Assembly: GCA_913030825.1 (NCBI GenBank)
Contig: CAJWCU010000017.1
Span: forward strand, 1 to 64,000
Length of the DNA stretch: 64,000 nucleotides
Origin: an uncultured Rhodospirillaceae bacterium
Lineage (GTDB): Bacteria; Pseudomonadota; Alphaproteobacteria; Rhodospirillales; Casp-alpha2
Direction: 5' to 3'
A model generated the notes under the pieces. The model was not told where the DNA came from. It worked only from the letters and a program-made list of their open reading frames with translations, and ran no database searches. The position numbers and the translations under genes were made by a program. Shown in pieces: positions 1 to 64,000 of this stretch (positions are counted from its first letter, which is position 1; every line of letters begins with the position of its first letter).

Positions 1-70
1 GCCGCCGTCTGTCTCGCCGCTACAGTCTGCTACTGGTTATGAGTCCGGAGCCTAAGGAAAGGCCCGTTCT

Positions 71-2560
71 ATGAAATGTTTTTTGTCCCACAGCAGCAAT
101 GACAAAGAGCCATACGTCAGGCTGGTCGCTGAAAAGCTCGCTCCAAGAGTCTCGTACGATGAGTTTACGTTTGAGGAAGGGATGGGAAATCTTGAAGAAA
201 TACTAAATGAATTAGACCAAACTGATATATTTGTACTTTTTATCTCAAATGATTCACTAAATTCGGCGTGGGTAGAAAAAGAAATATCTGAAGCAGTAGA
301 AAGAATGAATGAAGGTAGTATTAAGCGCTTCTTTCCTATTGTGATCGACAAAAATATCAAACACGACGATCCTCGAATACCTGATTGGGTTAGGGAAAAT
401 TATAACCTGCGGCCGATAACTCGTCCCGTCGTGGCTTCCCGTCGGATACGCGAGCGCATGTTGGAGTTGTCGTGGAAAAATCATCCGATTCTGAAGCAGA
501 GAAATAATATTTTCGTGGGGCGAAATGAAATACTTGAGTTATTTGAGGAGCGTACAAACGATATTTCTAAAGATTACCCAAAAACTATATTCTCATCCGG
601 ATTAAGAGAGATCGGAAGAAAGAGTACTGTCATAAAAGCCCTCCAAAAGGCGAACATTATTAGGGAGTATTCTGACCCGATAAGGTTAAATTTAACAAGA
701 GAAGACGGGATAGAAGGGTTCATTGAGAAGTTAAGCGACCTCGGGATGTCTGAGCAGGGGTATCGTGTCAACCTTCTGGATATGACCGTTGATGAAAAGG
801 TCAATGAATTAAATAAACTTATTTTAGATATATTGTCATATGGTGACGTAATTCTTATTGAAGACAACGGTTCGATTGTCCGGTTCGGTGGGGAGATTGC
901 CCCTTGGTATGTGAGCTTGTGTGAGGCTTTGCCGACGGGGCGCATCATATTGTGTGTTGCTCCATATTTCCGCCCAAATAAAGCTCCATTCGTCAGAAAC
1001 AGCGACTTCTTTTTTCTTGATGTGCCTGAATTGACGCCGAGCGAACGGGCAGGCTTGTTCAAGCGATATGGAGATTTGGTCGGATTGGCTCTGTCTCGTG
1101 AGCAATCGATGGATTTCGTCAAGTTGTTCACTGGTTATCCTGGTCAAGTGACGTATGCCGTTGACCTAATATCATCGGAGGGTATTGCAGGTGCATGGAA
1201 AAAATCTTACGAAATCGCAGAGTATTCAAAGTACAAAGCGGGTATTTATGTCGATAAATATTTAAATGATCCTGACAAACAAGAGCTTCTTAGATTCATG
1301 GCGTCGTTTGATTTCTTATCAATTGATTTCATTTCTGATATTTCAGACAAGGTTGGTTTTGATTGTTTGGCCAACATTGATGATTTTATCGGTGAGTCAG
1401 TTTGTGAGCGGATTGGCTCTACAGGAGAATATGTTCGTCTGAACGATGTGATTAGAGATTATGTCAATCGCAATGACCTCTACATTGGCGATAGATTCAG
1501 ATCTGCGCTTAGTGAGTTTGTCGTCGATTTTATGAATACCTATGAACGAGAAGAGTATGATGTGTCCGCGTATTACGTGGCAATCAAAGAAGCACTTACT
1601 GGCGATGTTGAGATAAAAGTTCCCGACAAGCTATTAATCCCCGCCCATTTTTTAAGAAGTATGAATGATCTATACAGAAAGAAAAAATACCATGAAATTA
1701 TAAATCTTGCTGACAGGGTGTTGGCCAAAAAAACAAATTATGACGACCATACAGAGCAGGATATTAGATATTTTTTGTGTCAGTCTTTGGCAAGATTACG
1801 AGACAAAAGATTTTTGTCTGAAGTACAAAGTATTAAAGGGGCAGAACACAACTTCCTAATGGGGTTTTATTACAGGCTTCAAGGTCGATACGCGGATGCA
1901 CTCGAGCGATTTGAACTGTCCAAAGAAGAAAAGAGGACGAGAGAGCGGTCACTTCGGGAAATAGTGATGACGTTATCTATTGTGGAGAGATATGAAGAAG
2001 CATTAACTCAAGCGAAGATGAATTACGAAAGATACCCGTCGAACCCTTTTATTATTCAGTCGTTTTTTGAGTGTTTGATCCATCAGCAAAAATCTGACTC
2101 AAATCGGGCTATCCTAGAAGGGCTGATAAAAGCACTGGATTCAATTTCAGGCGACAAAGCAGCTGAAATTAATGCGTCGCTGAAGGCAAATTTGACAGCG
2201 ACTTATGATGAAGACTTCGTCAAAGCCAATCAAATCATCGATGACGCTATCGCAATGTTTTCAGGAACTGAGTATCCACTGCTGACCAAGTTAGATTTGG
2301 CAATCCAAAATTTGGACCGGAATTTGATCGAAGAGACTATGAACCGTCTCAACCAAGTAGGGGGAGGTCGAGACTCTCGTCGACCGAAGTTTGTCAAAGC
2401 CCAGGTGATTTTGGAAGCATTGAAAGGCGAGTCTGGTCGTGCCTTGGCTCTGATAAATCGAGACTTAAAAGAATTTCATCCGAATGCTCGCGAGAGACTT
2501 ATCAAGCGGGTTCATGCAATTGTCGGCGAGTTTAAGGCACCACCTTCCCCGGGTTCATGA
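71..2560 (+). CDS. TIR-domain NTPase-like protein with TPR-like C-terminus (candidate defence gene)
   Basis: 829 aa. Residues 1-125 are a TIR domain: it opens with FLSHSSNDK, and SAWVEKEI carries the Glu that is catalytic in NAD-cleaving TIR domains. FVGRNEILELF near residue 149 and SGLREIGRKST further on look like the start of a STAND-type NTPase with a variant P-loop. The second half is helical and TPR-like. TIR-STAND proteins are known from antiphage systems in which NAD is depleted. Here that role is inferred from architecture only. The start is preceded by AAGGAAAGG. The gene is far richer in A/T than all genes to its right, suggesting transfer. The last codons (FKAPPSPGS) are antisense to the end of the neighbouring oxidase gene, a 29-bp convergent overlap, so the C-terminus may have been created at an insertion junction. 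Confidence 0.85.
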   Translation: MKCFLSHSSNDKEPYVRLVAEKLAPRVSYDEFTFEEGMGNLEEILNELDQTDIFVLFISNDSLNSAWVEKEISEAVERMNEGSIKRFFPIVIDKNIKHDDPRIPDWVRENYNLRPITRPVVASRRIRERMLELSWKNHPILKQRNNIFVGRNEILELFEERTNDISKDYPKTIFSSGLREIGRKSTVIKALQKANIIREYSDPIRLNLTREDGIEGFIEKLSDLGMSEQGYRVNLLDMTVDEKVNELNKLILDILSYGDVILIEDNGSIVRFGGEIAPWYVSLCEALPTGRIILCVAPYFRPNKAPFVRNSDFFFLDVPELTPSERAGLFKRYGDLVGLALSREQSMDFVKLFTGYPGQVTYAVDLISSEGIAGAWKKSYEIAEYSKYKAGIYVDKYLNDPDKQELLRFMASFDFLSIDFISDISDKVGFDCLANIDDFIGESVCERIGSTGEYVRLNDVIRDYVNRNDLYIGDRFRSALSEFVVDFMNTYEREEYDVSAYYVAIKEALTGDVEIKVPDKLLIPAHFLRSMNDLYRKKKYHEIINLADRVLAKKTNYDDHTEQDIRYFLCQSLARLRDKRFLSEVQSIKGAEHNFLMGFYYRLQGRYADALERFELSKEEKRTRERSLREIVMTLSIVERYEEALTQAKMNYERYPSNPFIIQSFFECLIHQQKSDSNRAILEGLIKALDSISGDKAAEINASLKANLTATYDEDFVKANQIIDDAIAMFSGTEYPLLTKLDLAIQNLDRNLIEETMNRLNQVGGGRDSRRPKFVKAQVILEALKGESGRALALINRDLKEFHPNARERLIKRVHAIVGEFKAPPSPGS

Positions 2561-3959
2561 TCCCCTTCGGATCCAGCGCCTGCTTGATCGAACGCAGCAG
2601 GTGCTTTTCCACGTCCGTCTTGTAGCGGTCCATTTCGTGGACCTTCATCAGGCCGATGCCGTGTTCGGCGGAGAAGGAGCCGCCGAGGCTGTCGGCGATG
2701 TCGTGGACGCCCGGCGGCACGTCGTGGCGCAGGCGTTCGGCGTCTTCCGGGGTGGTCTCCTTCGGCATCACCAGGTTGTAGTGCAGGTTGCCGTCGCCCA
2801 TGTGGCCGAAGGCCATGATGGTGCAGCCGGGGATCGCCGCCTGGACGTGCGGATCGGCCTTTTTGAGGAATTCCGGCACCTTGGAGACCGGCACGGAAAT
2901 GTCGTGCTTGGCCGAGGGGCCGCAATGCTTCAAGGCTTCCGGGATGGATTCCCGCAGGTTCCAGAGCTTGGCCGCCTGATCGCCGCTTTCGGCGAGCACG
3001 GCGTCGATGATTTCGCCCGCTTCGAAGGCTTCGCCGAGGGCCGTTTCCGCCAGGTCACGGATCACGCCTTCCTGGCCCGAGGCCATTTCGATCAGAGCGT
3101 AGTGCTCGTACTTTTCCTGCATCGGGTCCTGGGTGTTCGGGATATGGGCGAACACGGCGTCCAGCGGGTTGCGCTGGATATATTCGAAGCTGGTGACCTG
3201 ATCGCCGGTCGCCTTCTTGAGCCGTCCGAGCAGGGCCGAGAGCAGCTCCGGGCTTTCCGAGGCGACCAGGGCGGTCGTCGTTTCCGCCGGCTGCGGGAAC
3301 AGTTTCAGGACCGCGGCGGTGACGATGCCGAGGGTGCCTTCGGCGCCGATGAAGAACTGCTTCAGGTCATAGCCGGTGTTGTTCTTCCGCAGGCCGCGAA
3401 GGCCATGCCAGACGCGGCCGTCAGCGGTTACGACCTCGAGCCCCAGCACCAGGTCGCGGGTATTGCCGTAGCGCAGGACCTGAATGCCGCCGGCGTTGGT
3501 CGAAATGTTGCCGCCGATCTCGCAGGTGCCTTCGGCCGCGAGCGAGAGGGGGAACAGGAAGCCCGCGTCGGCGGCCTTGTCCTGCAACTCTTTCAGAATA
3601 CACCCGGCCTCGACCGTCATCGTCGCGTTGATGGCGTCGATCTCGCGCACGTTGTTCATGCGGCCCAGGTTGACTAACACGCCGCCGGTCGCGACGGCGC
3701 CGCCGCAGAGGCCCGTGTTGCCGCCCTGGGGCGTGATCGGAATGCCGTGTTCGGCGCAGATCGTGACGATCTTGGAGACTTCCTCCGTATTGGCCGGGCG
3801 CAGGACCAGCGGGCTTTCGCCGTGGTAATAGCCGCGCTCCTCGGCCAGATAGGGGGCCATGTCGGCCTCGGTCTCGTACCAGCCCTTGTCGCCGACGGCA
3901 GCCTTGAGGGCGCTGCGGGCGTCTTCGGGAAGGGGCGGGGTCATGGTTCCGTCGGCCAT
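2532..3959 (-). CDS. FAD-linked oxidase, GlcD/D-lactate/D-2-hydroxyglutarate dehydrogenase family
   Basis: 475 aa from the ATG at 3959, which has AAGGA upstream. A longer frame starting at 4031 is not credible because its first 24 residues overlap the divergent neighbour. The N-terminal half is a PCMH-type FAD-binding domain: LVLRPANTEEVSKIV, then PQGGNTGLCGG, then EIGGNISTNAGG. The C-terminal half is the FAD-linked oxidase cap with FGHMGDGNLHYN and SFSAEHGIGLMK, where the histidines bind metal and substrate in this family. The expected reaction is oxidation of a D-2-hydroxy acid to the 2-oxo acid, passing electrons to quinone or an electron-transfer protein. The exact substrate cannot be told from sequence. 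Its 3' end is overlapped by the TIR gene. Confidence 0.88.
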   Translation of the reverse strand: MADGTMTPPLPEDARSALKAAVGDKGWYETEADMAPYLAEERGYYHGESPLVLRPANTEEVSKIVTICAEHGIPITPQGGNTGLCGGAVATGGVLVNLGRMNNVREIDAINATMTVEAGCILKELQDKAADAGFLFPLSLAAEGTCEIGGNISTNAGGIQVLRYGNTRDLVLGLEVVTADGRVWHGLRGLRKNNTGYDLKQFFIGAEGTLGIVTAAVLKLFPQPAETTTALVASESPELLSALLGRLKKATGDQVTSFEYIQRNPLDAVFAHIPNTQDPMQEKYEHYALIEMASGQEGVIRDLAETALGEAFEAGEIIDAVLAESGDQAAKLWNLRESIPEALKHCGPSAKHDISVPVSKVPEFLKKADPHVQAAIPGCTIMAFGHMGDGNLHYNLVMPKETTPEDAERLRHDVPPGVHDIADSLGGSFSAEHGIGLMKVHEMDRYKTDVEKHLLRSIKQALDPKGIMNPGKVVP

Positions 3960-4051
3960 GGTCTTGTATTCCTTGAATTGAGTGGTCTGCTGGGATGTTT
4001 CCCGCCATATTTGGCACGAAGGCCGCCCCACGACAAGCCGGAGCCCGTCGA

Positions 4052-5380
4052 ATGTCCGCGAATAATTCTCAAGCCCAACCCAAGGAAAACCAAGGTGTGC
4101 CGCAGGGCGAGACGCCCCAGGCGCCCATGCCCAAGGCGCCCGGCGAGACGGAAGTCTGCGTCATCGGCGCCGGGATCGTCGGCGTCAACTGCGCGTTGGA
4201 GCTGGTCAAGCAGGGGTTCAAGGTCACGGTCGTCGATCGGGCCGAGCCGGGCGAGGGCTGTTCCTTCGGCAATGCGGGCATCCTGGCCGATTGGTCCTTC
4301 GTGCCGGCCTTCGGACCGGAGGTTTTGAAGAACGTGCCTAAGTATCTCATCGACCCGAAGGGGCCGCTGACCATCCGCTGGACGCGCCTGCCGCATATCC
4401 TGCCTTGGCTGTTCCGCATGCTGGGGCACGCGTCGACGGCCCATCAGCGCCGCGCGGCGGAGGCCATGAACCATCTGACGATCGGTGCCGGCGGGTCCTA
4501 CGCCAAGCTGGCGGCGGAGGCCGGAGCACCCGAACTGGTCCGTCAGGACCCGGTGCTGCAGGTCTACGACAAGGAAAGCGATTTCGCGAAGTCCGAGGCC
4601 GATCTCGCCTACCGGGCCGGTTTCGGCATTTCTTACGAAGCCCTCGACCGCAAGGCGCTGAGCGATCTGGAACCGGCCCTGGGCCCCGATTTCAAATGGG
4701 GCCATGCGCTGATCGGTGGCGGCACGACGGTCAATCCGGGCCGCCTGACCAAGGTATTGGCGGAGGAAATGCAGCGCCGGGGCGGCAAGCTTTTGCAGGC
4801 CGAGGTACGGGGCCTCGCGCGGGACGACGGCGGGCGGTTTTCCGTCACGACGGAGACGGGCGTCATCGCCTGCGACCGCATCGTTCTGGCCGCCGGGGCG
4901 TTCTCCCACAAACTGTCGGCCATGTTGGGCGAGCATGTTCCCCAGGGCACGGAGCGCGGCTATCACGCGATCCTGGCCGACCCGGGGGTCGAGGTGCGCC
5001 ACGCCGTCGGCTGGAAATCGCGGGCGTTCTATGCCTCGCCCATGGAAATGGGCCTGCGTCTGGCGGGCACGGTGGAATTGGCGGGCCTGGAGGCGGCGCC
5101 CGATTATGCGCGCGCCAAGATCATGGCGGGCCTGGTGCCGACGATGTTCCCCGGCATCAACACGGCGATCAAATCGGAATGGATGGGCTTCCGCCCGACG
5201 CTGCCCGATTCCATGCCGGTTTTGGGCCCGTCGGCCAAGGTGCCGGGCCTGATCCATGCCTTCGGCCATCAGCACGTCGGCCTGACCTGCGGTCCCGCGA
5301 CGGCGCGTATCGTCGCCGGATTGCTTAAGGGCGAGACGCCGAATACGGATATCTCGGCCTTCCGGCCGGATAGGTTTTGA
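4052..5380 (+). CDS. D-amino-acid dehydrogenase-like FAD oxidoreductase (DAO superfamily)
   Basis: 442 aa from the ATG at 4052, with GGAG eight bases upstream. An ATG at 3995 would overlap the divergent gene's leader and adds a non-conserved tail. The dinucleotide-binding motif VIGAGIVGVNCALEL lies at about residue 36, followed by CSFGNAGILA, which is typical of DadA. The C-terminal region PTLPDSMPVLGPS...FGHQHVGLTCGPATARI is the conserved end of the DAO fold. It probably deaminates a D-amino acid or oxidises a similar amine with quinone as acceptor. It is divergent from the 2-hydroxyacid oxidase across about 90 bp and convergent with the HD oxygenase gene. The substrate is not determined; an aminophosphonate or related amine is a possibility only because of the neighbour. 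Confidence 0.85.
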   Translation: MSANNSQAQPKENQGVPQGETPQAPMPKAPGETEVCVIGAGIVGVNCALELVKQGFKVTVVDRAEPGEGCSFGNAGILADWSFVPAFGPEVLKNVPKYLIDPKGPLTIRWTRLPHILPWLFRMLGHASTAHQRRAAEAMNHLTIGAGGSYAKLAAEAGAPELVRQDPVLQVYDKESDFAKSEADLAYRAGFGISYEALDRKALSDLEPALGPDFKWGHALIGGGTTVNPGRLTKVLAEEMQRRGGKLLQAEVRGLARDDGGRFSVTTETGVIACDRIVLAAGAFSHKLSAMLGEHVPQGTERGYHAILADPGVEVRHAVGWKSRAFYASPMEMGLRLAGTVELAGLEAAPDYARAKIMAGLVPTMFPGINTAIKSEWMGFRPTLPDSMPVLGPSAKVPGLIHAFGHQHVGLTCGPATARIVAGLLKGETPNTDISAFRPDRF

Positions 5381-5389
5381 TCTTGGGGA

Positions 5390-5938
5390 TCAACCCCGAA
5401 GGGCGGCTTCCAGATAAGGCTTGAAGTGATCGATGCCGGGGGTGTCCAGACCGGCGGTCTTGGCCCGGTCGTCCCATTCCCGCAGTTTCACCGCGTCCTC
5501 CCAATGGGGGCGCGATTCGAAGGCCTGGACTTCGTCGGCGCTCATCGGTCCGCCCTGGAGTTCCAGGGATTTGACCGAGGCGGGCGAGAGCGTGTCGAAA
5601 TATTCCGGCCGTGCGGCGCAGAGGTAGCGTTTGGCGGCGACGTGCTGTCCCACGGCTTCGGCGACGCGGTCGTTGAAATATCGGCCGACCCAGCCGCGGG
5701 CGATGTCTTCGTGCTTGTCGTCGATGCCGCGGTCGGCCGCACTCTGCCCGTGTTTCTGCATCATATGGCCGATATCGTGCAGGAAGGCGGCGGCGATCAG
5801 ATCGCCGTCGCCCGATTCCGCCTCGGCCAGCAGGGCGCATTGCAGGGCGTGCTCCAGCTGCGAGACGACCTCCGTATACGGGCGTTGACCCTGATCGAGA
5901 AAAATGTCGATGGCATCGGCAAGGGGCTGATCGGTCAC
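5390..5938 (-). CDS. PhnZ/TmpB-like HD-domain mixed-valent diiron oxygenase
   Basis: 182 aa from the GTG at 5938, with AAGGA seven bases upstream. The longer frame to 6067 adds 43 residues that do not resemble the family. HD residues are visible in order: QLEHALQCA (first His), FLHDIGH, DKHEDIA, GQHVAAKRYLCA. The stretch SLELQGGPMSADEVQAF with a following LREWDDRAK is typical of the phosphonate-degradation HD family. Members open the C-P bond of a hydroxylated aminophosphonate using a diiron centre and O2. In PhnZ a Tyr and a Glu lie three residues apart just before the first His. Here the Tyr-Glu pair is PYTE, only two apart, so the substrate loop may differ. No PhnY gene is adjacent. Function by family is likely, the substrate is not. 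Confidence 0.75.
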   Translation of the reverse strand: MTDQPLADAIDIFLDQGQRPYTEVVSQLEHALQCALLAEAESGDGDLIAAAFLHDIGHMMQKHGQSAADRGIDDKHEDIARGWVGRYFNDRVAEAVGQHVAAKRYLCAARPEYFDTLSPASVKSLELQGGPMSADEVQAFESRPHWEDAVKLREWDDRAKTAGLDTPGIDHFKPYLEAALRG

Positions 5939-6128
5939 GGGGGAATCCTTCAAATTGGCGTGAGGAACACGGCGAACGGCCACAAATGACCCGGAGGGCG
6001 TGGAATTCCTCCATCTATTTAAATAAATTGGTCCTGTGTCAAATGGATGACGCTTTGTTGACGCCATGGCGCACTTGAACTCACCCCAAGGCCCGGTGTA
6101 TGCAACGCGGCTAAAGGAGATTTACCGG

Positions 6129-6758
6129 ATGCACAGGCGCCACGCCCTTATCGCTTGCTTGTTTTCGTTGCTCGTCGTGTTCGCACCCCAGGGTGCCCGC
6201 GCCGAGGTGACCAATGACGAGGTCAAGGCCTTCGTCAACTCCATGGCGGCCTCGGCGATCAGCTCGCTGACCGGAAAGGATCTCGACCGGGCGGTCCGCA
6301 AGGAACGCTTCCGGACCATGATCCACGATTTCTTCGCCATCAAATCCATCGGCATCTGGGTGCTGGGCCGCCATTGGCGCCGCGCTACCCCGGAACAGCG
6401 CGACCAGTATCTGGAGCTGTTCGAGAACATGCTGCTGGAACGCTATGTCGACGGGTTCAAGGACTATTCCGGGGAATCCCTGGAGATCACCCGCGCCGAA
6501 CGGCGACAGGCCAACGACTTCATCGTCCATACCCAGTTGAAGCGCCCGGGCGGCGCCCAGCCGGTGGACGTCGGCTGGCGCGTCGGTGTCGCCGAAAAAG
6601 ACGGCGGCAATGTCTTCAAGATCGTCGATATCATCGTCAACGGTCTTTCCATGGCCCTGACCCAGCAGAAGGAAATCAATTCCGTTATCAAGAACAACGG
6701 AAATTCCCTCGATGGTCTGCTGGATAAAATGCGGGAAATGGCCAAGCCCGCCGGCTGA
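6129..6758 (+). CDS. MlaC/Ttg2D-like periplasmic lipid-transfer protein
   Basis: 209 aa from the ATG at 6129, preceded by AAAGGAGAT with a nine-base gap; the frame is open from 6066 but that part lacks a site. An N-terminal signal peptide (LIACLFSLLVVFAPQGARA) precedes the mature domain. Motifs of the toluene-tolerance/MlaC family follow: RFRTMIHDFFAIKSIGIWVLG, then FENMLLERYVDGFKDYSGE, then VDVGWRVG. MlaC proteins carry phospholipids between outer and inner membranes; family members in hpn clusters are thought to carry hopanoids. It lies 20 bp before hpnC and probably opens the operon. Two more proteins of this family lie at 23.4-24.8 kb. Which one serves hopanoids cannot be told here. Confidence 0.85.
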   Translation: MHRRHALIACLFSLLVVFAPQGARAEVTNDEVKAFVNSMAASAISSLTGKDLDRAVRKERFRTMIHDFFAIKSIGIWVLGRHWRRATPEQRDQYLELFENMLLERYVDGFKDYSGESLEITRAERRQANDFIVHTQLKRPGGAQPVDVGWRVGVAEKDGGNVFKIVDIIVNGLSMALTQQKEINSVIKNNGNSLDGLLDKMREMAKPAG

Positions 6759-6778
6759 TCCGAAAAGGAATGTCGGGC

Positions 6779-7717
6779 ATGGGGCAGCCCTCCGAGTCGC
6801 ATGGAACGGTGCCGGGGGCGCGGGTCTCTGATGGATCGTCCGCGCCCGGCGTAGAGACGCCGTCCCAGCCAGACGTCGAAACGCCGTCGGGTAAAGACGC
6901 GGCCTATGAAAATTTCCCGGTCGGCTCGTTCCTGCTTCCGGCGCGGCTGCGCCCGCATATCGCGCGGTTCTATGCCTTCGCCCGCGCCATCGACGACATC
7001 GCCGACAATCCTGATCTGACGCCCGAGGAAAAAGTCCGTCGCCTGAACGGTTTCGAATCGGCGATCCTGGGCGGCATGACCGGCGACGCGGCCTATGCCA
7101 CGGCCCATCACATGCGCGACAGCCTGGCCGAGACCGACATCACCCCCCGCCATTGCCAGGACCTGATCGACGCCTTCCGCCAGGACGCGGTGAAAAATCG
7201 GACCGACGATTGGGACGACCTGATGCATTACTGCATCCGCTCGGCGGCGCCGGTGGGCCGCTACCTGATCGATCTGCATGGTGGGTCGGCCCATGGCTAT
7301 GGGCCGTCGGATGCGCTCTGTAACGCGCTGCAGGTCATCAATCACCTGCAGGATTGCCAGGACGACTACCGCACGTTGGACCGTGTTTACCTGCCCGCCG
7401 ACTGGATGGCCCAGGCCGGGGCGACGGTCGAGGATTTGGACAAGCCCGCCTGCACGCCTGAGCTGCGTCAGGTCATCGACCGCTGCCTGGACGCCACGGG
7501 CAGTCTGTTGGGCGAGGCCCGGCCCATCGCCGCCGGCATGCACAGCCGACGGCTGGGCATGGAGGCCGCCGCGATATGGGAGATCGCCCGCCGCCTGACC
7601 GTCGAATTGCGGCGCCGCGACCCCCTTGCCGGGCGCGTCGCGCTGACCAAGACCGGCTATCTCATGTGCTGCGCCTCCGGCGTTCTGGGAGCGCTGACCG
7701 GTCGGTACGGACGATGA
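6779..7717 (+). CDS. hpnC: HpnC, hydroxysqualene synthase
   Basis: 312 aa. Start chosen at the ATG at 6779, nine bases after AAGGA; an ATG at 6770 directly abuts that site. It belongs to the squalene/phytoene synthase family. The first Asp-rich motif is RAIDDIADNPD and the second is NHLQDCQDDY, both needed for Mg-diphosphate binding. In the HpnCDE route HpnD makes presqualene diphosphate, HpnC turns it into hydroxysqualene and HpnE reduces this to squalene. The first 40 residues are low-complexity and Pro/Ser-rich, unlike the family core, and probably disordered. Its stop overlaps the hpnB start as ATGA, so translation is coupled. Confidence 0.93.
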   Translation: MGQPSESHGTVPGARVSDGSSAPGVETPSQPDVETPSGKDAAYENFPVGSFLLPARLRPHIARFYAFARAIDDIADNPDLTPEEKVRRLNGFESAILGGMTGDAAYATAHHMRDSLAETDITPRHCQDLIDAFRQDAVKNRTDDWDDLMHYCIRSAAPVGRYLIDLHGGSAHGYGPSDALCNALQVINHLQDCQDDYRTLDRVYLPADWMAQAGATVEDLDKPACTPELRQVIDRCLDATGSLLGEARPIAAGMHSRRLGMEAAAIWEIARRLTVELRRRDPLAGRVALTKTGYLMCCASGVLGALTGRYGR

Positions 7718-8901
7718 GCGCGCCGCTCTGGGCTGCTGTGACGGCCCTTGTGATTTGGGCCGGGTTGCTGTTCTGCCGGGGCCGTTTCTGGTTCTCCGAT
7801 CAGCATCTCAGCCCGCCGGTGGCGAATCTGGCCGGGCGCCCTTGGCCCGACGTCGCCGCCGTCATTCCGGCGCGCGACGAAGCCCCCACCATCGGCCGCG
7901 CGGTCGCGTCGCTGTTGGCCCAGGATTACCCCGGGCGTCTCGACGTTTTTGTCGTCGACGACAATTCGACCGACGGCACGGCGGAGAAGGCCCGCGAAGC
8001 CGCCGAGGCCGCGGGGGCGGGCGACCGCTTTCATCTCGTCTCCGGAAAGCCGCTTGCCGACGGCTGGTCCGGCAAGCTCTGGGCCGTCAGCCAGGGGCTG
8101 GCGGCGGCACGGGACGGCGCGCCGGACGCGGCCTATGTCCTTCTGACCGATGCCGATATCGACCACGATCCCGCCAACCTGCGCCGTCTCGCCGCCAAGG
8201 CCGAAATGGAGAAACGGGACCTGGTCTCGCTGATGGTCCTCCTGAACTGCGAGACGCCGTGGGAGCGGCTGTTGATCCCGGCTTTCGTATTCTTCTTCCA
8301 AAAGCTGTTTCCCTTTCCCTGGGTCAACGATCCGACCGACAGCACGGCGGCGGCGGCGGGCGGCTGCATGCTTGTCCGGCGCAAGGCGCTGGAGGACGCG
8401 GGCGGAATCGAGGCCATTCGTGGCCGCCTGATCGACGATTGCGCCCTGGCGGCGTTGCTGAAGGCGCGGGGGTCGATCTGGCTGGGCCTGACGCGCGAGA
8501 CGATCAGCCTGCGCCGGTACGACGACCTGGCGGAGATCTGGCGCATGGTCGCGCGTACGGCCTATGAACAACTCGGCCATTCCATCCTGGCGCTGCTCGG
8601 CACGTTGGTCGGCATGGCGCTGCTCTATCTCGTGCCGCCGGTGGCGGTGGTCTGGGGCGCCCTTGTCGGAGAATGGGACCTGGCCGCCGCCGGCGCGGCG
8701 GGCTGGGGTCTGATGGTTATGGCCTATTTCCCGACGCTTCGGCTTTACGGGCGTCCGGCCTGGACGGGGCTGGCGCTGCCGCTGGCGGGGCTTCTCTATA
8801 CCCTCATGACTGCCGATTCAGCCCGCCGTCATTGGTTGGGGCGGGGTGGCGGTTGGAAGGGGCGGACCTACGCCGGCCCCGACCCCAAGGCGGAGGAATG
8901 A
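7714..8901 (+). CDS. hpnB: HpnB, hopanoid-associated glycosyltransferase family 2
   Basis: 395 aa from the ATG of the ATGA overlap with hpnC. A membrane helix lies at the N-terminus, then a GT-A fold: AAVIPARDEAPTIGRAV, VVDDNSTDGTAE, and the metal-binding LLTDADIDHDP. RGRLIDDCALAALLK fits the ED/acceptor region. Two or three C-terminal hydrophobic segments (LALLGTLVGMALLYLVPP and after) anchor it in the inner membrane. HpnB proteins are the glycosyltransferases found in hopanoid clusters and are assumed to glycosylate an extended hopanoid tail. The acceptor is not shown by the sequence. Confidence 0.9.
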   Translation: MSAPLWAAVTALVIWAGLLFCRGRFWFSDQHLSPPVANLAGRPWPDVAAVIPARDEAPTIGRAVASLLAQDYPGRLDVFVVDDNSTDGTAEKAREAAEAAGAGDRFHLVSGKPLADGWSGKLWAVSQGLAAARDGAPDAAYVLLTDADIDHDPANLRRLAAKAEMEKRDLVSLMVLLNCETPWERLLIPAFVFFFQKLFPFPWVNDPTDSTAAAAGGCMLVRRKALEDAGGIEAIRGRLIDDCALAALLKARGSIWLGLTRETISLRRYDDLAEIWRMVARTAYEQLGHSILALLGTLVGMALLYLVPPVAVVWGALVGEWDLAAAGAAGWGLMVMAYFPTLRLYGRPAWTGLALPLAGLLYTLMTADSARRHWLGRGGGWKGRTYAGPDPKAEE

Positions 8902-8971
8902 GGGTGCCGTCCGCCGCAGCCATGACAGGGCGCTGGCATTGGCTCCTCGTCCCAGTGTATCCATAGCGGCC

Positions 8972-9841
8972 ATGGACAACCTGGTTACCCTTTCCGAGGC
9001 GGAAGTCGCCAAGGCCCGGCTGCACGTGGACAAGATCGTTCGCGCCTCGGGCACGACGTTCTTTTGGGCGATGCGCTTTTTGCCCGGCGAAAAACGGCGC
9101 GCCATGTTTGCCGTCTATGCCTTCTGCCGCATCGTCGACGACATCGCCGACGAACCGGCCCCCTTGGATGAGAAACGCCGGGGTCTGGCCCAATGGCGCC
9201 AGGAAATCCGTGCCCTCTATTCCGGGCGCCCCGGCGATGCCGTGGCCGTCGCCCTGGCCGATCCGGTGGCCCGGTTCGGGATGGTCGAAGCCGATTTCCA
9301 GGCAGTCATCGACGGCATGGAAACGGACGCCGCCGAAATTCTGCGCCTAGAGACGCGCGACGATCTGATGGTCTACTGCGACCGGGTCGCTTGCGCCGTC
9401 GGCCGTTTGTGTTGCTGCATCTTCGGGTTGGGCCAGGAAACGGGCACCCAGTTGGCGGCGTCTCTGGGCCTGGCGCTGCAACTGACGAACATCCTGCGCG
9501 ACCTGGCCGAGGACGCCGAACGGGATCGTTTGTATATGCCGGACGAACTGCTGGCCGCACACGGCGTCACGGCGCGCGAACCCCGTGCCGTGCTGGCCGA
9601 CCCGAACTTGCCCGCTGCCGTGGCCGAGGTAGGGGACCTTGCCGGGCAGAAATTCGCCGAGGCCCGCACCCTGATCGCGCAATGCGAGGCCGACCGGGTG
9701 CGCCCGGCGGCAATGATGATGGAAGCCTACGAGCGCATCTTCCGCCGCATGGAGGCCCGCGGCTGGCAACGGGTGCTGGAACCGGCGGGCCTGTCCAAGG
9801 CCGAGAAGCTCTGGGTCGCCGTCCGCTACGGTCTGCTTTAG
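8972..9841 (+). CDS. hpnD: HpnD, presqualene diphosphate synthase
   Basis: 289 aa from the ATG at 8972. The frame is open from 8846 but the extra part lies over the end of hpnB and is not family-like. The site ahead of the ATG is weak, so translation may depend on the upstream gene. Substrate motifs are FCRIVDDIADE and LTNILRDLAEDAERDRLYMP, both Asp-rich and characteristic of squalene/phytoene synthases. It condenses two farnesyl diphosphates head-to-head to presqualene diphosphate for HpnC. The length and motif spacing are normal. It lies 12 bp before hpnE. Confidence 0.93.
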   Translation: MDNLVTLSEAEVAKARLHVDKIVRASGTTFFWAMRFLPGEKRRAMFAVYAFCRIVDDIADEPAPLDEKRRGLAQWRQEIRALYSGRPGDAVAVALADPVARFGMVEADFQAVIDGMETDAAEILRLETRDDLMVYCDRVACAVGRLCCCIFGLGQETGTQLAASLGLALQLTNILRDLAEDAERDRLYMPDELLAAHGVTAREPRAVLADPNLPAAVAEVGDLAGQKFAEARTLIAQCEADRVRPAAMMMEAYERIFRRMEARGWQRVLEPAGLSKAEKLWVAVRYGLL

Positions 9842-9853
9842 GCCGCTGCTGTC

Positions 9854-11125
9854 ATGGCGAGCGCCCGTGTTCATATTATCGGTGCCGGTTTGTCCGGCCT
9901 GTCCGCCGCCGTGCAATTGGCGCGGGCGGGCATTCCGGTCTCTCTCCACGAAAGCGCCGGGCAGGGCGGCGGGCGGTGCCGGTCGTTCTTCGATGCCAAG
10001 CTTGACCGCCGGATCGACAACGGCAATCACCTGATGCTGTCCGGCAATTGGGCGATCCGAGAGTATCTCGCCGTCACCGAGGCCAAGGACGCCTTGACCG
10101 GGCCAGAGGACGCCGCCTTTCCGTTCCGCGATCTAAAGACCGGCGAGACCTGGCACGTGCGCCCGGACCGGGGGCGGGTGCCCTGGTCGGTCCTGTTCGG
10201 ACCGGGGCGGGTGCCGGGCACGGGTTTGGGCGAGTACCTGCGGGGCCTGCGCCTGGCGCGGGCGGACGACGATGCGACGATCGCGGATTGTCTCTCCGGG
10301 CCGGGGAAGCTTTATGAACGGTTTTGGGAGCCGCTTGCCGTCGGTGTGCTGAATACCCCGGCCGAGACGGCTTCGGCCAAACTCCTCTGGCCGGTGATGG
10401 CGGAAACCTTCGGGCGCGGGCGCGCCGCCTGCCGCCCCTTGATGGCGCGGGAGGGGCTCAGCGAGGCCTTCGTCGATCCGGCCCTGGCATACCTCAAGGG
10501 GCAGGGGGCGACGATTGCCTTCAACGACCGCCTGCGTGGGCTGGGATTGCATGGCGGGCGCGTGCAGTCGTTGGATCTCGCCTCGGGTGCGGTCGAGTTG
10601 GGGGAACGTGATCAGGTGATCCTCGCCGTGTCGGCCTGGGTCGCGGCGGACCTGCTGCCGGGCCTGGCAGTGCCGACCGAGGCCCATGCCATCGTCAATG
10701 CCCATTACCGTTTGCCCTCGGCTCCCCCCGCCGACGCGCCGCCGTTGGTCGGCTTGGTCGGGGGCACGTCGCAATGGGTGTTCCTGCGCGGCGACGTCGC
10801 CTCGGTGACCGTCAGCGCGGCCGATGCCCTGGCGGAGGAAAGTAACGAGGTGGTGGCCGAGCGGCTCTGGCCGGAGGTTCGCGCGGCACTGGGGCTGGCG
10901 CCGGATATGGCCCTGCCGCCCTGGCGGATCGTCAAGGAGAAGCGCGCGACCATCGCCCAGACCCCGGCGGCGAATCGCCTGCGCCCCGATGCGGCAACGG
11001 CCTGGGAAAATCTGGTGCTGGCCGGGGATTGGACGGCGACGGGCCTGCCCGCGACCATCGAAGGGTCGATCCGCTCGGGACGGACCGCTGCGGGGCGGAT
11101 TGCCAAGGCTTTTACATCCGCTTGA
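9854..11125 (+). CDS. hpnE: HpnE, FAD-dependent hydroxysqualene reductase
   Basis: 423 aa. The N-terminal Rossmann motif is HIIGAGLSGLSAAVQLA, followed by the amine-oxidase/desaturase pattern GQGGGRCRSF. The C-terminus WENLVLAGDWTATGLPATIEGSIRSGRTAA is the conserved FAD-contact end of phytoene-desaturase-like enzymes. In the HpnCDE pathway it removes the hydroxyl of hydroxysqualene to give squalene. It sits between hpnD and shc in the usual order, with 118 bp to shc. Confidence 0.92.
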   Translation: MASARVHIIGAGLSGLSAAVQLARAGIPVSLHESAGQGGGRCRSFFDAKLDRRIDNGNHLMLSGNWAIREYLAVTEAKDALTGPEDAAFPFRDLKTGETWHVRPDRGRVPWSVLFGPGRVPGTGLGEYLRGLRLARADDDATIADCLSGPGKLYERFWEPLAVGVLNTPAETASAKLLWPVMAETFGRGRAACRPLMAREGLSEAFVDPALAYLKGQGATIAFNDRLRGLGLHGGRVQSLDLASGAVELGERDQVILAVSAWVAADLLPGLAVPTEAHAIVNAHYRLPSAPPADAPPLVGLVGGTSQWVFLRGDVASVTVSAADALAEESNEVVAERLWPEVRAALGLAPDMALPPWRIVKEKRATIAQTPAANRLRPDAATAWENLVLAGDWTATGLPATIEGSIRSGRTAAGRIAKAFTSA

Positions 11126-11243
11126 TTTGCTCCGGGCGTTCTGTAAGAAGATGGTCGCTTGTCGCGGGCATTGAATTTTGCGCCTGCGAAGGCTACATCT
11201 TGGCGGTTAATCGCCTGATAAAAAAAGATTCAGCGGTGAAGTA

Positions 11244-13223
11244 ATGGATAGGTCCACGCAGTCAGAGGGCGATACGCCCCAATCCGGTGGCGGCGATACG
11301 CGCGCCGAAGCCATCGACCTGCGCGATTTGGATCAAACCATCGACGAAGCGCGGTCCTGGTTGCAGGATCACCAGGACGGGGACGGCAGTTGGGCGTTCG
11401 AGCTTGAGGCAGACGCCACGATCCCCGCCGAATATATTTTGTTGAACCATTACCTGGGCGAACCGAACGACCACATCGAAGCCAAGATGGGCGTTTACCT
11501 GCGCCGTATTCAGGGCGAGCACGGCGGCTGGCCGTTGTTCCCCGACGGCGATTTCGACATGAGCGCCACGGTAAAGGCCTATTACGCGTTGAAGATGATC
11601 GGCGACGATCCCGACGCCCCGCACATGGCGAAGGCCCGTGCTGCGGTTTTGGCGCGGGGTGGGGCGGCGCGCGCCAACGTCTTCACGCGGATCGCGCTGG
11701 CCCTGTTCGAACAGGTGCCCTGGCGGGCGGCGCCGGTGATCCGGCCCGAAGCGATCTTGCTGCCGACCTGGTCGCCGTTCCATATCGACAAGGTCGCCTA
11801 TTGGTCGCGCACGGTGATGATCCCCTTGTTCGTGCTGGCCGCGACCCGGCCCAAGGCACGGAACCCGCGCGGCGTCGGTATTCGTGAACTGTTTCCGGAA
11901 GACCCGTTCCGCCAGACCGAATTCCTGGAAAACCCGACCGGGCATGTGCTGGGCAATGTGATGCTCGCGCTGGACAAGGCCGCTCGCCTGGTTCAACCGA
12001 TGATCCCCCAATGGCTGGAAAAGAAGGCCATCGGCAAGTGCATGGATTTCGTGAAGCAGCGGCTCAACGGCGAGGACGGCCTGGGCGGGATTTTCCCGGC
12101 AATGGCCAATGCCGTCATGGCCTATGACGTTCTGGGCTATCCGCGCGACCATCCCGATTACGTGACCGCGCGCGGGGCCATCGAAAAGCTGGTCGTCGAA
12201 CGCGAGGACGAAGCCTATTGCCAGCCCTGCCTGTCGCCGGTCTGGGATACAGGCCTTGCGATGCACGCCATGCAGGAAAGCGGCATGGTGGCCGGCGATA
12301 CCGTCCTCGACAAGGCCGCCGAATGGCTGGTCGACCGGCAGATCACCGATGTCGTCGGTGATTGGGCAACGCGCCGCCCGGGCTTGCGCCCCGGCGGCTG
12401 GGCCTTCCAGTACTGGAACGACTACTATCCCGACGTGGACGATACGGCCGTCGTCGTCATGGCCCTGCACCGCGCCGACCCGGTCCGTTACAAGGACGCC
12501 ATCAACCGCGGCGTCGAATGGATCATCGGCATGCAGAGCGAGAACGGCGGCTGGGGCGCGTTCGACGCCGAGAACGAAGCCTATCACCTGAACCACATTC
12601 CCTTCGCCGACCACGGCGCGTTGCTGGACCCGCCGACGTCGGATGTCAGTGCCCGCTGCCTCGGCATGCTGGCGCAGTTGGGTCATGGCCGGGACGAGCC
12701 GGTGGTCGCCCGTGCCATCGAATTCCTGAAGAACGAACAGGAAGAGGACGGCTCCTGGTTCGGGCGCTGGGGCACCAATTACGTGTACGGCACCTGGTCG
12801 GTCCTGTCGGCGCTGAACGCCATCGGCGAGGACATGTCGGCCCCTTATATCCGGCGCGCCGTCGACTGGCTGAAAAGCCGCCAGATGGACGACGGCGGCT
12901 GGGGCGAGGATTGCGCGACCTATTGGGAAGAGACCAAGGGCCTGGCCAAGGAAAGCACGCCGTCGCAGACCGCCTGGGCCATGATGGGCCTGATGGCCGC
13001 CGGCGAGGTAGATTGCGGCGAGGTGGCGCGCGGCGTCGACTACCTGATGACCCATCCGCGCGAAGGCGGCAAATGGGAAGAGACCAAGTTCAACGCCGTC
13101 GGCTTCCCCAAGGTCTTCTATCTGACCTATCACGGCTACAGCGCCTATTTCCCGCTGTGGAGCCTGTCCCGCTATCGCAACTTGAAGCGCAGCAACACCA
13201 AACGTCCCGCTTACGGGATCTGA
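11244..13223 (+). CDS. shc: Squalene-hopene cyclase
   Basis: 659 aa, normal for the family. The catalytic DxDD motif is seen as PDVDDTAV at about residue 399. Several QW repeats follow the QxxxG.W pattern, for example QDHQDGDGSW near the N-terminus, QSENGGWGAF and NEQEEDGSWFG in the second half. It cyclises squalene to hopene/hopanol as a monotopic inner-membrane dimer. The first 25 residues are polar and probably disordered. A 118-bp gap upstream could hold a promoter, but no clear one was found. The stop is 3 bp from the hpnG start. Confidence 0.97.
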   Translation: MDRSTQSEGDTPQSGGGDTRAEAIDLRDLDQTIDEARSWLQDHQDGDGSWAFELEADATIPAEYILLNHYLGEPNDHIEAKMGVYLRRIQGEHGGWPLFPDGDFDMSATVKAYYALKMIGDDPDAPHMAKARAAVLARGGAARANVFTRIALALFEQVPWRAAPVIRPEAILLPTWSPFHIDKVAYWSRTVMIPLFVLAATRPKARNPRGVGIRELFPEDPFRQTEFLENPTGHVLGNVMLALDKAARLVQPMIPQWLEKKAIGKCMDFVKQRLNGEDGLGGIFPAMANAVMAYDVLGYPRDHPDYVTARGAIEKLVVEREDEAYCQPCLSPVWDTGLAMHAMQESGMVAGDTVLDKAAEWLVDRQITDVVGDWATRRPGLRPGGWAFQYWNDYYPDVDDTAVVVMALHRADPVRYKDAINRGVEWIIGMQSENGGWGAFDAENEAYHLNHIPFADHGALLDPPTSDVSARCLGMLAQLGHGRDEPVVARAIEFLKNEQEEDGSWFGRWGTNYVYGTWSVLSALNAIGEDMSAPYIRRAVDWLKSRQMDDGGWGEDCATYWEETKGLAKESTPSQTAWAMMGLMAAGEVDCGEVARGVDYLMTHPREGGKWEETKFNAVGFPKVFYLTYHGYSAYFPLWSLSRYRNLKRSNTKRPAYGI

Positions 13224-13226
13224 CGG

Positions 13227-13925
13227 GTGGCCGGGGGCTCGGCCCGCATCGGCATCGTCACCGGTGTTCTGCGCGAGGCGGCCTGCCTGTCCGCATTCGC
13301 GAAAGATGAAAACGTGATGATCCGCGTCGCCGGAGCCGATCCCCGCCGGGCGGGCGAATTGGCGGCGGAGATGTTTGCCGCCGGCGCCGAAGGCGTGCTC
13401 AGTTTCGGTCTATGCGGCGGGCTGGATAAGAAGTTGGATGCGGGCGATATCCTGCTGCCGGCCCGCATCATCGCCGCCGAAGGCCGCAGCCTGACCTGTG
13501 ATCCCGATTGGACCGGGCGCCTGGAAGACGCCCTGGGCGATCTGGTGACCCGCAAGAACGCGATCCTCGCCCATTCGACGGTGATCGTCGCGGGACCTAA
13601 GCGCAAGGCGGTGCTGCGCGCCAATACGGGTGCCGACGCGGTGGATATGGAAAGCTACGCCGTCGGCCAGGCCGCGAAGAAAGCGAAGAAGCCCTTCGCC
13701 GTCATCCGCGCGATTTCCGACACGGCGGAAACGCGCCTGCCGGAATGGACGGACGAAATCGTCTCGACCGCCGGCGGCACGGACGGCATCCGGCTTTTGA
13801 AGAACCTGGCATTGCACCCGGGCGATATCGGCAAACTGCTGTCGCTGGGGCGCGGCAGCACCAAGGCGCTGAAAATCCTGCGCCGGGTTGCGTCGGAATT
13901 GGGGCCGGAGATGGCCTTTCGCTGA
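13227..13925 (+). CDS. hpnG: HpnG, adenosylhopane nucleosidase-like phosphorylase
   Basis: 232 aa from the GTG at 13227, three bases after the shc stop. It has the purine-nucleoside phosphorylase/MTA nucleosidase fold: GVLSFGLCGGLD, then GADAVDMESYAVGQAA, where the Met-Glu-Ser segment contacts the ribose, then FAVIRAISDTAE. In hopanoid synthesis it removes adenine from adenosylhopane to leave a ribosyl intermediate. The C-terminal third (from about residue 180) is family-specific. It is convergent with hpnH across 24 bp. Confidence 0.9.
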   Translation: MAGGSARIGIVTGVLREAACLSAFAKDENVMIRVAGADPRRAGELAAEMFAAGAEGVLSFGLCGGLDKKLDAGDILLPARIIAAEGRSLTCDPDWTGRLEDALGDLVTRKNAILAHSTVIVAGPKRKAVLRANTGADAVDMESYAVGQAAKKAKKPFAVIRAISDTAETRLPEWTDEIVSTAGGTDGIRLLKNLALHPGDIGKLLSLGRGSTKALKILRRVASELGPEMAFR

Positions 13926-13949
13926 TTGAGAACGAGAGGAGAGGGGGCC

Positions 13950-15113
13950 TTAGGCCGCCTCTTCCTTCTTGCGGGCGGCGGCCTGTTTTTCGGCCTCGGC
14001 TTTTTCTTCCATCTTCTGGCTCAGCGTCTTGACCAGGCCTTCGAAGACGAATTCGGCCGGGCGTTGATTGTCCAGATCGATTTCCGGCGCCATCTCGCCG
14101 GACGTATTGACGCCCTGCATGAAGACCTTGAGCGCCTTCAACGGGTGCGAGACGGTATCGGTCACCGCCGTCGGCTCGTATCCGCAATGGACCATGCAGT
14201 CGGCGCATTTCTCGTAGTTGCCGGTGCCGTACTTGTCCCATTCGACCTCGTCCATGAGGTCCTGGAAGGTCTCGGCGTAGCCTTCGGACAAGAGATAGCA
14301 GGGCTTCTGCCAGCCGAAGATGTTGCGCGTCGGGTTGCCCCAGGGCGTGCATTTGTAGGACTGATTGCCGGCCAGGAAATCCAGGAACAGGGTCGACTGC
14401 GAGAACCGCCACTTCTTGGCGCCCGGGTGCTTGAAGACGTCGCGGAACAGCTGCTTGGTCTTCTTGCGGCTGAGGAAGTGTTCCTGATCCGGGGCGCGTT
14501 CGTAGGCGTAGCCGGGCGAAACGGTGATGCCCTCGACGCCCAGGTCGTGGGTGCAGAATTCAAAGAACTCGGCCGCTTCCTGCGCCGTCATCTGATCGAA
14601 CAGGGTGCAGTTAACGTTGACGCGGAAGCCCATGTCCTTCGCCTTGCGGATCGCCGAGACGGCGCGCTTGAAGGTGCCGGGCTGGTTCACGGCCTTGTCG
14701 TGGTGGTCCTCCATGCCGTCCAGATGGACAGAGAAGGTCAGGTACGGCGTCGGCGTGAACTTGTTCAGGTTCTTTTCCAACAGCAGCGCATTGGTGCAGA
14801 GATAGACGAACTTCTTGCGCGCCACGATGCCCTCGACGATTTCCTTGATCTCTTTGTGGATCAGGGGCTCGCCACCCGGGATCGAGACGATGGGGGCGCC
14901 GCAATCGTCGACCGCCTGCAGGCATTCTTCGGCCGACAAGCGCCGATTGAGGATGTCGTCCTCGTAATCGATCTTGCCGCAGCCGGGGCAGGCGAGGTTG
15001 CAGCGGAACAGCGGCTCCAGCATCAGGACCAGGGGATAGCGCTCCACGCCGCGGAGCTTCTTGTTCATGATGTAGGCGCCGACGCGCGCTTGTTGGATCA
15101 GGGGAACAGCCAT
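13950..15113 (-). CDS. hpnH: HpnH, radical SAM adenosylhopane synthase
   Basis: 387 aa. The radical SAM cluster motif CxxxCxxC is seen in FRCNLACPGCGK near residue 36. GGEPLIHKEI is the usual SAM-contact GGE motif. The C-terminal part holds CTPWGN, then KCADCMVHCGYEPT, whose cysteines suggest a SPASM-like region. It joins the 5'-deoxyadenosyl group of SAM to hopene, the first step of C35 side-chain extension. It is the second gene of an ispH-hpnH pair on the minus strand, six bases from the ispH stop with no clear ribosome site of its own, so coupling is likely. The C-terminal tail is Lys/Glu/Ala-rich. Confidence 0.95.
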   Translation of the reverse strand: MAVPLIQQARVGAYIMNKKLRGVERYPLVLMLEPLFRCNLACPGCGKIDYEDDILNRRLSAEECLQAVDDCGAPIVSIPGGEPLIHKEIKEIVEGIVARKKFVYLCTNALLLEKNLNKFTPTPYLTFSVHLDGMEDHHDKAVNQPGTFKRAVSAIRKAKDMGFRVNVNCTLFDQMTAQEAAEFFEFCTHDLGVEGITVSPGYAYERAPDQEHFLSRKKTKQLFRDVFKHPGAKKWRFSQSTLFLDFLAGNQSYKCTPWGNPTRNIFGWQKPCYLLSEGYAETFQDLMDEVEWDKYGTGNYEKCADCMVHCGYEPTAVTDTVSHPLKALKVFMQGVNTSGEMAPEIDLDNQRPAEFVFEGLVKTLSQKMEEKAEAEKQAAARKKEEAA

Positions 15114-15119
15114 GTTTTT

Positions 15120-16079
15120 TTAAGCGTCCGCCTGGGCGAGATCGCCCGGCTTCAGTTCCTTGGGCAATTTGAACACAATGTTTTCTTCGACGCCGGCCAG
15201 CGATTCGACCCGGGTTTCCCCGAAATCGCCGAGGCGGCGGATCAGTTCCTGGACCAGTTCCTCGGGTGCCGAGGCGCCGGCGGTGATGCCGACGTTTTCC
15301 ACCCCGTCCAGCCATTCCGGCTGCAGGCCCGACGCGTCGTCGATCAGATAGCTCGGGACGCCGATTTCGGCGCCGATCTCGCGCAGGCGGTTGGAGTTAG
15401 AGGAGTTCTTGGCGCCGACGACCAACAGAAGGTCGATGCGGTTGCACATATCGCGCACCGCCTGTTGGCGGTTCTGCGTCGCGTAGCAGATGTCCTTCAC
15501 GTCTGGGCCGACGATGGCCGGGAAGCGGTCCTTCAGCGCGTTGATGGTGTCGCGCGTTTCGTCGACGCTGAGTGTCGTCTGGGTGACGTAGGCCAGCTTT
15601 TCCGGGTCCTTGACCTCAAGCTTGGCGACGTCATCCGGAGTTTGGACGAGATGCACGCCGCCCGGAATGCGGCCCTGGGTGCCTTCGACCTCGGGGTGGC
15701 CGGCATGGCCGATCAGGATGACCTCGCGGCCGCGGCCGGCGTGGTTCTGGCCTTCCTTGTGAACTTTGGAGACCAGCGGGCAGGTCGCATCGATCACCGG
15801 CAGGTTGCGGTCGTTGGCTTCGATCTCGACCTTTTCGGCAACGCCGTGGGCGGAAAAGATGGTGACGGCGCCGTCCGGCACGTCGTCCACTTCCTCGACG
15901 AAAACGGCGCCTTTGGCGCGCAGGCTTTCGACGACGTGCTTGTTGTGCACGATCTCGTGGCGGACGTAGACGGGCGGGCCGTGGATTTCCAGGGCGCGTT
16001 CGACGATTTCGATGGCGCGTTCGACGCCGGCGCAGAAACCGCGCGGGCTGGCCAACAGGATTCTCAGGTTTTTGGTCAT
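15120..16079 (-). CDS. ispH: IspH, 4-hydroxy-3-methylbut-2-enyl diphosphate reductase
   Basis: 319 aa from the ATG at 16079; one at 16088 is possible. The three cysteines that hold the 4Fe-4S cluster are in [26 protein letters not shown] and [10 protein letters not shown]. The histidines [10 protein letters not shown] and [10 protein letters not shown] and the catalytic Glu region are also present. The enzyme makes IPP and DMAPP in the last step of the MEP pathway. Its place directly ahead of hpnH couples precursor supply to hopanoid extension. Confidence 0.97.
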
Positions 16080-16248
16080 CGCGATCACTTAATCCTCAAC
16101 GGGCCCCTTGTAAACCTTAGGTTATTGCAGTGCAAACGGGCAATTCCCGAAAGATGGGGCCGGGCGCGCCCGATGTGAAGGGGCGGTGGGGAGCCAGACG
16201 CCATTTAACCCTGGAAATTGCGGCGTCGATAGGGCCTAAATCGCCGCC

Positions 16249-17253
16249 ATGACGACAGGGGCTCCCAATCTGGTCACCGGCGCGTCCGGCTTCGTCGGCG
16301 CCGCCGTGGTGCGAAAGCTGCTCGACGTGGGCGAGGCCGTGCGCGTGCTGATGCGCCCGGGGAGCGACCGGCGCAATATCGCGGGCCTGGATGTCGAGGT
16401 GGTGGAGGGCGATCTGCTCGCCCCGGAGACCCTGGGACCGGCGGCCAAAGGCTGCCGGGCCCTTTATCACGTCGCCGCCGACTACCGAATCTGGACTCGC
16501 GACCCGGCGGCCATGTTCCGCGCCAACGTGGATGGAAGCGCCGCCGTCGTCCGCGCCGCCGCCGAGGCGGGGGCGGAACGTATTGTTTATACGTCTTCCG
16601 TCGCCGTGCTGGGCAATCCGGGCGACGGCACGCCGGGTGACGAAGGCACGCCCGTGACCTACGGCGACATGATCGGGCCCTACAAACAATCGAAATACCG
16701 GGCGGAGGAGCGAATCAGGGAACTGACGGCGCAAGAGGGCTGGCCCGTGGTCATCGTCAATCCGTCGACGCCCATCGGCCCGCGCGACGTCAAGCCGACG
16801 CCGACCGGTCGCATCGTCGTCGACGCGGCCAAGGGCAAGATGCCGGTCTATGTCGATACGGGCCTGAACGTCGCCCATGTCGACGACGTCGCGGAAGGCC
16901 ATCTGTTGGCCTTTGCCAAGGGACGGATCGGCGAGCGCTACGTCTTGGGCGGCGAGAACATGACGCTCAGTGAAATTCTGGGTGTGATCGCCGAGTTGAC
17001 CGGCGGCCGGCCGCCGTTCTGCAAGGTACCTACGGGCCTGATCATGCCGATCGCCCATATCGCCGAAGCCTGGTGCCGGCTGACAGGCGGTGAGAAACCG
17101 ATGGTCGCCCCCGACGAGGTTCGTATGGCGAAGAAGAAGATGTTCTTTTCCTGGGACAAGGCGGCGCGGGAATTGGATTATGCCCCCCGACCGGCGCGCG
17201 AGGCCCTGGCCGATGCCGTGGACTGGTTCCGGGCGAACGGCTATTTCCGCTGA
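16249..17253 (+). CDS. hpnA: HpnA, hopanoid-associated NAD(P)-dependent sugar epimerase
   Basis: 334 aa. An extended SDR enzyme: NLVTGASGFVGAAVV is the nucleotide-binding motif, and YKQSKYRAE holds the YxxxK active-site pair with an upstream VYTSSVAVLG Ser. Family members are found in hpn clusters and are named for that context. The substrate is not established, though modification of a sugar for the hopanoid side chain is the usual guess. The divergent gap to ispH (about 170 bp) should hold both promoters. There is a 131-bp gap to the nucleotidyltransferase. Confidence 0.9.
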   Translation: MTTGAPNLVTGASGFVGAAVVRKLLDVGEAVRVLMRPGSDRRNIAGLDVEVVEGDLLAPETLGPAAKGCRALYHVAADYRIWTRDPAAMFRANVDGSAAVVRAAAEAGAERIVYTSSVAVLGNPGDGTPGDEGTPVTYGDMIGPYKQSKYRAEERIRELTAQEGWPVVIVNPSTPIGPRDVKPTPTGRIVVDAAKGKMPVYVDTGLNVAHVDDVAEGHLLAFAKGRIGERYVLGGENMTLSEILGVIAELTGGRPPFCKVPTGLIMPIAHIAEAWCRLTGGEKPMVAPDEVRMAKKKMFFSWDKAARELDYAPRPAREALADAVDWFRANGYFR

Positions 17254-17318
17254 ACATCCTCTGAAATTGGGCCGCGTATCCTTGCGTCCGGCGCATGCCA
17301 GACCCACTTTAGCGAATA

Positions 17319-17350
17319 TTGACAACGGCATGTCGAACGCGCACAGATTG
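17319..17350 (+). promoter_or_regulatory. possible promoter ahead of the nucleotidyltransferase
   Basis: TTGACA at 17319-17324 is a perfect -35 hexamer. The best partner is ACAGAT 18 bases on, a weak -10. The distance to the ATG at 17385 suits a promoter. It would make this gene independent of hpnA. Confidence 0.3.
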
Positions 17351-17384
17351 CGCGAAGATTCTGTAACAGGGGTGTTCCCTAAAA

Positions 17385-18167
17385 ATGAAGGCAGTCATGC
17401 TTGCGGCCGGTGTCGGCCGGCGTCTTTTCGGTGATGGTAACGACGATCCGCCCAAGGCTTTGCTACAGTTCGGCGACAAGACCTTGCTGGCGCGCCATAT
17501 CGAGGTTCTGACGGCGTTGGGCGTCGAGGAACTGATCGTCGTCGTCGGCCATAAGAAGGAAATGATCGAGGACGAATTGGCCCGCGTCGCGCCGGAAGGT
17601 TTCGCACGCACCCTGTTCAATCCGCGTTTCAAGGAAAGCCCGATCCTGTCCCTGGCCACGGCCGGCGAGGTACTGCGTTCGGGCGAGCGGGTCCTGTTCA
17701 TGGACGCCGACGTTTATTATCACGACGACCTGTTGAAGGCGCTGATTAACAGCCGCCATCAGACCTGCATCATTCTGGACCAGGATTTCGTGCCCGGCGA
17801 GGAGCCGGTGAAGACCTGCGTCCGCGGTGACGTGCTGGTTGATTTCGGCAAGAAGGTCTACGAACCCCACGATATGGTCGGCGAATGGCCGGGGTTCCTG
17901 ACCATGGCGCCGGAGATCGCCCACCGCGTCGCCGACCGGGCGGACGAGCTGTCCCAGGGCGACATGCCGGGGTTCGTCTACGAGGATGCCTTCTGCGACG
18001 TCATGAAAGCGTCAGAGCCGGGCACTTTCGGGTTTGAGGACGTCACGGGTATTCCCTGGATCGAGATCGATTTCCCGGAAGACCGCGAGCGCGCCGCGAC
18101 GGAAATTCGCGCCAAGATCGCGGCTTACAAGCCCATGGGCGAGCGGCTCGGCGACGCCGCCGAATAA
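17385..18167 (+). CDS. Nucleotidyltransferase, LicC/PntC/inositol-phosphate cytidylyltransferase-like
   Basis: 260 aa. The N-terminus MKAVMLAAGVGRRL with PPKALLQFG a few residues on is the signature of sugar-phosphate and choline-phosphate nucleotidyltransferases. FMDADVYYHDDLL gives the metal-binding Asp residues. FNPRFKESPILSL matches the NP..(x)..SL substrate loop of LicC-like cytidylyltransferases, and IPWIEIDFPEDRERA is the usual C-terminal element. It probably activates a small phospho- or phosphono-alcohol as a CDP derivative. A CDP-alcohol phosphatidyltransferase lies downstream on the same strand, which supports a CDP product. The substrate (inositol, choline, 2-aminoethylphosphonate or another) is not visible. 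Confidence 0.75.
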   Translation: MKAVMLAAGVGRRLFGDGNDDPPKALLQFGDKTLLARHIEVLTALGVEELIVVVGHKKEMIEDELARVAPEGFARTLFNPRFKESPILSLATAGEVLRSGERVLFMDADVYYHDDLLKALINSRHQTCIILDQDFVPGEEPVKTCVRGDVLVDFGKKVYEPHDMVGEWPGFLTMAPEIAHRVADRADELSQGDMPGFVYEDAFCDVMKASEPGTFGFEDVTGIPWIEIDFPEDRERAATEIRAKIAAYKPMGERLGDAAE

Positions 18168-18191
18168 GGCGCTTTCAAGCCCTTCCGATCC

Positions 18192-18950
18192 CTAAACCCT
18201 GAAGACGTATTGCTTCGACGGATCGCGGTCGATATCGGGCGGGAAATTCTTGTGCTTGTCCGCGTAGTAGCGGTCCATGAAGTCGCCGGCCGAGGCCCGG
18301 TTATAGGTCGCGTAGTAGATTCGCCGGATGGTGTCGCTCATGTTGGCTTCGGATGCATGGGGGGCGAAGCTGTCGAAGAACACGACGTCGCCCGGCTCGG
18401 TGGGGACGGGCTGAAATTCCATCCCGGCCATGTCGGCGTCCGTCATCGGCTCCCACGACTGGAACATGCCGCTTTTATGATGGCCGCGGACCATCTTTAG
18501 GCATCCGTTCTCTTCCGTCGCCGGGTCGATGGAGACCAGGGCCGAGATGAAGAAGTCCGTATAGGTATCCCAGCCGGCCTGCGAATCCTGATGCGGTTTG
18601 AAGCCGTCGCCCCCCGGCATCTTGAAATTGATCTTTTCCTTGAACAGGGCCGCGTCCTCACCCAGCAACTGCGCCACCGGCCCGCGCAGGGCCTCGGTCA
18701 AGGCCTTGAACCCGTCGTGATAGGGGGCGATCCGTTCGATCCGGCTGACCAGGTCGCGGTCGTCGCCTTTTTGGCTTTTCTCGTGAAAAACCCAATGGCG
18801 GCCGGAGATCTCGGGCAGGGCCAGGACTTCGTCGGTCCAGCCGGCAATGATAGCCATGTCGTCGGCGGAAAAGCCGCCACGCAGGACCAGAAAACCGTCG
18901 TCGGAGAATTGCTGGACTTGATCGTCTGTCAGAATGGGCGTCTTGAGCAT
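18192..18950 (-). CDS. Phytanoyl-CoA dioxygenase (PhyH) family Fe(II)/2-oxoglutarate oxygenase
   Basis: 252 aa from the ATG at 18950; a much longer open frame to 19664 runs over the next gene and is not real. The iron-binding HxD is in FKPHQDSQAGW and the distal His in SFAPHASEANMS. The following TIRRIYYATYN carries the Arg that binds 2-oxoglutarate. PhyH enzymes hydroxylate lipids, small acids and, in PhnY, aminophosphonates. The gene lies on the opposite strand between a cytidylyltransferase and a CDP-alcohol phosphatidyltransferase, so hydroxylation of a head group or lipid is plausible but unproven. It is convergent with the cytidylyltransferase gene (24 bp). Confidence 0.85.
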   Translation of the reverse strand: MLKTPILTDDQVQQFSDDGFLVLRGGFSADDMAIIAGWTDEVLALPEISGRHWVFHEKSQKGDDRDLVSRIERIAPYHDGFKALTEALRGPVAQLLGEDAALFKEKINFKMPGGDGFKPHQDSQAGWDTYTDFFISALVSIDPATEENGCLKMVRGHHKSGMFQSWEPMTDADMAGMEFQPVPTEPGDVVFFDSFAPHASEANMSDTIRRIYYATYNRASAGDFMDRYYADKHKNFPPDIDRDPSKQYVFRV

Positions 18951-19073
18951 GTTCCGTCGCCTCGGCGTATACGGCACGGCAAACGATGCCGGTTGCCTTT
19001 TGCCGCAAATTTCATGATGTTCCGGGCTAACCTGTAGCCCCATCTCGTTCCGCCCGCAACCGGAGGCAAGACC

Positions 19074-19727
19074 ATCAGTCACAATACCTGGATTCACAAG
19101 GTCGCCCGTGTCGCGGTGACCAAGCCGTTGATGGGGACGCGCGTGACGCCCAGCCAGGTGACCGTCGTGCGCATTCTGACCGGTGTCGCCGCCGCGGCGG
19201 GCTTTTCCATAGGCCAGACGGACCTTTGGGGCATCGCTCTTTGGAACTGGGGGGCGGGCTTGTTCGTCCTGTCCATGGTGTTGGATCGGGGCGACGGCGA
19301 CTATGCCCGCCAGTCCGGCCAAACCAGTGCCGCCGGGCATAAGTTCGATTTGATCGCCGACACCGTCTGCAACGCCATCATCTTCATCGGCTTGGGCATC
19401 GGCCTGCGCCACGGCGACTGGGGTGTCTGGGCAGTTCCCATGGGCGCGCTGGCCGGGGCCTCGGTGACCTTCATTCTGTGGCTGGTCATGCGCATGGAAA
19501 GTTTGGCGGGTGCGCGTAGTGCCGAATTGGGGTCGTTCATGGGCTTCGATCCCGACGATGCCATGCTGGCGGTACCGATCCTGGTGTTCCTCGGTTATCA
19601 GGAACCGCTGCTGCTGGCCGCCGCCGTCGGGGCGCCCGGGTTCGCGGTGCTGTTCGCCGTGCAATGGGCGTTCAAATACCGCGCCCGCCGGCAGGCCATG
19701 GCCGACGGGGGACAGGCCGAAGAATGA
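19074..19727 (+). CDS. CDP-alcohol phosphatidyltransferase family membrane protein (possible ATC start)
   Basis: The full CDP-alcohol motif DGxxAR(x8)G(x3)D(x3)D is present: DGDYAR, then G and two Asp in GHKFDLIAD. Four to six hydrophobic segments follow, as expected for this integral membrane family, which joins a CDP-activated alcohol to an acceptor alcohol with loss of CMP. Start: the first usual codon is GTG at 19116, but it has no ribosome site. An in-frame ATC at 19074 lies seven bases after a perfect GGAGG (19062-19066). It would give an N-terminus (SHNTWIHKVARVAV) of the sort I recall from related proteins. No ATG, GTG or TTG exists between the upstream stop at 19035 and 19116. Length is 217 aa (ATC) or 203 aa (GTG). 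The end overlaps hpnN by ATGA. Confidence 0.8.
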   Translation: MSHNTWIHKVARVAVTKPLMGTRVTPSQVTVVRILTGVAAAAGFSIGQTDLWGIALWNWGAGLFVLSMVLDRGDGDYARQSGQTSAAGHKFDLIADTVCNAIIFIGLGIGLRHGDWGVWAVPMGALAGASVTFILWLVMRMESLAGARSAELGSFMGFDPDDAMLAVPILVFLGYQEPLLLAAAVGAPGFAVLFAVQWAFKYRARRQAMADGGQAEE

Positions 19728-22345
19728 GCGCCGCCGCCGTCTTCGAGCGTCTATTCCGCGCCTGGGCTGGATTCGCCCGGCGTGGTGCCTGGGTGGTGTT
19801 GATGCTTGCTCTGCTTGGCACGGGCCTGACCGTGAAATTCCTCGCGGATAATCTGGCCATCAATACGGACACCACGGACATGCTGTCGGCCGAACTGCCG
19901 TTCCGCCAGCACAACCGCGAGGTCGCGCGGCTGTTCCCGCAACTCAGCGACAATATCCTGCTGGTCCTCGACGGCGCCGTGCCGGAACAGGTCGACCGGG
20001 CCGCTGTTGCCCTGACATCCCGGATCAAGGCGGCGCCCGAGACCTTCGGGGCGCTGTTCGATCCGGAAGGCGAGGCGTTCCTGCGACGCAACGGTCTGCT
20101 GTTCCTGAGTGTCACGGAACTGGAGGACCTGACCGGCCGTCTGGCCGAGGCGCAACCGTTCCTCGCCAGCCTTTGGGGGGACGCCAGCCTGGCGACCCTG
20201 TTCGATCTGCTGCGCCAGGGCATCGAGCAACAGCTTGAGGGCAAGGCGCCGCCGGTCGCGCTGGCCCGAGTTCTCGACATGCTGGCCGAAGTCGGCGAGC
20301 GTCGGGCCGAAGGGGCGGACATCGTGTTGTCCTGGCGGCAGCTCCTAAATGGCGAGACCGACGGAGGGGCGCGCCGGATGATCGTATTGAAGCCGCCTTT
20401 GGATTTCTCGTCCCTGCAACCGGCGGGCAAGGCGATCCAGGCGTTGAAGGACCTGCGCGCCGAATTGAATTTGGCGGGCGACGGTGCAGTGCGGATGCGC
20501 ATTTCCGGCAGCGTGGCCCTGCAACAGGACGAATTGAAAAGCGTCGAACGGGGCATGGGCCTCGCTGGCATCTTGTCTTTCGTTCTGGTGATCGTTCTGT
20601 TGGCGGTCGGTCTGCGGTCCTTCCGAATGGTCGTCGCGGTTCTGGTTACGTTGGTTCTTGGGCTGGTCTGGACGGCGGGTTTCGCGATCTGGGCCTTGGG
20701 CGCGCTGAATCTGATCTCCGTCGCCTTTGCCGTGCTGTTCATCGGGCTCAGCGTCGATTTCGGCATTCACTTCGCGCTGCGCTACCGGGAATACCGGCGG
20801 GCAGGGCTGGATAACGGGGCGGCGCTCGAGGCCACGGCGGCGACAGGCGGCGGCGGCTTGACACTCTGTGCCGTGGCGGCGGCGATCGCTTTCTATTCCT
20901 TCCTGCCGACCGACTACGTGGGGCTCGCCGAACTGGGGTTGATTGCGGGCTCGGGCATGTTCATCGCGCTCGCCGCGAATTTGACGGTGCTGCCGGCCCT
21001 GCTGACCCTGATGCCCGTCGCGGGCGGCGGGGCCACGGGCGGTGCGTCCTGGACCGACGGTCTGCGCCAGGGCGTCCAAGGGCACCCCAACAGGGTGCTG
21101 ATCGGGGCGGGGGTCGTCGCGGTGCTTGGCCTCGCAATCGCGCCTCGGGCGCATTTCGATTTCGATCCGCTGAACCTGCAGGACCGCAATCTGGAATCCG
21201 TCGGGGTGATCCATGAACTGGCGGCGGGCGAGGCGGCGGCACCCTATGCGGCGACGGTCCTGGCCAAGAACACCGAAGCCGCGCGCGATCTGGCGGCGCG
21301 GCTGACGGCCCTGCCGGAGGTCGCGGGCGTCGCCTCGATCCACAGTTTCGTGCCCGGCGATCAAGACGAGAAAGTCGAGATCGTCCGTGACTTGGCGCTC
21401 TTCATGCTGCCGTCGCTGACCTTGGGCGGCGGCGATGGCGACCGCGATCCGAAGCGCCGCCGCGTGGCGGCGGAGGCTCTGGCATCGGTGTTGGATGCAT
21501 TGAACGACACGAAGGCAGGCCCGGACCTGACCCGCGCGGCGGCACGGCTCAAGGCTCTGCTGGCCGGCGTGGACGATGCGGGCTTGGCGAATCTCGAAGC
21601 CGGTCTGCTGGCGACGTTCCCCGATGCCGTCGCCCAGTTGAAGGAGAGCCTGAATCCCGAGGAGTTCACCATCGCCGATCTGCCTGCCGACATTCGTGCC
21701 CGGTATGTCGCCGCCGACGGACAGGCGCGGATGGAGGTTCTGCCTGCTCACGACCTGCGCGACCCGGCGGCGGTCGAGGCATTCGTCACGGCCTTGCGCG
21801 GCGTGGCGCCGGAGGTTTCGGGATCCCCGGTGACGATCTTCGAGGCGGGGCGTGCCGTGCTTTCGGCCTTCCTGCAAGCGGGGGCGATCGCCATCTCGGC
21901 GATCCTGTTGCTGTTGGCTTTGCTGTTGCGGCGGGTGTCGGACGTGATCTTCGTCTTCCTGCCGCTGACCTTGGCGGCGGTGCTGACGGCCTGCGCCTCG
22001 GTTCTGTTCCAGATCCCGTTCAATTTCGCGAATATCATCGTCCTGCCGCTACTGTTCGGTTTGGGCGTCGCCAGCGGCATTCACCTTGTGCTGCGTGACC
22101 GTCAGGAACGGGCGGCGGGCCCCGGCACGGCGGCGGGCGGGGCGTTCGAGACCTCGACGCCGCGCGCCGTGCTGTTCAGCGCTCTGACGACGATCGGATC
22201 GTTCGGCGCCATCGCGCTGTCCGGTCATCCGGGAACGGCGAGCATGGGGGTGTTGCTGACCATCGCCATTTCGCTGACCCTGATCTGTACGTTGGTTGTG
22301 CTGCCGGCCCTTTTGGCCCGGCGGGCCGGAGGCGGCCGTGAGTAA
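19724..22345 (+). CDS. hpnN: HpnN, RND-family hopanoid transporter
   Basis: 873 aa from the ATG of the ATGA overlap; the frame is open further upstream inside the previous gene. Two repeated halves each have a large periplasmic loop and a cluster of helices. The N-terminal helix GAWVVLMLALLGTGLTV is followed by a loop of about 230 residues, then by membrane segments such as SFVLVIVLLAVGL and SVAFAVLFIGLSVDFGIHFALRYREYR, an MMPL/RND signature. The second half repeats this with FANIIVLPLLFGLGVASGIH. HpnN moves hopanoids from inner to outer membrane in alphaproteobacteria. The gene is coupled to the phosphatidyltransferase and hpnL. Confidence 0.92.
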   Translation: MSAAAVFERLFRAWAGFARRGAWVVLMLALLGTGLTVKFLADNLAINTDTTDMLSAELPFRQHNREVARLFPQLSDNILLVLDGAVPEQVDRAAVALTSRIKAAPETFGALFDPEGEAFLRRNGLLFLSVTELEDLTGRLAEAQPFLASLWGDASLATLFDLLRQGIEQQLEGKAPPVALARVLDMLAEVGERRAEGADIVLSWRQLLNGETDGGARRMIVLKPPLDFSSLQPAGKAIQALKDLRAELNLAGDGAVRMRISGSVALQQDELKSVERGMGLAGILSFVLVIVLLAVGLRSFRMVVAVLVTLVLGLVWTAGFAIWALGALNLISVAFAVLFIGLSVDFGIHFALRYREYRRAGLDNGAALEATAATGGGGLTLCAVAAAIAFYSFLPTDYVGLAELGLIAGSGMFIALAANLTVLPALLTLMPVAGGGATGGASWTDGLRQGVQGHPNRVLIGAGVVAVLGLAIAPRAHFDFDPLNLQDRNLESVGVIHELAAGEAAAPYAATVLAKNTEAARDLAARLTALPEVAGVASIHSFVPGDQDEKVEIVRDLALFMLPSLTLGGGDGDRDPKRRRVAAEALASVLDALNDTKAGPDLTRAAARLKALLAGVDDAGLANLEAGLLATFPDAVAQLKESLNPEEFTIADLPADIRARYVAADGQARMEVLPAHDLRDPAAVEAFVTALRGVAPEVSGSPVTIFEAGRAVLSAFLQAGAIAISAILLLLALLLRRVSDVIFVFLPLTLAAVLTACASVLFQIPFNFANIIVLPLLFGLGVASGIHLVLRDRQERAAGPGTAAGGAFETSTPRAVLFSALTTIGSFGAIALSGHPGTASMGVLLTIAISLTLICTLVVLPALLARRAGGGRE

Positions 22346-23390
22346 CGCGGGGCGGGGCGCCATGCGCTATCTGACCTGGTTGTATCTCGGCCTCGGCATC
22401 GTCTTGCTGGCCTGGGTCGTTGCCGGGGTCGATCTGGACGCGGCGCTCGCCAGCATCCTGGAGATGGGATGGCTCGGGCTGGCGGCGGCGCTCGGCATGT
22501 ATCTCGCCGCTTTCTACGTCGATAGCCTGTCCTGGCAACTGGCAATCCTCAAGGTCCCACTGACGCCTGGCTGGTCCTACGTGATCTGGCGCATCCGTAT
22601 GGTCGGTGAGGCGTTCAACATGGTGTTGCCGGCGGGCGGCTTCGGCGGTGAGCCGATCAAGGCGGTGCTGCTGAAGCGCCATCACGCCGTCAACTACCGC
22701 GAGGGCATCGCCTCGATCATTCTCGCCCGGACGATCAATCTGATCGGTTTGATCGTGTTCATGGCCGTGGGATTGATCCTATTGGCCCAGCACGAGGCGG
22801 CGGGTAAGTACGGGGCTTTCGCGCTTGGGGGGTTCGCCTTTCTGACCTTCGGGATCGGTGTGGTGTTCGGCGTGCAAAAATTCCGTGCGACGTCTTGGAC
22901 GGGGTCGCGGCTGGGCCGGACGCGTCTGGGGGCGAAGATCGGCGCGGCGCTCGACAACATCCGCGACGTCGAGGATCGCCTGCACCATTTTTATACGGCC
23001 CGACCCGCGCGGTTCCTGCCGGCCATCGTCCTGGCGGTCACCAATTGGGTCCTGGGGGCGATTGAAACCTATGTAATGCTGTATTTCCTGGGCAATCCCG
23101 TGACCCTGGGCGAGGCGATCATCATCGAGTCCGTTATTCAGATGGTGCGCGCCGTGACGTTCTTCATCCCGGCCAATCTGGGGACTCAGGACAGTGCCTT
23201 GATCGTGCTTGCGGGCGCCATAACCGGGCAGCCATCGGCCGGGGCGGCGCTGGCGGCGGTCAAACGCATCCGCGAGATCGTATTCGTGTTGTGGGGATTC
23301 GGGCTGGGCTCGTTCTATTCCCTGCGCTCGCTGATGCGCGATGCGGAAACAAGGTCCGCCGAGGATGCCGGTGGGGATAAGGCCGGGTAA
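22338..23390 (+). CDS. hpnL: HpnL, lysylphosphatidylglycerol synthase-TM-like membrane protein
   Basis: 350 aa from the GTG at 22338, which has GGAGG five bases upstream and overlaps the hpnN end; an ATG at 22362 is the alternative. It has about eight hydrophobic segments, starting with WLYLGLGIVLLAWVVAGV. FNMVLPAGGFGGEPIKAVLLKR is the conserved segment of the UPF0104/LPG-synthase membrane family, and FFIPANLGTQDSALIVLAG lies near the end. HpnL proteins belong to hopanoid clusters; a role in lipid flipping or export is assumed but not proven. It is convergent with the hpnM-like gene across 6 bp. Confidence 0.9.
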   Translation: MSNAGRGAMRYLTWLYLGLGIVLLAWVVAGVDLDAALASILEMGWLGLAAALGMYLAAFYVDSLSWQLAILKVPLTPGWSYVIWRIRMVGEAFNMVLPAGGFGGEPIKAVLLKRHHAVNYREGIASIILARTINLIGLIVFMAVGLILLAQHEAAGKYGAFALGGFAFLTFGIGVVFGVQKFRATSWTGSRLGRTRLGAKIGAALDNIRDVEDRLHHFYTARPARFLPAIVLAVTNWVLGAIETYVMLYFLGNPVTLGEAIIIESVIQMVRAVTFFIPANLGTQDSALIVLAGAITGQPSAGAALAAVKRIREIVFVLWGFGLGSFYSLRSLMRDAETRSAEDAGGDKAG

Positions 23391-23396
23391 GGCGTC

Positions 23397-24008
23397 TTAC
23401 TTCTTAGCGACGGCCTCGGCCATTTGGGTCAGGGTCTCGGTCAGTGCCGGCAGGCCCTTTCGGGCGGTGCTTTTAAATTCGGAAATATGCTTCGCCAGTT
23501 GGCTGATCGACGTCGTCCCCCGGCGGACCAGAACGTCATAGACGCCCCATCGTCCGTCGGATTTGACCATCAGATAGGTGAAGGTGACGGGTTCTTCTCC
23601 GGTCATTTCCGTTTCGACCAGAACCGTACCGTTCTGCGGCCCCGGTTTTTCGCCGTGGTCCTGGAATTCCTGCCCGGACCAGCCGTCGAACTGGGCGGCG
23701 TAGGTGCCGATGGTCCAGCGCCGGAAGGCCTCGAGGTAAGCCTTGCGCTCTTCTTCTGAGGCGTCTTTCCAGGCCCGTCGCCCCGCCGACTGGCGGGCCG
23801 TCAGGTCCAGGTGATAGGCCTTGTCGACGGCGGGTGCGAGCCTCTCGAACCGGCCCGAAAGGCCCAATTCGTCCGCCTTTTTCATGGTGGTCAGCAGGGT
23901 CTCGTGAAACGCCTTCACAATATCCCCGGCAGCGCCATCCTTGGCCTTGGCCGACACGGGAGCCAGCGCAAGCAGGGCCAGCACGACAACGGCCCAAAGC
24001 CGCCGCAT
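23397..24008 (-). CDS. hpnM: HpnM-like (MlaC/toluene tolerance family) periplasmic protein, copy 1
   Basis: 203 aa from the ATG at 24008, chosen because a clean signal peptide follows (MRRLWAVVVLALLALAPVSAKA); the frame is open to 24113. The mature part has LGLSGRFERLAPAVDKAYHLD, WKDASEEERKAYLEAFRRWT and TYAAQFDGWSGQEF, typical of the HpnM branch of the Ttg2/MlaC family. It probably binds a hopanoid or phospholipid in the periplasm and hands it between membranes. A second related gene follows upstream on the same strand with a 133-bp gap. Confidence 0.85.
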   Translation of the reverse strand: MRRLWAVVVLALLALAPVSAKAKDGAAGDIVKAFHETLLTTMKKADELGLSGRFERLAPAVDKAYHLDLTARQSAGRRAWKDASEEERKAYLEAFRRWTIGTYAAQFDGWSGQEFQDHGEKPGPQNGTVLVETEMTGEEPVTFTYLMVKSDGRWGVYDVLVRRGTTSISQLAKHISEFKSTARKGLPALTETLTQMAEAVAKK

Positions 24009-24141
24009 GGGCGAAGAAACCCGGTAAGGAGGAGCGGGGCGCCGGGAAGGGCGGGGACTAAGAAAATAGAGTTTCATCGAAAACACGTAGGCATGACTCC
24101 ATCCGGATGCCATGGCATCCGGATAAATCCTTCGGTGCGGG

Positions 24142-24789
24142 TCATTTGGCGGCTTTGCCCGACGCGGTTTCCGAAGCGAGGATTTCGTCCGCCTTGGTAT
24201 TCAGCAAATTGGTCAGCGCGCTGACGCCGCCGTCTTCCAGGGTCCGGCGGTATTCGTCCTTACGTTTGACCAATTGGGATATCGTGCCGTCCAACAGGAC
24301 ATCGATGATTCGCCAGTTTTCGTCGAATTTCCTGACGCGATAGGTAATATCGACGTCGTCACCGCTCGTCCGTTTCAATTTGGTGCGAACCAGGATGGTG
24401 CCGTCCTTGATCGGTCGATTGCCGGCCGATGCGAAGCGCTCGCCGCTGTATCCGGAGAACAAGACGGCCAACTCGCCGGCGCTCATGCGCCGGGCGGCGC
24501 GGACGAGATCGATGCGTTCTTCCTTGCTTGCCTTGGTCCATTCGCCGCCGGAAACGAAGGCGACCATCAGCGGCATGTGGAAATATTTGTCCAGATACCC
24601 CAGGAACTTATTGTAACGCCCTGACACACCAAGCGAATCGCTTTCCTTCATGACGGCGATCAGGTCCTCCTGGAACGCCGTTACCACGGCCTCGGGCGCC
24701 TCGGCCCGAGCGACTGACGGCGCCAGTGCAAGGCAGAAAACAGCCGCCGCGACGGCACTCCATAGGGTCGGAAAAATACGCTGAATCAT
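24142..24789 (-). CDS. HpnM/MlaC-like periplasmic protein, copy 2
   Basis: 215 aa with a signal peptide ending PSVARAEA. LGVSGRYNKFLGYLDKYFHMP, WTKASKEERIDLVRAARRMS and LFSGYSGERF line up with the neighbouring copy. DDVDITYRVRKFDENWRIIDVLLDGTISQLVKR is the conserved second half. It is clearly a paralogue of the 23.4-24.0 kb gene and more distantly of the 6.1-kb gene. It is transcribed away from mlaA, with 265 bp between them. Confidence 0.85.
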   Translation of the reverse strand: MIQRIFPTLWSAVAAAVFCLALAPSVARAEAPEAVVTAFQEDLIAVMKESDSLGVSGRYNKFLGYLDKYFHMPLMVAFVSGGEWTKASKEERIDLVRAARRMSAGELAVLFSGYSGERFASAGNRPIKDGTILVRTKLKRTSGDDVDITYRVRKFDENWRIIDVLLDGTISQLVKRKDEYRRTLEDGGVSALTNLLNTKADEILASETASGKAAK

Positions 24790-25054
24790 GATGCCAAAGC
24801 CCCTTCTGGCCTCAGGATAGGCATTTTTGCCGCCGGTTCAAGCGGCCCGCGCAGCATTAAGTATGAAGGTTTGCCTCACGAATTTGTTAGCCATGGCAAG
24901 GAAATTAATTCCTTTGAATCGGTTGCGGGGGGTGGCAAGTTCACCTATTAATTCACGGCGATAAGGGCTGCGTTTCGGCGTGGCCGCGTTGTGGTTGTGA
25001 CCGGTTCGAACCTCACTGCTGGGGTCGGACGAGACGAGGACATGGGGCTCGGAC

Positions 25055-25936
25055 TTGGCTGGTAAGTTTCGAATTTTCGCTGTCAGCGTTTTGTTGGCGA
25101 CTTCGATTGCGTTCGGTTCCGCGCAAGCGGACGACGCCGCGCGTGAACTGACGGATCGGGATGGGCTGTCGCAGGCTGCCGACATTCAATTGTCGCAGGC
25201 CGAGGATGACACCAATGATCCCCTGGAAGACATGAACCGCGCGATCTTCTCGTTCAACGAAGGCGTTCAGTCCGCGTTGCTGCGGCCTCTGGCAGATGTC
25301 TACAATTCAAACGTCCCGGCGACCGGTCGCCAGGCGCTGAAGAACATGTTCGACAATTTGTCGTCGCCGATCACCTTCGTGAACGACATTCTGCAGTTCG
25401 AGTTCGAGCGCGCCTTGGTGACCTTCACGCGGGCCTTTATCAACACGACGTTCGGCATGGCGGGCATTTCCGACCTGGCGTCGGAAATGGGCTTTGAGAA
25501 GCACCAGGAAGATTTCGGCCAGACCTTGGCTGTCTGGGGTGTCGGCGAAGGCTTCTACGTGGTGCTGCCGCTGCTCGGCCCGTCCAATCCGCGTGACGCG
25601 GTGGGCCGTTTGCTGGTCGATGGTTACTTCGATCCGTTGAGCTATTACCTGGACAACATCGACGAGGAAGAGATCGATCTCGCTCTTGATCTGGTCGATG
25701 GGTTCCTCGAGTACGCCGACGTGGTCGAGGAACTGGATCAGATTCGCAAGACCTCGGTCGATTATTACGCGGCGATCCGCTCGCTGTACCGTCAGAAGCG
25801 TAATGCCGAGATTTCCAACGGTCAGAATCTCGATCTGCCGCCGATCCCGGATTTGTCGCCTGAAATCCGTGGTGAGATGTTGCCGAACGGCGCGATCGAC
25901 AGTTCCTTCGCGCGCCTTCAGAACGCGGTTCAGTAA
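25055..25936 (+). CDS. mlaA: MlaA/VacJ family lipid-trafficking protein
   Basis: 293 aa from a TTG at 25055; the only nearby ATG (25042) is out of frame and quickly stops. The signal peptide is VSVLLATSIAFGSAQA. No lipobox cysteine is visible, unlike the E. coli lipoprotein. The family signature DPLEDMNRAIFSFNEGV is followed by the membrane-embedded core FINTTFGMAGISDLASEMG, DFGQTLAVWGVGEGFYVVLPLLGPSNPRDAVG, and DPLSYY. MlaA sits in the outer membrane and removes mislocalised phospholipids for MlaC. Its partner could be one of the two MlaC-like proteins encoded next to it. Confidence 0.9.
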   Translation: MAGKFRIFAVSVLLATSIAFGSAQADDAARELTDRDGLSQAADIQLSQAEDDTNDPLEDMNRAIFSFNEGVQSALLRPLADVYNSNVPATGRQALKNMFDNLSSPITFVNDILQFEFERALVTFTRAFINTTFGMAGISDLASEMGFEKHQEDFGQTLAVWGVGEGFYVVLPLLGPSNPRDAVGRLLVDGYFDPLSYYLDNIDEEEIDLALDLVDGFLEYADVVEELDQIRKTSVDYYAAIRSLYRQKRNAEISNGQNLDLPPIPDLSPEIRGEMLPNGAIDSSFARLQNAVQ

Positions 25937-25948
25937 GGCCCTTTTTCC

Positions 25949-25985
25949 GGGAATTCTTGAAAATTCCCGACTTTTCCCCTATAGT
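25949..25985 (+). promoter_or_regulatory. sigma70-like promoter for the rpoH leader, overlapping a hairpin
   Basis: TTGAAA (25957-25962), a 17-base spacer and TATAGT (25980-25985) make a near-consensus promoter. The -35 lies in the loop of a hairpin, GGGAATT (25949-25955) with AATTCCC (25962-25968), followed by CTTTT, which may terminate mlaA. The transcript would start about 375 bases before rpoH. Confidence 0.55.
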
Positions 25986-26366
25986 ATAGGTGTCGGTGCC
26001 CATCCGGGGCCGACCGTTTTACGCCCGGCTTAATGCGGGTGGTATGGCGAAGTGGCCATCGGGCCTCTATCGCCGCAAGACGCCGTATTGCTTCGATAGG
26101 AGGATAAGGCATGATTGAATACCTTTGCTTTTCCCATCTCGCAGGATTTGCGCCCGCCGAACTCGGCGGGATGCCTTCTCGTGCTTGCCTCGCGCTCGAC
26201 GGCGCGGGCGGCCTATTTGCCGTGACTGAGACCATGACCGGCCCGTCACGGCTGCCCGGGCAATGTCCTGGTGCTGCCATAGAGGCGCCTTAATCCGGAT
26301 CTAAAACCTCAATCATGGTGTTCGGGCGGGTCTTTAGACCGCCCCCAGATAGCGGGATTTGAAAAA
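25986..26366 (+). promoter_or_regulatory. long structured 5' leader of rpoH
   Basis: About 375 bases lie between the promoter and rpoH. It holds a 7-bp hairpin CCCGCCG/CGGCGGG (26153-26159 with 26164-26170), a small ORF (26111-26293) with an excellent ribosome site, and a GC hairpin GGGCGGGTC/GACCGCCC (26324-26332 with 26337-26344) that ends about 22 bases before the rpoH ATG. The rpoH ribosome site itself is weak. RpoH is often controlled at translation by leader structure; whether this one is heat-sensing is inference. Confidence 0.4.
26111..26293 (+). CDS. possible leader ORF upstream of rpoH
   Basis: 60 codons, with AGGAGG seven bases before the ATG, one of the best ribosome sites in the window. 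The product (start MIEYLCFSHLAG) has no recognisable family and contains several Gly/Pro/Ala stretches. It ends 73 bp before rpoH. It may be a translated leader or chance. The strong site is the only real support. Confidence 0.3.
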   Translation: MIEYLCFSHLAGFAPAELGGMPSRACLALDGAGGLFAVTETMTGPSRLPGQCPGAAIEAP

Positions 26367-27251
26367 ATGACGACGATCAGTTTACCTGCCGTTCCCACCG
26401 AAGGAAGCCTGAGCCAGTATTTCCGGGAAATCTGGAAATTCCCTCTGCTTGAGAAAGAGCAGGAACAGGAGCTCGCCATTCGGTGGACCGAAAAGGGCGA
26501 TGTCGATGCCGCGCATCAGATGGTGACGTCCCACCTGCGCCTGGTGGCGAAGATCGCCATGGGCTACCGCGGCTATGGCTTGCCGGTCGCGGATTTGATT
26601 TCCGAAGGCAACATCGGTCTGATGAAGGCCGTCAAGAAATTCGACCCCGACCGCGGTTTCCGTCTGTCGACCTATGCCATGTGGTGGATCAAGGCCGCGA
26701 TCACGGAATACATCCTGAAGTCCTGGTCGTTGGTTAAGATGGGCACCGTGGCGTCCCAGAAGAAACTGTTCTTCAGCCTGCGTAACCTCAAGGGCCGGCT
26801 GAAGATCATGGATACCGGCGAATTGAACCCGGAGGACGCAAAGCGTCTGTCCGATGAAGTCGGCGTTTCGCCAGAGGACGTCTCTTATATGAACCGCCGG
26901 CTGGCGGCCCGAGACCTGTCGTTGAACGCACCGGTGACCCAGGAAGAGGGCGCCGTCGAGTTCCAGGATACGTTGGTCGACGACCGCCCTGATCCGGAAC
27001 GCATGGTCGGCGAGTCGGAGGAAGGCAACTTCCGCCGCACGCTGGTTCAGGAGGCCATGGCGGCTTTGCCGAAACGCGAGCGTGAAATCTTTGTCGAACG
27101 CCGCCTGAGCGACGAACCCGCGACCCTGGAAGATCTCGGCTCCGTCTATGGCATCAGCCGTGAGCGGGTCCGCCAGTTGGAAAACCGGGCCTTCGAAAAA
27201 GTTCAGAAGCACGTGGCCCAGGCCTTGGCCGACACGGCTGCCGCCGTTTAA
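26367..27251 (+). CDS. rpoH: RpoH, heat-shock sigma factor sigma32
   Basis: 294 aa. Region 1.2/2 begins with SLSQYFREIWKFPLLEKEQE. Region 2 has HLRLVAKIAMGYRGYGLPVADLISEGNIGLM and YAMWWIKAAI. The RpoH box QKKLFFSLRNLK, unique to this sigma class, is intact. Region 4 is PATLEDLGSVYGISRERVRQLE, the -35 helix-turn-helix. It directs RNA polymerase to heat-shock promoters. It follows a leader with possible translational control and is followed by two hairpins. Confidence 0.97.
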   Translation: MTTISLPAVPTEGSLSQYFREIWKFPLLEKEQEQELAIRWTEKGDVDAAHQMVTSHLRLVAKIAMGYRGYGLPVADLISEGNIGLMKAVKKFDPDRGFRLSTYAMWWIKAAITEYILKSWSLVKMGTVASQKKLFFSLRNLKGRLKIMDTGELNPEDAKRLSDEVGVSPEDVSYMNRRLAARDLSLNAPVTQEEGAVEFQDTLVDDRPDPERMVGESEEGNFRRTLVQEAMAALPKREREIFVERRLSDEPATLEDLGSVYGISRERVRQLENRAFEKVQKHVAQALADTAAAV

Positions 27252-27255
27252 TTCC

Positions 27256-27275
27256 CGGCACCCGACTGGGTGCCG
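27256..27275 (+). terminator. hairpin just after rpoH
   Basis: A perfect 8-bp stem CGGCACCC/GGGTGCCG with loop GACT lies four bases after the rpoH stop. A short T-rich stretch (ATATCTTTTC) follows. Confidence 0.5.
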
Positions 27276-27296
27276 ATCCGATATCTTTTCCGCTTC

Positions 27297-27326
27297 ACCC
27301 GGCAACGCAATGGCGCGTTGTCGGGT
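27297..27326 (+). terminator. second hairpin after rpoH, likely terminator
   Basis: A 12-bp stem (27297-27308 with 27315-27326, one G-T pair) with a six-base loop is followed by GTTTGCGTTT. Together with the hairpin 20 bp earlier it probably ends rpoH transcription. Confidence 0.6.
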
Positions 27327-27342
27327 GTTTGCGTTTGGTGCC

Positions 27343-27366
27343 ACGGCGCAACGGCGCAACGGCGCG
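27343..27366. repeat. three tandem 8-bp repeats
   Basis: ACGGCGCA occurs twice and ACGGCGCG once, back to back, in the gap between rpoH and the next gene. It is a short simple repeat that could vary in copy number. No role is apparent. Confidence 0.6.
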
Positions 27367-27465
27367 ACGGATAGGTGAGGGGAGGAGAGGATTGGCGTGG
27401 ATGAACGCGGTCCGGCTCTGATAACCTCCGGGCATCGTTATCGATACGGTGAGAGCCCGGCGACC

Positions 27466-28233
27466 ATGCTTGTCCTTTTCACGGATTTCGGAACCGACGG
27501 CCCTTATGTGGGGCAGATGAAGGCGGTCTTGCACTTGGGGGCGCCCGGGGTGCCGGTGATCGACCTGATGCACGACGCACCGGCTTTCGATTCGATGTCA
27601 TCGGCATACCTTTTGGCCGCGCTGGCGCGCGAATTTCCGGCCGGTTCGGTGTTCCTGTCGGTGGTCGATCCAGGGGTCGGCACCGACCGGCGGGCGATCG
27701 TCGTCGAGGCAGGAGGGCAATGGTTCGTCGGGCCCGACAACGGGTTGTTCGCCATCTTGACGCGGCGTGCCGGGACGTCCGCTTTGGCCTGGCAAATCAC
27801 TTGGCGCCCGGCGCGGCTGTCGGCCAGTTTTCACGGTCGGGATTTGTTCGCGCCGGTGGCCGCGGAGATCGCTCGCACAGGGAGCTTCGATGCCGCTGCC
27901 AAGGGGGCGGAGATCGCCGTTGATTTCGTCGATCGTGCCGACTTTCCCGATGAATTCAGCGGAATCATCTACATCGATCCATATGGGAATGCAATTTCCG
28001 GCCTGGGGGCGGAAAATCTCTCGCCAAACGACCGAATTATAGTTCACAATGTTGAAATAAAAGGCGAAACGACTTTCGCATCGGTTCCTGAGGGTGCCTT
28101 GTTCTGGTATCGGAATTCGATGGGGTTGATCGAAATCGCCAGCAATAGAGGGCGAGCAGACCGACAGTTGGATTTGGAGGTCGGTACGGCGATTGAAGTG
28201 GTAGGAAATCAATCTGTGACAGCAGTCACTTGA
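27466..28233 (+). CDS. S-adenosyl-L-methionine hydrolase (adenosine-forming), DUF62 family
   Basis: 255 aa from the ATG at 27466; the frame is open from a GTG at 27397 but the family begins at LVLFTDFGTDGPYVGQMK. Motifs are VVDPGVGTDRRAIVV, FVGPDNGLF and FHGRDLFAPVAAEIA, with an N-terminal domain joined to a small C-terminal beta domain containing YIDPYGNAISG. Enzymes of this family use hydroxide to split SAM into adenosine and methionine; relatives act as chlorinases or fluorinases. The physiological role is unsettled. The 3' third is noticeably lower in GC. Confidence 0.85.
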   Translation: MLVLFTDFGTDGPYVGQMKAVLHLGAPGVPVIDLMHDAPAFDSMSSAYLLAALAREFPAGSVFLSVVDPGVGTDRRAIVVEAGGQWFVGPDNGLFAILTRRAGTSALAWQITWRPARLSASFHGRDLFAPVAAEIARTGSFDAAAKGAEIAVDFVDRADFPDEFSGIIYIDPYGNAISGLGAENLSPNDRIIVHNVEIKGETTFASVPEGALFWYRNSMGLIEIASNRGRADRQLDLEVGTAIEVVGNQSVTAVT

Positions 28234-28367
28234 TGGCCTATACAGAAGGTTAAATCGTACCACTAAGGTACGGAAATTCTGTGTGCCATTGGGGGCCTGT
28301 CCGCGAGGGAGAAAGCCGCTGCGTTCGCTCAACCGAATGTGTCGATCGCAAACGTCTGCATGAGAGT

Positions 28368-29198
28368 ATGGCCATCCGTCTCAAATTTTGGGGAGTAAGA
28401 GGGAGTATCGCCTGCGCCACGCCGCAGCATATGAAGTATGGCGGCAATACGAGTTGCATCGAAGTCGAAGCGGGCGATTACCGTTTCGTCATGGATGCCG
28501 GCACAGGGATCCGGCCCTTCGGGAATGCTTTTCTCCAATCGGGGACGAAGTGTTCGCACCTGTTGTTGACCCATACGCATTGGGATCACATCAACGGCTT
28601 TCCGTTTTTCGTGCCTGCCTACAATCCCGAATGCGCCATCCACATCATGGCCGGCCATTTGAAAAGCCGCGGCGACGAAGGTATTCAGGACATCCTCTCG
28701 ACCCAGATGCACAACCCCATGTTTCCGGTACCGCTGGAGGCCATGCAGGCGAAGTTGCGGTTCGAGGATTTCGACGCCGGCGACAGCTTCTCCCTACCGT
28801 CCGACATTACCGTCAAGACGGCGGCGCTCAATCACCCCAACGGGGCGACCGGGTACCGCATCGAACATGATGGATCGTCGATCTGCTACATCACCGATAC
28901 GGAACATGTGCCCGGCCAGATGGATGAGAACATCCTGGGCCTGATCGAGGGCGCGGATCTGGTGATCTACGATTCGACCTATACGGAAGAGGAATTCCCG
29001 GCCAAGGTCGGCTGGGGGCATTCGACCTGGAACGAAGGCATGCGGTTGTGTCAGGCCGCCGGGGTCAAGCGCCACGCAATCTTCCACCATGATCCGGAAC
29101 ACGACGACGCCTTCATGGACAAGCTGGCCGTCGAAGCCGAGGCGGCCTGGGAAGGCAACTTCGTCAGCCGTGAAGGCATGGAACTCATTATCGAATAG
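28368..29198 (+). CDS. MBL-fold metallohydrolase (beta-lactamase superfamily II, PhnP/RNase Z-like)
   Basis: 276 aa from the ATG at 28368, where the conserved start IRLKFWGVRGSIA lies; the open frame runs back to 28281. GGNTSCIEV and LLTHTHWDHINGFPFF give the HxHxDH zinc motif. Later ligands lie in AALNHPNGATGYRI, YITDTEH and FHHDPEHDD. This short MBL class includes PhnP and RNase Z relatives and usually cuts phosphodiesters. The substrate is unknown. It lies 134 bp after the SAM hydrolase gene and may be a separate unit. Confidence 0.85.
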   Translation: MAIRLKFWGVRGSIACATPQHMKYGGNTSCIEVEAGDYRFVMDAGTGIRPFGNAFLQSGTKCSHLLLTHTHWDHINGFPFFVPAYNPECAIHIMAGHLKSRGDEGIQDILSTQMHNPMFPVPLEAMQAKLRFEDFDAGDSFSLPSDITVKTAALNHPNGATGYRIEHDGSSICYITDTEHVPGQMDENILGLIEGADLVIYDSTYTEEEFPAKVGWGHSTWNEGMRLCQAAGVKRHAIFHHDPEHDDAFMDKLAVEAEAAWEGNFVSREGMELIIE

Positions 29199-29296
29199 AC
29201 CTGCCCACCGGCCACATGTCCTGCCCGGGCGCGAACGATTTCACGAGAATTCGAATAAGAGACCGTTGAGAAGCCGGACGTGACGGCGTTTTCAGG

Positions 29297-30142
29297 CTAT
29301 TGCTGCGCCGGTTGGGCTTCGGCGGGGGGCTGGCCCTCGGTCTGCGGCACGGCGCCTTCCTGGCCGGGCTGGCCTTGGCCGGATGCTGCCTCCTCGGCGG
29401 CCTTGGCCTGTTTTTCGGCCTCTTCCTTCGCCCGCTTCAGGGCCAGGTGCTGATACCAGACCTCGCGTTCCTTCAACGACATGGCGTTGATGCGGATTGC
29501 CGTGCGCCGGTTGGTCGCGCGGTTTTCCGGGATCGGTGTGCCGTCCTCGGCGCGGTTCGGGACCTTGGGCTTTTGGTCGGCGAAGCCGGCGGCGCTGAGT
29601 TTCAGCGGATCGACGAACCCGTTGTCGGCGAAGAAACGAACGACTGTGGCCGCGCGCGCCGTCGACAGCTCCCAGTTCGACGGGAATTTTTCCGTCGAAA
29701 TGGGCTCATCGTCCGTATGGCCTTCGATCTGAATGTTATAGGTCGCGTAGCGTGGCGCACTGATCGTCTGGGCGATCTTTTCCAGGACCGGAATGGCGGC
29801 TTCGCGAAGTTCGGCCGAGCCCGGCTTGTAAAAGGCACTGGACGCCAGTTCGATGACCACGCCCTTGGAATCCTTGGTCACCTGCACGGCCCGGTCGGCC
29901 TGCATCTGGAACACCACGTCCTCGACGTCGATCTTGAGCTTTTCCGTCGGCGACGCGTTTTCATCGCCCGAACCGATCTTGTCCTTGATCGCGGCGGCGG
30001 CTTCCTCGTAGGCGGGAATATCGAATTCGGCGAAGGTCAGCATCATGACGAAGAAGCACATCAACAGGGTGATGGCGTCGGCGTAGGTGACCAGCCAGTC
30101 TTCTTTTTCCTCTTCGGGGGGCGGTTTGGCGGGGACTCCCAT
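29297..30142 (-). CDS. MotB-like OmpA-domain stator protein
   Basis: 281 aa. A single N-terminal membrane helix follows a charged start: DWLVTYADAITLLMCFFVMM, where the Asp matches the proton-binding Asp of MotB. Residues about 110-220 form an OmpA/MotB peptidoglycan-binding domain with IQIEGHTDDEPIS and NWELSTARAATVVRFF. The C-terminal tail (about 45 residues) is Ala/Gln/Pro-rich. It pairs with the MotA-like gene 51 bp upstream. No other flagellar gene is in view, so flagellar motor versus another proton-driven complex is open. Confidence 0.85.
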   Translation of the reverse strand: MGVPAKPPPEEEKEDWLVTYADAITLLMCFFVMMLTFAEFDIPAYEEAAAAIKDKIGSGDENASPTEKLKIDVEDVVFQMQADRAVQVTKDSKGVVIELASSAFYKPGSAELREAAIPVLEKIAQTISAPRYATYNIQIEGHTDDEPISTEKFPSNWELSTARAATVVRFFADNGFVDPLKLSAAGFADQKPKVPNRAEDGTPIPENRATNRRTAIRINAMSLKEREVWYQHLALKRAKEEAEKQAKAAEEAASGQGQPGQEGAVPQTEGQPPAEAQPAQQ

Positions 30143-30193
30143 GGTGTCACCTAGCGTGCAGAGGCGGGACGACGATGGCCCACCGGCGCACGG

Positions 30194-30988
30194 CTACCTC
30201 TTCATCTTGTCGATGTTGAAGTGGATCGCCGGGTCCAGGAAGCTGTTCATCCGGTCGGCGATGTAGCGGGGGTTCTTCTTGTCGGCCAGCAGCGACAGGC
30301 CCTCCGCGATCAAGTAGTTGCGGAACCGGACGATTTCCTCGCGCTGTTGGATCTTGGTCGCCGCGGGCATGAAGATCATGCGCGCGAACATCACACCATA
30401 AAGCGTGGTCAACAGCGCGACGGCAAGGCCGGCACCCAGTTCCGTCGGATCGCCGCCCAGGTTATCGAGCATGATGATCAGGCCGACCAGCGTCCCGATC
30501 ATGCCGAAGGCCGGAGCGGCGGCGCCCATATTACGCAGGATATCGACCTGGACCGTGTTGCGGCCGAAGGTCGATTCGATGGCGTTGGTCAGGATTTCCC
30601 GGACTTCTTCGCCGGTATAGCCGGAAATCACCATTTCCACGCCGAATTTCAGGAACTTGTCGCCGCGCACCGCTTTTTTGGCCTCGGCCTCAAGCGCCGG
30701 CGGGCCGCTTTTCTGTACCGTGTAGGCCCAACGGATGATGCGGCCGACTTCGGATTTCAGGACGTTGCGGCCGACTTTGGGCGAAAACAAAATCCGCCAG
30801 ATCAGCTTCAACGAGAGCATCACGTAGCGCGGCTCGTACGAAATGAAGGTCGATGCCAGGGTCCCGCCGACAACCATCAGCAGGCTGGAAAGGCTGAGAA
30901 AAATCAGGAAGTTGTCGGTGCTCATCAGAATCGCGCCGATGAACAGACCAAAAGCGGCCAGCAATCCGACAAGAGTGGTTAGCGACAT
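30194..30988 (-). CDS. MotA/PomA-like stator channel subunit
   Basis: 264 aa with four membrane segments: LVGLLAAFGLFIGAILM, FLSLSSLLMVVGGTLAS, then two after a cytoplasmic loop of about 100 residues. GAAAPAFGMIGTLVGLIIML and GLAVALLTTLYGVMFARM are the conserved MotA/ExbB-like channel helices. It should form a 5:2 channel with the MotB-like protein and use ion flow to do mechanical work. The length is normal. A good promoter lies 87 bases upstream, so the pair is a transcription unit separate from the secretion genes behind it. Confidence 0.87.
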   Translation of the reverse strand: MSLTTLVGLLAAFGLFIGAILMSTDNFLIFLSLSSLLMVVGGTLASTFISYEPRYVMLSLKLIWRILFSPKVGRNVLKSEVGRIIRWAYTVQKSGPPALEAEAKKAVRGDKFLKFGVEMVISGYTGEEVREILTNAIESTFGRNTVQVDILRNMGAAAPAFGMIGTLVGLIIMLDNLGGDPTELGAGLAVALLTTLYGVMFARMIFMPAATKIQQREEIVRFRNYLIAEGLSLLADKKNPRYIADRMNSFLDPAIHFNIDKMKR

Positions 30989-31074
30989 GTCTTCCCCGGA
31001 CCCCTAAACGGTGCGCGCCTGTCCTGCCGGATGGGGCGGGCCAGCGCGCCGTATACTCCCCATTTCACGTAACG

Positions 31075-31102
31075 TTTATAATAGATTGGCAAAAAATAAC
31101 AA
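31075..31102 (-). promoter_or_regulatory. promoter of the motA-motB-like pair
   Basis: On the minus strand TTGTTA (31097-31102) is followed after 16 bases by TATAAA (31075-31080). It lies in an AT-rich patch about 87 bases before the motA-like start. Confidence 0.45.
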
Positions 31103-31232
31103 ATGGTTAGCGCGAATACCGGTGGATCGAATTTAGAAACGGCGTCTTTCCCGGCTTATCGGCTGTTGCGCGGGCGGGCGGGCGCCCGGATCGCCAAGCG
31201 TTCATCCATGGGGGAATTCCGGGGTGTGAGGA

Positions 31233-32549
31233 TCACCGTTCGCGGAACGCTTCGTCTTTCAGTTTGAGGACCGGTTTAATGAGATAATCCATCACCGATT
31301 TACGCCCGGTGTGAATATCGACGGTCGCTTCCATGCCCGGCGTGATGGGCAGCAGGCCTTCCCGCTGGCCGAGGTAGGTTTTCTCGGTCTGTACGACGAC
31401 GCGGAAGTAGGGGGCGCCGTTCTCGTCGGTCGAGGCGTCGGGGGCGACGCTGATGACCATGCCGTCCAGACCGCCGTAGCGCACGAAGTCATAGGTCGAA
31501 ATCTTGACCACCGCCGGTTGGCCTTCGACGATGAAGCCGCGCTCCGTCGGGTTGAGACGCGCCTCAACGACCAGCTTGTCGCCGGTCGGCACGATTTCCA
31601 GGATCGGTTCGCCCGGCTTGACCACGCCGCCGACGGTATTGACGACCATCTTCTGAACGATGCCGTTGATCGGGCTTTTGATTTCCGACCGCGATCCCTG
31701 CCGTTCGGCTTCGGTGATCAGTTCCTGAATGCGGGCGATCGACTGTTCGACCTTGTTCAATTCCTCGCGGGCCTCGCGGCGGAACCCTTCTTCGGATTCC
31801 GATACGCGCTTCTTGGCTTCCTCGACGGCGGCCTGAGAGCGGGGAATAGCGGGCACCAGGCCCTTCAACTCACCGTCCAGGTCTTCGACCTCGGCTTCCA
31901 GTTTCAGGTGTTCGATGCGCGCGGTCAGCCCTTCGGCCAGCAGCGACGCCGACATGGAAAGGCGTTCGCGGGCGAGAGAGTAGTTGCGCTCCAGCGCCTT
32001 TTTCTTAGCCAGCAGCTCCTTGACGTCCAGCTCGCGCTGTTTGATCTGCTCCTTGAGGACGCTGATCGAGGCCTTCAATTCGCGCTGCCGGGCGTCATGG
32101 GCCTGGCGCTGCGCTTCGACCAGGGCGGGTTGCCGGGATTCCAAGGAACGCGGAAACTTGAGCTTGCGGCCCTCGGCCTCGGCCTGCAGGCGTGAACGGG
32201 CGGCTAGTTCGCTGTCCAGTCGAACCTGCAATTCCTCGCGGTTGGTGCCGCCGGACGCAAGGTCGAGCAGCAGCAGCGGCTGGCCGGTTGAAACCGTGTC
32301 GCCTTCCGAGACGTAGATTTCCTGTACGATCCCGCCTTCCAAGTGCTGAACCACCTTGGTCTTGCCCAACGGCACGACCTTGCCCATGGCGACCGAAACT
32401 TCGTCCAACTTGGCGAAGTTGGCCCAGGTCAGGACGACCGTGATCAGGATCATGATCGGCCAGGCGGCCACACGCAGCGACGGCATGGGCCGCTTAATCA
32501 GCAGCTCATCCAGCGGCGAGGCAATGGGCGGGTTCGCTTGGTGTTCCAT
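31233..32549 (-). CDS. HlyD-family membrane fusion protein of a type I secretion system
   Basis: 438 aa with GGAG seven bases before the ATG. After a short cytoplasmic start there is one membrane helix (VAAWPIMILITVVLTWANF). A biotinyl-lipoyl-like half follows (VVPLGKTKVVQHLEGGIVQEI), then a long coiled coil at about residues 120-280 rich in Glu/Leu/Arg. The second lipoyl half and barrel has EIKSPINGIVQKM. The C-terminus TPGMEATVDIHTGRKSVMDYLIKP is the conserved HlyD/PrtE end. It bridges the ABC protein and an outer-membrane TolC-like channel. No TolC or recognisable substrate is encoded nearby. Confidence 0.92.
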   Translation of the reverse strand: MEHQANPPIASPLDELLIKRPMPSLRVAAWPIMILITVVLTWANFAKLDEVSVAMGKVVPLGKTKVVQHLEGGIVQEIYVSEGDTVSTGQPLLLLDLASGGTNREELQVRLDSELAARSRLQAEAEGRKLKFPRSLESRQPALVEAQRQAHDARQRELKASISVLKEQIKQRELDVKELLAKKKALERNYSLARERLSMSASLLAEGLTARIEHLKLEAEVEDLDGELKGLVPAIPRSQAAVEEAKKRVSESEEGFRREAREELNKVEQSIARIQELITEAERQGSRSEIKSPINGIVQKMVVNTVGGVVKPGEPILEIVPTGDKLVVEARLNPTERGFIVEGQPAVVKISTYDFVRYGGLDGMVISVAPDASTDENGAPYFRVVVQTEKTYLGQREGLLPITPGMEATVDIHTGRKSVMDYLIKPVLKLKDEAFRER

Positions 32550-32588
32550 ATCTCGGCTCCAGCGCCGGTTCGGGCCAGTCCACAGGGA

Positions 32589-35078
32589 CTAGCGCGAGCC
32601 GCGCTCGTGCTCCATGGCTTTCAGTATATCAGCGTATGGGTCGTTACTAGAAGGCGAAGATGCCTTGGCCGCCGGTTTCGCCGCCGGCGCCGGTTGCGGC
32701 GCTTGTGGGGCGGGGCGCGAAGGTGCCGGTTGCGGCGCCCGCTGTGCGGCCTGCGGCTGTGGCTGCTGTTGTTGCGGGCGCGGTGCGGGCTGAGGCGCCG
32801 ATTGGGCGGCTGCCTGCGGGCGCGCGGTTTCCTGCGCCGGGCGTTGCGGCTGCTGGGGCTGTGCCTGTTGCGGGCGTTGCTGCGGCGGCCGGGGCTGCTG
32901 CGCTGCCGGTTGTGCCGGTTGCTGCGGTTTCGGCTGAGGTTGTTGTGCCGGGGCCTGTTGCGGTGCGGAGCCTGCCGGGGCATTCGTGGGCGCCGGGCGC
33001 TTGGGGGCTGCGGGTTCCACGCGCTGATCGCCATCCGTCGGAGCCGCCGCTTGCGCCGCCGGCGGGGCGGGGGTCTTGGCCTGGGATGCCTGCCGTGCCG
33101 CATTGGCGAGTGCCGCCGCCATGTCGGGCATGGGTGGCTTGGCCGCCGGTGCGGCCGCTGCGGGCTTGGCGGGGCCGGTGGCTGCCGGTTGCGGGGCAGG
33201 GGCTTTCGGTGCCGTTGCAGGGGCGCCTTGGGGGGCGCCTTGCGATTTTGCGTCCTGGGGTTTCGCGTCTTGGGGGGCGGGCTTGCCTTGTGGCGCACCA
33301 ACGGCCTGTTTGGCGTCGGGTTTTTGTCCGCCGTCGTTTTTATCGTTGCCCTTCGGTGGCTCTTCCATTGGCGGCAGAGGGTTCTGGCCGAACAGGCGCG
33401 GCAGGATTTCCGCCGACGGTCCGGCCAGGGCGACGCGGCCCTGATCGAGGGCGACAAGGTCGTCGCAAGCGGCCAGCAGGATCGGGCTATGGGTGACCAG
33501 GATGACCGAGCGGATCTTGGCGAGTTCGCGCAGGGTCTCGCGCAACGCCTGTTCCGCCTGACGGTCGAGGCTGGCGGACGGCTCGTCCATCATCAGAACC
33601 GCCGGATCGCCCAGCAGCGCGCGGGCGATGGCGATGCGCTGACGCTGACCGCCGGACAGGCGCGAGCCCGCTTCGCCGATGTCGGTGGCGTAGCCGTCCG
33701 GCAGGTCGATAATGAAGTGGTGAACGCCCGCGTGGGTCGCGGCCTTGATGACCTGTTCGTCCGTCGCGTCGGCGTGGCGGTGGGCGATGTTGTCGCGCAC
33801 GGTGCCCGCGAACAGCACGCATTCCTGCGGCACATAGCCCATCCAATCGGCCAGTTCGTGGCGTGTGAACTGTGCGATGTCGGCGCCGTCGAGCAGCACG
33901 CGCCCGCTGACCGGCCGGTACAGGCCCTGGAGCACCTTAAGCAGCGTTGTCTTGCCCGATCCGTTGCGGCCGACCAGCGCGTGAATGCCGCCGGCGGGCA
34001 GGGTGACGGTGACGTTGTTGAGAATCGGCTTGGCCGCTTCGCCATAACTGAAGACGACGTTCTCGGTCCGCAACTCGCCTTTCGGCGCGTCAAGGACGAC
34101 TTCGGCCTCCGTGCGTTCGCTGATCGTATCGAAGGTCTGGCCCAGCCGGTCGGCGGACTGTTTGAAGGAATTGAAGGTGCGCCACTGGTTGACCAGCTGG
34201 TTGAGCGGTCCCAAGAGGCGGCCCGACAGCATGTTGGCGGCGATCAGCGAGCCCATGGTCATTTCCTGATTGACGATGGCGAGCGCGCCGACGGTCGTCA
34301 TCAGCAGCGTCGTGCACATGGTCAGGGAGCCGCCCAGGTTCGAATAGAAATCGGTCTTGGCGCCGCGCACGGCGGATTTTTCGATGTTGTCGGCGTGGCT
34401 CTGTTCCCAATGGGGGCGCATCGCCTGGTCGAGGGCCAGGGCCTTGATCGTCGTGCGGCCCTGGATCATTTCGGCGATCAATTGATCGCGCGAGATCGAG
34501 GATTTGCGTTCTTCCTGGTTGGCTTCGGCCATGACGTTGCCCGACTTCCAGGCGACGAACATGAATAGCGGCAGGATGACCAGCAGGACCGGTGCCACCG
34601 GTGGCGCGATGGTGATGATGAGGATCAGGAACATCAAGACGAAGGGCAGGTCCGTGATCAATACCGCGGAGCCGCCGGACAGCGTGTTGCGCACGGTGTC
34701 GACGTCGCGGAACAGGCCCTGCCAATGGCCCGACGGTTTGGATTCCAGTTCCGAGAGCGGCAGAGACATAAGCTTGTCGAACAACTGGCGGCCGACCAGA
34801 ACGTCGACCCGAAGGGCAACCGTCTGCATGACGCGCGACCGGGCCAGCTTCAACACAAGGTCGAAGATGATCACCGCGATCATGCCGATCACCAGACCCC
34901 ACAGCGTGGAGATGCCCTTGTGAAAGACCACGCGGTCGAAGACCTGCATGGAAAACACGGGCGTTGCCAGGGCGACCAGATTGATGAACGCCGACATGAT
35001 GACGACCTCGCGGAAGGTCGGCATCAGGTTCTTGATGAACGGCTTAAGCCACGCGCGATTGTTGCCGGATTCCGCCAT
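32589..35078 (-). CDS. Type I secretion ABC transporter with unusual Pro/Ala/Gln-rich C-terminal tail
   Basis: 829 aa. Residues 1-310 are an ABC exporter membrane domain. The ATPase follows with Walker A GRNGSGKTT, signature LSGGQRQRIAIARALL and Walker B VLMMDEPSASLD. There is no N-terminal C39 peptidase domain. From about residue 565 to the end the protein carries roughly 265 residues of Pro/Ala/Gln/Lys low-complexity sequence, then ends in a predicted short helix (NDPYADILKAMEHERGSR). Most PrtD/LapB-type ATPases stop soon after the ATPase domain. The tail is in frame with high third-position GC and is unlikely to be an artefact. The hlyD gene follows after 39 bp. Confidence 0.9.
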   Translation of the reverse strand: MAESGNNRAWLKPFIKNLMPTFREVVIMSAFINLVALATPVFSMQVFDRVVFHKGISTLWGLVIGMIAVIIFDLVLKLARSRVMQTVALRVDVLVGRQLFDKLMSLPLSELESKPSGHWQGLFRDVDTVRNTLSGGSAVLITDLPFVLMFLILIITIAPPVAPVLLVILPLFMFVAWKSGNVMAEANQEERKSSISRDQLIAEMIQGRTTIKALALDQAMRPHWEQSHADNIEKSAVRGAKTDFYSNLGGSLTMCTTLLMTTVGALAIVNQEMTMGSLIAANMLSGRLLGPLNQLVNQWRTFNSFKQSADRLGQTFDTISERTEAEVVLDAPKGELRTENVVFSYGEAAKPILNNVTVTLPAGGIHALVGRNGSGKTTLLKVLQGLYRPVSGRVLLDGADIAQFTRHELADWMGYVPQECVLFAGTVRDNIAHRHADATDEQVIKAATHAGVHHFIIDLPDGYATDIGEAGSRLSGGQRQRIAIARALLGDPAVLMMDEPSASLDRQAEQALRETLRELAKIRSVILVTHSPILLAACDDLVALDQGRVALAGPSAEILPRLFGQNPLPPMEEPPKGNDKNDGGQKPDAKQAVGAPQGKPAPQDAKPQDAKSQGAPQGAPATAPKAPAPQPAATGPAKPAAAAPAAKPPMPDMAAALANAARQASQAKTPAPPAAQAAAPTDGDQRVEPAAPKRPAPTNAPAGSAPQQAPAQQPQPKPQQPAQPAAQQPRPPQQRPQQAQPQQPQRPAQETARPQAAAQSAPQPAPRPQQQQPQPQAAQRAPQPAPSRPAPQAPQPAPAAKPAAKASSPSSNDPYADILKAMEHERGSR

Positions 35079-35358
35079 GGAAGTCCCACTGCTCCTAATA
35101 TCCCAGCGCGAGACTAATGTATGATGGTAAACATGGGATGAACAGGGGCAGCTGCGTTTTAGGCCCGGTTTTCAAGCGGTTTCAGGGTAAACTCGCCCCG
35201 TTCCAGCGGCTGCGTCATGTGATCGGTTCGGCGCCTGAATTTCCCCAGTGGCGGGGCTTTGGGGCTGGCGGCGGCGGTGGGAACCTGTGATAATACTCAT
35301 GTACTCTGCCGTGGACGGGTGAACAACGCCGCGCGACGGCAGAGGCAAGGGGATATAA

Positions 35359-35409
35359 ATGAACCGGCCGCCGCCGACGGGCATGGCTTTCGGTTCGCGA
35401 GAGGGGTAA
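35359..35409 (+). CDS. possible 16-aa Pro-rich leader peptide before the cyclase
   Basis: ATG at 35359 follows AAGGGG by six bases. The 16 codons (MNRPPPTGMAFGSREG) stop at 35407-35409, six bases before the cyclase GTG, and the cyclase ribosome site GAGAGGGG lies inside its last codons. Three consecutive CCG Pro codons are the kind that stall ribosomes without EF-P. The arrangement would couple the two. Confidence 0.3.
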   Translation: MNRPPPTGMAFGSREG

Positions 35410-35415
35410 TCGCCA

Positions 35416-37785
35416 GTGCCTGATGAAGGCCGCGCCGAGGTAATTCCGCCGACCGTGCCGAAAGGCCCGGGCAAGCCAGGTATTTTCGGTCGCGTGCTGC
35501 GGGCGATTGGCCGGGGGCTTTATCGATTTCTGCGCGGTACGATCCGTCTTGAACGGGTCGTCGGCTATGTGCTGCTGGCCGGCTTCATCACGCTTTATGT
35601 CGCCAATCCCCAACCCGTCGAATTCCTGCGTCTGAAGGGCTTCGATTTCTATCAGCAGATGAAGCCGCGCGAAATTCCGCCGCCGGAACGCAAACCCGTC
35701 ACCATCATCGATCTTGATGAAAAGAGCCTGGGCGAAATCGGCCAATGGCCTTGGCCGCGCGACGTCATCGCGCAACTGGTCCAGAACCTGATGCAGATGG
35801 GCGCCGTGGAGGTGGCCTTCGATATTGTCTTTGCCGAACCCGACAGAATGAATCCGTCCGCCATCGCCGATGCGTTGAAGGGCCTGGACGAAGAAACCAA
35901 GAACAAGATCCGCCAGTTCAAATCGAACGACGAAATCTTCGCCGAGACGATTAAGCGCTCGCGTGTCGTGCTCGGTCAATCGACCGTGGAAAACGAGCTT
36001 GAGGGCGTCAAGCTGCCGCCGGTCAAGAAATCCATCGCCGTGCGCAAGATCGGCCCGAACGTGCCCGACCCGTTGGACCTGCTGCCCAGCTTCCCGGCTT
36101 TGGTGCGCAACGTGCCGATCATCGAACAGGCGGCCGGTGGGCGCTTCGGCGGGCACGGCATCTTTTCGATCATTCCCGAACAGGACGGCATCATCCGGCG
36201 CATCCCGTCGCTGTTCGTTCAGGGCAAGGACATGTTCCCGGCGCTCAGCGTCGAAATGCTGCGGCTCGCCACCGGGCGGCCGACGATCCTGGTCAACGTC
36301 AACCAGGCCGGCATCATGTCGATCGGCATCGCCCGCGGCCTGACGATCCCGACGGACCGGAACGGCCGGATGTGGCCGTATTTTTCGAAGTCGGATAAGG
36401 AAAAATACGTCTCGGCGGTCGACGTGCTGAACGGCACGGTCGACCCGGCGATGATCAAGGGCAAACTGACGATCCTGGGGACCAGCGCCATCGGGCTTAA
36501 GGATATTCGGTCCATCCCGACGGAAAGCAACATTCCGGGGGTCGAGGTCCATGTTCAGATCATCGAGACCGTGCTCAACAAGGCGTATCTCAACCGGCCC
36601 AACTTTGCCCAGGGGGTGGAGTTGGCGGTCATCCTGTTCGGCGGTCTGGCGATGATCGTCCTGGTGCCTTGGTTGGGCGCTCTTTGGACCTTCATGGTTT
36701 TCGCCGTGACGACGGCCGGCGTGAGTTACGGCAGTTGGTATGCCTTCGCCGAGCACCGAATGCTGATCGACGCGGTCTATACCCTGATCGCGATTTTCCT
36801 TCTGTATTCGACGCTGACCTACCTCAACTACGTCCGTGAAGAAGGCCAGAAGAAACAGGTGCGCGGCGCCTTCGCCCACTATCTGTCGCCGGACATGGTC
36901 GAACAATTGGCGGAAAACCCGGACAGCCTGAAACTGGGCGGTGAAATGCGCGATTTGACGTTGCTGTTCTGCGACGTGCGCGGGTTCACGACGATTTCCG
37001 AACAATTCGATCCGGTCGGCCTGACCGCCCTGATCAACAAGCTGCTGACGCCCCTGACCAACGCCATCCTGGAACGCCGCGGCACCATCGACAAATACAT
37101 GGGCGACTGCATCATGGCGTTCTGGAACGCGCCGTTGGACAACGAGAACCACGCCATCGACGGCTGCCGATCGGCCCTCGCCATGCTGGCCGAGATGGAG
37201 CCGCTCAACGCCCGCCTGGAACAGGAAGCCAAGGAAGAAGGCCGCAAGCACGTACCGCTGAAGGTCGGCCTGGGCCTCAACTCCGGTCCGGCGGTTGTCG
37301 GCAACATGGGCTCGGACCAGCGCTTCGACTATTCCGTTCTGGGCGATACGGTCAACCTGGCCGCCCGTCTGGAAGGCCAATCCAAATCCTACGGCATGAA
37401 CGTGGTCATCGGCGCCTCGACCTACGCCGAAGTGAAGGACTCGCTGGCCTGCATCGATCTGGATTTCATCCGGGTCAAAGGCAAGCTGGAAGGTGTCTAC
37501 ATTTATGGCCTGCTGGGTGACGAAGAGGTCGCGCAGAAGCCCGAGTTCAAGGACCTGCAGAAGCTCATCTACGACGCACAGGAAGCCTACCGTCACCAAA
37601 AATGGGACGAAGCCCAGACCATGTTCGACGAAATCCGCCGCCGCGGCAACGACGAGAACAAGTGCTGGGACCTGGAAGCGAACCTGGACGTGCTCTGCGA
37701 CGTTTACGATGAACGTATCGCCGAATACCGCGTCAATCCGCCGGCCGCCGATTGGGACGGCGTCTTCGTCGCGACCACCAAGTAA
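35416..37785 (+). CDS. CHASE2-domain class III adenylate/guanylate cyclase with C-terminal TPR-like region
   Basis: 789 aa from the GTG at 35416, preceded by GAGGGG. One membrane helix (YVLLAGFITLYVANP) is followed by a periplasmic CHASE2 sensor (residues about 70-390) with VTIIDLDEKSLGEIGQWPWPRDV. Three membrane helices come next. The cyclase domain is at about 490-680: LLFCDVRGFTTISEQ and KYMGDCIMAFWNAP give the two metal-binding Asp, and LGDTVNLAARLEGQSK the transition-state region. The last 100 residues resemble a TPR (LIYDAQEAYRHQKWDEAQTMF) and end WDGVFVATTK. It should make a cyclic nucleotide in response to a periplasmic signal. The related cyclase at 43.1-45.6 kb has the same tail. 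Confidence 0.92.
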   Translation: MPDEGRAEVIPPTVPKGPGKPGIFGRVLRAIGRGLYRFLRGTIRLERVVGYVLLAGFITLYVANPQPVEFLRLKGFDFYQQMKPREIPPPERKPVTIIDLDEKSLGEIGQWPWPRDVIAQLVQNLMQMGAVEVAFDIVFAEPDRMNPSAIADALKGLDEETKNKIRQFKSNDEIFAETIKRSRVVLGQSTVENELEGVKLPPVKKSIAVRKIGPNVPDPLDLLPSFPALVRNVPIIEQAAGGRFGGHGIFSIIPEQDGIIRRIPSLFVQGKDMFPALSVEMLRLATGRPTILVNVNQAGIMSIGIARGLTIPTDRNGRMWPYFSKSDKEKYVSAVDVLNGTVDPAMIKGKLTILGTSAIGLKDIRSIPTESNIPGVEVHVQIIETVLNKAYLNRPNFAQGVELAVILFGGLAMIVLVPWLGALWTFMVFAVTTAGVSYGSWYAFAEHRMLIDAVYTLIAIFLLYSTLTYLNYVREEGQKKQVRGAFAHYLSPDMVEQLAENPDSLKLGGEMRDLTLLFCDVRGFTTISEQFDPVGLTALINKLLTPLTNAILERRGTIDKYMGDCIMAFWNAPLDNENHAIDGCRSALAMLAEMEPLNARLEQEAKEEGRKHVPLKVGLGLNSGPAVVGNMGSDQRFDYSVLGDTVNLAARLEGQSKSYGMNVVIGASTYAEVKDSLACIDLDFIRVKGKLEGVYIYGLLGDEEVAQKPEFKDLQKLIYDAQEAYRHQKWDEAQTMFDEIRRRGNDENKCWDLEANLDVLCDVYDERIAEYRVNPPAADWDGVFVATTK

Positions 37786-37845
37786 TTTCGAACAATCCGA
37801 AGATGCATGCCCGGTGCGGCTTGACCGCACGGTGGGCCGTGGCGC

Positions 37846-40563
37846 CTATTTGCCGGCTTGGACCCGGGCGGCGGGCGTGAGGTCTAGCGTCGCCTCGACC
37901 ACCGGCTCGTCCGGCAGGCGGCGGACGCGGAAGCCCAGGTTGCGGACCATGTCCAGCATCGGGTGGTTTTCCGACATGACCTGGCCGACCATGGTCTTGG
38001 TGCCGCGCGACCGGCAATAGGCGATCATCTTTTCCATCATCTTATGGCCCAGGCCCTGACCCTTGAGGTCCGAGCGCACGATGACCGCGAACTCGCAAGT
38101 TTCGTTGTCCGGGTCGGTCACCGTGCGGACGACGCCCAGGGTCTCGCGTTCGACCGTGCCGTCGATGCCCGGTTTCTCGACGCTGGCGATGAAGGCCATC
38201 TCGCGGTCGAAATCGATCTGTGTCAGGCGGGCGATTTCCGAATGGGGAAATTCGCGGACCAAGCCGAAGAAGCGGAAACGGATGTCTTCCGGCGTCAGGC
38301 GGGAAATGAACTCGCGGTGTTCCGGTTCGTCCTCGGGCCGGATCGGGCGCAGCAGCACCTTCGTCCCGTCCTTCAACGTAAACGGTTCTTCCAGTTCCTG
38401 GGGATAAGGGCGGATCGCCAATTCGCGGGACTGGTCCGCGCCCGGGCTGGCGACGCGGATGCGGGCGTCCAGCGCCAGCACGCCGTTCTCGTCGGCCAGC
38501 AGCGGGTTGATGTCCAACTCGGCGATTTCCGGGATATCGACGATCATCTGGGAAATTTGCACCAGCGTAAGGCAGAGCGCATCCAGGTCCACGGGCGGCC
38601 GGTCGCGGTAACCCTGCAGCAGCCGCCAGATGCGGGTGCGCGCGATCATGTCCTGGGCCAGATGCATGTTCAGCGGCGGCAGCGCGACCGCCCGGTCGGC
38701 GATCACCTCGACCGCCGTGCCACCTTCGCCGAACAGGATCACCGGCCCGAAGATCGGATCGCAGGTCACGCCGACGATCAATTCGTGCGCGCCCGGCCGG
38801 TCGGCCATCTTCTGCACGGTGAAGCCCTGGATATTGGCATCGGGGAATTTCTCACCGATGGAGGCCAGCATGCGGTCGGCCGAGGCCCTGACGGCCTCCG
38901 CCGTATCCAGGAACAGATCGACCCCGCCGACGTCCGATTTATGGCTGATATCCGGTGACAAAACCTTGAGCGCCACCGGGAAGCCCATGGATTGCGCCTT
39001 CTGGGCGGCGTCCTCGGGCGTCTTGACGATATGGGTTTCGACCGTCGGAATGCCGTAGGCGGCGAGCACGGATTTGGCCTCGGGCTCGCTCATCATGGCG
39101 TCGCCGGTCGCCAGATGACCTTCGATCACCAGGCGCGCGACCGCCGTCGCCGGGTTGAAATGAGCGGGCAGAGAGGCCGGCGTTTCGGTCAGGATTTCCT
39201 GGTTTCGCTTATAGGTGATCAGATGCATGAAGGCGCCGACGGCTTCGCCGGGGGTGTCGTAGGTCGGGATGCCGGCGTCGCGCAGCATCTTGCGCGCGGG
39301 TGCAACCGCTTCTTCGCCGACCCAGTTGGCGAGGATCGGCGCCTTGGTCTCGTGCGAAACGTCGATCACCGCCTGCGCCGCTTCGGTGCTGGAGGCCGTC
39401 GCCGTCGGTGCGTGCATCACCAACACGGCGTCGGATTCCTTGGCTGCGATCAGGGTCTTCAGGGCCCCCGCGTAGCGTTCGGGCGGTGCATCGCCGATGA
39501 TGTCGGCGGGGTTGCCGTGAGACCAGGTCTCCGGCAGGACCTTGTTCAAGGCTTCCTTGGTTTCGTCCGAGAATTCGGCCAGCCGCCCGCCCAATTCCGC
39601 GAGCCGGTCCACCGCCATCACGCCGATGCCGCCGCCGTTGGTGATGACGGACAGTCGGTCGCCCGGGAACTTGGGGGCTCTGGCCAGGGTTTCGACGGCG
39701 GCGAAGATTTCTTCGATGGTGTCGACGCGCAGCATCCCGGCCCGGCGGAAGGCGGCGTCGTACACCGCGTCGGCCCCGGCCAGCGCGCCGGTATGCGAGG
39801 CCGCCGCCTGGGCGCCGGCGCTGCTACGCCCGGCCTTGATGACCAGGACCGGCTTGTTGCGCGCCGCCGCGCGCCCGGCCGACATGAACTCGCGCCGTTC
39901 GTGGATCGATTCCACGTAAAGCAGGATCGCCCGCGTGTGCGGGTCCGATCCCAGATAGTCGAGGACGTCGCCGAAATCCGTGTCCATGGCGTCGCCCATG
40001 GAAATGAAATGGGAAAACCCGATGCCGCGCGCCCGCGCCCAATCCAGCACCGCCGTGCACATGGCGCCGGATTGGCTGGCGAAGGCGATGTTGCCGGGCA
40101 GGGCCGGTAGATGGGCGAAACTGGCGTTCAGGCCGATGCCGGGGACCAGCAACCCTAGGCAGTTGGGGCCCAGAATGCGCAGGCCCACGCCGCGCGCCGT
40201 GGCCAGGATCTTGTCTTGAAGGGTTTCGTCCGCGCCATCGACCTTGCGGTTCAATCCGGCGGTCAGGATGATCGCCGCGCGGGTGCCGCGCTCGGCGATT
40301 TCCTCGATAATCCCGGGCACCGTGTCGGGTGGCGTGCAGATCACGGCGAGGTCTGGGACCTCCGGCAGGTCGGCGACCTGGGCATAGGTCAGCACCCCGG
40401 CGACGGCGCGGTGCTTCGGATTGACCGGCATGATCGGCCCCTCGAACCCGCCTTCCAGCAGATTATGCATGACCAGGTTGCCAACCGCCCCCTTGCGTTC
40501 GGACGCGCCGATCACGGCGACGGAGGTGGGGCGGAAAAGCTTGTCGAGATTTCGAACGGTCAT
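37846..40563 (-). CDS. Acyl-CoA synthetase (NDP-forming)-like/GNAT acetyltransferase fusion (Pat family)
   Basis: 905 aa. Domains in order: CoA-binding (VAVIGASERKGAVGNLVMHNLL), succinyl-CoA-ligase-like (FASQSGAMCTAVLDWA), ATP-grasp (about 480-700, GFPVALKVLSPDISHKSDVGGV, VTCDPIFGPVILFGEGG), and a C-terminal GNAT domain (about 740-890) with the acetyl-CoA loop DLKGQGLGHKMMEKMI. This is the layout of Pat/PatZ protein lysine acetyltransferases, which acetylate acetyl-CoA synthetase and other enzymes. The synthetase part is usually regulatory. It is convergent with the CHASE2 cyclase; in some bacteria Pat is cAMP-controlled, but no cAMP-binding domain is seen here. Confidence 0.9.
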   Translation of the reverse strand: MTVRNLDKLFRPTSVAVIGASERKGAVGNLVMHNLLEGGFEGPIMPVNPKHRAVAGVLTYAQVADLPEVPDLAVICTPPDTVPGIIEEIAERGTRAAIILTAGLNRKVDGADETLQDKILATARGVGLRILGPNCLGLLVPGIGLNASFAHLPALPGNIAFASQSGAMCTAVLDWARARGIGFSHFISMGDAMDTDFGDVLDYLGSDPHTRAILLYVESIHERREFMSAGRAAARNKPVLVIKAGRSSAGAQAAASHTGALAGADAVYDAAFRRAGMLRVDTIEEIFAAVETLARAPKFPGDRLSVITNGGGIGVMAVDRLAELGGRLAEFSDETKEALNKVLPETWSHGNPADIIGDAPPERYAGALKTLIAAKESDAVLVMHAPTATASSTEAAQAVIDVSHETKAPILANWVGEEAVAPARKMLRDAGIPTYDTPGEAVGAFMHLITYKRNQEILTETPASLPAHFNPATAVARLVIEGHLATGDAMMSEPEAKSVLAAYGIPTVETHIVKTPEDAAQKAQSMGFPVALKVLSPDISHKSDVGGVDLFLDTAEAVRASADRMLASIGEKFPDANIQGFTVQKMADRPGAHELIVGVTCDPIFGPVILFGEGGTAVEVIADRAVALPPLNMHLAQDMIARTRIWRLLQGYRDRPPVDLDALCLTLVQISQMIVDIPEIAELDINPLLADENGVLALDARIRVASPGADQSRELAIRPYPQELEEPFTLKDGTKVLLRPIRPEDEPEHREFISRLTPEDIRFRFFGLVREFPHSEIARLTQIDFDREMAFIASVEKPGIDGTVERETLGVVRTVTDPDNETCEFAVIVRSDLKGQGLGHKMMEKMIAYCRSRGTKTMVGQVMSENHPMLDMVRNLGFRVRRLPDEPVVEATLDLTPAARVQAGK

Positions 40564-40728
40564 GGTCGCGCATCCGGCCGGTGGGATCCCCCGGTGGGAT
40601 CCCCAAGTCCCGGCGTGAGAGGTCAGGGGTGATGGTTAGCCTATTCGTGCTGCGTTGCAACAATGAAGTTTGGGTTGCAGGGCTCTCGGGCGTCTTTCTC
40701 TGTATATAGGAAAATTTACGTAAACAGC

Positions 40729-40760
40729 TTGACATTCCTAATTGTCTGCGCGCATATGAT
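40729..40760 (+). promoter_or_regulatory. possible promoter of the peptidoglycan-binding-like gene
   Basis: A perfect TTGACA (40729-40734) is followed by GCATATGAT (40752-40760). Read as GCATAT the spacer is 17, as TATGAT it is 20. The area is AT-rich compared with both neighbours and lies 40 bases before the ATG. Confidence 0.4.
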
Positions 40761-40798
40761 GAATATGTTCATGTTGTGTTCTAAATTGAGGTGCGGTC

Positions 40799-42118
40799 AT
40801 GTCCCTTTATCCCCGAGTGCCCAACCGGCGCGGCAGCCTGCTCGACCCTTTGGACTCGGGCGGGTTCTCGACTCCGGAACCATTGTCCTTGTCCGCGCTG
40901 ACGGCTCCGGTCGGTCCCGGCGGCGCCAACCGCTCGGCCGACGTGGGCCGGGTTGAACACCTTCTGAGCCGCTCGGGCGACCTCGCGCCGAAAGCACGGG
41001 CGGCGCGGGGGCTGTTCGATCCGCCGGTGGAGGCCGGAGTGCGCGCCTTTCAGGTCCGCCGGGGTTTGAAACCCGACGGGTTGCTGAACCCGGGCGGACC
41101 GACGGAAACGGCGCTGGTTCGCCAGGCCGCGCAATTGGAGGGCTTGGCCCCTCGCTCCGCGCCGCCGCGCCTGCCGGGCCTGAGCGGCGAGGGGGCCGCG
41201 TCCAACGCAAGGTCCGTCCGCCATCTGGCGGCGACGCGCGAAAACGGCCTGTTTCCCGATCTGCTGACCCAGGACGCCCGCGCCGGCGGCGGCGACCGCT
41301 CCCTGGCCGTGGACTTTTTCGCCCAGCTGCGCCGCGCGGACTATGAGCGGGCGGAACAAATCCGCCGGGAAATGGCTCTCGATCCCGAAGAAGACCGAAC
41401 CTTCTTCGCCGACGTGGATAAATGGTTGGAAGCCGAAACCTTCGACGAGACGACGCGCCGCCTGGCCGACGGCCCACGCCCCCTGGGCGACGCCGACGAC
41501 AACGACGACGACGGCGGCATCGGCACACCGCCGGACGACGGCGATGATGGCGATGGAGATGATGGGGACGACGACGGCGATGATGGCGAAGAGAATCCGC
41601 CCTACGACCCCGACCATCCGGAACCGGGCGACCCGGACGATCCCGATGAGCCTGAAGAACCGGAACCGGATTGTTCTGATATTCTCACGGCACTACAAGA
41701 AGTGATTCAAGACCTCCATGAGGTCATTGATGAGAAACGTGCAAAACAAGCGGAAATCGCCAGTCATAAACTGATCATTAGCCGCCTTAAGGACAAGCGG
41801 CGGACCGTGCTGGCGCATTCCTCCCCATCGGCGCCGCCATCACCGGATGTCAGCCCTATCCCGAAAGGTCGGATAGGGCGAGTCCTGTATTTTGCCTGGA
41901 GGGCTCTGGAGGGCCTAGAATTTCTGAACTCAGGATACCGAAATTCCGAGGCGGTTGCTGAGGTGCGTGAAATCGATGCCGATATTGCGGCTGAACGGCA
42001 AAAGATCGACGAACTGCGAAAACAACTTGAGGACGTGGAGCGAGGTGAAGAGAATCTGAGGCAATTGGAGGCGACTTTGGAGGAGCGTTTACGAGCCTGT
42101 AGGGCCGGACGGCAATAG
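40799..42118 (+). CDS. Peptidoglycan-binding-domain protein with Asp-rich linker and coiled coil
   Basis: 439 aa. Residues about 45-105 look like a PG_binding_1 domain (LFDPPVEAGVRAFQVRRGLKPDGLLNPGG). No signal peptide is visible. Residues about 230-295 are an extreme acidic linker of Asp, Gly, Pro and Glu. After Cys in PDCSDILTALQE two coiled-coil stretches follow (about 300-330 and 385-435) around a more hydrophobic centre. The last 40% is lower in GC than the first. The acidic repeats recall type I secretion substrates, but no GGxGxDxxx repeats exist. I do not recognise a function. It stands alone with its own possible promoter. Confidence 0.7.
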   Translation: MSLYPRVPNRRGSLLDPLDSGGFSTPEPLSLSALTAPVGPGGANRSADVGRVEHLLSRSGDLAPKARAARGLFDPPVEAGVRAFQVRRGLKPDGLLNPGGPTETALVRQAAQLEGLAPRSAPPRLPGLSGEGAASNARSVRHLAATRENGLFPDLLTQDARAGGGDRSLAVDFFAQLRRADYERAEQIRREMALDPEEDRTFFADVDKWLEAETFDETTRRLADGPRPLGDADDNDDDGGIGTPPDDGDDGDGDDGDDDGDDGEENPPYDPDHPEPGDPDDPDEPEEPEPDCSDILTALQEVIQDLHEVIDEKRAKQAEIASHKLIISRLKDKRRTVLAHSSPSAPPSPDVSPIPKGRIGRVLYFAWRALEGLEFLNSGYRNSEAVAEVREIDADIAAERQKIDELRKQLEDVERGEENLRQLEATLEERLRACRAGRQ

Positions 42119-42178
42119 CCGAGTGTAATGACGCTAGATGACTTCCCGAGATTCAGTAAAACATCAATAGCAGGGAGG

Positions 42179-43072
42179 CTATAATTCGCACCCGTCTGGC
42201 GGGTCGCTCTCGACCCACTGAAGCCGTTTGCGGATTTCTTCCCGATCTTTCGATGAAACCCGTTGGGCCATGGATTTCATGACGGCGTCAATTTCCTTAC
42301 CCGCTCCCAAGGTCGCGGCGCGCAGATACCAGAACATGGCGCAAGTATCGCTTTTCGGCAGAATGTCGCCGGTTTCGTGCCGATGGGCTAAATCGAGTGC
42401 CGCTTCGAGGTTTCCCGATTGCGCCATGACCATCAACTGGCGATGGCCGCGACGCCGGTCTTTGGTGCTTGAGGAACCGAAGCTCCGCGCAATGAACTCC
42501 CATTGTGCCGGTGGATGCCTCAGTTCAATGGAAAATTTGAACAACAGGTTCGCCAAGTCTTGATAGGGGTATTCACCGCCGTTCCTCCGCTCATAGTCCT
42601 TTGCGGACTCGAAGGCTTGTGCGCCGTTCCCTGTGGTCGCCGCTTTGATCCAGGCCACCGCGTCGTCGAACATGGCGATGAAATTGGACGGGTAGTTCTG
42701 CGCGACCAGAATAGCCCTGTTGTCCCGAACGACGACGCCGTATTCCGCGCGGATCGCCGCCAGGCGCAGGAAGGCGGTCATTCGCTCCAGGGCCATCGCA
42801 CCAGCGCGGCCGGCCCGGTAAATGTCGAAGGCCTCAAGGACTGCCAGACTTGGACCGGTGGCGGGAGACCTCGACGCGCCGGAAGCGGATTTTTGCGCTG
42901 CGGGAATCACCAGTGACCCGTCCGTCCAGAAAAACGCCATGAGGAAGGTATCCGGGCCGATGTCGAGTTGAGGGTTACTTGATGCGCGCCAAGAGGCGTT
43001 ACCGTCAGCCTGAAGGAAAAAGGGCATCAGAGCAATCAACGCCAACAGGGAAAAGTTGCATAGCCATCGCAT
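42179..43072 (-). CDS. Secreted protein of unknown function, Sel1-like helical C-terminus
   Basis: 297 aa. The N-terminus LCNFSLLALIALMPFFLQADG is a signal peptide or anchor. The first half is not recognised. The second half (from about 190) has GHRQLMVMAQSGNLEAALDLAHRHETG and CAMFWYLRAATLGAGKEIDAVM, which resemble Sel1-type helical repeats, though no full repeat array is present. It is convergent with the PG-binding gene and has 58 bp to the cyclase gene in front. A role in the envelope is inferred from the export signal only. Confidence 0.65.
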   Translation of the reverse strand: MRWLCNFSLLALIALMPFFLQADGNASWRASSNPQLDIGPDTFLMAFFWTDGSLVIPAAQKSASGASRSPATGPSLAVLEAFDIYRAGRAGAMALERMTAFLRLAAIRAEYGVVVRDNRAILVAQNYPSNFIAMFDDAVAWIKAATTGNGAQAFESAKDYERRNGGEYPYQDLANLLFKFSIELRHPPAQWEFIARSFGSSSTKDRRRGHRQLMVMAQSGNLEAALDLAHRHETGDILPKSDTCAMFWYLRAATLGAGKEIDAVMKSMAQRVSSKDREEIRKRLQWVESDPPDGCEL

Positions 43073-43130
43073 GATGCGACTATTCTAATCGCCTCACGCG
43101 ACGGGGCAAGCGCGGCGGTCGGGCAGGGGG

Positions 43131-45560
43131 TTACTTGCTGGTCATTACCCAGACGCCGTTCCATTCGCCTTCGGGCGGTTCGGCCTTCAGCTGTTCGCAG
43201 CGCGCGATATAGGTATGGGCCAGCTTGTCGTTGGGGTTCAGCGCGATGGCTTCCTGGAAGGCCTTGGTCGCCTTGTCCCATTCGCCCTTGTCGTAATGGG
43301 CGCGGCCGGATTTGAAGTGGTTCACGGCTTCCATCAGGTTGGGGAAGGTTTCCTCTGAATGGAAATCGAGAACTTCGTAGACGCCCACGGGCTCGGTCTT
43401 GCCCTTGACGATCACCTTGTCGATGTCGCGGATGCGGTAGGTACCCTTGAGCTTGCTGTATGTGAATTCGGAAATCAGCAGCCGCGCCGAATACTGCTTG
43501 CACGCACTTTCCAGGCGTGCCGCCAAGTTGACGCCGTCGCCGATCATCGTGAAGTCCATGCGCTTGGGCGAGCCGATGTTACCGGAAACGATATTGCCCG
43601 TGTTCAGGCCGATGCCCATATCGATGGGCAACTCGCCCTTCTTCTCGCGGACGATGTTCCATTCGTCCAGTTCGCGCAGCATGGAAATGGCGGCGCGGAG
43701 GGCGCGGTCTTCTTGGTCTTCCAAGGGCAGCGGTACGCCGAAGCCGGCCATGATGGCGTCGCCGATGAACTTGTCGAGCATGCCTTGCTCGCGGCTGATG
43801 CAGTCGACCATGATGGTGAAGTACTCGTTGAGCATCTGCACCGTGCCCTGCGGGCCGAGGCTTTCCGTGAGCGTCGTGAAGCTGCGCACGTCCGAGAACA
43901 AAATCGTCGCTTCCAGGCTCTTGCCGCCCAGGATGTCCTCGCCGCCGGCCATCAACTGATCGGCCAGGCCCGGGTCCATGTAGCGCGACATGGTCGACTT
44001 CATGCGTTTCTCGGACGAGATGTCCTCGATCATCATCATCGAGCCGAGTTTCTTGCCTTCCTCGGCCATCAGCGGCAGGAAGTGGACGTTGACGGAATGG
44101 GTCTCCTCGCCGCGCACCAGTTGCTGGTCCATGGTGATATCCGGCTCCTGGTCCTCTTCCAGCTTGTCCAGGCGTTCGTTGATCCAACCGTTTTCGATGG
44201 CGAAGAATTCCTTCGCCTCCTTGCCGATGATGTCGGTCTCGTCCTCGCAATGCAGGATGCGCAGGCCGGCGGCGTTGCAGGTCACGACCTTGCCGTCCTC
44301 GTCGATGGTGACGACGCCGTTCGACATACTTTCCAGCATGCTTTCGTTGTAGTTCTTCATGTTCTGGACGTCTTCGAACAGCTTGGCGTTTTCCAGCGCG
44401 ATGGAAACCTGCGCCGTGAACGCCTTGAGCCGCGTTTCGTCCTCTTCCGAGAACGGCCCGCCACGCTTGTTCAGGACCTGGGTCACGCCGATCATCTTAC
44501 CGGCCTTGTTGACCACGGGGACGCAGAGGATCGAGCGCGTGAAATACCCGGTCTTCTTATCGAAAGCCGGATTGAAGCGCAGATCCGCGTAGGCATAGGG
44601 GATGTTGATCGTGTCGCCCGAGGTGAACACCGCACCCGCGATGCCCAGGTGGTTGGGCAGGCGGATTTCGCCCAAACTGTCTCCCATGGCGACGCGGGAG
44701 AACAGCTCGTTCGTCTTCTCGTCGTTGAGGAACAGGGTCGATCGGTCGGCCGACAGCATCCGCGTCGCTTCCGACATGACGCGCGACAGCAGCGAGCCCA
44801 GTTCCAGGTTCGAGGTCACGTCCGAGACCATGTCCAGGAACTTCATTTCCTGTTCGCGGCTTTTCTTCATGCTCTCGACGAACTGGGTCGATTGCAGGGC
44901 GACGGCGGCCTGGGTGGTGATGGCTTCCAAAAGGGCCAGATCGTCCTCGTTGAATTTCTCGCCGTTCTTCTTGTTCAGGCATTGGACGACGCCGATGATT
45001 TCTTCCTTCACCGTCTTCACCGGGGCGGCGCAGATGGTGTCGGTCTTGAAGCCGGTCTGTTCGTCGACCGACCGGTTGAACCGGCCGTCCTGGTAGGCGT
45101 CGTCGATGATCTCGCCGTTGCCGGACGAGAACACGGCACCCGCGATGCCGGTGTTATTGAGGATGCGGATCTCGCGTTGGAAATTGCCCTGGGCGACGCG
45201 GGAATAAAGCTCACCCGTCGCCGGATCGTTGAGGAACAGGGTGCCGCGTTCGGCCTCCAGTTCATAGACGATGACCTCGACCAGGGTTTCCAGAACTTCG
45301 TCCAGGGATTCGATCCCGGCCACCCGGCGCGACACGTTCAGCAGCATTTCCGCCTGTTTCAGGCGGCGGTCGGCGATCCGCAGTTTATGGGCCAGTTCCT
45401 GGTCTGCCGCATCCTCGGTGTCGGCCGAGACCACGGGGGGCGGGGGCGGCGTATCGGTGATCGCCGCGACGTCCTCGGCCGCGTCCTTGATGGGCGCCGA
45501 GGCGCCGCTGTCCGCGCCGTCGCGTTCGACCGTATCTGCCGAGGGCAGATTGCCGCTCAT
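43131..45560 (-). CDS. GAF-GAF-PAS class III nucleotide cyclase with TPR-like C-terminus
   Basis: 809 aa. Two GAF domains (about 80-225 and 250-400), each with LFLND and FSRVA/YSRVA type strands and an IAGAVF motif. A PAS-like segment follows (about 405-530, GVVTIDEDGKVVTCNAAGLRIL). The cyclase domain (about 560-730) has ILFSDVRSFTTLTESL, FIGDAIMAGFGVP and MIGDGVNLAARLES. The tail has a TPR-like HFKSGRAHYDKGEWDKATKAFQ and ends WNGVWVMTSK, matching the CHASE2 cyclase's end. It should be a soluble sensor cyclase, with GAF domains possibly binding cyclic nucleotide. Its start overlaps the coiled-coil gene's stop as ATGA. Confidence 0.92.
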   Translation of the reverse strand: MSGNLPSADTVERDGADSGASAPIKDAAEDVAAITDTPPPPPVVSADTEDAADQELAHKLRIADRRLKQAEMLLNVSRRVAGIESLDEVLETLVEVIVYELEAERGTLFLNDPATGELYSRVAQGNFQREIRILNNTGIAGAVFSSGNGEIIDDAYQDGRFNRSVDEQTGFKTDTICAAPVKTVKEEIIGVVQCLNKKNGEKFNEDDLALLEAITTQAAVALQSTQFVESMKKSREQEMKFLDMVSDVTSNLELGSLLSRVMSEATRMLSADRSTLFLNDEKTNELFSRVAMGDSLGEIRLPNHLGIAGAVFTSGDTINIPYAYADLRFNPAFDKKTGYFTRSILCVPVVNKAGKMIGVTQVLNKRGGPFSEEDETRLKAFTAQVSIALENAKLFEDVQNMKNYNESMLESMSNGVVTIDEDGKVVTCNAAGLRILHCEDETDIIGKEAKEFFAIENGWINERLDKLEEDQEPDITMDQQLVRGEETHSVNVHFLPLMAEEGKKLGSMMMIEDISSEKRMKSTMSRYMDPGLADQLMAGGEDILGGKSLEATILFSDVRSFTTLTESLGPQGTVQMLNEYFTIMVDCISREQGMLDKFIGDAIMAGFGVPLPLEDQEDRALRAAISMLRELDEWNIVREKKGELPIDMGIGLNTGNIVSGNIGSPKRMDFTMIGDGVNLAARLESACKQYSARLLISEFTYSKLKGTYRIRDIDKVIVKGKTEPVGVYEVLDFHSEETFPNLMEAVNHFKSGRAHYDKGEWDKATKAFQEAIALNPNDKLAHTYIARCEQLKAEPPEGEWNGVWVMTSK

Positions 45561-46162
45561 TGCCGCGCCCCCGGTTTATCGTTGGCGGGGGCGGGGGCCT
45601 TCACCTCGGCCATGGATTTGATTTCCAGGGTCCGGCGCAACGTCACGATGGCTTGTTGCAGCTCGGCCGTTTCGTCACGGCGCGCGCGGTTCAGCTCCTG
45701 GACGGTTTCCTGGTGCTTGAAGGTTTGCTCTTCCATCTCGTCGCGCAGGGTGCCGATGGTCGCCTTCAATTGCTGGATTTCATCGCGCCCGGCGGAGACG
45801 GCTTCGTTCAGCTCTTTCTCTTTTTCAAGCTTCAGCGTTTCCATCTCGTCGCGCAGCGCCTGGATGGTGTTCTTCAGCTGGGTGATCTCGTCGTTGCCCG
45901 AGGCGCGCTCTTCCTGAACTTCCTTCTGGCGGGCGAAGTTCAACTGCTCCATTTCCTCGCGGAGCGCCGACGCCGTATCCTTGAGCTGCTTGATCTCGTC
46001 AACGCCTTCGGCACGCGCCTCCTGTTCGACGCGCTGCGCGTCGAAAACCTTGTTTTCGAGCTCTTGGCGAAGCGCGGCGACAGTCTCTTTCAGTTGCCGA
46101 ATCTCAAGTTGCGCATCCCGCATCGCGTCGGACTCGACGGCGGGAGCGTCAGCGTCACTCAT
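45557..46162 (-). CDS. Coiled-coil protein co-transcribed with the GAF cyclase
   Basis: 201 aa, almost entirely heptad-like. A unit close to EI.QLK.TI.ALRDEME recurs about five times (TVAALRQELENK, TASALREEMEQL, TIQALRDEMETL, TIGTLRDEMEEQ, AIVTLRRTLEIK), spaced about 34 residues apart. This points to internal duplication of a coiled-coil repeat. No signal or membrane segment is seen. It precedes and overlaps the cyclase gene, so the two are translated together and may form a scaffolded complex (inference). Confidence 0.8.
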   Translation of the reverse strand: MSDADAPAVESDAMRDAQLEIRQLKETVAALRQELENKVFDAQRVEQEARAEGVDEIKQLKDTASALREEMEQLNFARQKEVQEERASGNDEITQLKNTIQALRDEMETLKLEKEKELNEAVSAGRDEIQQLKATIGTLRDEMEEQTFKHQETVQELNRARRDETAELQQAIVTLRRTLEIKSMAEVKAPAPANDKPGARQ

Positions 46163-46282
46163 CCTCGAACACCTTTCCGCCTATGGCGGTGCTTATAGAC
46201 TGCACGTAACATAGTCGCGCCCTTCGGGGGTAACCGTCAAGATTGCTTGTCGTTCAATTGCTTAAGCCGGGATGCGGGATTT

Positions 46283-47578
46283 GTGACCACCTTTATCTGC
46301 CGTGACTGCGCGACTTTGGCCGACGGGTCCCCGGCGGGCCCGCCGGACCGCTGCCCGGCCTGCGGCGGAAGGCGGATTTTCAGCCATGCGGAACTGCGCA
46401 GCCTGGCCATCGCCCATATCGATTGCGATGCTTTCTACGCCAGCGTCGAAAAGCGCGACAATCCCGAGATCGCCGGGCGTCCGGTGATCGTCGGCGGCGG
46501 CCGGCGGGGGGTTGTTTCGGCCTGTTGCTACATTGCGCGGATCAACGGTGTGCGCTCGGCCATGCCCATGTTCCAGGCGCTGAAACTCTGCCCCAAGGCC
46601 GTGGTCCTTCGTCCCGACATGGACAAGTACCAGCGTGTCGGCGGGCAAATTCGGGCTTTGATGCAGGATCTGACGCCGCTCGTGGAGCCGCTCAGCATCG
46701 ACGAGGCGTTTCTCGATCTGACCGGCACCGAATCGTTGCACCGGGGCACCCCAGCGCAGACCCTTGTGCGCCTGGTCAAACGGATCGAGGACGCGATCGG
46801 CGTCACCGCCTCGATCGGGCTCAGCTATAACAAATTCCTCGCCAAGGTCGCCTCGGACCTGGACAAGCCGCGCGGCTTTGCCGCCATCGGCCAGGCCGAC
46901 GCGCCGGATTTCCTTAAACACAAGCCGGTCGGCCTGATCTGGGGCGTCGGCAAGAGCCTGCGCGGGCGTTTGGAGCAGGAAGGCGTGACGACCGTCGGCG
47001 ACCTGCTGCGTTTCGACGAACGCGATTTGACCGCGCGCTACGGCGCCATGGGCGGCAGGCTCTATCATTTCTCGCGGGGCCGGGACGACCGCAAGGTAAC
47101 GCCGGGCGGCGAGGCGAAAAGCGTATCCGCCGAAACGACTTTCGAAGACGATATGGGCAACCTGGAGGACCTCACGGCCGTACTCTGGCGGTTGGCGGAA
47201 AAGGTCTCGGCCAGGCTCAAGCGCAAGGGCCTGACCGGCGGCACGGTGGTCCTCAAGCTCAAGACCAACCGGTTCCGGCAATTGACGCGCTCCAAGCGTT
47301 TGGAGCGGCCGACGCAGTTGGCCGATACGATCTACCGGGCGTCGCTGCCGCTATTGGAAAAAGAGGCCGACGGGCGGATGTTCCGGCTGCTCGGCGTTGG
47401 GGTTCAGACGATCCAGCCGCTCGGCGTCGATGTGCCGTCCACCGGCGATTTGCTGGCCGGGCAGGCGGGCGGAGCGGAGCGCATCGCGAAGGTCGAGGAA
47501 GCGATGGACAAAGTGCGCGGCAAATTCGGCGATGCGGCGATCAAGAAGGGCCGGTCGCTGGGGCCGGGCGGACGGTGA
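46283..47578 (+). CDS. dinB: DNA polymerase IV (DinB) with N-terminal zinc ribbon
   Basis: 431 aa from the GTG at 46283, which starts at TTFICRDC; a TTG at 46247 is the longer option. CRDC and CPACGG at the N-terminus form a four-Cys zinc ribbon, found in some alphaproteobacterial DinB proteins. The Y-family core follows: IAHIDCDAFYASVEKRD (metal-binding Asp and steric gate), GVRSAMPMFQALKLCP, VEPLSIDEAFLDLTG (catalytic Asp-Glu) and GVGKSLRGRL (helix-hairpin-helix). It carries out error-prone lesion bypass. The C-terminal clamp-binding motif is not clearly visible. Confidence 0.95.
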   Translation: MTTFICRDCATLADGSPAGPPDRCPACGGRRIFSHAELRSLAIAHIDCDAFYASVEKRDNPEIAGRPVIVGGGRRGVVSACCYIARINGVRSAMPMFQALKLCPKAVVLRPDMDKYQRVGGQIRALMQDLTPLVEPLSIDEAFLDLTGTESLHRGTPAQTLVRLVKRIEDAIGVTASIGLSYNKFLAKVASDLDKPRGFAAIGQADAPDFLKHKPVGLIWGVGKSLRGRLEQEGVTTVGDLLRFDERDLTARYGAMGGRLYHFSRGRDDRKVTPGGEAKSVSAETTFEDDMGNLEDLTAVLWRLAEKVSARLKRKGLTGGTVVLKLKTNRFRQLTRSKRLERPTQLADTIYRASLPLLEKEADGRMFRLLGVGVQTIQPLGVDVPSTGDLLAGQAGGAERIAKVEEAMDKVRGKFGDAAIKKGRSLGPGGR

Positions 47579-47585
47579 GGGCCGC

Positions 47586-48272
47586 CTACCAGCCGTCGCA
47601 GCGGGCCTGGGTCGCGCGGTAGCTGGCCGGGGTGTCCAGCCGCCGGTCCGCCTCCGCCATGTCGGCCTGCATGCGGTCGATCAACGGCGTCAGCCGGTCG
47701 CGCAGCGCGCCGACGAAGTATCGGGCGCCGGCGTTCATGGACCGGGCCGTCACCGGGGGCAGGGCGGCGGCCTCGGCGGTCAGTTGGCGGCGGATCACCG
47801 GCAAATAAGAGGTCAGGGTGTCCTTGAAGTTTCGCACATGTTGGTTTTCGTGCTCGAGGATTACCTTGTACTGACAGGTTCCAGGTCTGTACCGGCGGTC
47901 GACGTAGACACGGATACGGTCATATCCGATGGTCATCTCCGCATGCGCCAGGCCGACGCAATAGCCGCCCGACAGGCGCTGGCCCTGGACCTTGACCTTG
48001 AATTCCCATTGAAGATCGCGGCCCATGAGACCGACCGGGTGCCATTCCGCGCCTGGTCCGCCGTGGGCGCCGGCACGCCGTCGCTTGGCCGCCAACTGCT
48101 GGCCGGAATAGCCGTTGGAATAGCGGATGTCGCCGAAGGATTCGTTGAGCCGTACGCTCGCCTGCACCCCGGGCAGGCGGCAGTCGGCGGCCCAGGCCGC
48201 CGGGCCGGGCAGGGCGCAGAGCAGCAAGCCTGCCAGGGCCGCCCAAACGAGCGTATTTGTTTCGAGCCGCAT
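47586..48272 (-). CDS. DUF922-like secreted putative zinc protease
   Basis: 228 aa from the ATG at 48272, where a signal peptide starts (TLVWAALAGLLLCALPGPAAWA); the frame is open to 48353. VILEHENQHVRNF contains HExxH (HENQH), a zinc-protease motif. Several conserved-looking aromatic strands precede it (LQWEFKVKVQGQRLSGGYCVGLAHAEMTI). The family is found in alphaproteobacteria and is poorly studied. It is probably periplasmic. Convergent with dinB by 7 bp. Confidence 0.65.
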   Translation of the reverse strand: MRLETNTLVWAALAGLLLCALPGPAAWAADCRLPGVQASVRLNESFGDIRYSNGYSGQQLAAKRRRAGAHGGPGAEWHPVGLMGRDLQWEFKVKVQGQRLSGGYCVGLAHAEMTIGYDRIRVYVDRRYRPGTCQYKVILEHENQHVRNFKDTLTSYLPVIRRQLTAEAAALPPVTARSMNAGARYFVGALRDRLTPLIDRMQADMAEADRRLDTPASYRATQARCDGW

Positions 48273-48618
48273 GGTCGGGGTCTCCGGCATCTGCGTCCCG
48301 CCCCGTCCGGATTGAACGGCGCTTTGAGACGACTGTAGATGGGGCGCAAGCACCTGTCACATGTGGTCCCGCGCCGTAATCTGTGCAACTTGGCATGAGG
48401 TTTGCTTTCCCATGGCTGAATGCGCGGCCGAGAGGTTTGAGGTCCGCAGAATGCGTGCGGTGGTTCCGGTTGCGTGCGGGGCGATCCAAAGGCATGGTAA
48501 CGGTGAAACGGTCCAAAGTACGAAGCGAAGGCCCGGGTCGGACGCCGGAGTTTGTTGTCAGATTGACGGAAAGGTCTGCGAAAATGCGACGTTTTCCGAC
48601 ATGCAGGAGCGATACGGG

Positions 48619-48924
48619 ATGAAATACCAGATTTCGGAAAACGGTAGCACGGTGACCGCACGGGTGACCGGCCAGATGACCTTCGAGGACCGGGGCGAAG
48701 CCCCTGCCTTGGCGGCGGCCCTGACCCAGGGCAGTGCGACGGCGATCGTGCTCGACCTGTCCGGGGTCGATTACGTCGATTCCGCGGGTCTTGGCATCTT
48801 GTTGACCCTGCGCGAAGCGGCCCAGGCCAAGGGCCAAGGCGTCGCCCTGTCGGGCATGACGGGCAGCGTCAAGGAAGTCCTGGAACTGGCCTGTTTCGAC
48901 ACGCTGTTCAGTTTCGAGTCCTGA
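48619..48924 (+). CDS. STAS-domain anti-sigma factor antagonist-like protein
   Basis: 101 aa from the ATG at 48619, with AGGAG about ten bases upstream. The STAS core has IVLDLSGVDYVDSAGLGILLTL, where the Ser in DSAGL is the phosphorylation site in SpoIIAA/RsbV proteins. The protein is a single domain of normal size. It lies 52 bp before the receiver/HATPase/phosphatase gene, which carries both a kinase-like and a phosphatase domain, so the two probably form a partner-switch unit. Confidence 0.9.
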   Translation: MKYQISENGSTVTARVTGQMTFEDRGEAPALAAALTQGSATAIVLDLSGVDYVDSAGLGILLTLREAAQAKGQGVALSGMTGSVKEVLELACFDTLFSFES

Positions 48925-48976
48925 TCCCTGATCGGCGCGTGCCCGACTATGCGCGCCGACGTCGCGGAGAACCGGC

Positions 48977-50977
48977 ATGCCCACTGTCCGCGTTCTTGTC
49001 GTCGATGACGAGGACTTCAACCGCCAAACCCTGAGATACTGCCTGGAGCCCATCGGCTTCGAGATCGACGAAGCCGGCGACGGCGTCGAGGCATGGGCGC
49101 TGCTGTCCAAGCGCGGCGATCGCTATGACGCGATCCTGCTCGACCGGCGGATGCCGGGAATGGATGGCATGACGGTGCTTGCCAAGATCAAGGAGGATCC
49201 CGCTCTCAAGGATATCCCCGTGATCATGCAAACGGCGATGGACCGGGAAGAAGAGATCATCGACGGCATCGAAGCCGGTGTTCATTACTACCTCACCAAG
49301 CCTTACGACATCGACGTCCTGGTTTCCGTGGTCCGCGCGGCGACGGACGATTATGCGCGCCTGCGCCGGGTCCATACCGAACTGGCCAAACGTTCCGGCG
49401 CAATTCGATTGTTGGTCCAGGGGCGTTTCGAATTGCGCACGCCTCAGGAAGCGGACGCCTTGGGCGTCATGCTGGCGAGTGGCCTACCCCGTTCGGCCGC
49501 CGTCGCCATGGGGTTGTCGGAGTTGCTGATCAACGCCATCGAGCACGGCAATCTGGAATTGGACTATGCAAGCAAGACGGACCTGACGGCGGCCGGCCAA
49601 TGGGACAAGATCATCGGCGAACGCTTGGAATTGACGCCCTACCGGGGGCGTGTCGTCATCATGGACGTGCGGCGCGACGCCCAGAAGGCGGTCTTCACCA
49701 TCACGGATGAAGGCAAGGGATTCGATTGGCGCGCCTACATGGATTTGACGAAGGAACGGGCTTTCGACACCCATGGCCGCGGCATCGCGATGGCCCGTAA
49801 ATTGGCTTTCGCATCTCTGGAGTACCAAGGCCGAGGCAACATCGTCGTTGCGACGGTGGCGCTCAGCGAAGGGGGGCTGGCGGCGCAGAGCGGGCAAGAC
49901 CCGGCGCCGACGGCGGGCCATTCTTCGCAAGCGGAAGAGGGCGACGAGACGGACAAAGCGCCGGAGCCGGTCATCGCCGTTGCGGGGTCCGTTCCGGCGG
50001 CGGTCGAAAGCCGGTTGCGGTCGGTTGAGGGATGGACGGTCATCGGCGGCGGCGAGGTGATGCCGGGTGGCGACGACGACGTTCTGGTCATCAGCAGCGA
50101 TGATGCGAACGGTCCGGCGGGGCTGCGTCTCAGCCGTCGCGGGGCCGGGGCCAAAGGCGAGACGATCCCGCTATCCGGCGACCCGAATCTTGTCGAGGCC
50201 GTGGCGCGTGCCCTGGTGTTGCCCGAAACGCTGGAAATCGGCGGGGACGCCGAAGCCCGTTTGGGAGCGGCGTTGGCTTGTCATCAGCAGGGATTGGCGC
50301 CCGATCCGTCGACGTTGGTAACGCCTGTCGGCTCCGTTTCCGCATGGACGTCGTCGTGTTCCCGGGTCAGCGGCGATACCTGGGGCGCCAGATGCTTGGA
50401 CGATGGACGGCTTTCGATTTTCATCGCCGATATGACCGGTCATGGTCCGGTTGCCGGGGTGAATACCTTGCGATTGCATGCGCTGCTGAATGATCCCGCG
50501 ACCGATCCGGACGAGGCGCCCGATGCCGTGTTGCGGCGGTTGGACAAGGCGCTAAAGGCGGTCCTGCCGTCCGGCGAATACGCGGCGATGCTCTACGGCA
50601 TCGTCGATCCGGTGGCCGGCCGGTTCGATTACGCGGCGGCCGGCGTCCCGCATCCCGTGGTGATGGATGCTGCCGGCCGTATCGTCGCGGCGGGATCCGG
50701 CAAAGGATTGCCTGTCGGCGCCAGTGGTGTGTTTCCCTATGAAAAGCGCGAACTCCATCTGGTTCCGGGCGGCGGTCTCGTCATGTTTACCGACGGACTG
50801 TTCAGCCTGGTCGACAGGGGCCATCCGGGGGCAGACGCCTTCGAACGGTTCACGGTCGCCATGGAAGCCATGGTCGGGGGCGGCACGGCGGCGGAACGGC
50901 TGGCTGCCCTGGTGTCGGCCTTCGATGGCCCCTGCGCCGACGACGTGACGGCCGTTTGTCTCAGCCTCGCGGACTGA
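48977..50977 (+). CDS. Receiver-HATPase-PP2C (SpoIIE) regulator
   Basis: 666 aa. Residues 1-120 are a response-regulator receiver: LVVDDEDFN, phospho-Asp in ILLDRRMPGMDGM, and KP in YLTKPYD. Residues about 150-300 are an RsbW-type HATPase: GLSELLINAIEHGNLE (N-box) and DEGKGFDW, HGRGIAMA. Residues about 450-665 are a SpoIIE/PP2C phosphatase: SGDTWGARCLDDGRLSIFIADMTGHG and LVMFTDGLFSLVD. A Glu/Pro-rich linker joins the last two. Having kinase and phosphatase in one chain, next to its STAS substrate, suggests a self-contained switch. The controlled target (sigma factor or other) is not in the window. Confidence 0.92.
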   Translation: MPTVRVLVVDDEDFNRQTLRYCLEPIGFEIDEAGDGVEAWALLSKRGDRYDAILLDRRMPGMDGMTVLAKIKEDPALKDIPVIMQTAMDREEEIIDGIEAGVHYYLTKPYDIDVLVSVVRAATDDYARLRRVHTELAKRSGAIRLLVQGRFELRTPQEADALGVMLASGLPRSAAVAMGLSELLINAIEHGNLELDYASKTDLTAAGQWDKIIGERLELTPYRGRVVIMDVRRDAQKAVFTITDEGKGFDWRAYMDLTKERAFDTHGRGIAMARKLAFASLEYQGRGNIVVATVALSEGGLAAQSGQDPAPTAGHSSQAEEGDETDKAPEPVIAVAGSVPAAVESRLRSVEGWTVIGGGEVMPGGDDDVLVISSDDANGPAGLRLSRRGAGAKGETIPLSGDPNLVEAVARALVLPETLEIGGDAEARLGAALACHQQGLAPDPSTLVTPVGSVSAWTSSCSRVSGDTWGARCLDDGRLSIFIADMTGHGPVAGVNTLRLHALLNDPATDPDEAPDAVLRRLDKALKAVLPSGEYAAMLYGIVDPVAGRFDYAAAGVPHPVVMDAAGRIVAAGSGKGLPVGASGVFPYEKRELHLVPGGGLVMFTDGLFSLVDRGHPGADAFERFTVAMEAMVGGGTAAERLAALVSAFDGPCADDVTAVCLSLAD

Positions 50978-51088
50978 AGCCGAAACAAGACTTCTCGTCG
51001 GAAGATGTTGCCAGGTGTGAAGGTCCCGGATTAGTAACGGAGCCTGAGGGGGGCCTGAGAAAACGACCAGATGGGGAAAGTCCGGGCC

Positions 51089-51997
51089 ATGAAGTTCAAG
51101 TCCACCGTGCCGGGTTTCGGCAAGAAAGTGATCATCGAAGTCCGCGTCAACGAGTACATGGCTCGCGACGTCAATCCCAACGTGCCGTTCACGCCGGACG
51201 AAATCGCCGAGGCCGCGGCGGCCTGCCGCGAGGCCGGAGCGTCGATCTGCCATTATCATGCACGCAATGCCGACGGCTCGCCCAACCACGATCCCGACGT
51301 CTATTTTGAGACCATCCGGAAGATTCGCGCCGCCAGCGACATCATGATCCACCCGACGCTGGGGCAGGTGACGCTGAAATCGTCGGACGAGGCGCGCCTG
51401 CAGCACATCGTCAAGGCATCGGAAGACCCCGACCTGAAACCGGACTTCGCGCCGATCGACATCGGCTCGACCAATGTCGACGTCTACGATGTGGCCGCGA
51501 AGAAGATGAAGACGGACGAACTGGCTTATGTGAACACGCCCAAGACCTGCGCCTATTTCGCCGAACGGATGCGCGGGATCGGGGTCAAGCCGGTGATCGT
51601 GTCCTGGACCGTGCCGTTCACCCGCATGTTCGAGGCCTTCATGGAAATGAACCTGATCGACCAGCCGGCGTATCTGCTGTTCGCCTTGTCGGATTCGGGC
51701 TACCTGGGCGGTCATCCGGGCAACATCAAGGGGCTGATGGCGCATCTGGAATTCCTGCCTCAGGGCTTCAAATACGAATGGTCGGTCAATAATAAGGTCG
51801 GGAACCTCTACGGCCCGGCGGCCCTGGCCCTTGAAATGGGCGGGCACGTGGCGATCGGGCTCGGCGACTATCCCTATCCGGAACTGGGTGCGCCGACCAA
51901 TGCGCAACTGGTCGAACGGGTGGCCCAGATGGCCGAAGCCTTCGGGCGCGAACCGGCGACGCCCGCGGAAGCGCGCGCCATGCTTGGAATGGCGTGA
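51089..51997 (+). CDS. BKACE-family (beta-keto acid cleavage) enzyme
   Basis: 302 aa from the ATG at 51089; an in-frame ATG at 51071 adds six residues and is about equally possible. The family is the 3-keto-5-aminohexanoate cleavage group. VIIEVRVNEY at the start, the zinc HxH in ICHYHARNADG, DIGSTNV in the middle and HVAIGLGDYPYPELG near the end fit the TIM-barrel family pattern. Enzymes of this group condense a beta-keto acid with acetyl-CoA to give acetoacetate and a CoA ester. The substrate cannot be told. It is followed by a strong bidirectional terminator. Confidence 0.88.
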   Translation: MKFKSTVPGFGKKVIIEVRVNEYMARDVNPNVPFTPDEIAEAAAACREAGASICHYHARNADGSPNHDPDVYFETIRKIRAASDIMIHPTLGQVTLKSSDEARLQHIVKASEDPDLKPDFAPIDIGSTNVDVYDVAAKKMKTDELAYVNTPKTCAYFAERMRGIGVKPVIVSWTVPFTRMFEAFMEMNLIDQPAYLLFALSDSGYLGGHPGNIKGLMAHLEFLPQGFKYEWSVNNKVGNLYGPAALALEMGGHVAIGLGDYPYPELGAPTNAQLVERVAQMAEAFGREPATPAEARAMLGMA

Positions 51998-52050
51998 GGA
52001 ATCGGCGATCCCGCCTTTGAGTTTCTGGGCCTTTGGGTTTCTTGAATGAG

Positions 52051-52082
52051 AAAGGGCCAGTCCTTGCGGGGACTGGCCCTTT
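52051..52082. terminator. strong bidirectional terminator
   Basis: A perfect 13-bp stem, AAAGGGCCAGTCC (52051-52063) with its complement at 52070-52082 and a six-base loop. Read either way it ends in T-rich sequence. It separates core genes from the tRNA-Asn remnant and integrated DNA. Confidence 0.88.
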
Positions 52083-52090
52083 CCTTAAAT

Positions 52091-52144
52091 TGGCTCCGGC
52101 GGCAAGACTCGAACTTGCGACAAGTCGGTTAACAGCCGATTGCT
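52091..52144 (-). pseudogene. 3' portion of tRNA-Asn (GTT), integration site remnant
   Basis: Reading the minus strand, TCGGCTGTTAACCGA gives an anticodon arm with GTT, GCAAGTTCGAGTCTTGC is a full T-arm, and GCCGGAGCCA is the 3' acceptor strand with CCA. The region where the D-arm and 5' acceptor (expected to pair with CGCCGGA) should be is unrelated sequence, so the gene is cut at about 52144. An integrase starts 163 bp to the right. This is the displaced half of an attachment site. Confidence 0.8.
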
Positions 52145-52269
52145 ATAATGACAACCGTTGCGTATAATTGCCTACCGTTGATAAGGCTGGATATGGGGTT
52201 TTCTCCCTGTTACAAGCCGGTTTAACGCTCAAGGATTGGCAATGACGCGCAACGCTGCACAAGCCCAGA

Positions 52270-52307
52270 TGGCACCTATTTGGAACCTAAAAATCGGTCA
52301 GGTGCCA
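52270..52307. promoter_or_regulatory. inverted repeat over the integrase start
   Basis: TGGCACCT (52270-52277) and its exact complement AGGTGCCA (52300-52307), 22 bases apart, end on the first base of the integrase ATG. It is a possible self-regulatory operator or arm-type binding site. Confidence 0.4.
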
Positions 52308-53734
52308 TGACAAATCGCGTCCGCAATCTCTCCAATAGCCGAACGGTCGGAGCCGCCGACTTAATCCCGAAGGCGGGACAGGTGGATTATTGGGACCGCG
52401 ATCTAAAGGGCTGGGGGCTTCGCGTGTCCGCGTCTGGCCGCCGAACATGGTTTGTGATGTATCGGGCGGGCGGCAGGCGCGAGCGGTTCACCCTGGGGAC
52501 TTACCCCGCGATGGGTGCGGCAGATGCCCGCGAGAAAGCGTTAGGCGTTCTGCGTTCCCTCGCTAACGGCCACAACCCCGCCCAGGAAAAGCGCACCGGC
52601 AAACTTGTCGATACGTTCGCGGAACTGGCAGAGGGCTATATCCGCAAATACGCCAAAGGCGAGGCATACGCGACCTGGGAAGATGGCCGGGAAATCTGCG
52701 AAGCGAACCCCGGCTTTAAGTTGTTAGGCCGTAAGCTGGTCACGCCTGACGGGTATCCCCCAAAAGACCTGAAAGATAATGACCGCGCTATCCGCGCTTA
52801 CTTGTCCGCGCCTGATGCACCGCCCGCGCCGAACAAGCGTTCATGGCGCAAGGACCAAGACGTTATCGACCGGGACTTGTTGCCCGAGTGGCGCTATCGC
52901 AAGGCGGACAGCATTACCCGCCTGGACGTGAACAGGGTCTTAGACAAGATTGTGGATCGAGGTTCGTCCGTCCAGGCCAACAGGGTCTTAGAAATCATCC
53001 GGGTCATGTATTCATGGGCAATCGGGGCAAGCCGTGTCGAAATCCATGTTAACCCGTGCCATGAAGTCAAAAAGCGCCACAAGGAAAAGAGCAAGGAGCG
53101 TCATCTTTCGACGGATGAAATTCCCGTGTTCTGGCCGATGGCGGGCAGCGCCGAACACCCTGCCAAAATAACCGAAGCGTCTAAGCTGGCGTTGCGATTG
53201 ATCCTGGCGACGGCACAGCGCCCCGGCGAAGTCCTGGGGATGCGGAAGGACGAACTAGACGCCAATTGGGAAACGTCAAATGATCCGGGCTGGACCATAC
53301 CGGGCGAGAGAGTGAAGAACGGGCGGACGCACCGCATACCCTTGTCACCCCTGGCCCTGGACCTCTTGCGGGAGGCCGTGGCGCTATCCGGGGACTCGCC
53401 TTTTGTGTTCCCGTCCCCGAGAGGGAAGGGGGCTATGCTGGTTTCGTCCCTGTCTCACGCCATCGCCCGTAGCCAGTTTTTCGGGCTGGATCCATTCACC
53501 CCCCATGACCTCCGGCGGTCTGCCTCAACGCATATGGGCCGGAAGGAATGCGGGGTACGCCCCCACGTCGTCTCCCGCGTCCTCAATCACATAGATCAGA
53601 CGGTTCGGGCGAAGCACTATGACCCCTACGACTACGACGACGAAAAGCGCGAAGCGTTGAACGCATGGAGCCGCCGCCTTGTCGAATTGATCGAGGGCGG
53701 GGCGAGCGTTGTTAGCCCGGAAAGGGGGGCGTGA
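52307..53734 (+). CDS. Tyrosine-family integrase, P4-like with N-terminal DUF4102-type domain
   Basis: 475 aa from the ATG at 52307; a TTG at 52280 is also in frame. The N-terminal arm-binding domain has WGLRVSASGRRTWFVMYRAGGRRERFTLGTYPAM. The core-binding domain is followed by the catalytic domain: first Arg in ATAQRPGEVLGM, HDLRRSASTHMG, then LNHIDQTVRAKHYDPY with the nucleophilic Tyr. It integrates an element at a tRNA gene, most likely the tRNA-Asn remnant beside it. The linker between core and catalytic domains is longer than in most P4 integrases. Its stop overlaps the next ATG as TGATG. Confidence 0.92.
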   Translation: MTNRVRNLSNSRTVGAADLIPKAGQVDYWDRDLKGWGLRVSASGRRTWFVMYRAGGRRERFTLGTYPAMGAADAREKALGVLRSLANGHNPAQEKRTGKLVDTFAELAEGYIRKYAKGEAYATWEDGREICEANPGFKLLGRKLVTPDGYPPKDLKDNDRAIRAYLSAPDAPPAPNKRSWRKDQDVIDRDLLPEWRYRKADSITRLDVNRVLDKIVDRGSSVQANRVLEIIRVMYSWAIGASRVEIHVNPCHEVKKRHKEKSKERHLSTDEIPVFWPMAGSAEHPAKITEASKLALRLILATAQRPGEVLGMRKDELDANWETSNDPGWTIPGERVKNGRTHRIPLSPLALDLLREAVALSGDSPFVFPSPRGKGAMLVSSLSHAIARSQFFGLDPFTPHDLRRSASTHMGRKECGVRPHVVSRVLNHIDQTVRAKHYDPYDYDDEKREALNAWSRRLVELIEGGASVVSPERGA

Positions 53735-54579
53735 TGGTCGAGTTTGTGCAGGTCTTCGATGTGTTCGGCCAAATGATGGTTGCCCATGCCATCGCGTCAC
53801 TTGGCGACAACGCCCCGCAATTGTCAGAAAAGGACCGAGCGGAAATTCAGGAGTATCTAAAGGCCGATCAAAAATACCGAGCTGCATTGAGCGCCTTGGA
53901 AAAGAAAAAGCGGGCGAACAAGGCTATAAAGGCTTCGATGAGTAGCAGGCCGCTAAACGATATAACTGCACCGGCCAAGCCCCCTTGCCCCCGGGCCGCG
54001 AAAGACCTTCTAACGGCGATTGCGGTTTATGACGGCGACGACCTTTCAAAGTCTGCCCGCGCGGTCGAAGAACACATAACCAGCGGTCGGATTAAATCGT
54101 TTGCCATGGACAAAGGGGTGCCATACCGCATTAAGCAGGGCGGATATTATATTTGCTCTCGCTATGAAAACGGGGTCAAGGTGCCCGGCTTGTACTGGCC
54201 GGGCCATACCCCTTGGTTCTACGGGCAGGGCGAAGGGCCTTATCGACCTATCGCCATCCTGAAAGATGACTACGAATATTTCATGCAGCACGGGGAGCCG
54301 ATGGGGGATGCAACGCCAGCACCCCAGCCGCCGCCCGCCGCGCCGATCAATAGCGCCAAGAGGAAGCGCGTCAAGCCAAACTCCAAGAAGGAAGCCGCCT
54401 GGATGGACGCGTTAGCATCTGAGTTGATGGGGGCGGGGCTTGTTATCTCGAAGCCTGACTTTAAGGAACGCTATCAAGCGGATTTTCCCGACGCCCCGGT
54501 AAAACATGCCCTAGCGATGTATGGCAAACTGCCGGAGGATGTCCGAAATGCACCCAACCGTCCTCGAAAGAACGGGTAA
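53734..54579 (+). CDS. Unknown protein coupled to the integrase
   Basis: 281 aa from the ATG overlapping the integrase stop. Residues about 1-70 are mainly helical with a Lys-rich coiled coil (LSALEKKKRANKAIKASM). The middle (100-180) is a compact domain with several Tyr/Trp: YRIKQGGYYICSRYENG and GLYWPGHTPWFYGQGEG. A Pro-rich hinge (TPAPQPPPAAP) precedes a basic C-terminal helical domain. I do not recognise the family. Its coupling to the integrase suggests a role in recombination or regulation of the element. Confidence 0.75.
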   Translation: MVEFVQVFDVFGQMMVAHAIASLGDNAPQLSEKDRAEIQEYLKADQKYRAALSALEKKKRANKAIKASMSSRPLNDITAPAKPPCPRAAKDLLTAIAVYDGDDLSKSARAVEEHITSGRIKSFAMDKGVPYRIKQGGYYICSRYENGVKVPGLYWPGHTPWFYGQGEGPYRPIAILKDDYEYFMQHGEPMGDATPAPQPPPAAPINSAKRKRVKPNSKKEAAWMDALASELMGAGLVISKPDFKERYQADFPDAPVKHALAMYGKLPEDVRNAPNRPRKNG

Positions 54580-54620
54580 CTAGGCCGCCCCCTTTTCAGA
54601 ACTGAGCGGTTTTTTTTACC

Positions 54621-54650
54621 GCCCACTTATCTCAGATATGTGGCCCACTT
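54621..54650. repeat. paired direct repeats upstream of the AlpA-like gene
   Basis: GCCCACTT occurs at 54621-54628 and 54643-54650, 22 bases apart, on the same face of the helix. It lies 74 bases before the AlpA-like start, with a palindromic ATCTCAGAT between the two. The 144-bp gap also has a T-run (GCGGTTTTTTTTACCGC) that may end the upstream gene. Confidence 0.35.
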
Positions 54651-54723
54651 TCGGAATGTTCTTCTATCGACAGCAGCGATTGGCAGTTGAGCCAGCCGCG
54701 AAGTGAGATAGGAGAACCGCCCC

Positions 54724-54954
54724 ATGACCGACCGCATTCTGTCTGTCCCCGAAACCCTCTCCAAGTGCGGCGACGTTAAGAGCCGTAACACCTTGCGCGG
54801 CTGGATCGAGACGCGGGGATTCCCCGAGCCGGTCCAGATTTCGCCGGGCCGCATTGGCTGGCGCGAAAGCGAGGTGGACGCATGGCTTGACCAGTTGCCG
54901 CGCGGCTTCCTTCGCCCGATTGGCCGAAACGCCCCAGAACACCAAGCCGCCTAA
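54724..54954 (+). CDS. AlpA-like helix-turn-helix regulator/excisionase
   Basis: 76 aa with AGGAGA upstream. VPETLSKCGDVKSRNTLRGWIETRGFPEPVQI with IGWRESEVDAWLDQLPRG is the MerR-like/AlpA fold that binds DNA as a small activator or excisionase. AlpA proteins switch on integrase or excision functions in P4-type and satellite elements. It opens the rightward gene run. Confidence 0.88.
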   Translation: MTDRILSVPETLSKCGDVKSRNTLRGWIETRGFPEPVQISPGRIGWRESEVDAWLDQLPRGFLRPIGRNAPEHQAA

Positions 54955-55089
54955 AGACGACCGCCAGAACGGCGGGCGATCCTTCACGCCTTGATGGGAG
55001 AACCCCAGAAAAGGCATGGCCCCGAAGCGCGGGAACGCAACGGGGCCGGAAACTTGAATATCAACCCCTCTCGCAAAGGAATTGACGAA

Positions 55090-55344
55090 ATGAACCTACA
55101 CGAAACCCCCGAAATCTTCAACGCCCATGACGCCCTGGCCCTGGCCCGCCGGATGGCGAGTGACCCGCACCTGTCTCAAGACCTAAGCGGCTTCGCGCGT
55201 GTCGCCACGTCATGTTTGACCCTTTACGCCAAGGAGGGCGGCCCGATCAACCAAGCCAAGGCCCAGGTGCTTGCCGAGCGCCTCGCCACGGTCGCGCCCG
55301 GTCGGATCGTCAGCACCCATTGGCCCCTTCAGGCGGAGGGTTGA
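55090..55344 (+). CDS. Small unknown element protein
   Basis: 84 aa from the ATG at 55090, preceded by AAAGGA. It is helical and acidic (IFNAHDALALARRMASDPHLS). No family is recognised. It is separated by 135 bp from the AlpA-like gene and lies 3 bp before the next. Confidence 0.65.
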   Translation: MNLHETPEIFNAHDALALARRMASDPHLSQDLSGFARVATSCLTLYAKEGGPINQAKAQVLAERLATVAPGRIVSTHWPLQAEG

Positions 55345-55347
55345 GCC

Positions 55348-55656
55348 ATGAAACAGGATCAGCTTACCGCCATTGTGTTCCGTGATGGGGATGCGCCCTT
55401 ACGGATCGTCGTCACCGGCAACCGCTTTTGTCGCACCCTTCGGGAACTGGTCAAGGTAGGCCCGAGAGGCACCACGGCGGCGGAAATGGCGTCATGGGCT
55501 CTAAGGCTTGCGCATTATGTGCATATCCTCAAACGCAATTACGGCTTTCATATCGATATGAAGCGCGAGCCGAACTCAGACGGGATTGGCTGGCACGGGC
55601 GCTATTTCCTTCGGGACCGGGTGCAGATCGTCGGCCCGGAACGGGAAGCCGCGTGA
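55348..55656 (+). CDS. Small winged-helix-like element protein
   Basis: 102 aa, with GGAGG nine bases upstream. The middle (LRELVKVGPRGTTAAEMASWALRLAHYVHILKR) has the shape of a winged-helix DNA-binding domain that is common in proteobacterial prophages. Its stop overlaps the next ATG as TGATG, so the block is translated as a unit. Confidence 0.7.
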   Translation: MKQDQLTAIVFRDGDAPLRIVVTGNRFCRTLRELVKVGPRGTTAAEMASWALRLAHYVHILKRNYGFHIDMKREPNSDGIGWHGRYFLRDRVQIVGPEREAA

Positions 55657-55973
55657 TGGACGGCGGGAACTTCTCCACGGCGGGGGCCTCAGCCCCCGTC
55701 ACCCCGTCAGACGGAGGTGTTGCCCTCCGTTTATCGGAAAGTTGGGAAATCCACTTTGACCCCTGCCAGTGGATGATCTGTAAGGCCCGAAATTTGCGTT
55801 CACAGCGCAAGTGGCAGCCCTTGGCCTACATCGGGGGCCGGAAAGCCTCTCTCTTGCGTGTGCTCGCTGAAATGGACGCGGAAATCACCCCCGAAGCCAT
55901 GGCTATCCTGAACGCCTGGCCTAAGAGGTTTCGTGACTGGCGGGCCGCACTCCTTAGCAGGGAGCCCGCATAA
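55656..55973 (+). CDS. Small unknown element protein
   Basis: 105 aa from the ATG overlapping the previous stop; an ORF from 55428 in the same frame is not coding in its first 76 codons. SWEIHFDPCQWMICKAR and WPKRFRDWRAALL are the most distinctive parts. No family is recognised. Its TAA overlaps the next ATG. Confidence 0.65.
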   Translation: MDGGNFSTAGASAPVTPSDGGVALRLSESWEIHFDPCQWMICKARNLRSQRKWQPLAYIGGRKASLLRVLAEMDAEITPEAMAILNAWPKRFRDWRAALLSREPA

Positions 55974-56581
55974 TGCCGAAAACAACCCACAAGGGACGAA
56001 ACAATAATGAGCCGTACGTCATGCTGCACCGTGGTGTCACAAATTCCGACGCCTGGAAAAGCCTCGACGGCATTACCCGCGCGGGCCTCATTGAGATCTG
56101 GACATATCACAATGGGTCAAACAATGGGCAGATCAGCTTCAGCGTCCGGCAGATGCGGAGCGCCCTGAAGGTCAGCACAGGAAAGGCCGCCAAGATTTTC
56201 TCAGACCTCCAAGACCGAGGCTTCTTGGTCAAGCGTCGCGGCAGCTCTTTTGACTGGAAAGAAGGCGCAGGCAAGGCGCAAGCAACCGAATGGGAAATCA
56301 CTACAGAGCGATGTGACGGCCAACCCGCAAAGCGACTTTATCGAACCTGGAAAAATCAGAACGCGGTTCACCTAGAGCAACCGAACGGTTCACCCAGAGA
56401 AACCGCTGCACATAATGAAGTGCCTGAAACACCTCCAACGGTTCACCCAGAGAAACCGATTAGGCCCCAATCCGCATCCAAACGGTTCACCAGTGGTAAC
56501 ACATCTATTAGCCATACCGGACGGGACTTCCTCGACGTGGCGTCAGATAGTTTCAGGGTCATCGAAGGGGGCAGAAAATGA
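55973..56581 (+). CDS. Putative replication initiator-like protein with internal iteron repeats
   Basis: 202 aa. Residues about 10-110 form a winged-helix-like domain: DAWKSLDGITRAGLIEIWTYHNG, QMRSALKVSTGKAAKIFSDLQDRGFLVKRRGS. From about 128 the protein becomes Pro/Glu/Asn-rich and probably disordered. The DNA of this part holds four copies of a 20-bp repeat in three reading frames (see the repeat entry). An origin inside the initiator gene is known from lambda O. The layout, not sequence similarity, is the basis for the replication call. It is coupled to the gene before it. Confidence 0.55.
   Translation: MPKTTHKGRNNNEPYVMLHRGVTNSDAWKSLDGITRAGLIEIWTYHNGSNNGQISFSVRQMRSALKVSTGKAAKIFSDLQDRGFLVKRRGSSFDWKEGAGKAQATEWEITTERCDGQPAKRLYRTWKNQNAVHLEQPNGSPRETAAHNEVPETPPTVHPEKPIRPQSASKRFTSGNTSISHTGRDFLDVASDSFRVIEGGRK
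56364..56502. repeat. four iteron-like 20-bp repeats inside the putative rep gene
   Basis: Consensus CGGTTCACCYAGAGMAACCG. Copies at 56364-56383, 56386-56405, 56439-56458 and 56483-56502; copies 2 and 3 are identical, copy 1 differs at two bases, copy 4 is degenerate on its right half. Each unit has CGGTT and AACCG as inverted ends. Start-to-start distances are 22, 53 and 44 bp, close to whole helical turns. Relative to the gene they fall in three different reading frames, so the repetition is not protein-driven. Confidence 0.8.
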
Positions 56582-56627
56582 CCTTGAAAGCCTCCATTTC
56601 AAAATTGGCGAAATCCCGGGTCTTGGC

Positions 56628-56822
56628 ATGACAGCAGAACGCCAACGACGCTATCGCCAACGGATGGCCAGGGGCGAGCGGGTCTTGGGCTTCGTCACCG
56701 ATCCGGAAATTGAAGATGGATTGGTTGGCGCCGGCTTCCTTGCACCGATAAATACCGACGATCCTGAGGCCGTACTTCAGGCGCTCCGAAAGGCGGTATT
56801 AAGCGTGATTTCAGATGACTGA
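56628..56822 (+). CDS. Small basic protein at the end of the element
   Basis: 64 aa from the ATG at 56628. It starts with a strongly basic helix (TAERQRRYRQRMARGERVLG) and ends acidic (INTDDPEAVLQALRKAV). Small proteins of this kind are common near mobile elements, often annotated as hypothetical. The upstream in-frame extension to 56415 overlaps the previous gene and the repeats and is not convincing. It lies 44 bp before the tRNA-Phe repeat. Confidence 0.6.
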   Translation: MTAERQRRYRQRMARGERVLGFVTDPEIEDGLVGAGFLAPINTDDPEAVLQALRKAVLSVISDD

Positions 56823-56866
56823 TTCGAGGACTCCCTTACCAAGGGAAGCGGCTCATGCTGGAACCA

Positions 56867-56892
56867 CCGACACCCGCATTTTCAGTGCGGTG
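56867..56892 (-). repeat. tRNA-Phe anticodon-arm repeat, left copy (att site)
   Basis: A 26-bp sequence identical to 62627-62652. On the minus strand it contains CCGCACTGAAAATGCGG, an anticodon arm with GAA (Phe). Further tRNA-like sequence continues to the left in the T-arm direction (GGTGGTTC) but then stops matching a tRNA. Confidence 0.75.
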
Positions 56893-56980
56893 TATTACCC
56901 ACGTCGAAGTCCCTATCTTGTTTTCGGTCCAACTCGGCAAAAATTGGTTTGGGCCACTTTTGCCGCTTGAGGGCTTCAAT

Positions 56981-57871
56981 CTATGGTCGGTCGGCCGCGC
57001 CGTTCATTTCTTCCAAGAGCCAGGAACACAGGAACTGCACCTTTCTCAGTTCCTTCTTCTTTGGGCTGACATGCACCGTGTAAGCGAACCCAGGAAGGTG
57101 AACAACCGGGCGATAGTGCACAAGCCAGCCCCGCGACACCATGTCCTGCGCAAGCACATCGCTGATTAGAATAAGACCCTGGCCGGAAAGCCCAGCCTGG
57201 AGCACTTCATACTCTTGATCGAATTCGCGAATTTTCGCTTTATCGGCCATATGGTCGCCCGCAGCTTCAAACCAATTTTGCCAGGTCACCGGCTTGAGCG
57301 TTTTCGATATCCACCGTGTGCTGATGAATTGGGCGTCGGAGATATCGTTTAGGCGTTCGATATAGTCTTTCGTGCCGAAGGCCTGAAAACGCTCGTGCGT
57401 CACGAGCGCCACGTCATCTGACTCTTCGTCCTCGGCGCCGTAACGGAGGGCGATATCAATGCTCTGATCCCGCCGCAGGTCCGTCACCTCGGTTGAGGAA
57501 ACCATGCGAACCCTGACGTTCGGGTGACGCGCTTCGAATGTCGCAACGCGCGGCGCAAACCAAAGCGCTGCGAACGCCGGTGTCGTGGAAATCGTCGCAA
57601 CGGTTTCCGACGTCTGCAGCGCATCGATCGTGGCTTGAATGCGCGAAAAGGAAACGGACGTCGCTTCGGCCAATTCTCGCCCCGCGTCCGTCAAGGAAAC
57701 CTGACGTGTGCCGCGAACGAATAGCGTGACGCCTATCTGCGCCTCCAATCCGCGAACATGATGAGAAATCGCGGTGGCGGAAACGTTCAACGCTTCGGCC
57801 GCGACTTTGAAACTGCCGCTCCGCGCCGCGGCGTCAAAGGCCCTGAGCGCGGCCAAGGAGGGCATAGACAT
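56981..57871 (-). CDS. LysR-type transcriptional regulator, GcvA-like
   Basis: 296 aa. The N-terminal helix-turn-helix has LAALRAFDAAARSGSFKVAAEALNVSATAISHHVRGLEAQIG. The rest is a type 2 periplasmic-binding-like effector domain. It is divergent from the FMN-oxidoreductase gene across 164 bp that contains a near-perfect T-N11-A palindrome, so it probably controls both genes. The effector is unknown. Confidence 0.9.
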   Translation of the reverse strand: MSMPSLAALRAFDAAARSGSFKVAAEALNVSATAISHHVRGLEAQIGVTLFVRGTRQVSLTDAGRELAEATSVSFSRIQATIDALQTSETVATISTTPAFAALWFAPRVATFEARHPNVRVRMVSSTEVTDLRRDQSIDIALRYGAEDEESDDVALVTHERFQAFGTKDYIERLNDISDAQFISTRWISKTLKPVTWQNWFEAAGDHMADKAKIREFDQEYEVLQAGLSGQGLILISDVLAQDMVSRGWLVHYRPVVHLPGFAYTVHVSPKKKELRKVQFLCSWLLEEMNGAADRP

Positions 57872-57880
57872 AACGCCTCC

Positions 57881-57903
57881 ATAAATAAGTTAAACTCATT
57901 TAT
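57881..57903. promoter_or_regulatory. LysR-type operator between the divergent genes
   Basis: ATAAATAAG-TTAAA-CTCATTTAT: a 9-bp inverted repeat with one mismatch around TTAAA, containing the T-N11-A pattern of LysR boxes. It lies ten bases from the lysR start, so binding would repress lysR itself. Confidence 0.6.
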
Positions 57904-58035
57904 AGGTGAGAACTTTGCTTTTGTCACGCGCGCGGAAAACGCCTCTTCTATGTGAAACATCTACGACGAAGAAATTAGAAGACCTTCTATTAATTCATTT
58001 TCGTCAGATAATTAAACACATAGGAGCCAAAAGTT

Positions 58036-58767
58036 ATGAGCAATATTCTACGGATCGACGCCAGCGTACGTCAGGCTCGATCTCTCACCCGAATGATGAG
58101 TGATTTGTTTCTCAAAAAGTGGCGTGAGACCGGTTCGATTCCGAATGTCATCCGTCGTGACGTCGGACTCAACCCGCCCCCGGCAATTTCGGAAGACTGG
58201 GTCGCCGCAGCCTTCACCCCTCTGGAACAACGCTCGCCCGAGCAATGCGCGCTGCTTAAGACCTCCGACGGGTTTATCGAGGAGGTCGAACAGGCCGACA
58301 TCATTTTGATCGCAACGCCAATGTACAATTACGGCATGCCTGCCGCCCTGAAGGCCTGGGTCGATCAGGTCGTGCGGGTCGGTAAAACCTTCACCTTCGA
58401 TCTCGCGCGCGGCGACCGGCCGCTCGAACCTATTTTCAGCGGAAAGACGCTTGTTCTGTTGACCGCATCGGGAGAATTCGGGTTTGGCCGTGGCGAACTG
58501 AACGAGGGCGCCGATCACCTGGTTCCCCATCTGCGCACCATCTCGAAATACCTAGGCGCCGACGACATTCATCATGTCGGGATCGAGTATCAGGAATTCG
58601 GTGACCATCGCTTCGACGGATCGAAGGCGGATGCCATCCGGGAGGTTGAACATCTTGCCCGAGACCTTGTCGAGGGGAGGAGCGACTCCTCCTATCGAAT
58701 GTCAGCACCTGCATCCGCGGCGACAAAAAGCCTTCACGCTACAATTTTGGGGGTAGCCCGAAGTTGA
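58036..58767 (+). CDS. FMN-dependent NADH-azoreductase/NAD(P)H dehydrogenase family protein
   Basis: 243 aa with AGGAG about ten bases upstream. The flavodoxin-like fold has ILRIDASVRQARSLTRMM at the FMN-phosphate loop, then IILIATPMYNYGMPAALKAWVDQVVRVGKTF, the family's main signature, and LLTASGEFGFG. It likely reduces quinones or azo/nitro compounds using NAD(P)H and FMN. It is divergent from a LysR regulator, a common detoxification arrangement. The C-terminal 40 residues extend past the usual family end. Confidence 0.9.
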   Translation: MSNILRIDASVRQARSLTRMMSDLFLKKWRETGSIPNVIRRDVGLNPPPAISEDWVAAAFTPLEQRSPEQCALLKTSDGFIEEVEQADIILIATPMYNYGMPAALKAWVDQVVRVGKTFTFDLARGDRPLEPIFSGKTLVLLTASGEFGFGRGELNEGADHLVPHLRTISKYLGADDIHHVGIEYQEFGDHRFDGSKADAIREVEHLARDLVEGRSDSSYRMSAPASAATKSLHATILGVARS

Positions 58768-58827
58768 ATTCTCAACTTTAATCCTCGATAGAAATTTAAT
58801 CTGCAGGACACACCAATGGGGGAAGGC

Positions 58828-59202
58828 ATGAACAAAGGTTTAGGTTACGCAGTGGCAGCCGCCATCATTTCTATCGCTATCACAGGTTGCGCAAATACTC
58901 GTGATCCCAATCCGGTCGGGTTGAAGCAGGCTGGGGATGAAAAGTTAACCTGTCGCGATATTGAGACCGAATACCGATCAAACACCAATATCGCTACAAA
59001 CAAGATTTCGAAGAACAATTCCGACGATGGCCAAGATATCCTTCTTGGGTTTCTTATTTGGCCCGGCCTCGCTGATTTTAAGAATGCAGATGGCACCGAA
59101 GGAAACGCGCTCTTGGACCGAAACAATTACCTTCGCGAGGTCGCAGTCCAAAAAAGTTGTGACACGCGCTCTTGGCCGAACCAGCCGACGCGATACGACT
59201 AA
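58828..59202 (+). CDS. Small lipoprotein of unknown function
   Basis: 124 aa from the ATG at 58828, with GGGGGAAGG just upstream; an ATG at 58816 is also in frame. The signal peptide ends in a lipobox IAITGC (Cys about residue 21). After it, CRDIETEYRSNTNIATNKISKN and ILLGFLIWPGLADFKNADGTEGNALLDRNNYL look like a short helical domain found in small bacterial lipoproteins. Lower GC than the chromosome suggests transfer. Confidence 0.75.
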   Translation: MNKGLGYAVAAAIISIAITGCANTRDPNPVGLKQAGDEKLTCRDIETEYRSNTNIATNKISKNNSDDGQDILLGFLIWPGLADFKNADGTEGNALLDRNNYLREVAVQKSCDTRSWPNQPTRYD

Positions 59203-59403
59203 TTCATCAGCCAGCCAAAACAATGTGTCCCGCGCATGTGCGCACTTTGGTAGACGATTGTGTCTTTAGCCGGTTGCTTCCTACAAGCCCTTGGCGCGCT
59301 TTAGAAAAATCTTCTATTCTTTCCGCTGCAGTAGCAAAAGAAACAAATCGTGCTCGCGGGGAAGGCCACGTGAACAAGGTGTAGACACGGGGGTTGGCTT
59401 AAC

Positions 59404-61251
59404 GTGCGTTCTGAAGTGGTGTTCCGCGACGGGTCGCGGTCCTGGACCGTTTTCGGACAGGACGGCGGCAAGCCGCCTGATCTGGTCGATACGAACCAGG
59501 TGGTCGTGCGCGCCGGGAACGAGGCCGTCCTGATCGACCCGGGCGGTGTCGAAATCTTCCCCGCCGTGTTCGATGCGGTCGAACGCGAAGTCCCGCTGGC
59601 CGATATCCGCCACGTCATCCTGACCCATGAAGACCCGGACGCGGGCTCGTCCCTGCCGCTCTGGCGCGAGGTCTGCGTCGACGAATTGAAGGTTCACGTC
59701 CCCTGGCTCTGGCTCGGCTACGTCACCCATTACGACCGAGAGGCCGATTTCGTCGCCGTGCCCGACGAGGGCATGGAAATCCGCTTTGGCGATAACGGGC
59801 GGCTGCATTTGATCCCAGCCCATTACCTGCATTCGCCGGGCAATTTCTCGGTCTTTGATCCGGTCGCGAAGGTTCTGTTCTCCGGCGACATCGGCGGCGC
59901 CTTGGTGCCGCCCGACGACCGCGACGGCTTCGTCGTCCGCGACTTCGACCGCCACGTGCAATACCTGACCGGCTTTCATCAGCGCTGGATGGGATCGCCC
60001 GCCGCCCGCGACGATTGGATCCGCCGGGTTCGCGAGGCCGCGCCCGAAATCATCGTGCCGCAGCGCGGCCTGGTCTTCACCGGCGAAGACGTCGACCGAT
60101 TCCTCAACTGGTTCGAAACGCTGGAGATCGGCACCGCCGTGCGCGGCGGCACGCCGCAGCGCGTCGCCGCTCCGTCTCCTGCGGTCGAAGGCGACACGGC
60201 CGCTCCGACGGCTGACAGTGCGCCCGCACCGGCCCCGTCCGCTCCGGCGCCCAAGGCCGCCGCGCCCATCGAATCCCCGATCTTCGGCGCCGGCCGGCCG
60301 CTGATCCGCGCGTTGAAAGACAGCGGCAAGCAATTCCGCCTGATCACCCGGTCGGATTTCGACGGCTTGGTCTGCGCCGTGCTGTTGGAGGAACTGGAGC
60401 TGATCGACGACATCCTGTTCGTCCATCCGCGCCAGATGCAATACGGCGAGGTCGATCTCACCGACAACGACGTTTCGACCAACGTGCCCTTCGACGAACG
60501 GGTCTATCTCGCCTTCGACCATCACCTCAGCGAGATGGAACGCGTCGGCGGCCAGAAGGACAATCACGTCATCGACCCGACCGCGCCCTCGGCGGCGCGT
60601 GTGGTCTACAACTACTTCGGCGGCGAGGAAGCCTTCCCCTATGTCTCCGGCGAACTGATGGATGCCGTCGATCAGGCGGACTCGGCGCAATACGTCATGG
60701 ACGACGTGCTGGAGCCCCAGGGGTGGGCGCTGCTCAACTTCATCATGGACCCGCGCACCGGGCTCGGCCGCTACCGCGGTTTCCGCGTGCCCAACTACGA
60801 ATTGATGATGGGCCTGATCGAGGACTGCCGGAATTACACCATCGAGGAAATTCTGGAGCTTCCCGACGTCAAGGAACGTATCGACCTCTACAACGAACAC
60901 CGCCCCAAGTTCGAAGAACAGGTCCGGCGCTGCACCACCATGCACGGCAAGCTCGCCGTCATCGACATGCGCAACGAGGCCGAGATTTATTGCGGCAATC
61001 GCTTCCTGGTCTACGCCCTGCTGCCGGAATGCAACATCTCCATGCATGTGGTCATGGGCAAGCAGGATCAGAACACGGTCTTCGCCGTCGGCAAATCGAT
61101 CTTCGACCGGTCCAGCAAGGTCAACGTCGGTGAATTGATGCTGCGCTTCGGCGGCGGCGGCCACCGTGCCGCCGGCACCTGCCAGGCGGACAACCACATC
61201 GCCGAAGAAACCCTGGCCGAACTGATCCACCGCATCGCATCTGAAACTTAA
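59404..61251 (+). CDS. ODP/flavodiiron-like MBL domain fused to a DHH phosphoesterase
   Basis: 615 aa from the GTG at 59404. Residues 1-235 are an MBL fold of the oxygen-binding diiron type: HVILTHEDPDAGSS replaces the HxExDH motif with HEDPDA, then LIPAHYLHSPGNFSVFD and LFSGDIGGA. A linker of about 40 residues is Ala/Pro-rich. Residues about 300-610 are a DHH-family domain: LITRSDFDGLVCAVLLEE, LAFDHHLSEME (the DHH motif) and the DHHA1 end RFGGGGHRAAGTC. No flavodoxin domain is present. DHH proteins cut phosphodiesters such as cyclic dinucleotides or nanoRNA. A redox- or oxygen-gated phosphodiesterase is a reasonable inference. GC and codon use match the core, unlike its neighbours. Confidence 0.85.
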   Translation: MRSEVVFRDGSRSWTVFGQDGGKPPDLVDTNQVVVRAGNEAVLIDPGGVEIFPAVFDAVEREVPLADIRHVILTHEDPDAGSSLPLWREVCVDELKVHVPWLWLGYVTHYDREADFVAVPDEGMEIRFGDNGRLHLIPAHYLHSPGNFSVFDPVAKVLFSGDIGGALVPPDDRDGFVVRDFDRHVQYLTGFHQRWMGSPAARDDWIRRVREAAPEIIVPQRGLVFTGEDVDRFLNWFETLEIGTAVRGGTPQRVAAPSPAVEGDTAAPTADSAPAPAPSAPAPKAAAPIESPIFGAGRPLIRALKDSGKQFRLITRSDFDGLVCAVLLEELELIDDILFVHPRQMQYGEVDLTDNDVSTNVPFDERVYLAFDHHLSEMERVGGQKDNHVIDPTAPSAARVVYNYFGGEEAFPYVSGELMDAVDQADSAQYVMDDVLEPQGWALLNFIMDPRTGLGRYRGFRVPNYELMMGLIEDCRNYTIEEILELPDVKERIDLYNEHRPKFEEQVRRCTTMHGKLAVIDMRNEAEIYCGNRFLVYALLPECNISMHVVMGKQDQNTVFAVGKSIFDRSSKVNVGELMLRFGGGGHRAAGTCQADNHIAEETLAELIHRIASET

Positions 61252-61270
61252 AATATCTTGGGGTCGGAAA

Positions 61271-62578
61271 ATGATGGACGAAAATTCTGTCAATGACCCC
61301 AGGTGGACCCGATTGATCAATCGCGGGGCCAGAGAGACAATTTATCATCGGAAGGATGTTTATTACTGGCGCGTGAGGAAGTGCAGAGCGCTGGGTTATC
61401 AAAAAAAACTAACCGCGCCCCGGGGCAGATGGACTGCATATATCCTGCTCAAAAACGGAAAAGCCAGAACTAAGGCCCTGGGGATGGCCGACGATGACTG
61501 CAAGGCGGACGGCGTCAAAATCCTGGATTTCAACCAAGCCCTCGCTGCTGCCGAAACTTGGTTCGCCGCCAATGAGGCGGACGCAGCACCGGACAGAAAA
61601 GTCCACGAATATCCTGAGGTGTACCCGGAGGTGAAACCGCCACCACCTTACACGGTGGGCACAGCGGCCAAGCATTACGTTGAGTGGCATCGGCTCCACC
61701 GCCGTGGCATTTACGCGGTCTACTCTGCCGTTCGGCGGCATATCGTTGAACCATTGGGCGATATACCGCTATCCGAATTGACCCCTAGCCTGATCCAATC
61801 TTGGTTCGAAAACCTCGTCACAACTCCGCCCATAATAGGGACGAGTCGTTATACAGGCCGCACCTTTGGCCCGGTCCCAACCGATCCGGAGAAATTGAGA
61901 AAACGGAAACGAACGGCGAATGGGATCCTTCGCCATCTCAAATCAATATTGAACAGGGCATATGAGTACGGGTTCGTGGACTCGAACTGGGCCTGGGCAA
62001 ACGTGCGCCCCTTCAAAAACGCCAACCGGAAGCCACCAGAAGCCTGCCTCGAAAAACAACAGATTGTTGCGCTTCTTCAGTCGGCAAGGGAAGACGCTCG
62101 GGACTTAATTTCAGGGGGACTGTTGTCAGGATGCCGAGCAGGGGATCTCATGAAAATGCGCGTGGGCGATTATTACGGCGAACTGAAAAGAGTTAGGGTT
62201 CACGCGGGCAAAACACAGAACCTCTTTCACGTCGCACTTTCAGTCGAAGGTGATAAGTTTTTCAAACGCCTTACAAACGGTCGCTCCAGCAAAGAGCTTA
62301 TGTTTTTAAGGGAGAATGGTCGCCCCTGGTCTTACTACCACTTCCGGGTACAGCTGACTAAAGCCTCCGAGAAGGCAAACATTAAACCCGAGGTCACGCC
62401 GCACAAACTGAGGCATACTTTTGCAAGCAAAGCCGCAATGGCAGGCATACCGCTGAAGGTTATCGCCAGCCAACTCGGCCACAAAACCACGGTCATGGTT
62501 GACCGCTATTACGCCCATTTGTCGCCGGATTACGTCGACAAAGAAATAGAAGAGAAGATGCCGGATATCCTCTCTTAG
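61271..62578 (+). CDS. Tyrosine-family integrase (second)
   Basis: 435 aa, unrelated in detail to the first integrase. A SAM-like core-binding domain (TVGTAAKHYVEWHRLHRRGIYAVYSAVRRHI) is followed by the catalytic domain: GGLLSGCRAGDLMKMRV (first Arg), TPHKLRHTFASKAAM (HxxR), LGHKTTVMVDRYYAHLSPDYV (His and nucleophilic Tyr). It lies 49 bp from the right copy of the tRNA-Phe repeat, so it is the probable integrase for the 5.76-kb unit. Confidence 0.92.
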   Translation: MMDENSVNDPRWTRLINRGARETIYHRKDVYYWRVRKCRALGYQKKLTAPRGRWTAYILLKNGKARTKALGMADDDCKADGVKILDFNQALAAAETWFAANEADAAPDRKVHEYPEVYPEVKPPPPYTVGTAAKHYVEWHRLHRRGIYAVYSAVRRHIVEPLGDIPLSELTPSLIQSWFENLVTTPPIIGTSRYTGRTFGPVPTDPEKLRKRKRTANGILRHLKSILNRAYEYGFVDSNWAWANVRPFKNANRKPPEACLEKQQIVALLQSAREDARDLISGGLLSGCRAGDLMKMRVGDYYGELKRVRVHAGKTQNLFHVALSVEGDKFFKRLTNGRSSKELMFLRENGRPWSYYHFRVQLTKASEKANIKPEVTPHKLRHTFASKAAMAGIPLKVIASQLGHKTTVMVDRYYAHLSPDYVDKEIEEKMPDILS

Positions 62579-62626
62579 TCATGAGCAGTCGGTTCGGTTC
62601 AAAATCGCTTATGCGAATTCGAACTG

Positions 62627-62652
62627 CCGACACCCGCATTTTCAGTGCGGTG
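62627..62652 (-). repeat. tRNA-Phe anticodon-arm repeat, right copy (att site)
   Basis: Identical over 26 bp to 56867-56892 and exactly 5760 bp from it, same orientation. On this copy the tRNA likeness extends on the D-arm side (GGTAGAGC) rather than the T-arm side. Neither copy is a complete tRNA. Confidence 0.75.
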
Positions 62653-62720
62653 CTCTACCGGTTCAAATTGCCTTGCATTGAGGGGTAGACTTGCCAATCC
62701 GAAAGGAGGGTTGGGCTAAC

Positions 62721-62900
62721 ATGGTTCGTTTGATTGCGATTTGGGTATTCGGAATTTTGGCTGCCGCAATTTTCGGCGGCTTGGTTGGTAATTTTTTGGT
62801 CCGAGGTGACGGCGGAATTTTTGGGTTCATAGGAGGCGCTTGCGCATTCGTATGCGCACGCCTCTGGCTTGCAAAGCCATCTAAAGGAATGCCGACCTAA
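62721..62900 (+). CDS. Small membrane protein of the Tag1/GlsB-like type
   Basis: 59 aa from the ATG at 62721, with AAAGGAGGG upstream. It has two hydrophobic stretches (LIAIWVFGILAAAIFGGLVGNFLV and IFGFIGGACAFVCARLWLA) rich in Gly and Ala. The pattern resembles small stress-related GlsB/YeaQ-like proteins, but this is not firm. Confidence 0.6.
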   Translation: MVRLIAIWVFGILAAAIFGGLVGNFLVRGDGGIFGFIGGACAFVCARLWLAKPSKGMPT

Positions 62901-62911
62901 CAATTGCGCCG

Positions 62912-63337
62912 TTAGTTTCGAGGAATACAGTAGGGTGGCAACTTGATCGCCTTGTGCGCAGCTGGCGTCTCAAGGTTGGTGTATCTGCCACCGGAAAACC
63001 TGGGGCAATCGAGCGCCAGTCCTGCCTTGATGACTTCGCCCCCAATGTCCAGATGGTCGAGGAAGCAGACGCCAATAACCCGGTCATGCGACCGCTCGCC
63101 GTTCAATTCGCACCGAACAAAGCGGCCGGCGACAAGCTGCACCATGAACGCTTTGCCTTCATCGTAGAGAGGGCGGCCTTTCTCTGGCGCGGATACGCCC
63201 TGAAGGCGCACCGCGATCCCCTCAACCTCGATGGTGTCTCCATCGCGGACGTGGGTAACGGTTCCGGTTAACTCAGCGGCCTGTGCCGAATTGGTCAACA
63301 GGATCAGCACAGCGAAAATGCTTATGAATTGTCCCAT
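62912..63337 (-). CDS. Secreted staphylococcal-nuclease-like (thermonuclease family) protein
   Basis: 141 aa with signal peptide (SIFAVLILLTNSAQA). The SNase fold is seen in GTVTHVRDGDTIEVEGIAVRLQGVSAPE, with the Arg and Asp-x-Asp metal site pattern, then GKAFMVQLVAGRFVRCEL and DRVIGVCFLDHLDIGGEVIKAGLALDC. The length is short for the family. It lies downstream of the PemK-like gene with a hairpin (63366-63394) between them. Nearby repeats and genes suggest it is accessory. Confidence 0.85.
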   Translation of the reverse strand: MGQFISIFAVLILLTNSAQAAELTGTVTHVRDGDTIEVEGIAVRLQGVSAPEKGRPLYDEGKAFMVQLVAGRFVRCELNGERSHDRVIGVCFLDHLDIGGEVIKAGLALDCPRFSGGRYTNLETPAAHKAIKLPPYCIPRN

Positions 63338-63365
63338 TATCCGATAATAAACGCCACAATGACAA

Positions 63366-63394
63366 AGGGCGCTCCCGTTTCCGAGTAGCGCCCT
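63366..63394 (-). terminator. hairpin between the toxin-like and nuclease genes
   Basis: An 8-bp stem AGGGCGCT (63366-63373) with AGCGCCCT (63387-63394), followed on the minus strand by TTTGTCATT. It probably ends transcription of the PemK-like gene. The rest of the gap 63338-63509 shows nothing else. Confidence 0.5.
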
Positions 63395-63509
63395 ATTCTA
63401 CGGTCTAAGGTGCTTGTCATCGCGTTCCCTAAACCGGCTGACCTGTGAAGCAAGTCAGTCTTGAAAGCCCGATGCCGAAGCAGCGCGGGGACAAGGGGAA
63501 TATACGCTT

Positions 63510-63929
63510 CTAGTCGTCTTCAGTCAAATGAGACAGACCCAGGCCGTGCAGCATTGCGCGCTGCACATTGGCGAGTTGTTCGTCATCCATTCGGATATTC
63601 AGATAGCGGCGTTTGCCGTCCTTCCCGCGCTTTGTGGCGATCAGGTCGAGACGATGAAAGCCGACCGTCGCCACCATATCCGCTTTAACCCACATTTCGG
63701 GCGCGCGCCACGGGGCGGGGAGATCGAGTTTCACCGTGCAATGGTAGTCGCAGACTTGAGCCGGTGGTGTGGTGCTGAGAGGGACCACCGTGCAGAGGCC
63801 GTGCCGCGTCCGATGCCTGGGGGAGACGACAATCACGGGCCGCCGCTTCACCATTTCCGGTACTTCGAAGCCCGTATCGAAGTTGCAGACCAGAACGGCC
63901 CCGCGCTTCGGATGAAACCTTAGCGCCAT
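63510..63929 (-). CDS. PemK/MazF-like toxin (type II toxin-antitoxin family)
   Basis: 139 aa. The family pattern is seen in GAVLVCNFDTGFEVPEMVKRRPVIVVSPRH, then LCTVVPLSTTPP and WVKADMVATVGFHRLDLI. MazF-type proteins cut RNA and are paired with a small antitoxin upstream. The upstream gene overlaps the start (its TAA lies at 63920-63922) but runs off the window and its visible end does not look like a known antitoxin, so pairing is unconfirmed. Confidence 0.8.
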   Translation of the reverse strand: MALRFHPKRGAVLVCNFDTGFEVPEMVKRRPVIVVSPRHRTRHGLCTVVPLSTTPPAQVCDYHCTVKLDLPAPWRAPEMWVKADMVATVGFHRLDLIATKRGKDGKRRYLNIRMDDEQLANVQRAMLHGLGLSHLTEDD

Positions 63930-64000
63930 GATCCGACCTCGGGCCGATGGCGCAACACTTCGTCAAAGGCCGCCCGCAACAGGGGGTAGGCGTTGGCGCG
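63920..64000 (-). CDS. partial upstream gene overlapping the PemK-like start
   Basis: The last 26 codons are visible (…YPLLRAAFDEVLRHRPEVGSWR), open to the window edge and overlapping the toxin-like gene by ten bases. It could be the antitoxin, but only its end is seen. Confidence 0.4.
   Translation of the reverse strand, partial: RANAYPLLRAAFDEVLRHRPEVGSWR

Follow-up and report, generated by a model that had tools for sequence, protein, structure and literature searches.

Layout of the hopanoid cluster

The window, that is the whole stretch of 64,000 nucleotides that was analysed, contains a hopanoid cluster in which shc, hpnH, hpnA, hpnB and hpnN were found above their cut-offs in a single stretch. 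Its core is formed by shc (11244-13223, plus strand), hpnG (13227-13925, plus strand; named by position and sequence reading) and hpnH (13950-15113, minus strand; 558.1 bits, cut-off 225.05). HpnB scored 560.7 bits (curated cut-off 379.25) and HpnA, a hopanoid-associated SDR (16249-17253, plus strand), 492.5 bits (TIGR03466, cut-off 367.65). The three genes that the initial annotation had placed between hpnA and hpnN are indeed found there. They encode a PntC-type (LicC-like) nucleotidyltransferase of 260 aa (17385-18167, plus strand), a PhyH Fe(II)/2-oxoglutarate dioxygenase (18192-18950, minus strand) and a type A CDP-alcohol phosphotransferase (19074-19727, plus strand), with putative functions as CTP:2-aminoethylphosphonate (AEP) cytidylyltransferase, phosphonate head-group hydroxylase and CMP-AEP:lipid phosphonotransferase, respectively. 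The PhyH gene is convergent with the nucleotidyltransferase gene and divergent from the phosphotransferase gene; its location on the minus strand had not been mentioned before. Since hpnA lies at most 400 bp from the nucleotidyltransferase gene in 31 of 80 relatives' loci, the adjacency seen in the window is more than chance.

The gene for the RND-type hopanoid transporter, hpnN (19724-22345, plus strand; TIGR03480, 941.1 bits, cut-off 751.85), starts with an ATG at 19724 that overlaps the TGA of the phosphotransferase gene, which ends at 19727 (ATGA, 4 nt; the hpnN frame was checked), and the coupling of the two genes proposed earlier therefore fits the sequence. The phosphotransferase gene itself probably starts at ATC 19074 rather than at GTG 19116. 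It is followed, after hpnN, by a gene for an HpnL-like membrane protein (22296-23390, plus strand; start perhaps ATG 22362) with 111.9 bits to PF03706 and 146.3 bits to TIGR03476, the latter below the cut-off of 195.65; the protein is a possible flippase. At the edge of the cluster, a Phn-HD (PhnZ-like) phosphonate-degradation HD-domain oxygenase is encoded (5390-6067, minus strand; TIGR03276). A scan for promoter-like sites (1 found, 0.5 expected) and terminator-like sites (7 found, mostly intragenic, 2.5 expected) was uninformative.

Nucleotidyltransferase and phosphotransferase

The nucleotidyltransferase matched the MobA-like NTP transferase domain of Pfam, NTP_transf_3 (PF12804, 4.8e-16, 59.8 bits, cut-off 27). 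Its closest sequences in the PDB are PntC (6pd1, 1.6e-9) and then LicC (1jyk, 1.5e-7). Acidic residues are conserved in the clade: at the two positions that face the amine in Tde-PntC, the alignment pairs E200 with Glu196, and D107, an Asp, with Glu104. Of 78 aligned rows, 76 show this pattern; the remaining two are second copies of the gene from the PepM regions of loci L087 and L091. According to a passage in PMC6697681, LicC has an Asp at the Glu104 position as well.

CDP-alcohol phosphotransferases are recognised by the motif D-x2-D-G-x2-A-R-x8-G-x3-D-x3-D. The enzyme encoded in the window reached 45.1 bits with CDP-OH_P_transf (gathering 22), and the motif is complete in 29/29 members, with D71, D74, G75, A78, R79, G88, D92 and D96 invariant. 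By sequence it matched archaetidylinositol-phosphate and PI-phosphate synthases, and in a Foldseek comparison their folds, with 4o6n (TMq 0.74) as the best match. Together with the best NCBIfam match of the nucleotidyltransferase, IPCT-DIPPS (NF041135, 3.2e-17), this would suit a pair that, in the manner of IPCT/DIPPS, makes CDP-inositol and uses it to attach inositol phosphate to a lipid. We regard this as most improbable: the IPCT-DIPPS scores (62.6 bits for the nucleotidyltransferase, and 23.3 bits) stay well below the curated cut-off of 580, matches of this type reflect fold and distant kinship, and PepM, Ppd or AEP transaminase (AEPT) accompany 61 of the 80 relatives.

Among solved structures, the phosphotransferase profile retrieved choline/ethanolamine phosphotransferases. 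This would be expected if the enzyme used diacylglycerol in a Kennedy-type reaction, giving a phosphono-analogue of phosphatidylethanolamine, with hopanoids only as membrane partners or as users of the same transporter, and up to three phosphotransferase subtypes within one locus (9/80 loci) point in the same direction. Such a companion lipid, which we put a little below an even chance, is at odds with two observations: the phosphotransferase gene overlaps hpnN, and a general diacylglycerol lipid need not track hopanoid synthesis, whereas SHC is present in 44 of the 45 genomes that have the phosphotransferase clade, compared to 102 of all 385 alphaproteobacterial genomes. Readings with inositol, phosphocholine or a glycan were considered too and ranked lower; of the licA/licB/licD-type partner genes of a LicC phosphocholine system, none was noticed among the gene neighbours listed.

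Phosphonate genes and co-occurrence with hopanoid synthesis

AEP-making genes (pepM, ppd or aept) were found in 61 of the 80 PntC loci, hopanoid genes in 56 and both in 41; HpnL is present in 26, and in 45 the distance between PepM and PntC is at most 400 bp. Among relatives in culture, Chlorogloeopsis fritschii PCC 6912 (L069) has PntC, PepM, Ppd and AEPT at its locus, and its genome also contains SHC. The route suggested by the initial annotation, CDP-activation followed by phosphotransfer, fits this company and is sharpened by it to AEP, one of the three substrates named at that time. AEP is also favoured by pepM, ppd and aept elsewhere in the genome from which the window derives. On other contigs of this genome, PepM (374 bits, cut-off 319.55) and an adjoining Ppd (412.2 bits, cut-off 312.5) are encoded, and the PepM signature EDKx5NS (given in a passage of PMC6697681) is present as EDKLFPKTNS in the product of L130 9511-10434. 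One AEP transaminase (483.5 bits, cut-off 400.8), also encoded outside the contig of the window, lies next to an AEP uptake protein and may be catabolic. The initial interpretation thus stands in part: the CDP route and the tie to hopanoids are supported, but the window contains only part of what such a module needs, and the genes that form the C-P bond are located on another contig. Of 22 genomes whose PntC locus shows no PepM, 15 have a PepM above the cut-off and 7 do not.

The tie to hopanoids proved to be stronger than could be known from the window. The PntC clade was found in 48 of 385 alphaproteobacterial genomes, 47 of which contain SHC, compared to 55 of the 337 others; the genomes are mutually related, which makes P values too small. 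In the same set, PepM goes with SHC in 41/44 genomes and PntC with PepM in 40/48, and the phosphotransferase clade, found in 45 genomes, is accompanied by PntC in 44. PepM above the cut-off was not found in 8 and the phosphotransferase not in 4 of the 48 PntC genomes. In further genomes behind less obvious PntC-clade loci, SHC is present in 44/50 and absent in 6/50. In a PntC tree built by a quick method, with 25 of 73 inner branches open and the PepM-region copies of L087 and L091 left out, the classes are largely apart (5 changes, minimum possible 3). The hopanoid-neighbour label required 15 changes; since short contigs make this label unsure, little is drawn from the tree.

These associations also bear on CMP-AEP as a donor for the decoration of a surface glycan, in which case the phosphotransferase would serve a lipid-linked glycan. 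According to passages of PMC6697681, a role of Pnt pathways in glycan decoration is assumed as well, and in Lysobacterales/Xanthomonadales relatives (L079, L095) PntC-PepM-Ppd-AEPT are accompanied by other proteins, including one that resembles, by eye, a CDP-glycerol glycerophosphotransferase. With a membrane CDP-alcohol phosphotransferase whose gene overlaps hpnN and whose clade is so regularly accompanied by SHC, we consider a glycan very unlikely here.

The dioxygenase matched PhyH with 101.1 bits (gathering 22). Enzymes of this type bind Fe(II) and 2-oxoglutarate by HxD...H and an Arg, and H120, D122, H198, R209 and R210 are invariant in 36/36 members. The best NCBIfam match is methylphosphonate hydroxylase (PhnY*, NF052437) in all 36, albeit with 146.5 bits for the protein from the window, below the cut-off of 500. 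A fold comparison matched many Fe/2OG hydroxylases and did not tell the substrate apart. Since its closest match is a methylphosphonate hydroxylase, PhyH could, instead of tailoring a head group, act with Phn-HD in a PhnY/PhnZ-type breakdown of AEP, free or released from lipid, to glycine and phosphate; Phn-HD scored above its cut-off (220.8 versus 214.6 bits), and the AEP uptake protein and transaminase encoded elsewhere in the genome would suit such a turnover. However, PhyH is present in 37/80 loci, in 22 of which it lies no more than 400 bp from PntC, whereas a Phn-HD partner was found in none of the other loci searched, a search that took in 20 upstream stretches, 18 of them also showing another hopanoid marker or shc, and in which the sequences of the nearest relatives (L031-L034) end short of the Phn-HD region. 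We therefore judge turnover to be unlikely.

Proposed pathway and comparison with known systems

From gene content, motifs, neighbourhoods and co-occurrence, with substrates and step order inferred, we consider it likely that the module serves a lipid head group of the AEP type that has a functional tie to hopanoids, with the acceptor left open. Speaking against it are the Asp of the clade at the Glu104 position, the location of pepM-ppd outside the window, the possibly catabolic transaminase, the low NCBIfam scores of PhyH and the nucleotidyltransferase, and the PntC-containing genomes in which PepM, the phosphotransferase or SHC was not found. The module would be the downstream half of an AEP phosphonolipid pathway set into a hopanoid cluster. 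PepM, Ppd and AEP transaminase would supply AEP, the nucleotidyltransferase would convert it to CMP-AEP, and the phosphotransferase would move AEP to a lipid hydroxyl with release of CMP. PhyH may hydroxylate the head group before or after transfer, by analogy with PhnY at C1, and the product would be moved by HpnN and perhaps HpnL.

As acceptor, a hopanoid polyol (bacteriohopanetetrol) and diacylglycerol are each given somewhat less than an even chance. Mutual exclusion of PntC and hpnI, which marks the cyclitol-ether branch from bacteriohopanetetrol, would favour a hopanoid acceptor. None was seen: hpnI is present in 16 of 47 PntC-positive genomes (14 above the cut-off; G296 left out of the 48) and in 8 of 33 PntC-negative, SHC-positive genomes (one per family, from 55). 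The test thus gives the hopanoid acceptor no support, and that PntC does not exclude the hpnI branch suits a diacylglycerol lipid; hpnH, present in 80/80 genomes, does not discriminate. A more far-reaching reading, given somewhat less than an even chance, is that phosphonohopanoids are made: a dedicated phosphotransferase would join AEP or 1-hydroxy-AEP to bacteriohopanetetrol by an ester bond, and HpnN would export the product. For AEP-bacteriohopanetetrol (C37H68NO6P), an [M+H]+ of 654.486 was computed, and 670.481 for the hydroxy form; hopanoids give a fragment of m/z 191. If true, this would be a C-P bonded triterpenoid lipid class in Alphaproteobacteria, probably also in Gammaproteobacteria and Cyanobacteria.

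Hopanoids, which are sterol-like lipids, serve widely as molecular fossils of bacteria. According to passages of PMC12583986, hpnA, hpnB and hpnL have no established function, and its authors, who inspected the surroundings of hpn clusters, noticed no further obvious candidates. If hpn clusters include a route to a phosphonate head group, there is a concrete product to seek, and the orphan gene hpnA comes to lie beside defined chemistry. The relatives suggest that the chemistry of AEP, an unusual C-P head group, is linked to hopanoid synthesis. Should the lipid be a hopanoid, C-P bonds would occur in a lipid class for which the literature searched (few subscription journals), among the matches listed, held no phosphonate- or AEP-bearing member beyond a remark on Roseomonas; should it be built on diacylglycerol, hopanoid producers would still have an unexpected partner lipid in common.

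What is already published, as far as passages of the two papers go, are predicted phosphonolipid clusters (PMC5987646) and the Roseomonas link between pepM and a hopene cyclase (PMC8776678). The lichen Nostoc cluster, modelled on Yu et al. 2013, has the same parts, which speaks for a companion lipid: a figure legend in PMC5987646 lists CDP-alcohol phosphotransferase, Fe/2OG oxygenase, NTP transferase, pepM, ppd, AEPT and hpnL. It differs in that 'hopan' does not occur in that paper, and in that the window genome has pepM, ppd and AEPT on other contigs and the module between hpnA and hpnN. For Roseomonas, phosphonate and hopanoid genes are likewise linked ('undiscovered terpene-phosphonate'), but the remark concerns pepM only, and the passages name neither a cytidylyltransferase nor a phosphotransferase step. 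IPCT-DIPPS/AF2299 shares the logic of cytidylyltransferase plus CDP-alcohol phosphotransferase and the 4o6n fold match, but is fused, whereas the enzymes in the window are separate, score far below the cut-off and are expected to use a different substrate. Methylphosphonate hydroxylase is the best curated match of PhyH, which differs in its low score and in lying in an apparently biosynthetic cluster. A further comparison is with PntC; in the passages available of Rice et al. 2019 (PMC6697681), its chemistry is demonstrated with two enzymes from the wider family. The nucleotidyltransferase shares its NTP_transf_3 fold, its kinship to Tde-PntC and, in relatives, the association with PepM/Ppd/AEPT; unlike PntC, it stands alone, lies in a hopanoid cluster and has an Asp at the Glu104 position. 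The acceptor step after CMP-AEP was left unknown in those passages, and for this step the locus described here offers a candidate.

Genes of the module and their genome

The initial annotation had proposed a head-group synthesis module embedded in the hopanoid cluster, and its three genes between hpnA and hpnN were borne out in the window. The nucleotidyltransferase (17385-18167, + strand, 260 aa; NTP_transf_3, 4.8e-16), a proposed CTP:2-aminoethylphosphonate (AEP) cytidylyltransferase, has PntC (6pd1) and LicC (1jyk) as closest solved relatives and is 98% identical to that of the nearest named relative, Rhodospirillaceae bacterium EAC36 (locus L031). The PhyH dioxygenase gene (18192-18950, - strand) is convergent with it and divergent from the CDP-alcohol phosphotransferase gene (+ strand, end at 19727), whose TGA overlaps the ATG of hpnN (19724). 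HpnA, HpnN, HpnH and HpnB exceeded their curated cut-offs, as did the squalene-hopene cyclase (SHC; 786.3 bits, cut-off 431.1), and an HpnL-like protein stayed below its own.

Lipid-carrier-like genes surround the hopanoid cluster at 6066-6758 (+), 23397-24113 (-), 24142-24789 (-) and 25055-25936 (+). The upstream one is HpnM/MlaC-like (TIGR03481, 74 bits, below the cut-off of 160.1), and downstream a tandem pair of MlaC-like ORFs and an MlaA-like ORF were named by sequence reading, not by profile. At 71-2560 (+) an 829-aa TIR-NLR-type defence protein is encoded (PADLOC PDLC03015, 2.2e-189; TIR_2 domain); the GC content is 0.41 in the first 2 kb vs 0.55-0.69 in the remaining blocks, and this gene was probably acquired.

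The genome also encodes PepM (374 bits, cut-off 319.55) and, adjoining it, Ppd (412.2 bits, cut-off 312.5) on contig C2; EDKLFPKTNS in PepM fits the signature EDKx5NS (PMC6697681), and no PntC was found among the ORFs listed there. The single AEP transaminase (AEPT) above cut-off (483.5 bits, cut-off 400.8) is located on contig C1, where an AEP-binding uptake protein (TIGR03261, 502.7 bits) and also a Na/Pi symporter are encoded close by (5256-10568 and 13734-15434 of stretch L131). Because of this uptake protein, the transaminase may serve uptake, synthesis or both; the bacterium probably imports AEP besides making it.

Neighbourhoods and co-occurrence

Relatives of the nucleotidyltransferase were encoded in 201 of 224 pattern-matched stretches from a species-level genome collection; the best 80 loci were kept and searched by tblastn with proteins of the window and of its genome. 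PepM, Ppd or AEPT were found in 61/80, one or more of the hopanoid genes hpnA, hpnB, hpnG, hpnH, shc and hpnN in 56/80, both in 41/80 and neither in 4/80. Hopanoid and phosphonate neighbours, respectively, were present in 35 and 23 of 40 alphaproteobacterial, 12 and 22 of 22 gammaproteobacterial, 5 and 10 of 12 cyanophycean and 4 and 5 of five unassigned loci; the single betaproteobacterial locus had phosphonate genes (1/1) and no hopanoid neighbours (0/1). Owing to the number of short contigs, these counts are lower bounds. PepM was absent from 25/80 loci, and 15 of the 22 corresponding genomes searched encode it above cut-off. The fuller alphaproteobacterial loci L040, L050 and L053 read hpnB-shc-hpnG-hpnH-ispH-hpnA-PntC-PhyH-PepM-Ppd-AEPT-phosphotransferases with hpnN-hpnL, many gammaproteobacterial ones have hpnH-hpnB-mlaC-mlaA near PntC-PepM-Ppd-AEPT, and five cyanobacterial ones have hpnH and/or hpnA near the latter four genes. 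These arrangements vary from class to class and so do not represent a single inherited order.

Next, 385 alphaproteobacterial genomes, drawn evenly and including G000, were compared. The PntC clade (≥104 bits; the next match falls to 77) was found in 48 genomes of 23 families and SHC above cut-off in 102. SHC was present in 47/48 PntC genomes vs 55/337 others (Fisher 1.7e-30, too small, like all P values here, because genomes were treated as independent), and by genus in 32/33 vs 42/244 (PntC genera counted by hand; SHC at E up to 1e-30). PepM exceeded its cut-off in 44 genomes, 41 with SHC and 40 with PntC; the three without SHC (G201, G318, G322) have neither the PntC nor the phosphotransferase clade. 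The latter (E up to 1e-12) occurs in 45 genomes, 44 with PntC and 44 with SHC. The sole genome with PntC and phosphotransferase that lacks SHC, G307, carries hpnH, so that the assembly may lack a cyclase that the genome has. The direction of the co-occurrence is clear, its exact number is not.

Among 50 genomes behind the 80 loci, mostly the less obvious ones, 44 had SHC (43 above cut-off). The loci of the other six held no phosphotransferase (0/6), three of these contigs being ≤6.6 kb. Four of the six are Lysobacterales/Xanthomonadales (L079, L093, L095, L065), in whose genomes SHC was not found and whose loci combine PntC-PepM-Ppd with other proteins and, in 3/4, AEPT; L079 and L095 also hold a protein resembling, by eye, CDP-glycerol glycerophosphotransferase. 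These loci perhaps specify a phosphonate-decorated glycan.

Proposed route and lipid acceptor

We infer every substrate of the following route. PepM would convert PEP to phosphonopyruvate, Ppd would yield phosphonoacetaldehyde and the transaminase AEP, which PntC would activate to CMP-AEP; the phosphotransferase would then move AEP onto a lipid alcohol, PhyH would probably hydroxylate the head group, and HpnN, perhaps with HpnL, would move the lipid. In an alignment of 78 PntC sequences (that of the window, those of 76 loci and a second L087 copy; L042, L056, L071 and L097 dropped for stops, N or length), D107, D109, E200, E227 and D229 are all kept in 76, the exceptions being the L087 and L091 copies that lie in the PepM region. 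E200 aligns with Glu196 of Tde-PntC, which faces the AEP amine, and D107 with Tde Glu104 and LicC Asp105 (PMC6697681); two other members of the family have measured PntC activity (PMC6697681).

The PhyH residues H120, D122 and H198 and an arginine pair are kept in 36/36 members, all of which match methylphosphonate hydroxylase best (the window member below cut-off), and the PhyH model (92.9) resembles many Fe/2OG hydroxylases. PhyH could instead serve phosphonate turnover, as suggested by a PhnZ-like phosphonate-degradation HD oxygenase (5390-6067, - strand; TIGR03276, 220.8 bits, cut-off 214.6) that is encoded at the cluster edge and transcribed divergently from the HpnM/MlaC-like gene; this oxygenase was not found in the other loci examined. 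Head-group hydroxylation by PhyH is the reading kept in the route.

The CDP-alcohol phosphotransferase motif is kept in 29/29 phosphotransferases, and the predicted structure (pLDDT 88.5) matches AF2299 best and PIP synthases next, IPCT-DIPPS ranking lower. A hopanoid as acceptor is a tentative proposal to which we give somewhat less than an even chance. It is hinted at most strongly by the fact that, within the Alphaproteobacteria, this clade is almost confined to hopanoid makers and that the phosphotransferase gene overlaps hpnN. Against it, exclusion between the module and hpnI was looked for and none was seen, relatives in the CDP-alcohol phosphotransferase family commonly use diacylglycerol, and up to three subtypes (A, the window type, B and C) share a locus in 9/80 cases (L036, L040, L050, L051, L053, L055, L063, L084, L103), pointing to more than one acceptor or head group. 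Choline/ethanolamine phosphotransferases are among the profile matches. In the window genome, the A gene lies in the cluster and a C-like gene, 38% identical to that of L036, on contig C24 (L142). Within the loci searched, any of the three subtypes was found at only 2/22 gammaproteobacterial and 3/12 cyanobacterial ones.

A rare codon (19074-19076), followed by a conserved SHNTWIH-like N-terminus, seems to serve as the start of the phosphotransferase gene. Among 26 type-A orthologs, window included, ATT (9), ATC (6) and ATA (2) make up 17 starts and ATG nine, five further rows being omitted as unaligned or masked at the start; the rare-start orthologs are L031-L035, L040, L050, L051, L053, L063, L085, L092, L103, L105, L106 and L109. 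In 11/17 rare-start genes there is no ATG, GTG or TTG between this codon and the upstream in-frame stop. Such a start is comparable to the AUU of infC and may reflect tuned translation.

Relation to described clusters

The predicted phosphonolipid cluster of a lichen Nostoc, described following Yu et al. 2013, has the same parts, hpnL included, and hopanoids go unmentioned in that description (PMC5987646). In Roseomonas, pepM was linked to a hopene cyclase, and the authors proposed an undiscovered terpene-phosphonate (PMC8776678). A 2025 study of alphaproteobacterial hopanoids states that hpnA, hpnB and hpnL lack an established function and that its authors noticed no other obvious candidates close to hpn clusters (PMC12583986). 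To these, the present analysis adds a proposed route through PntC, the phosphotransferase and PhyH, the co-occurrence across the class and the position of the module within the cluster, between hpnA and hpnN.
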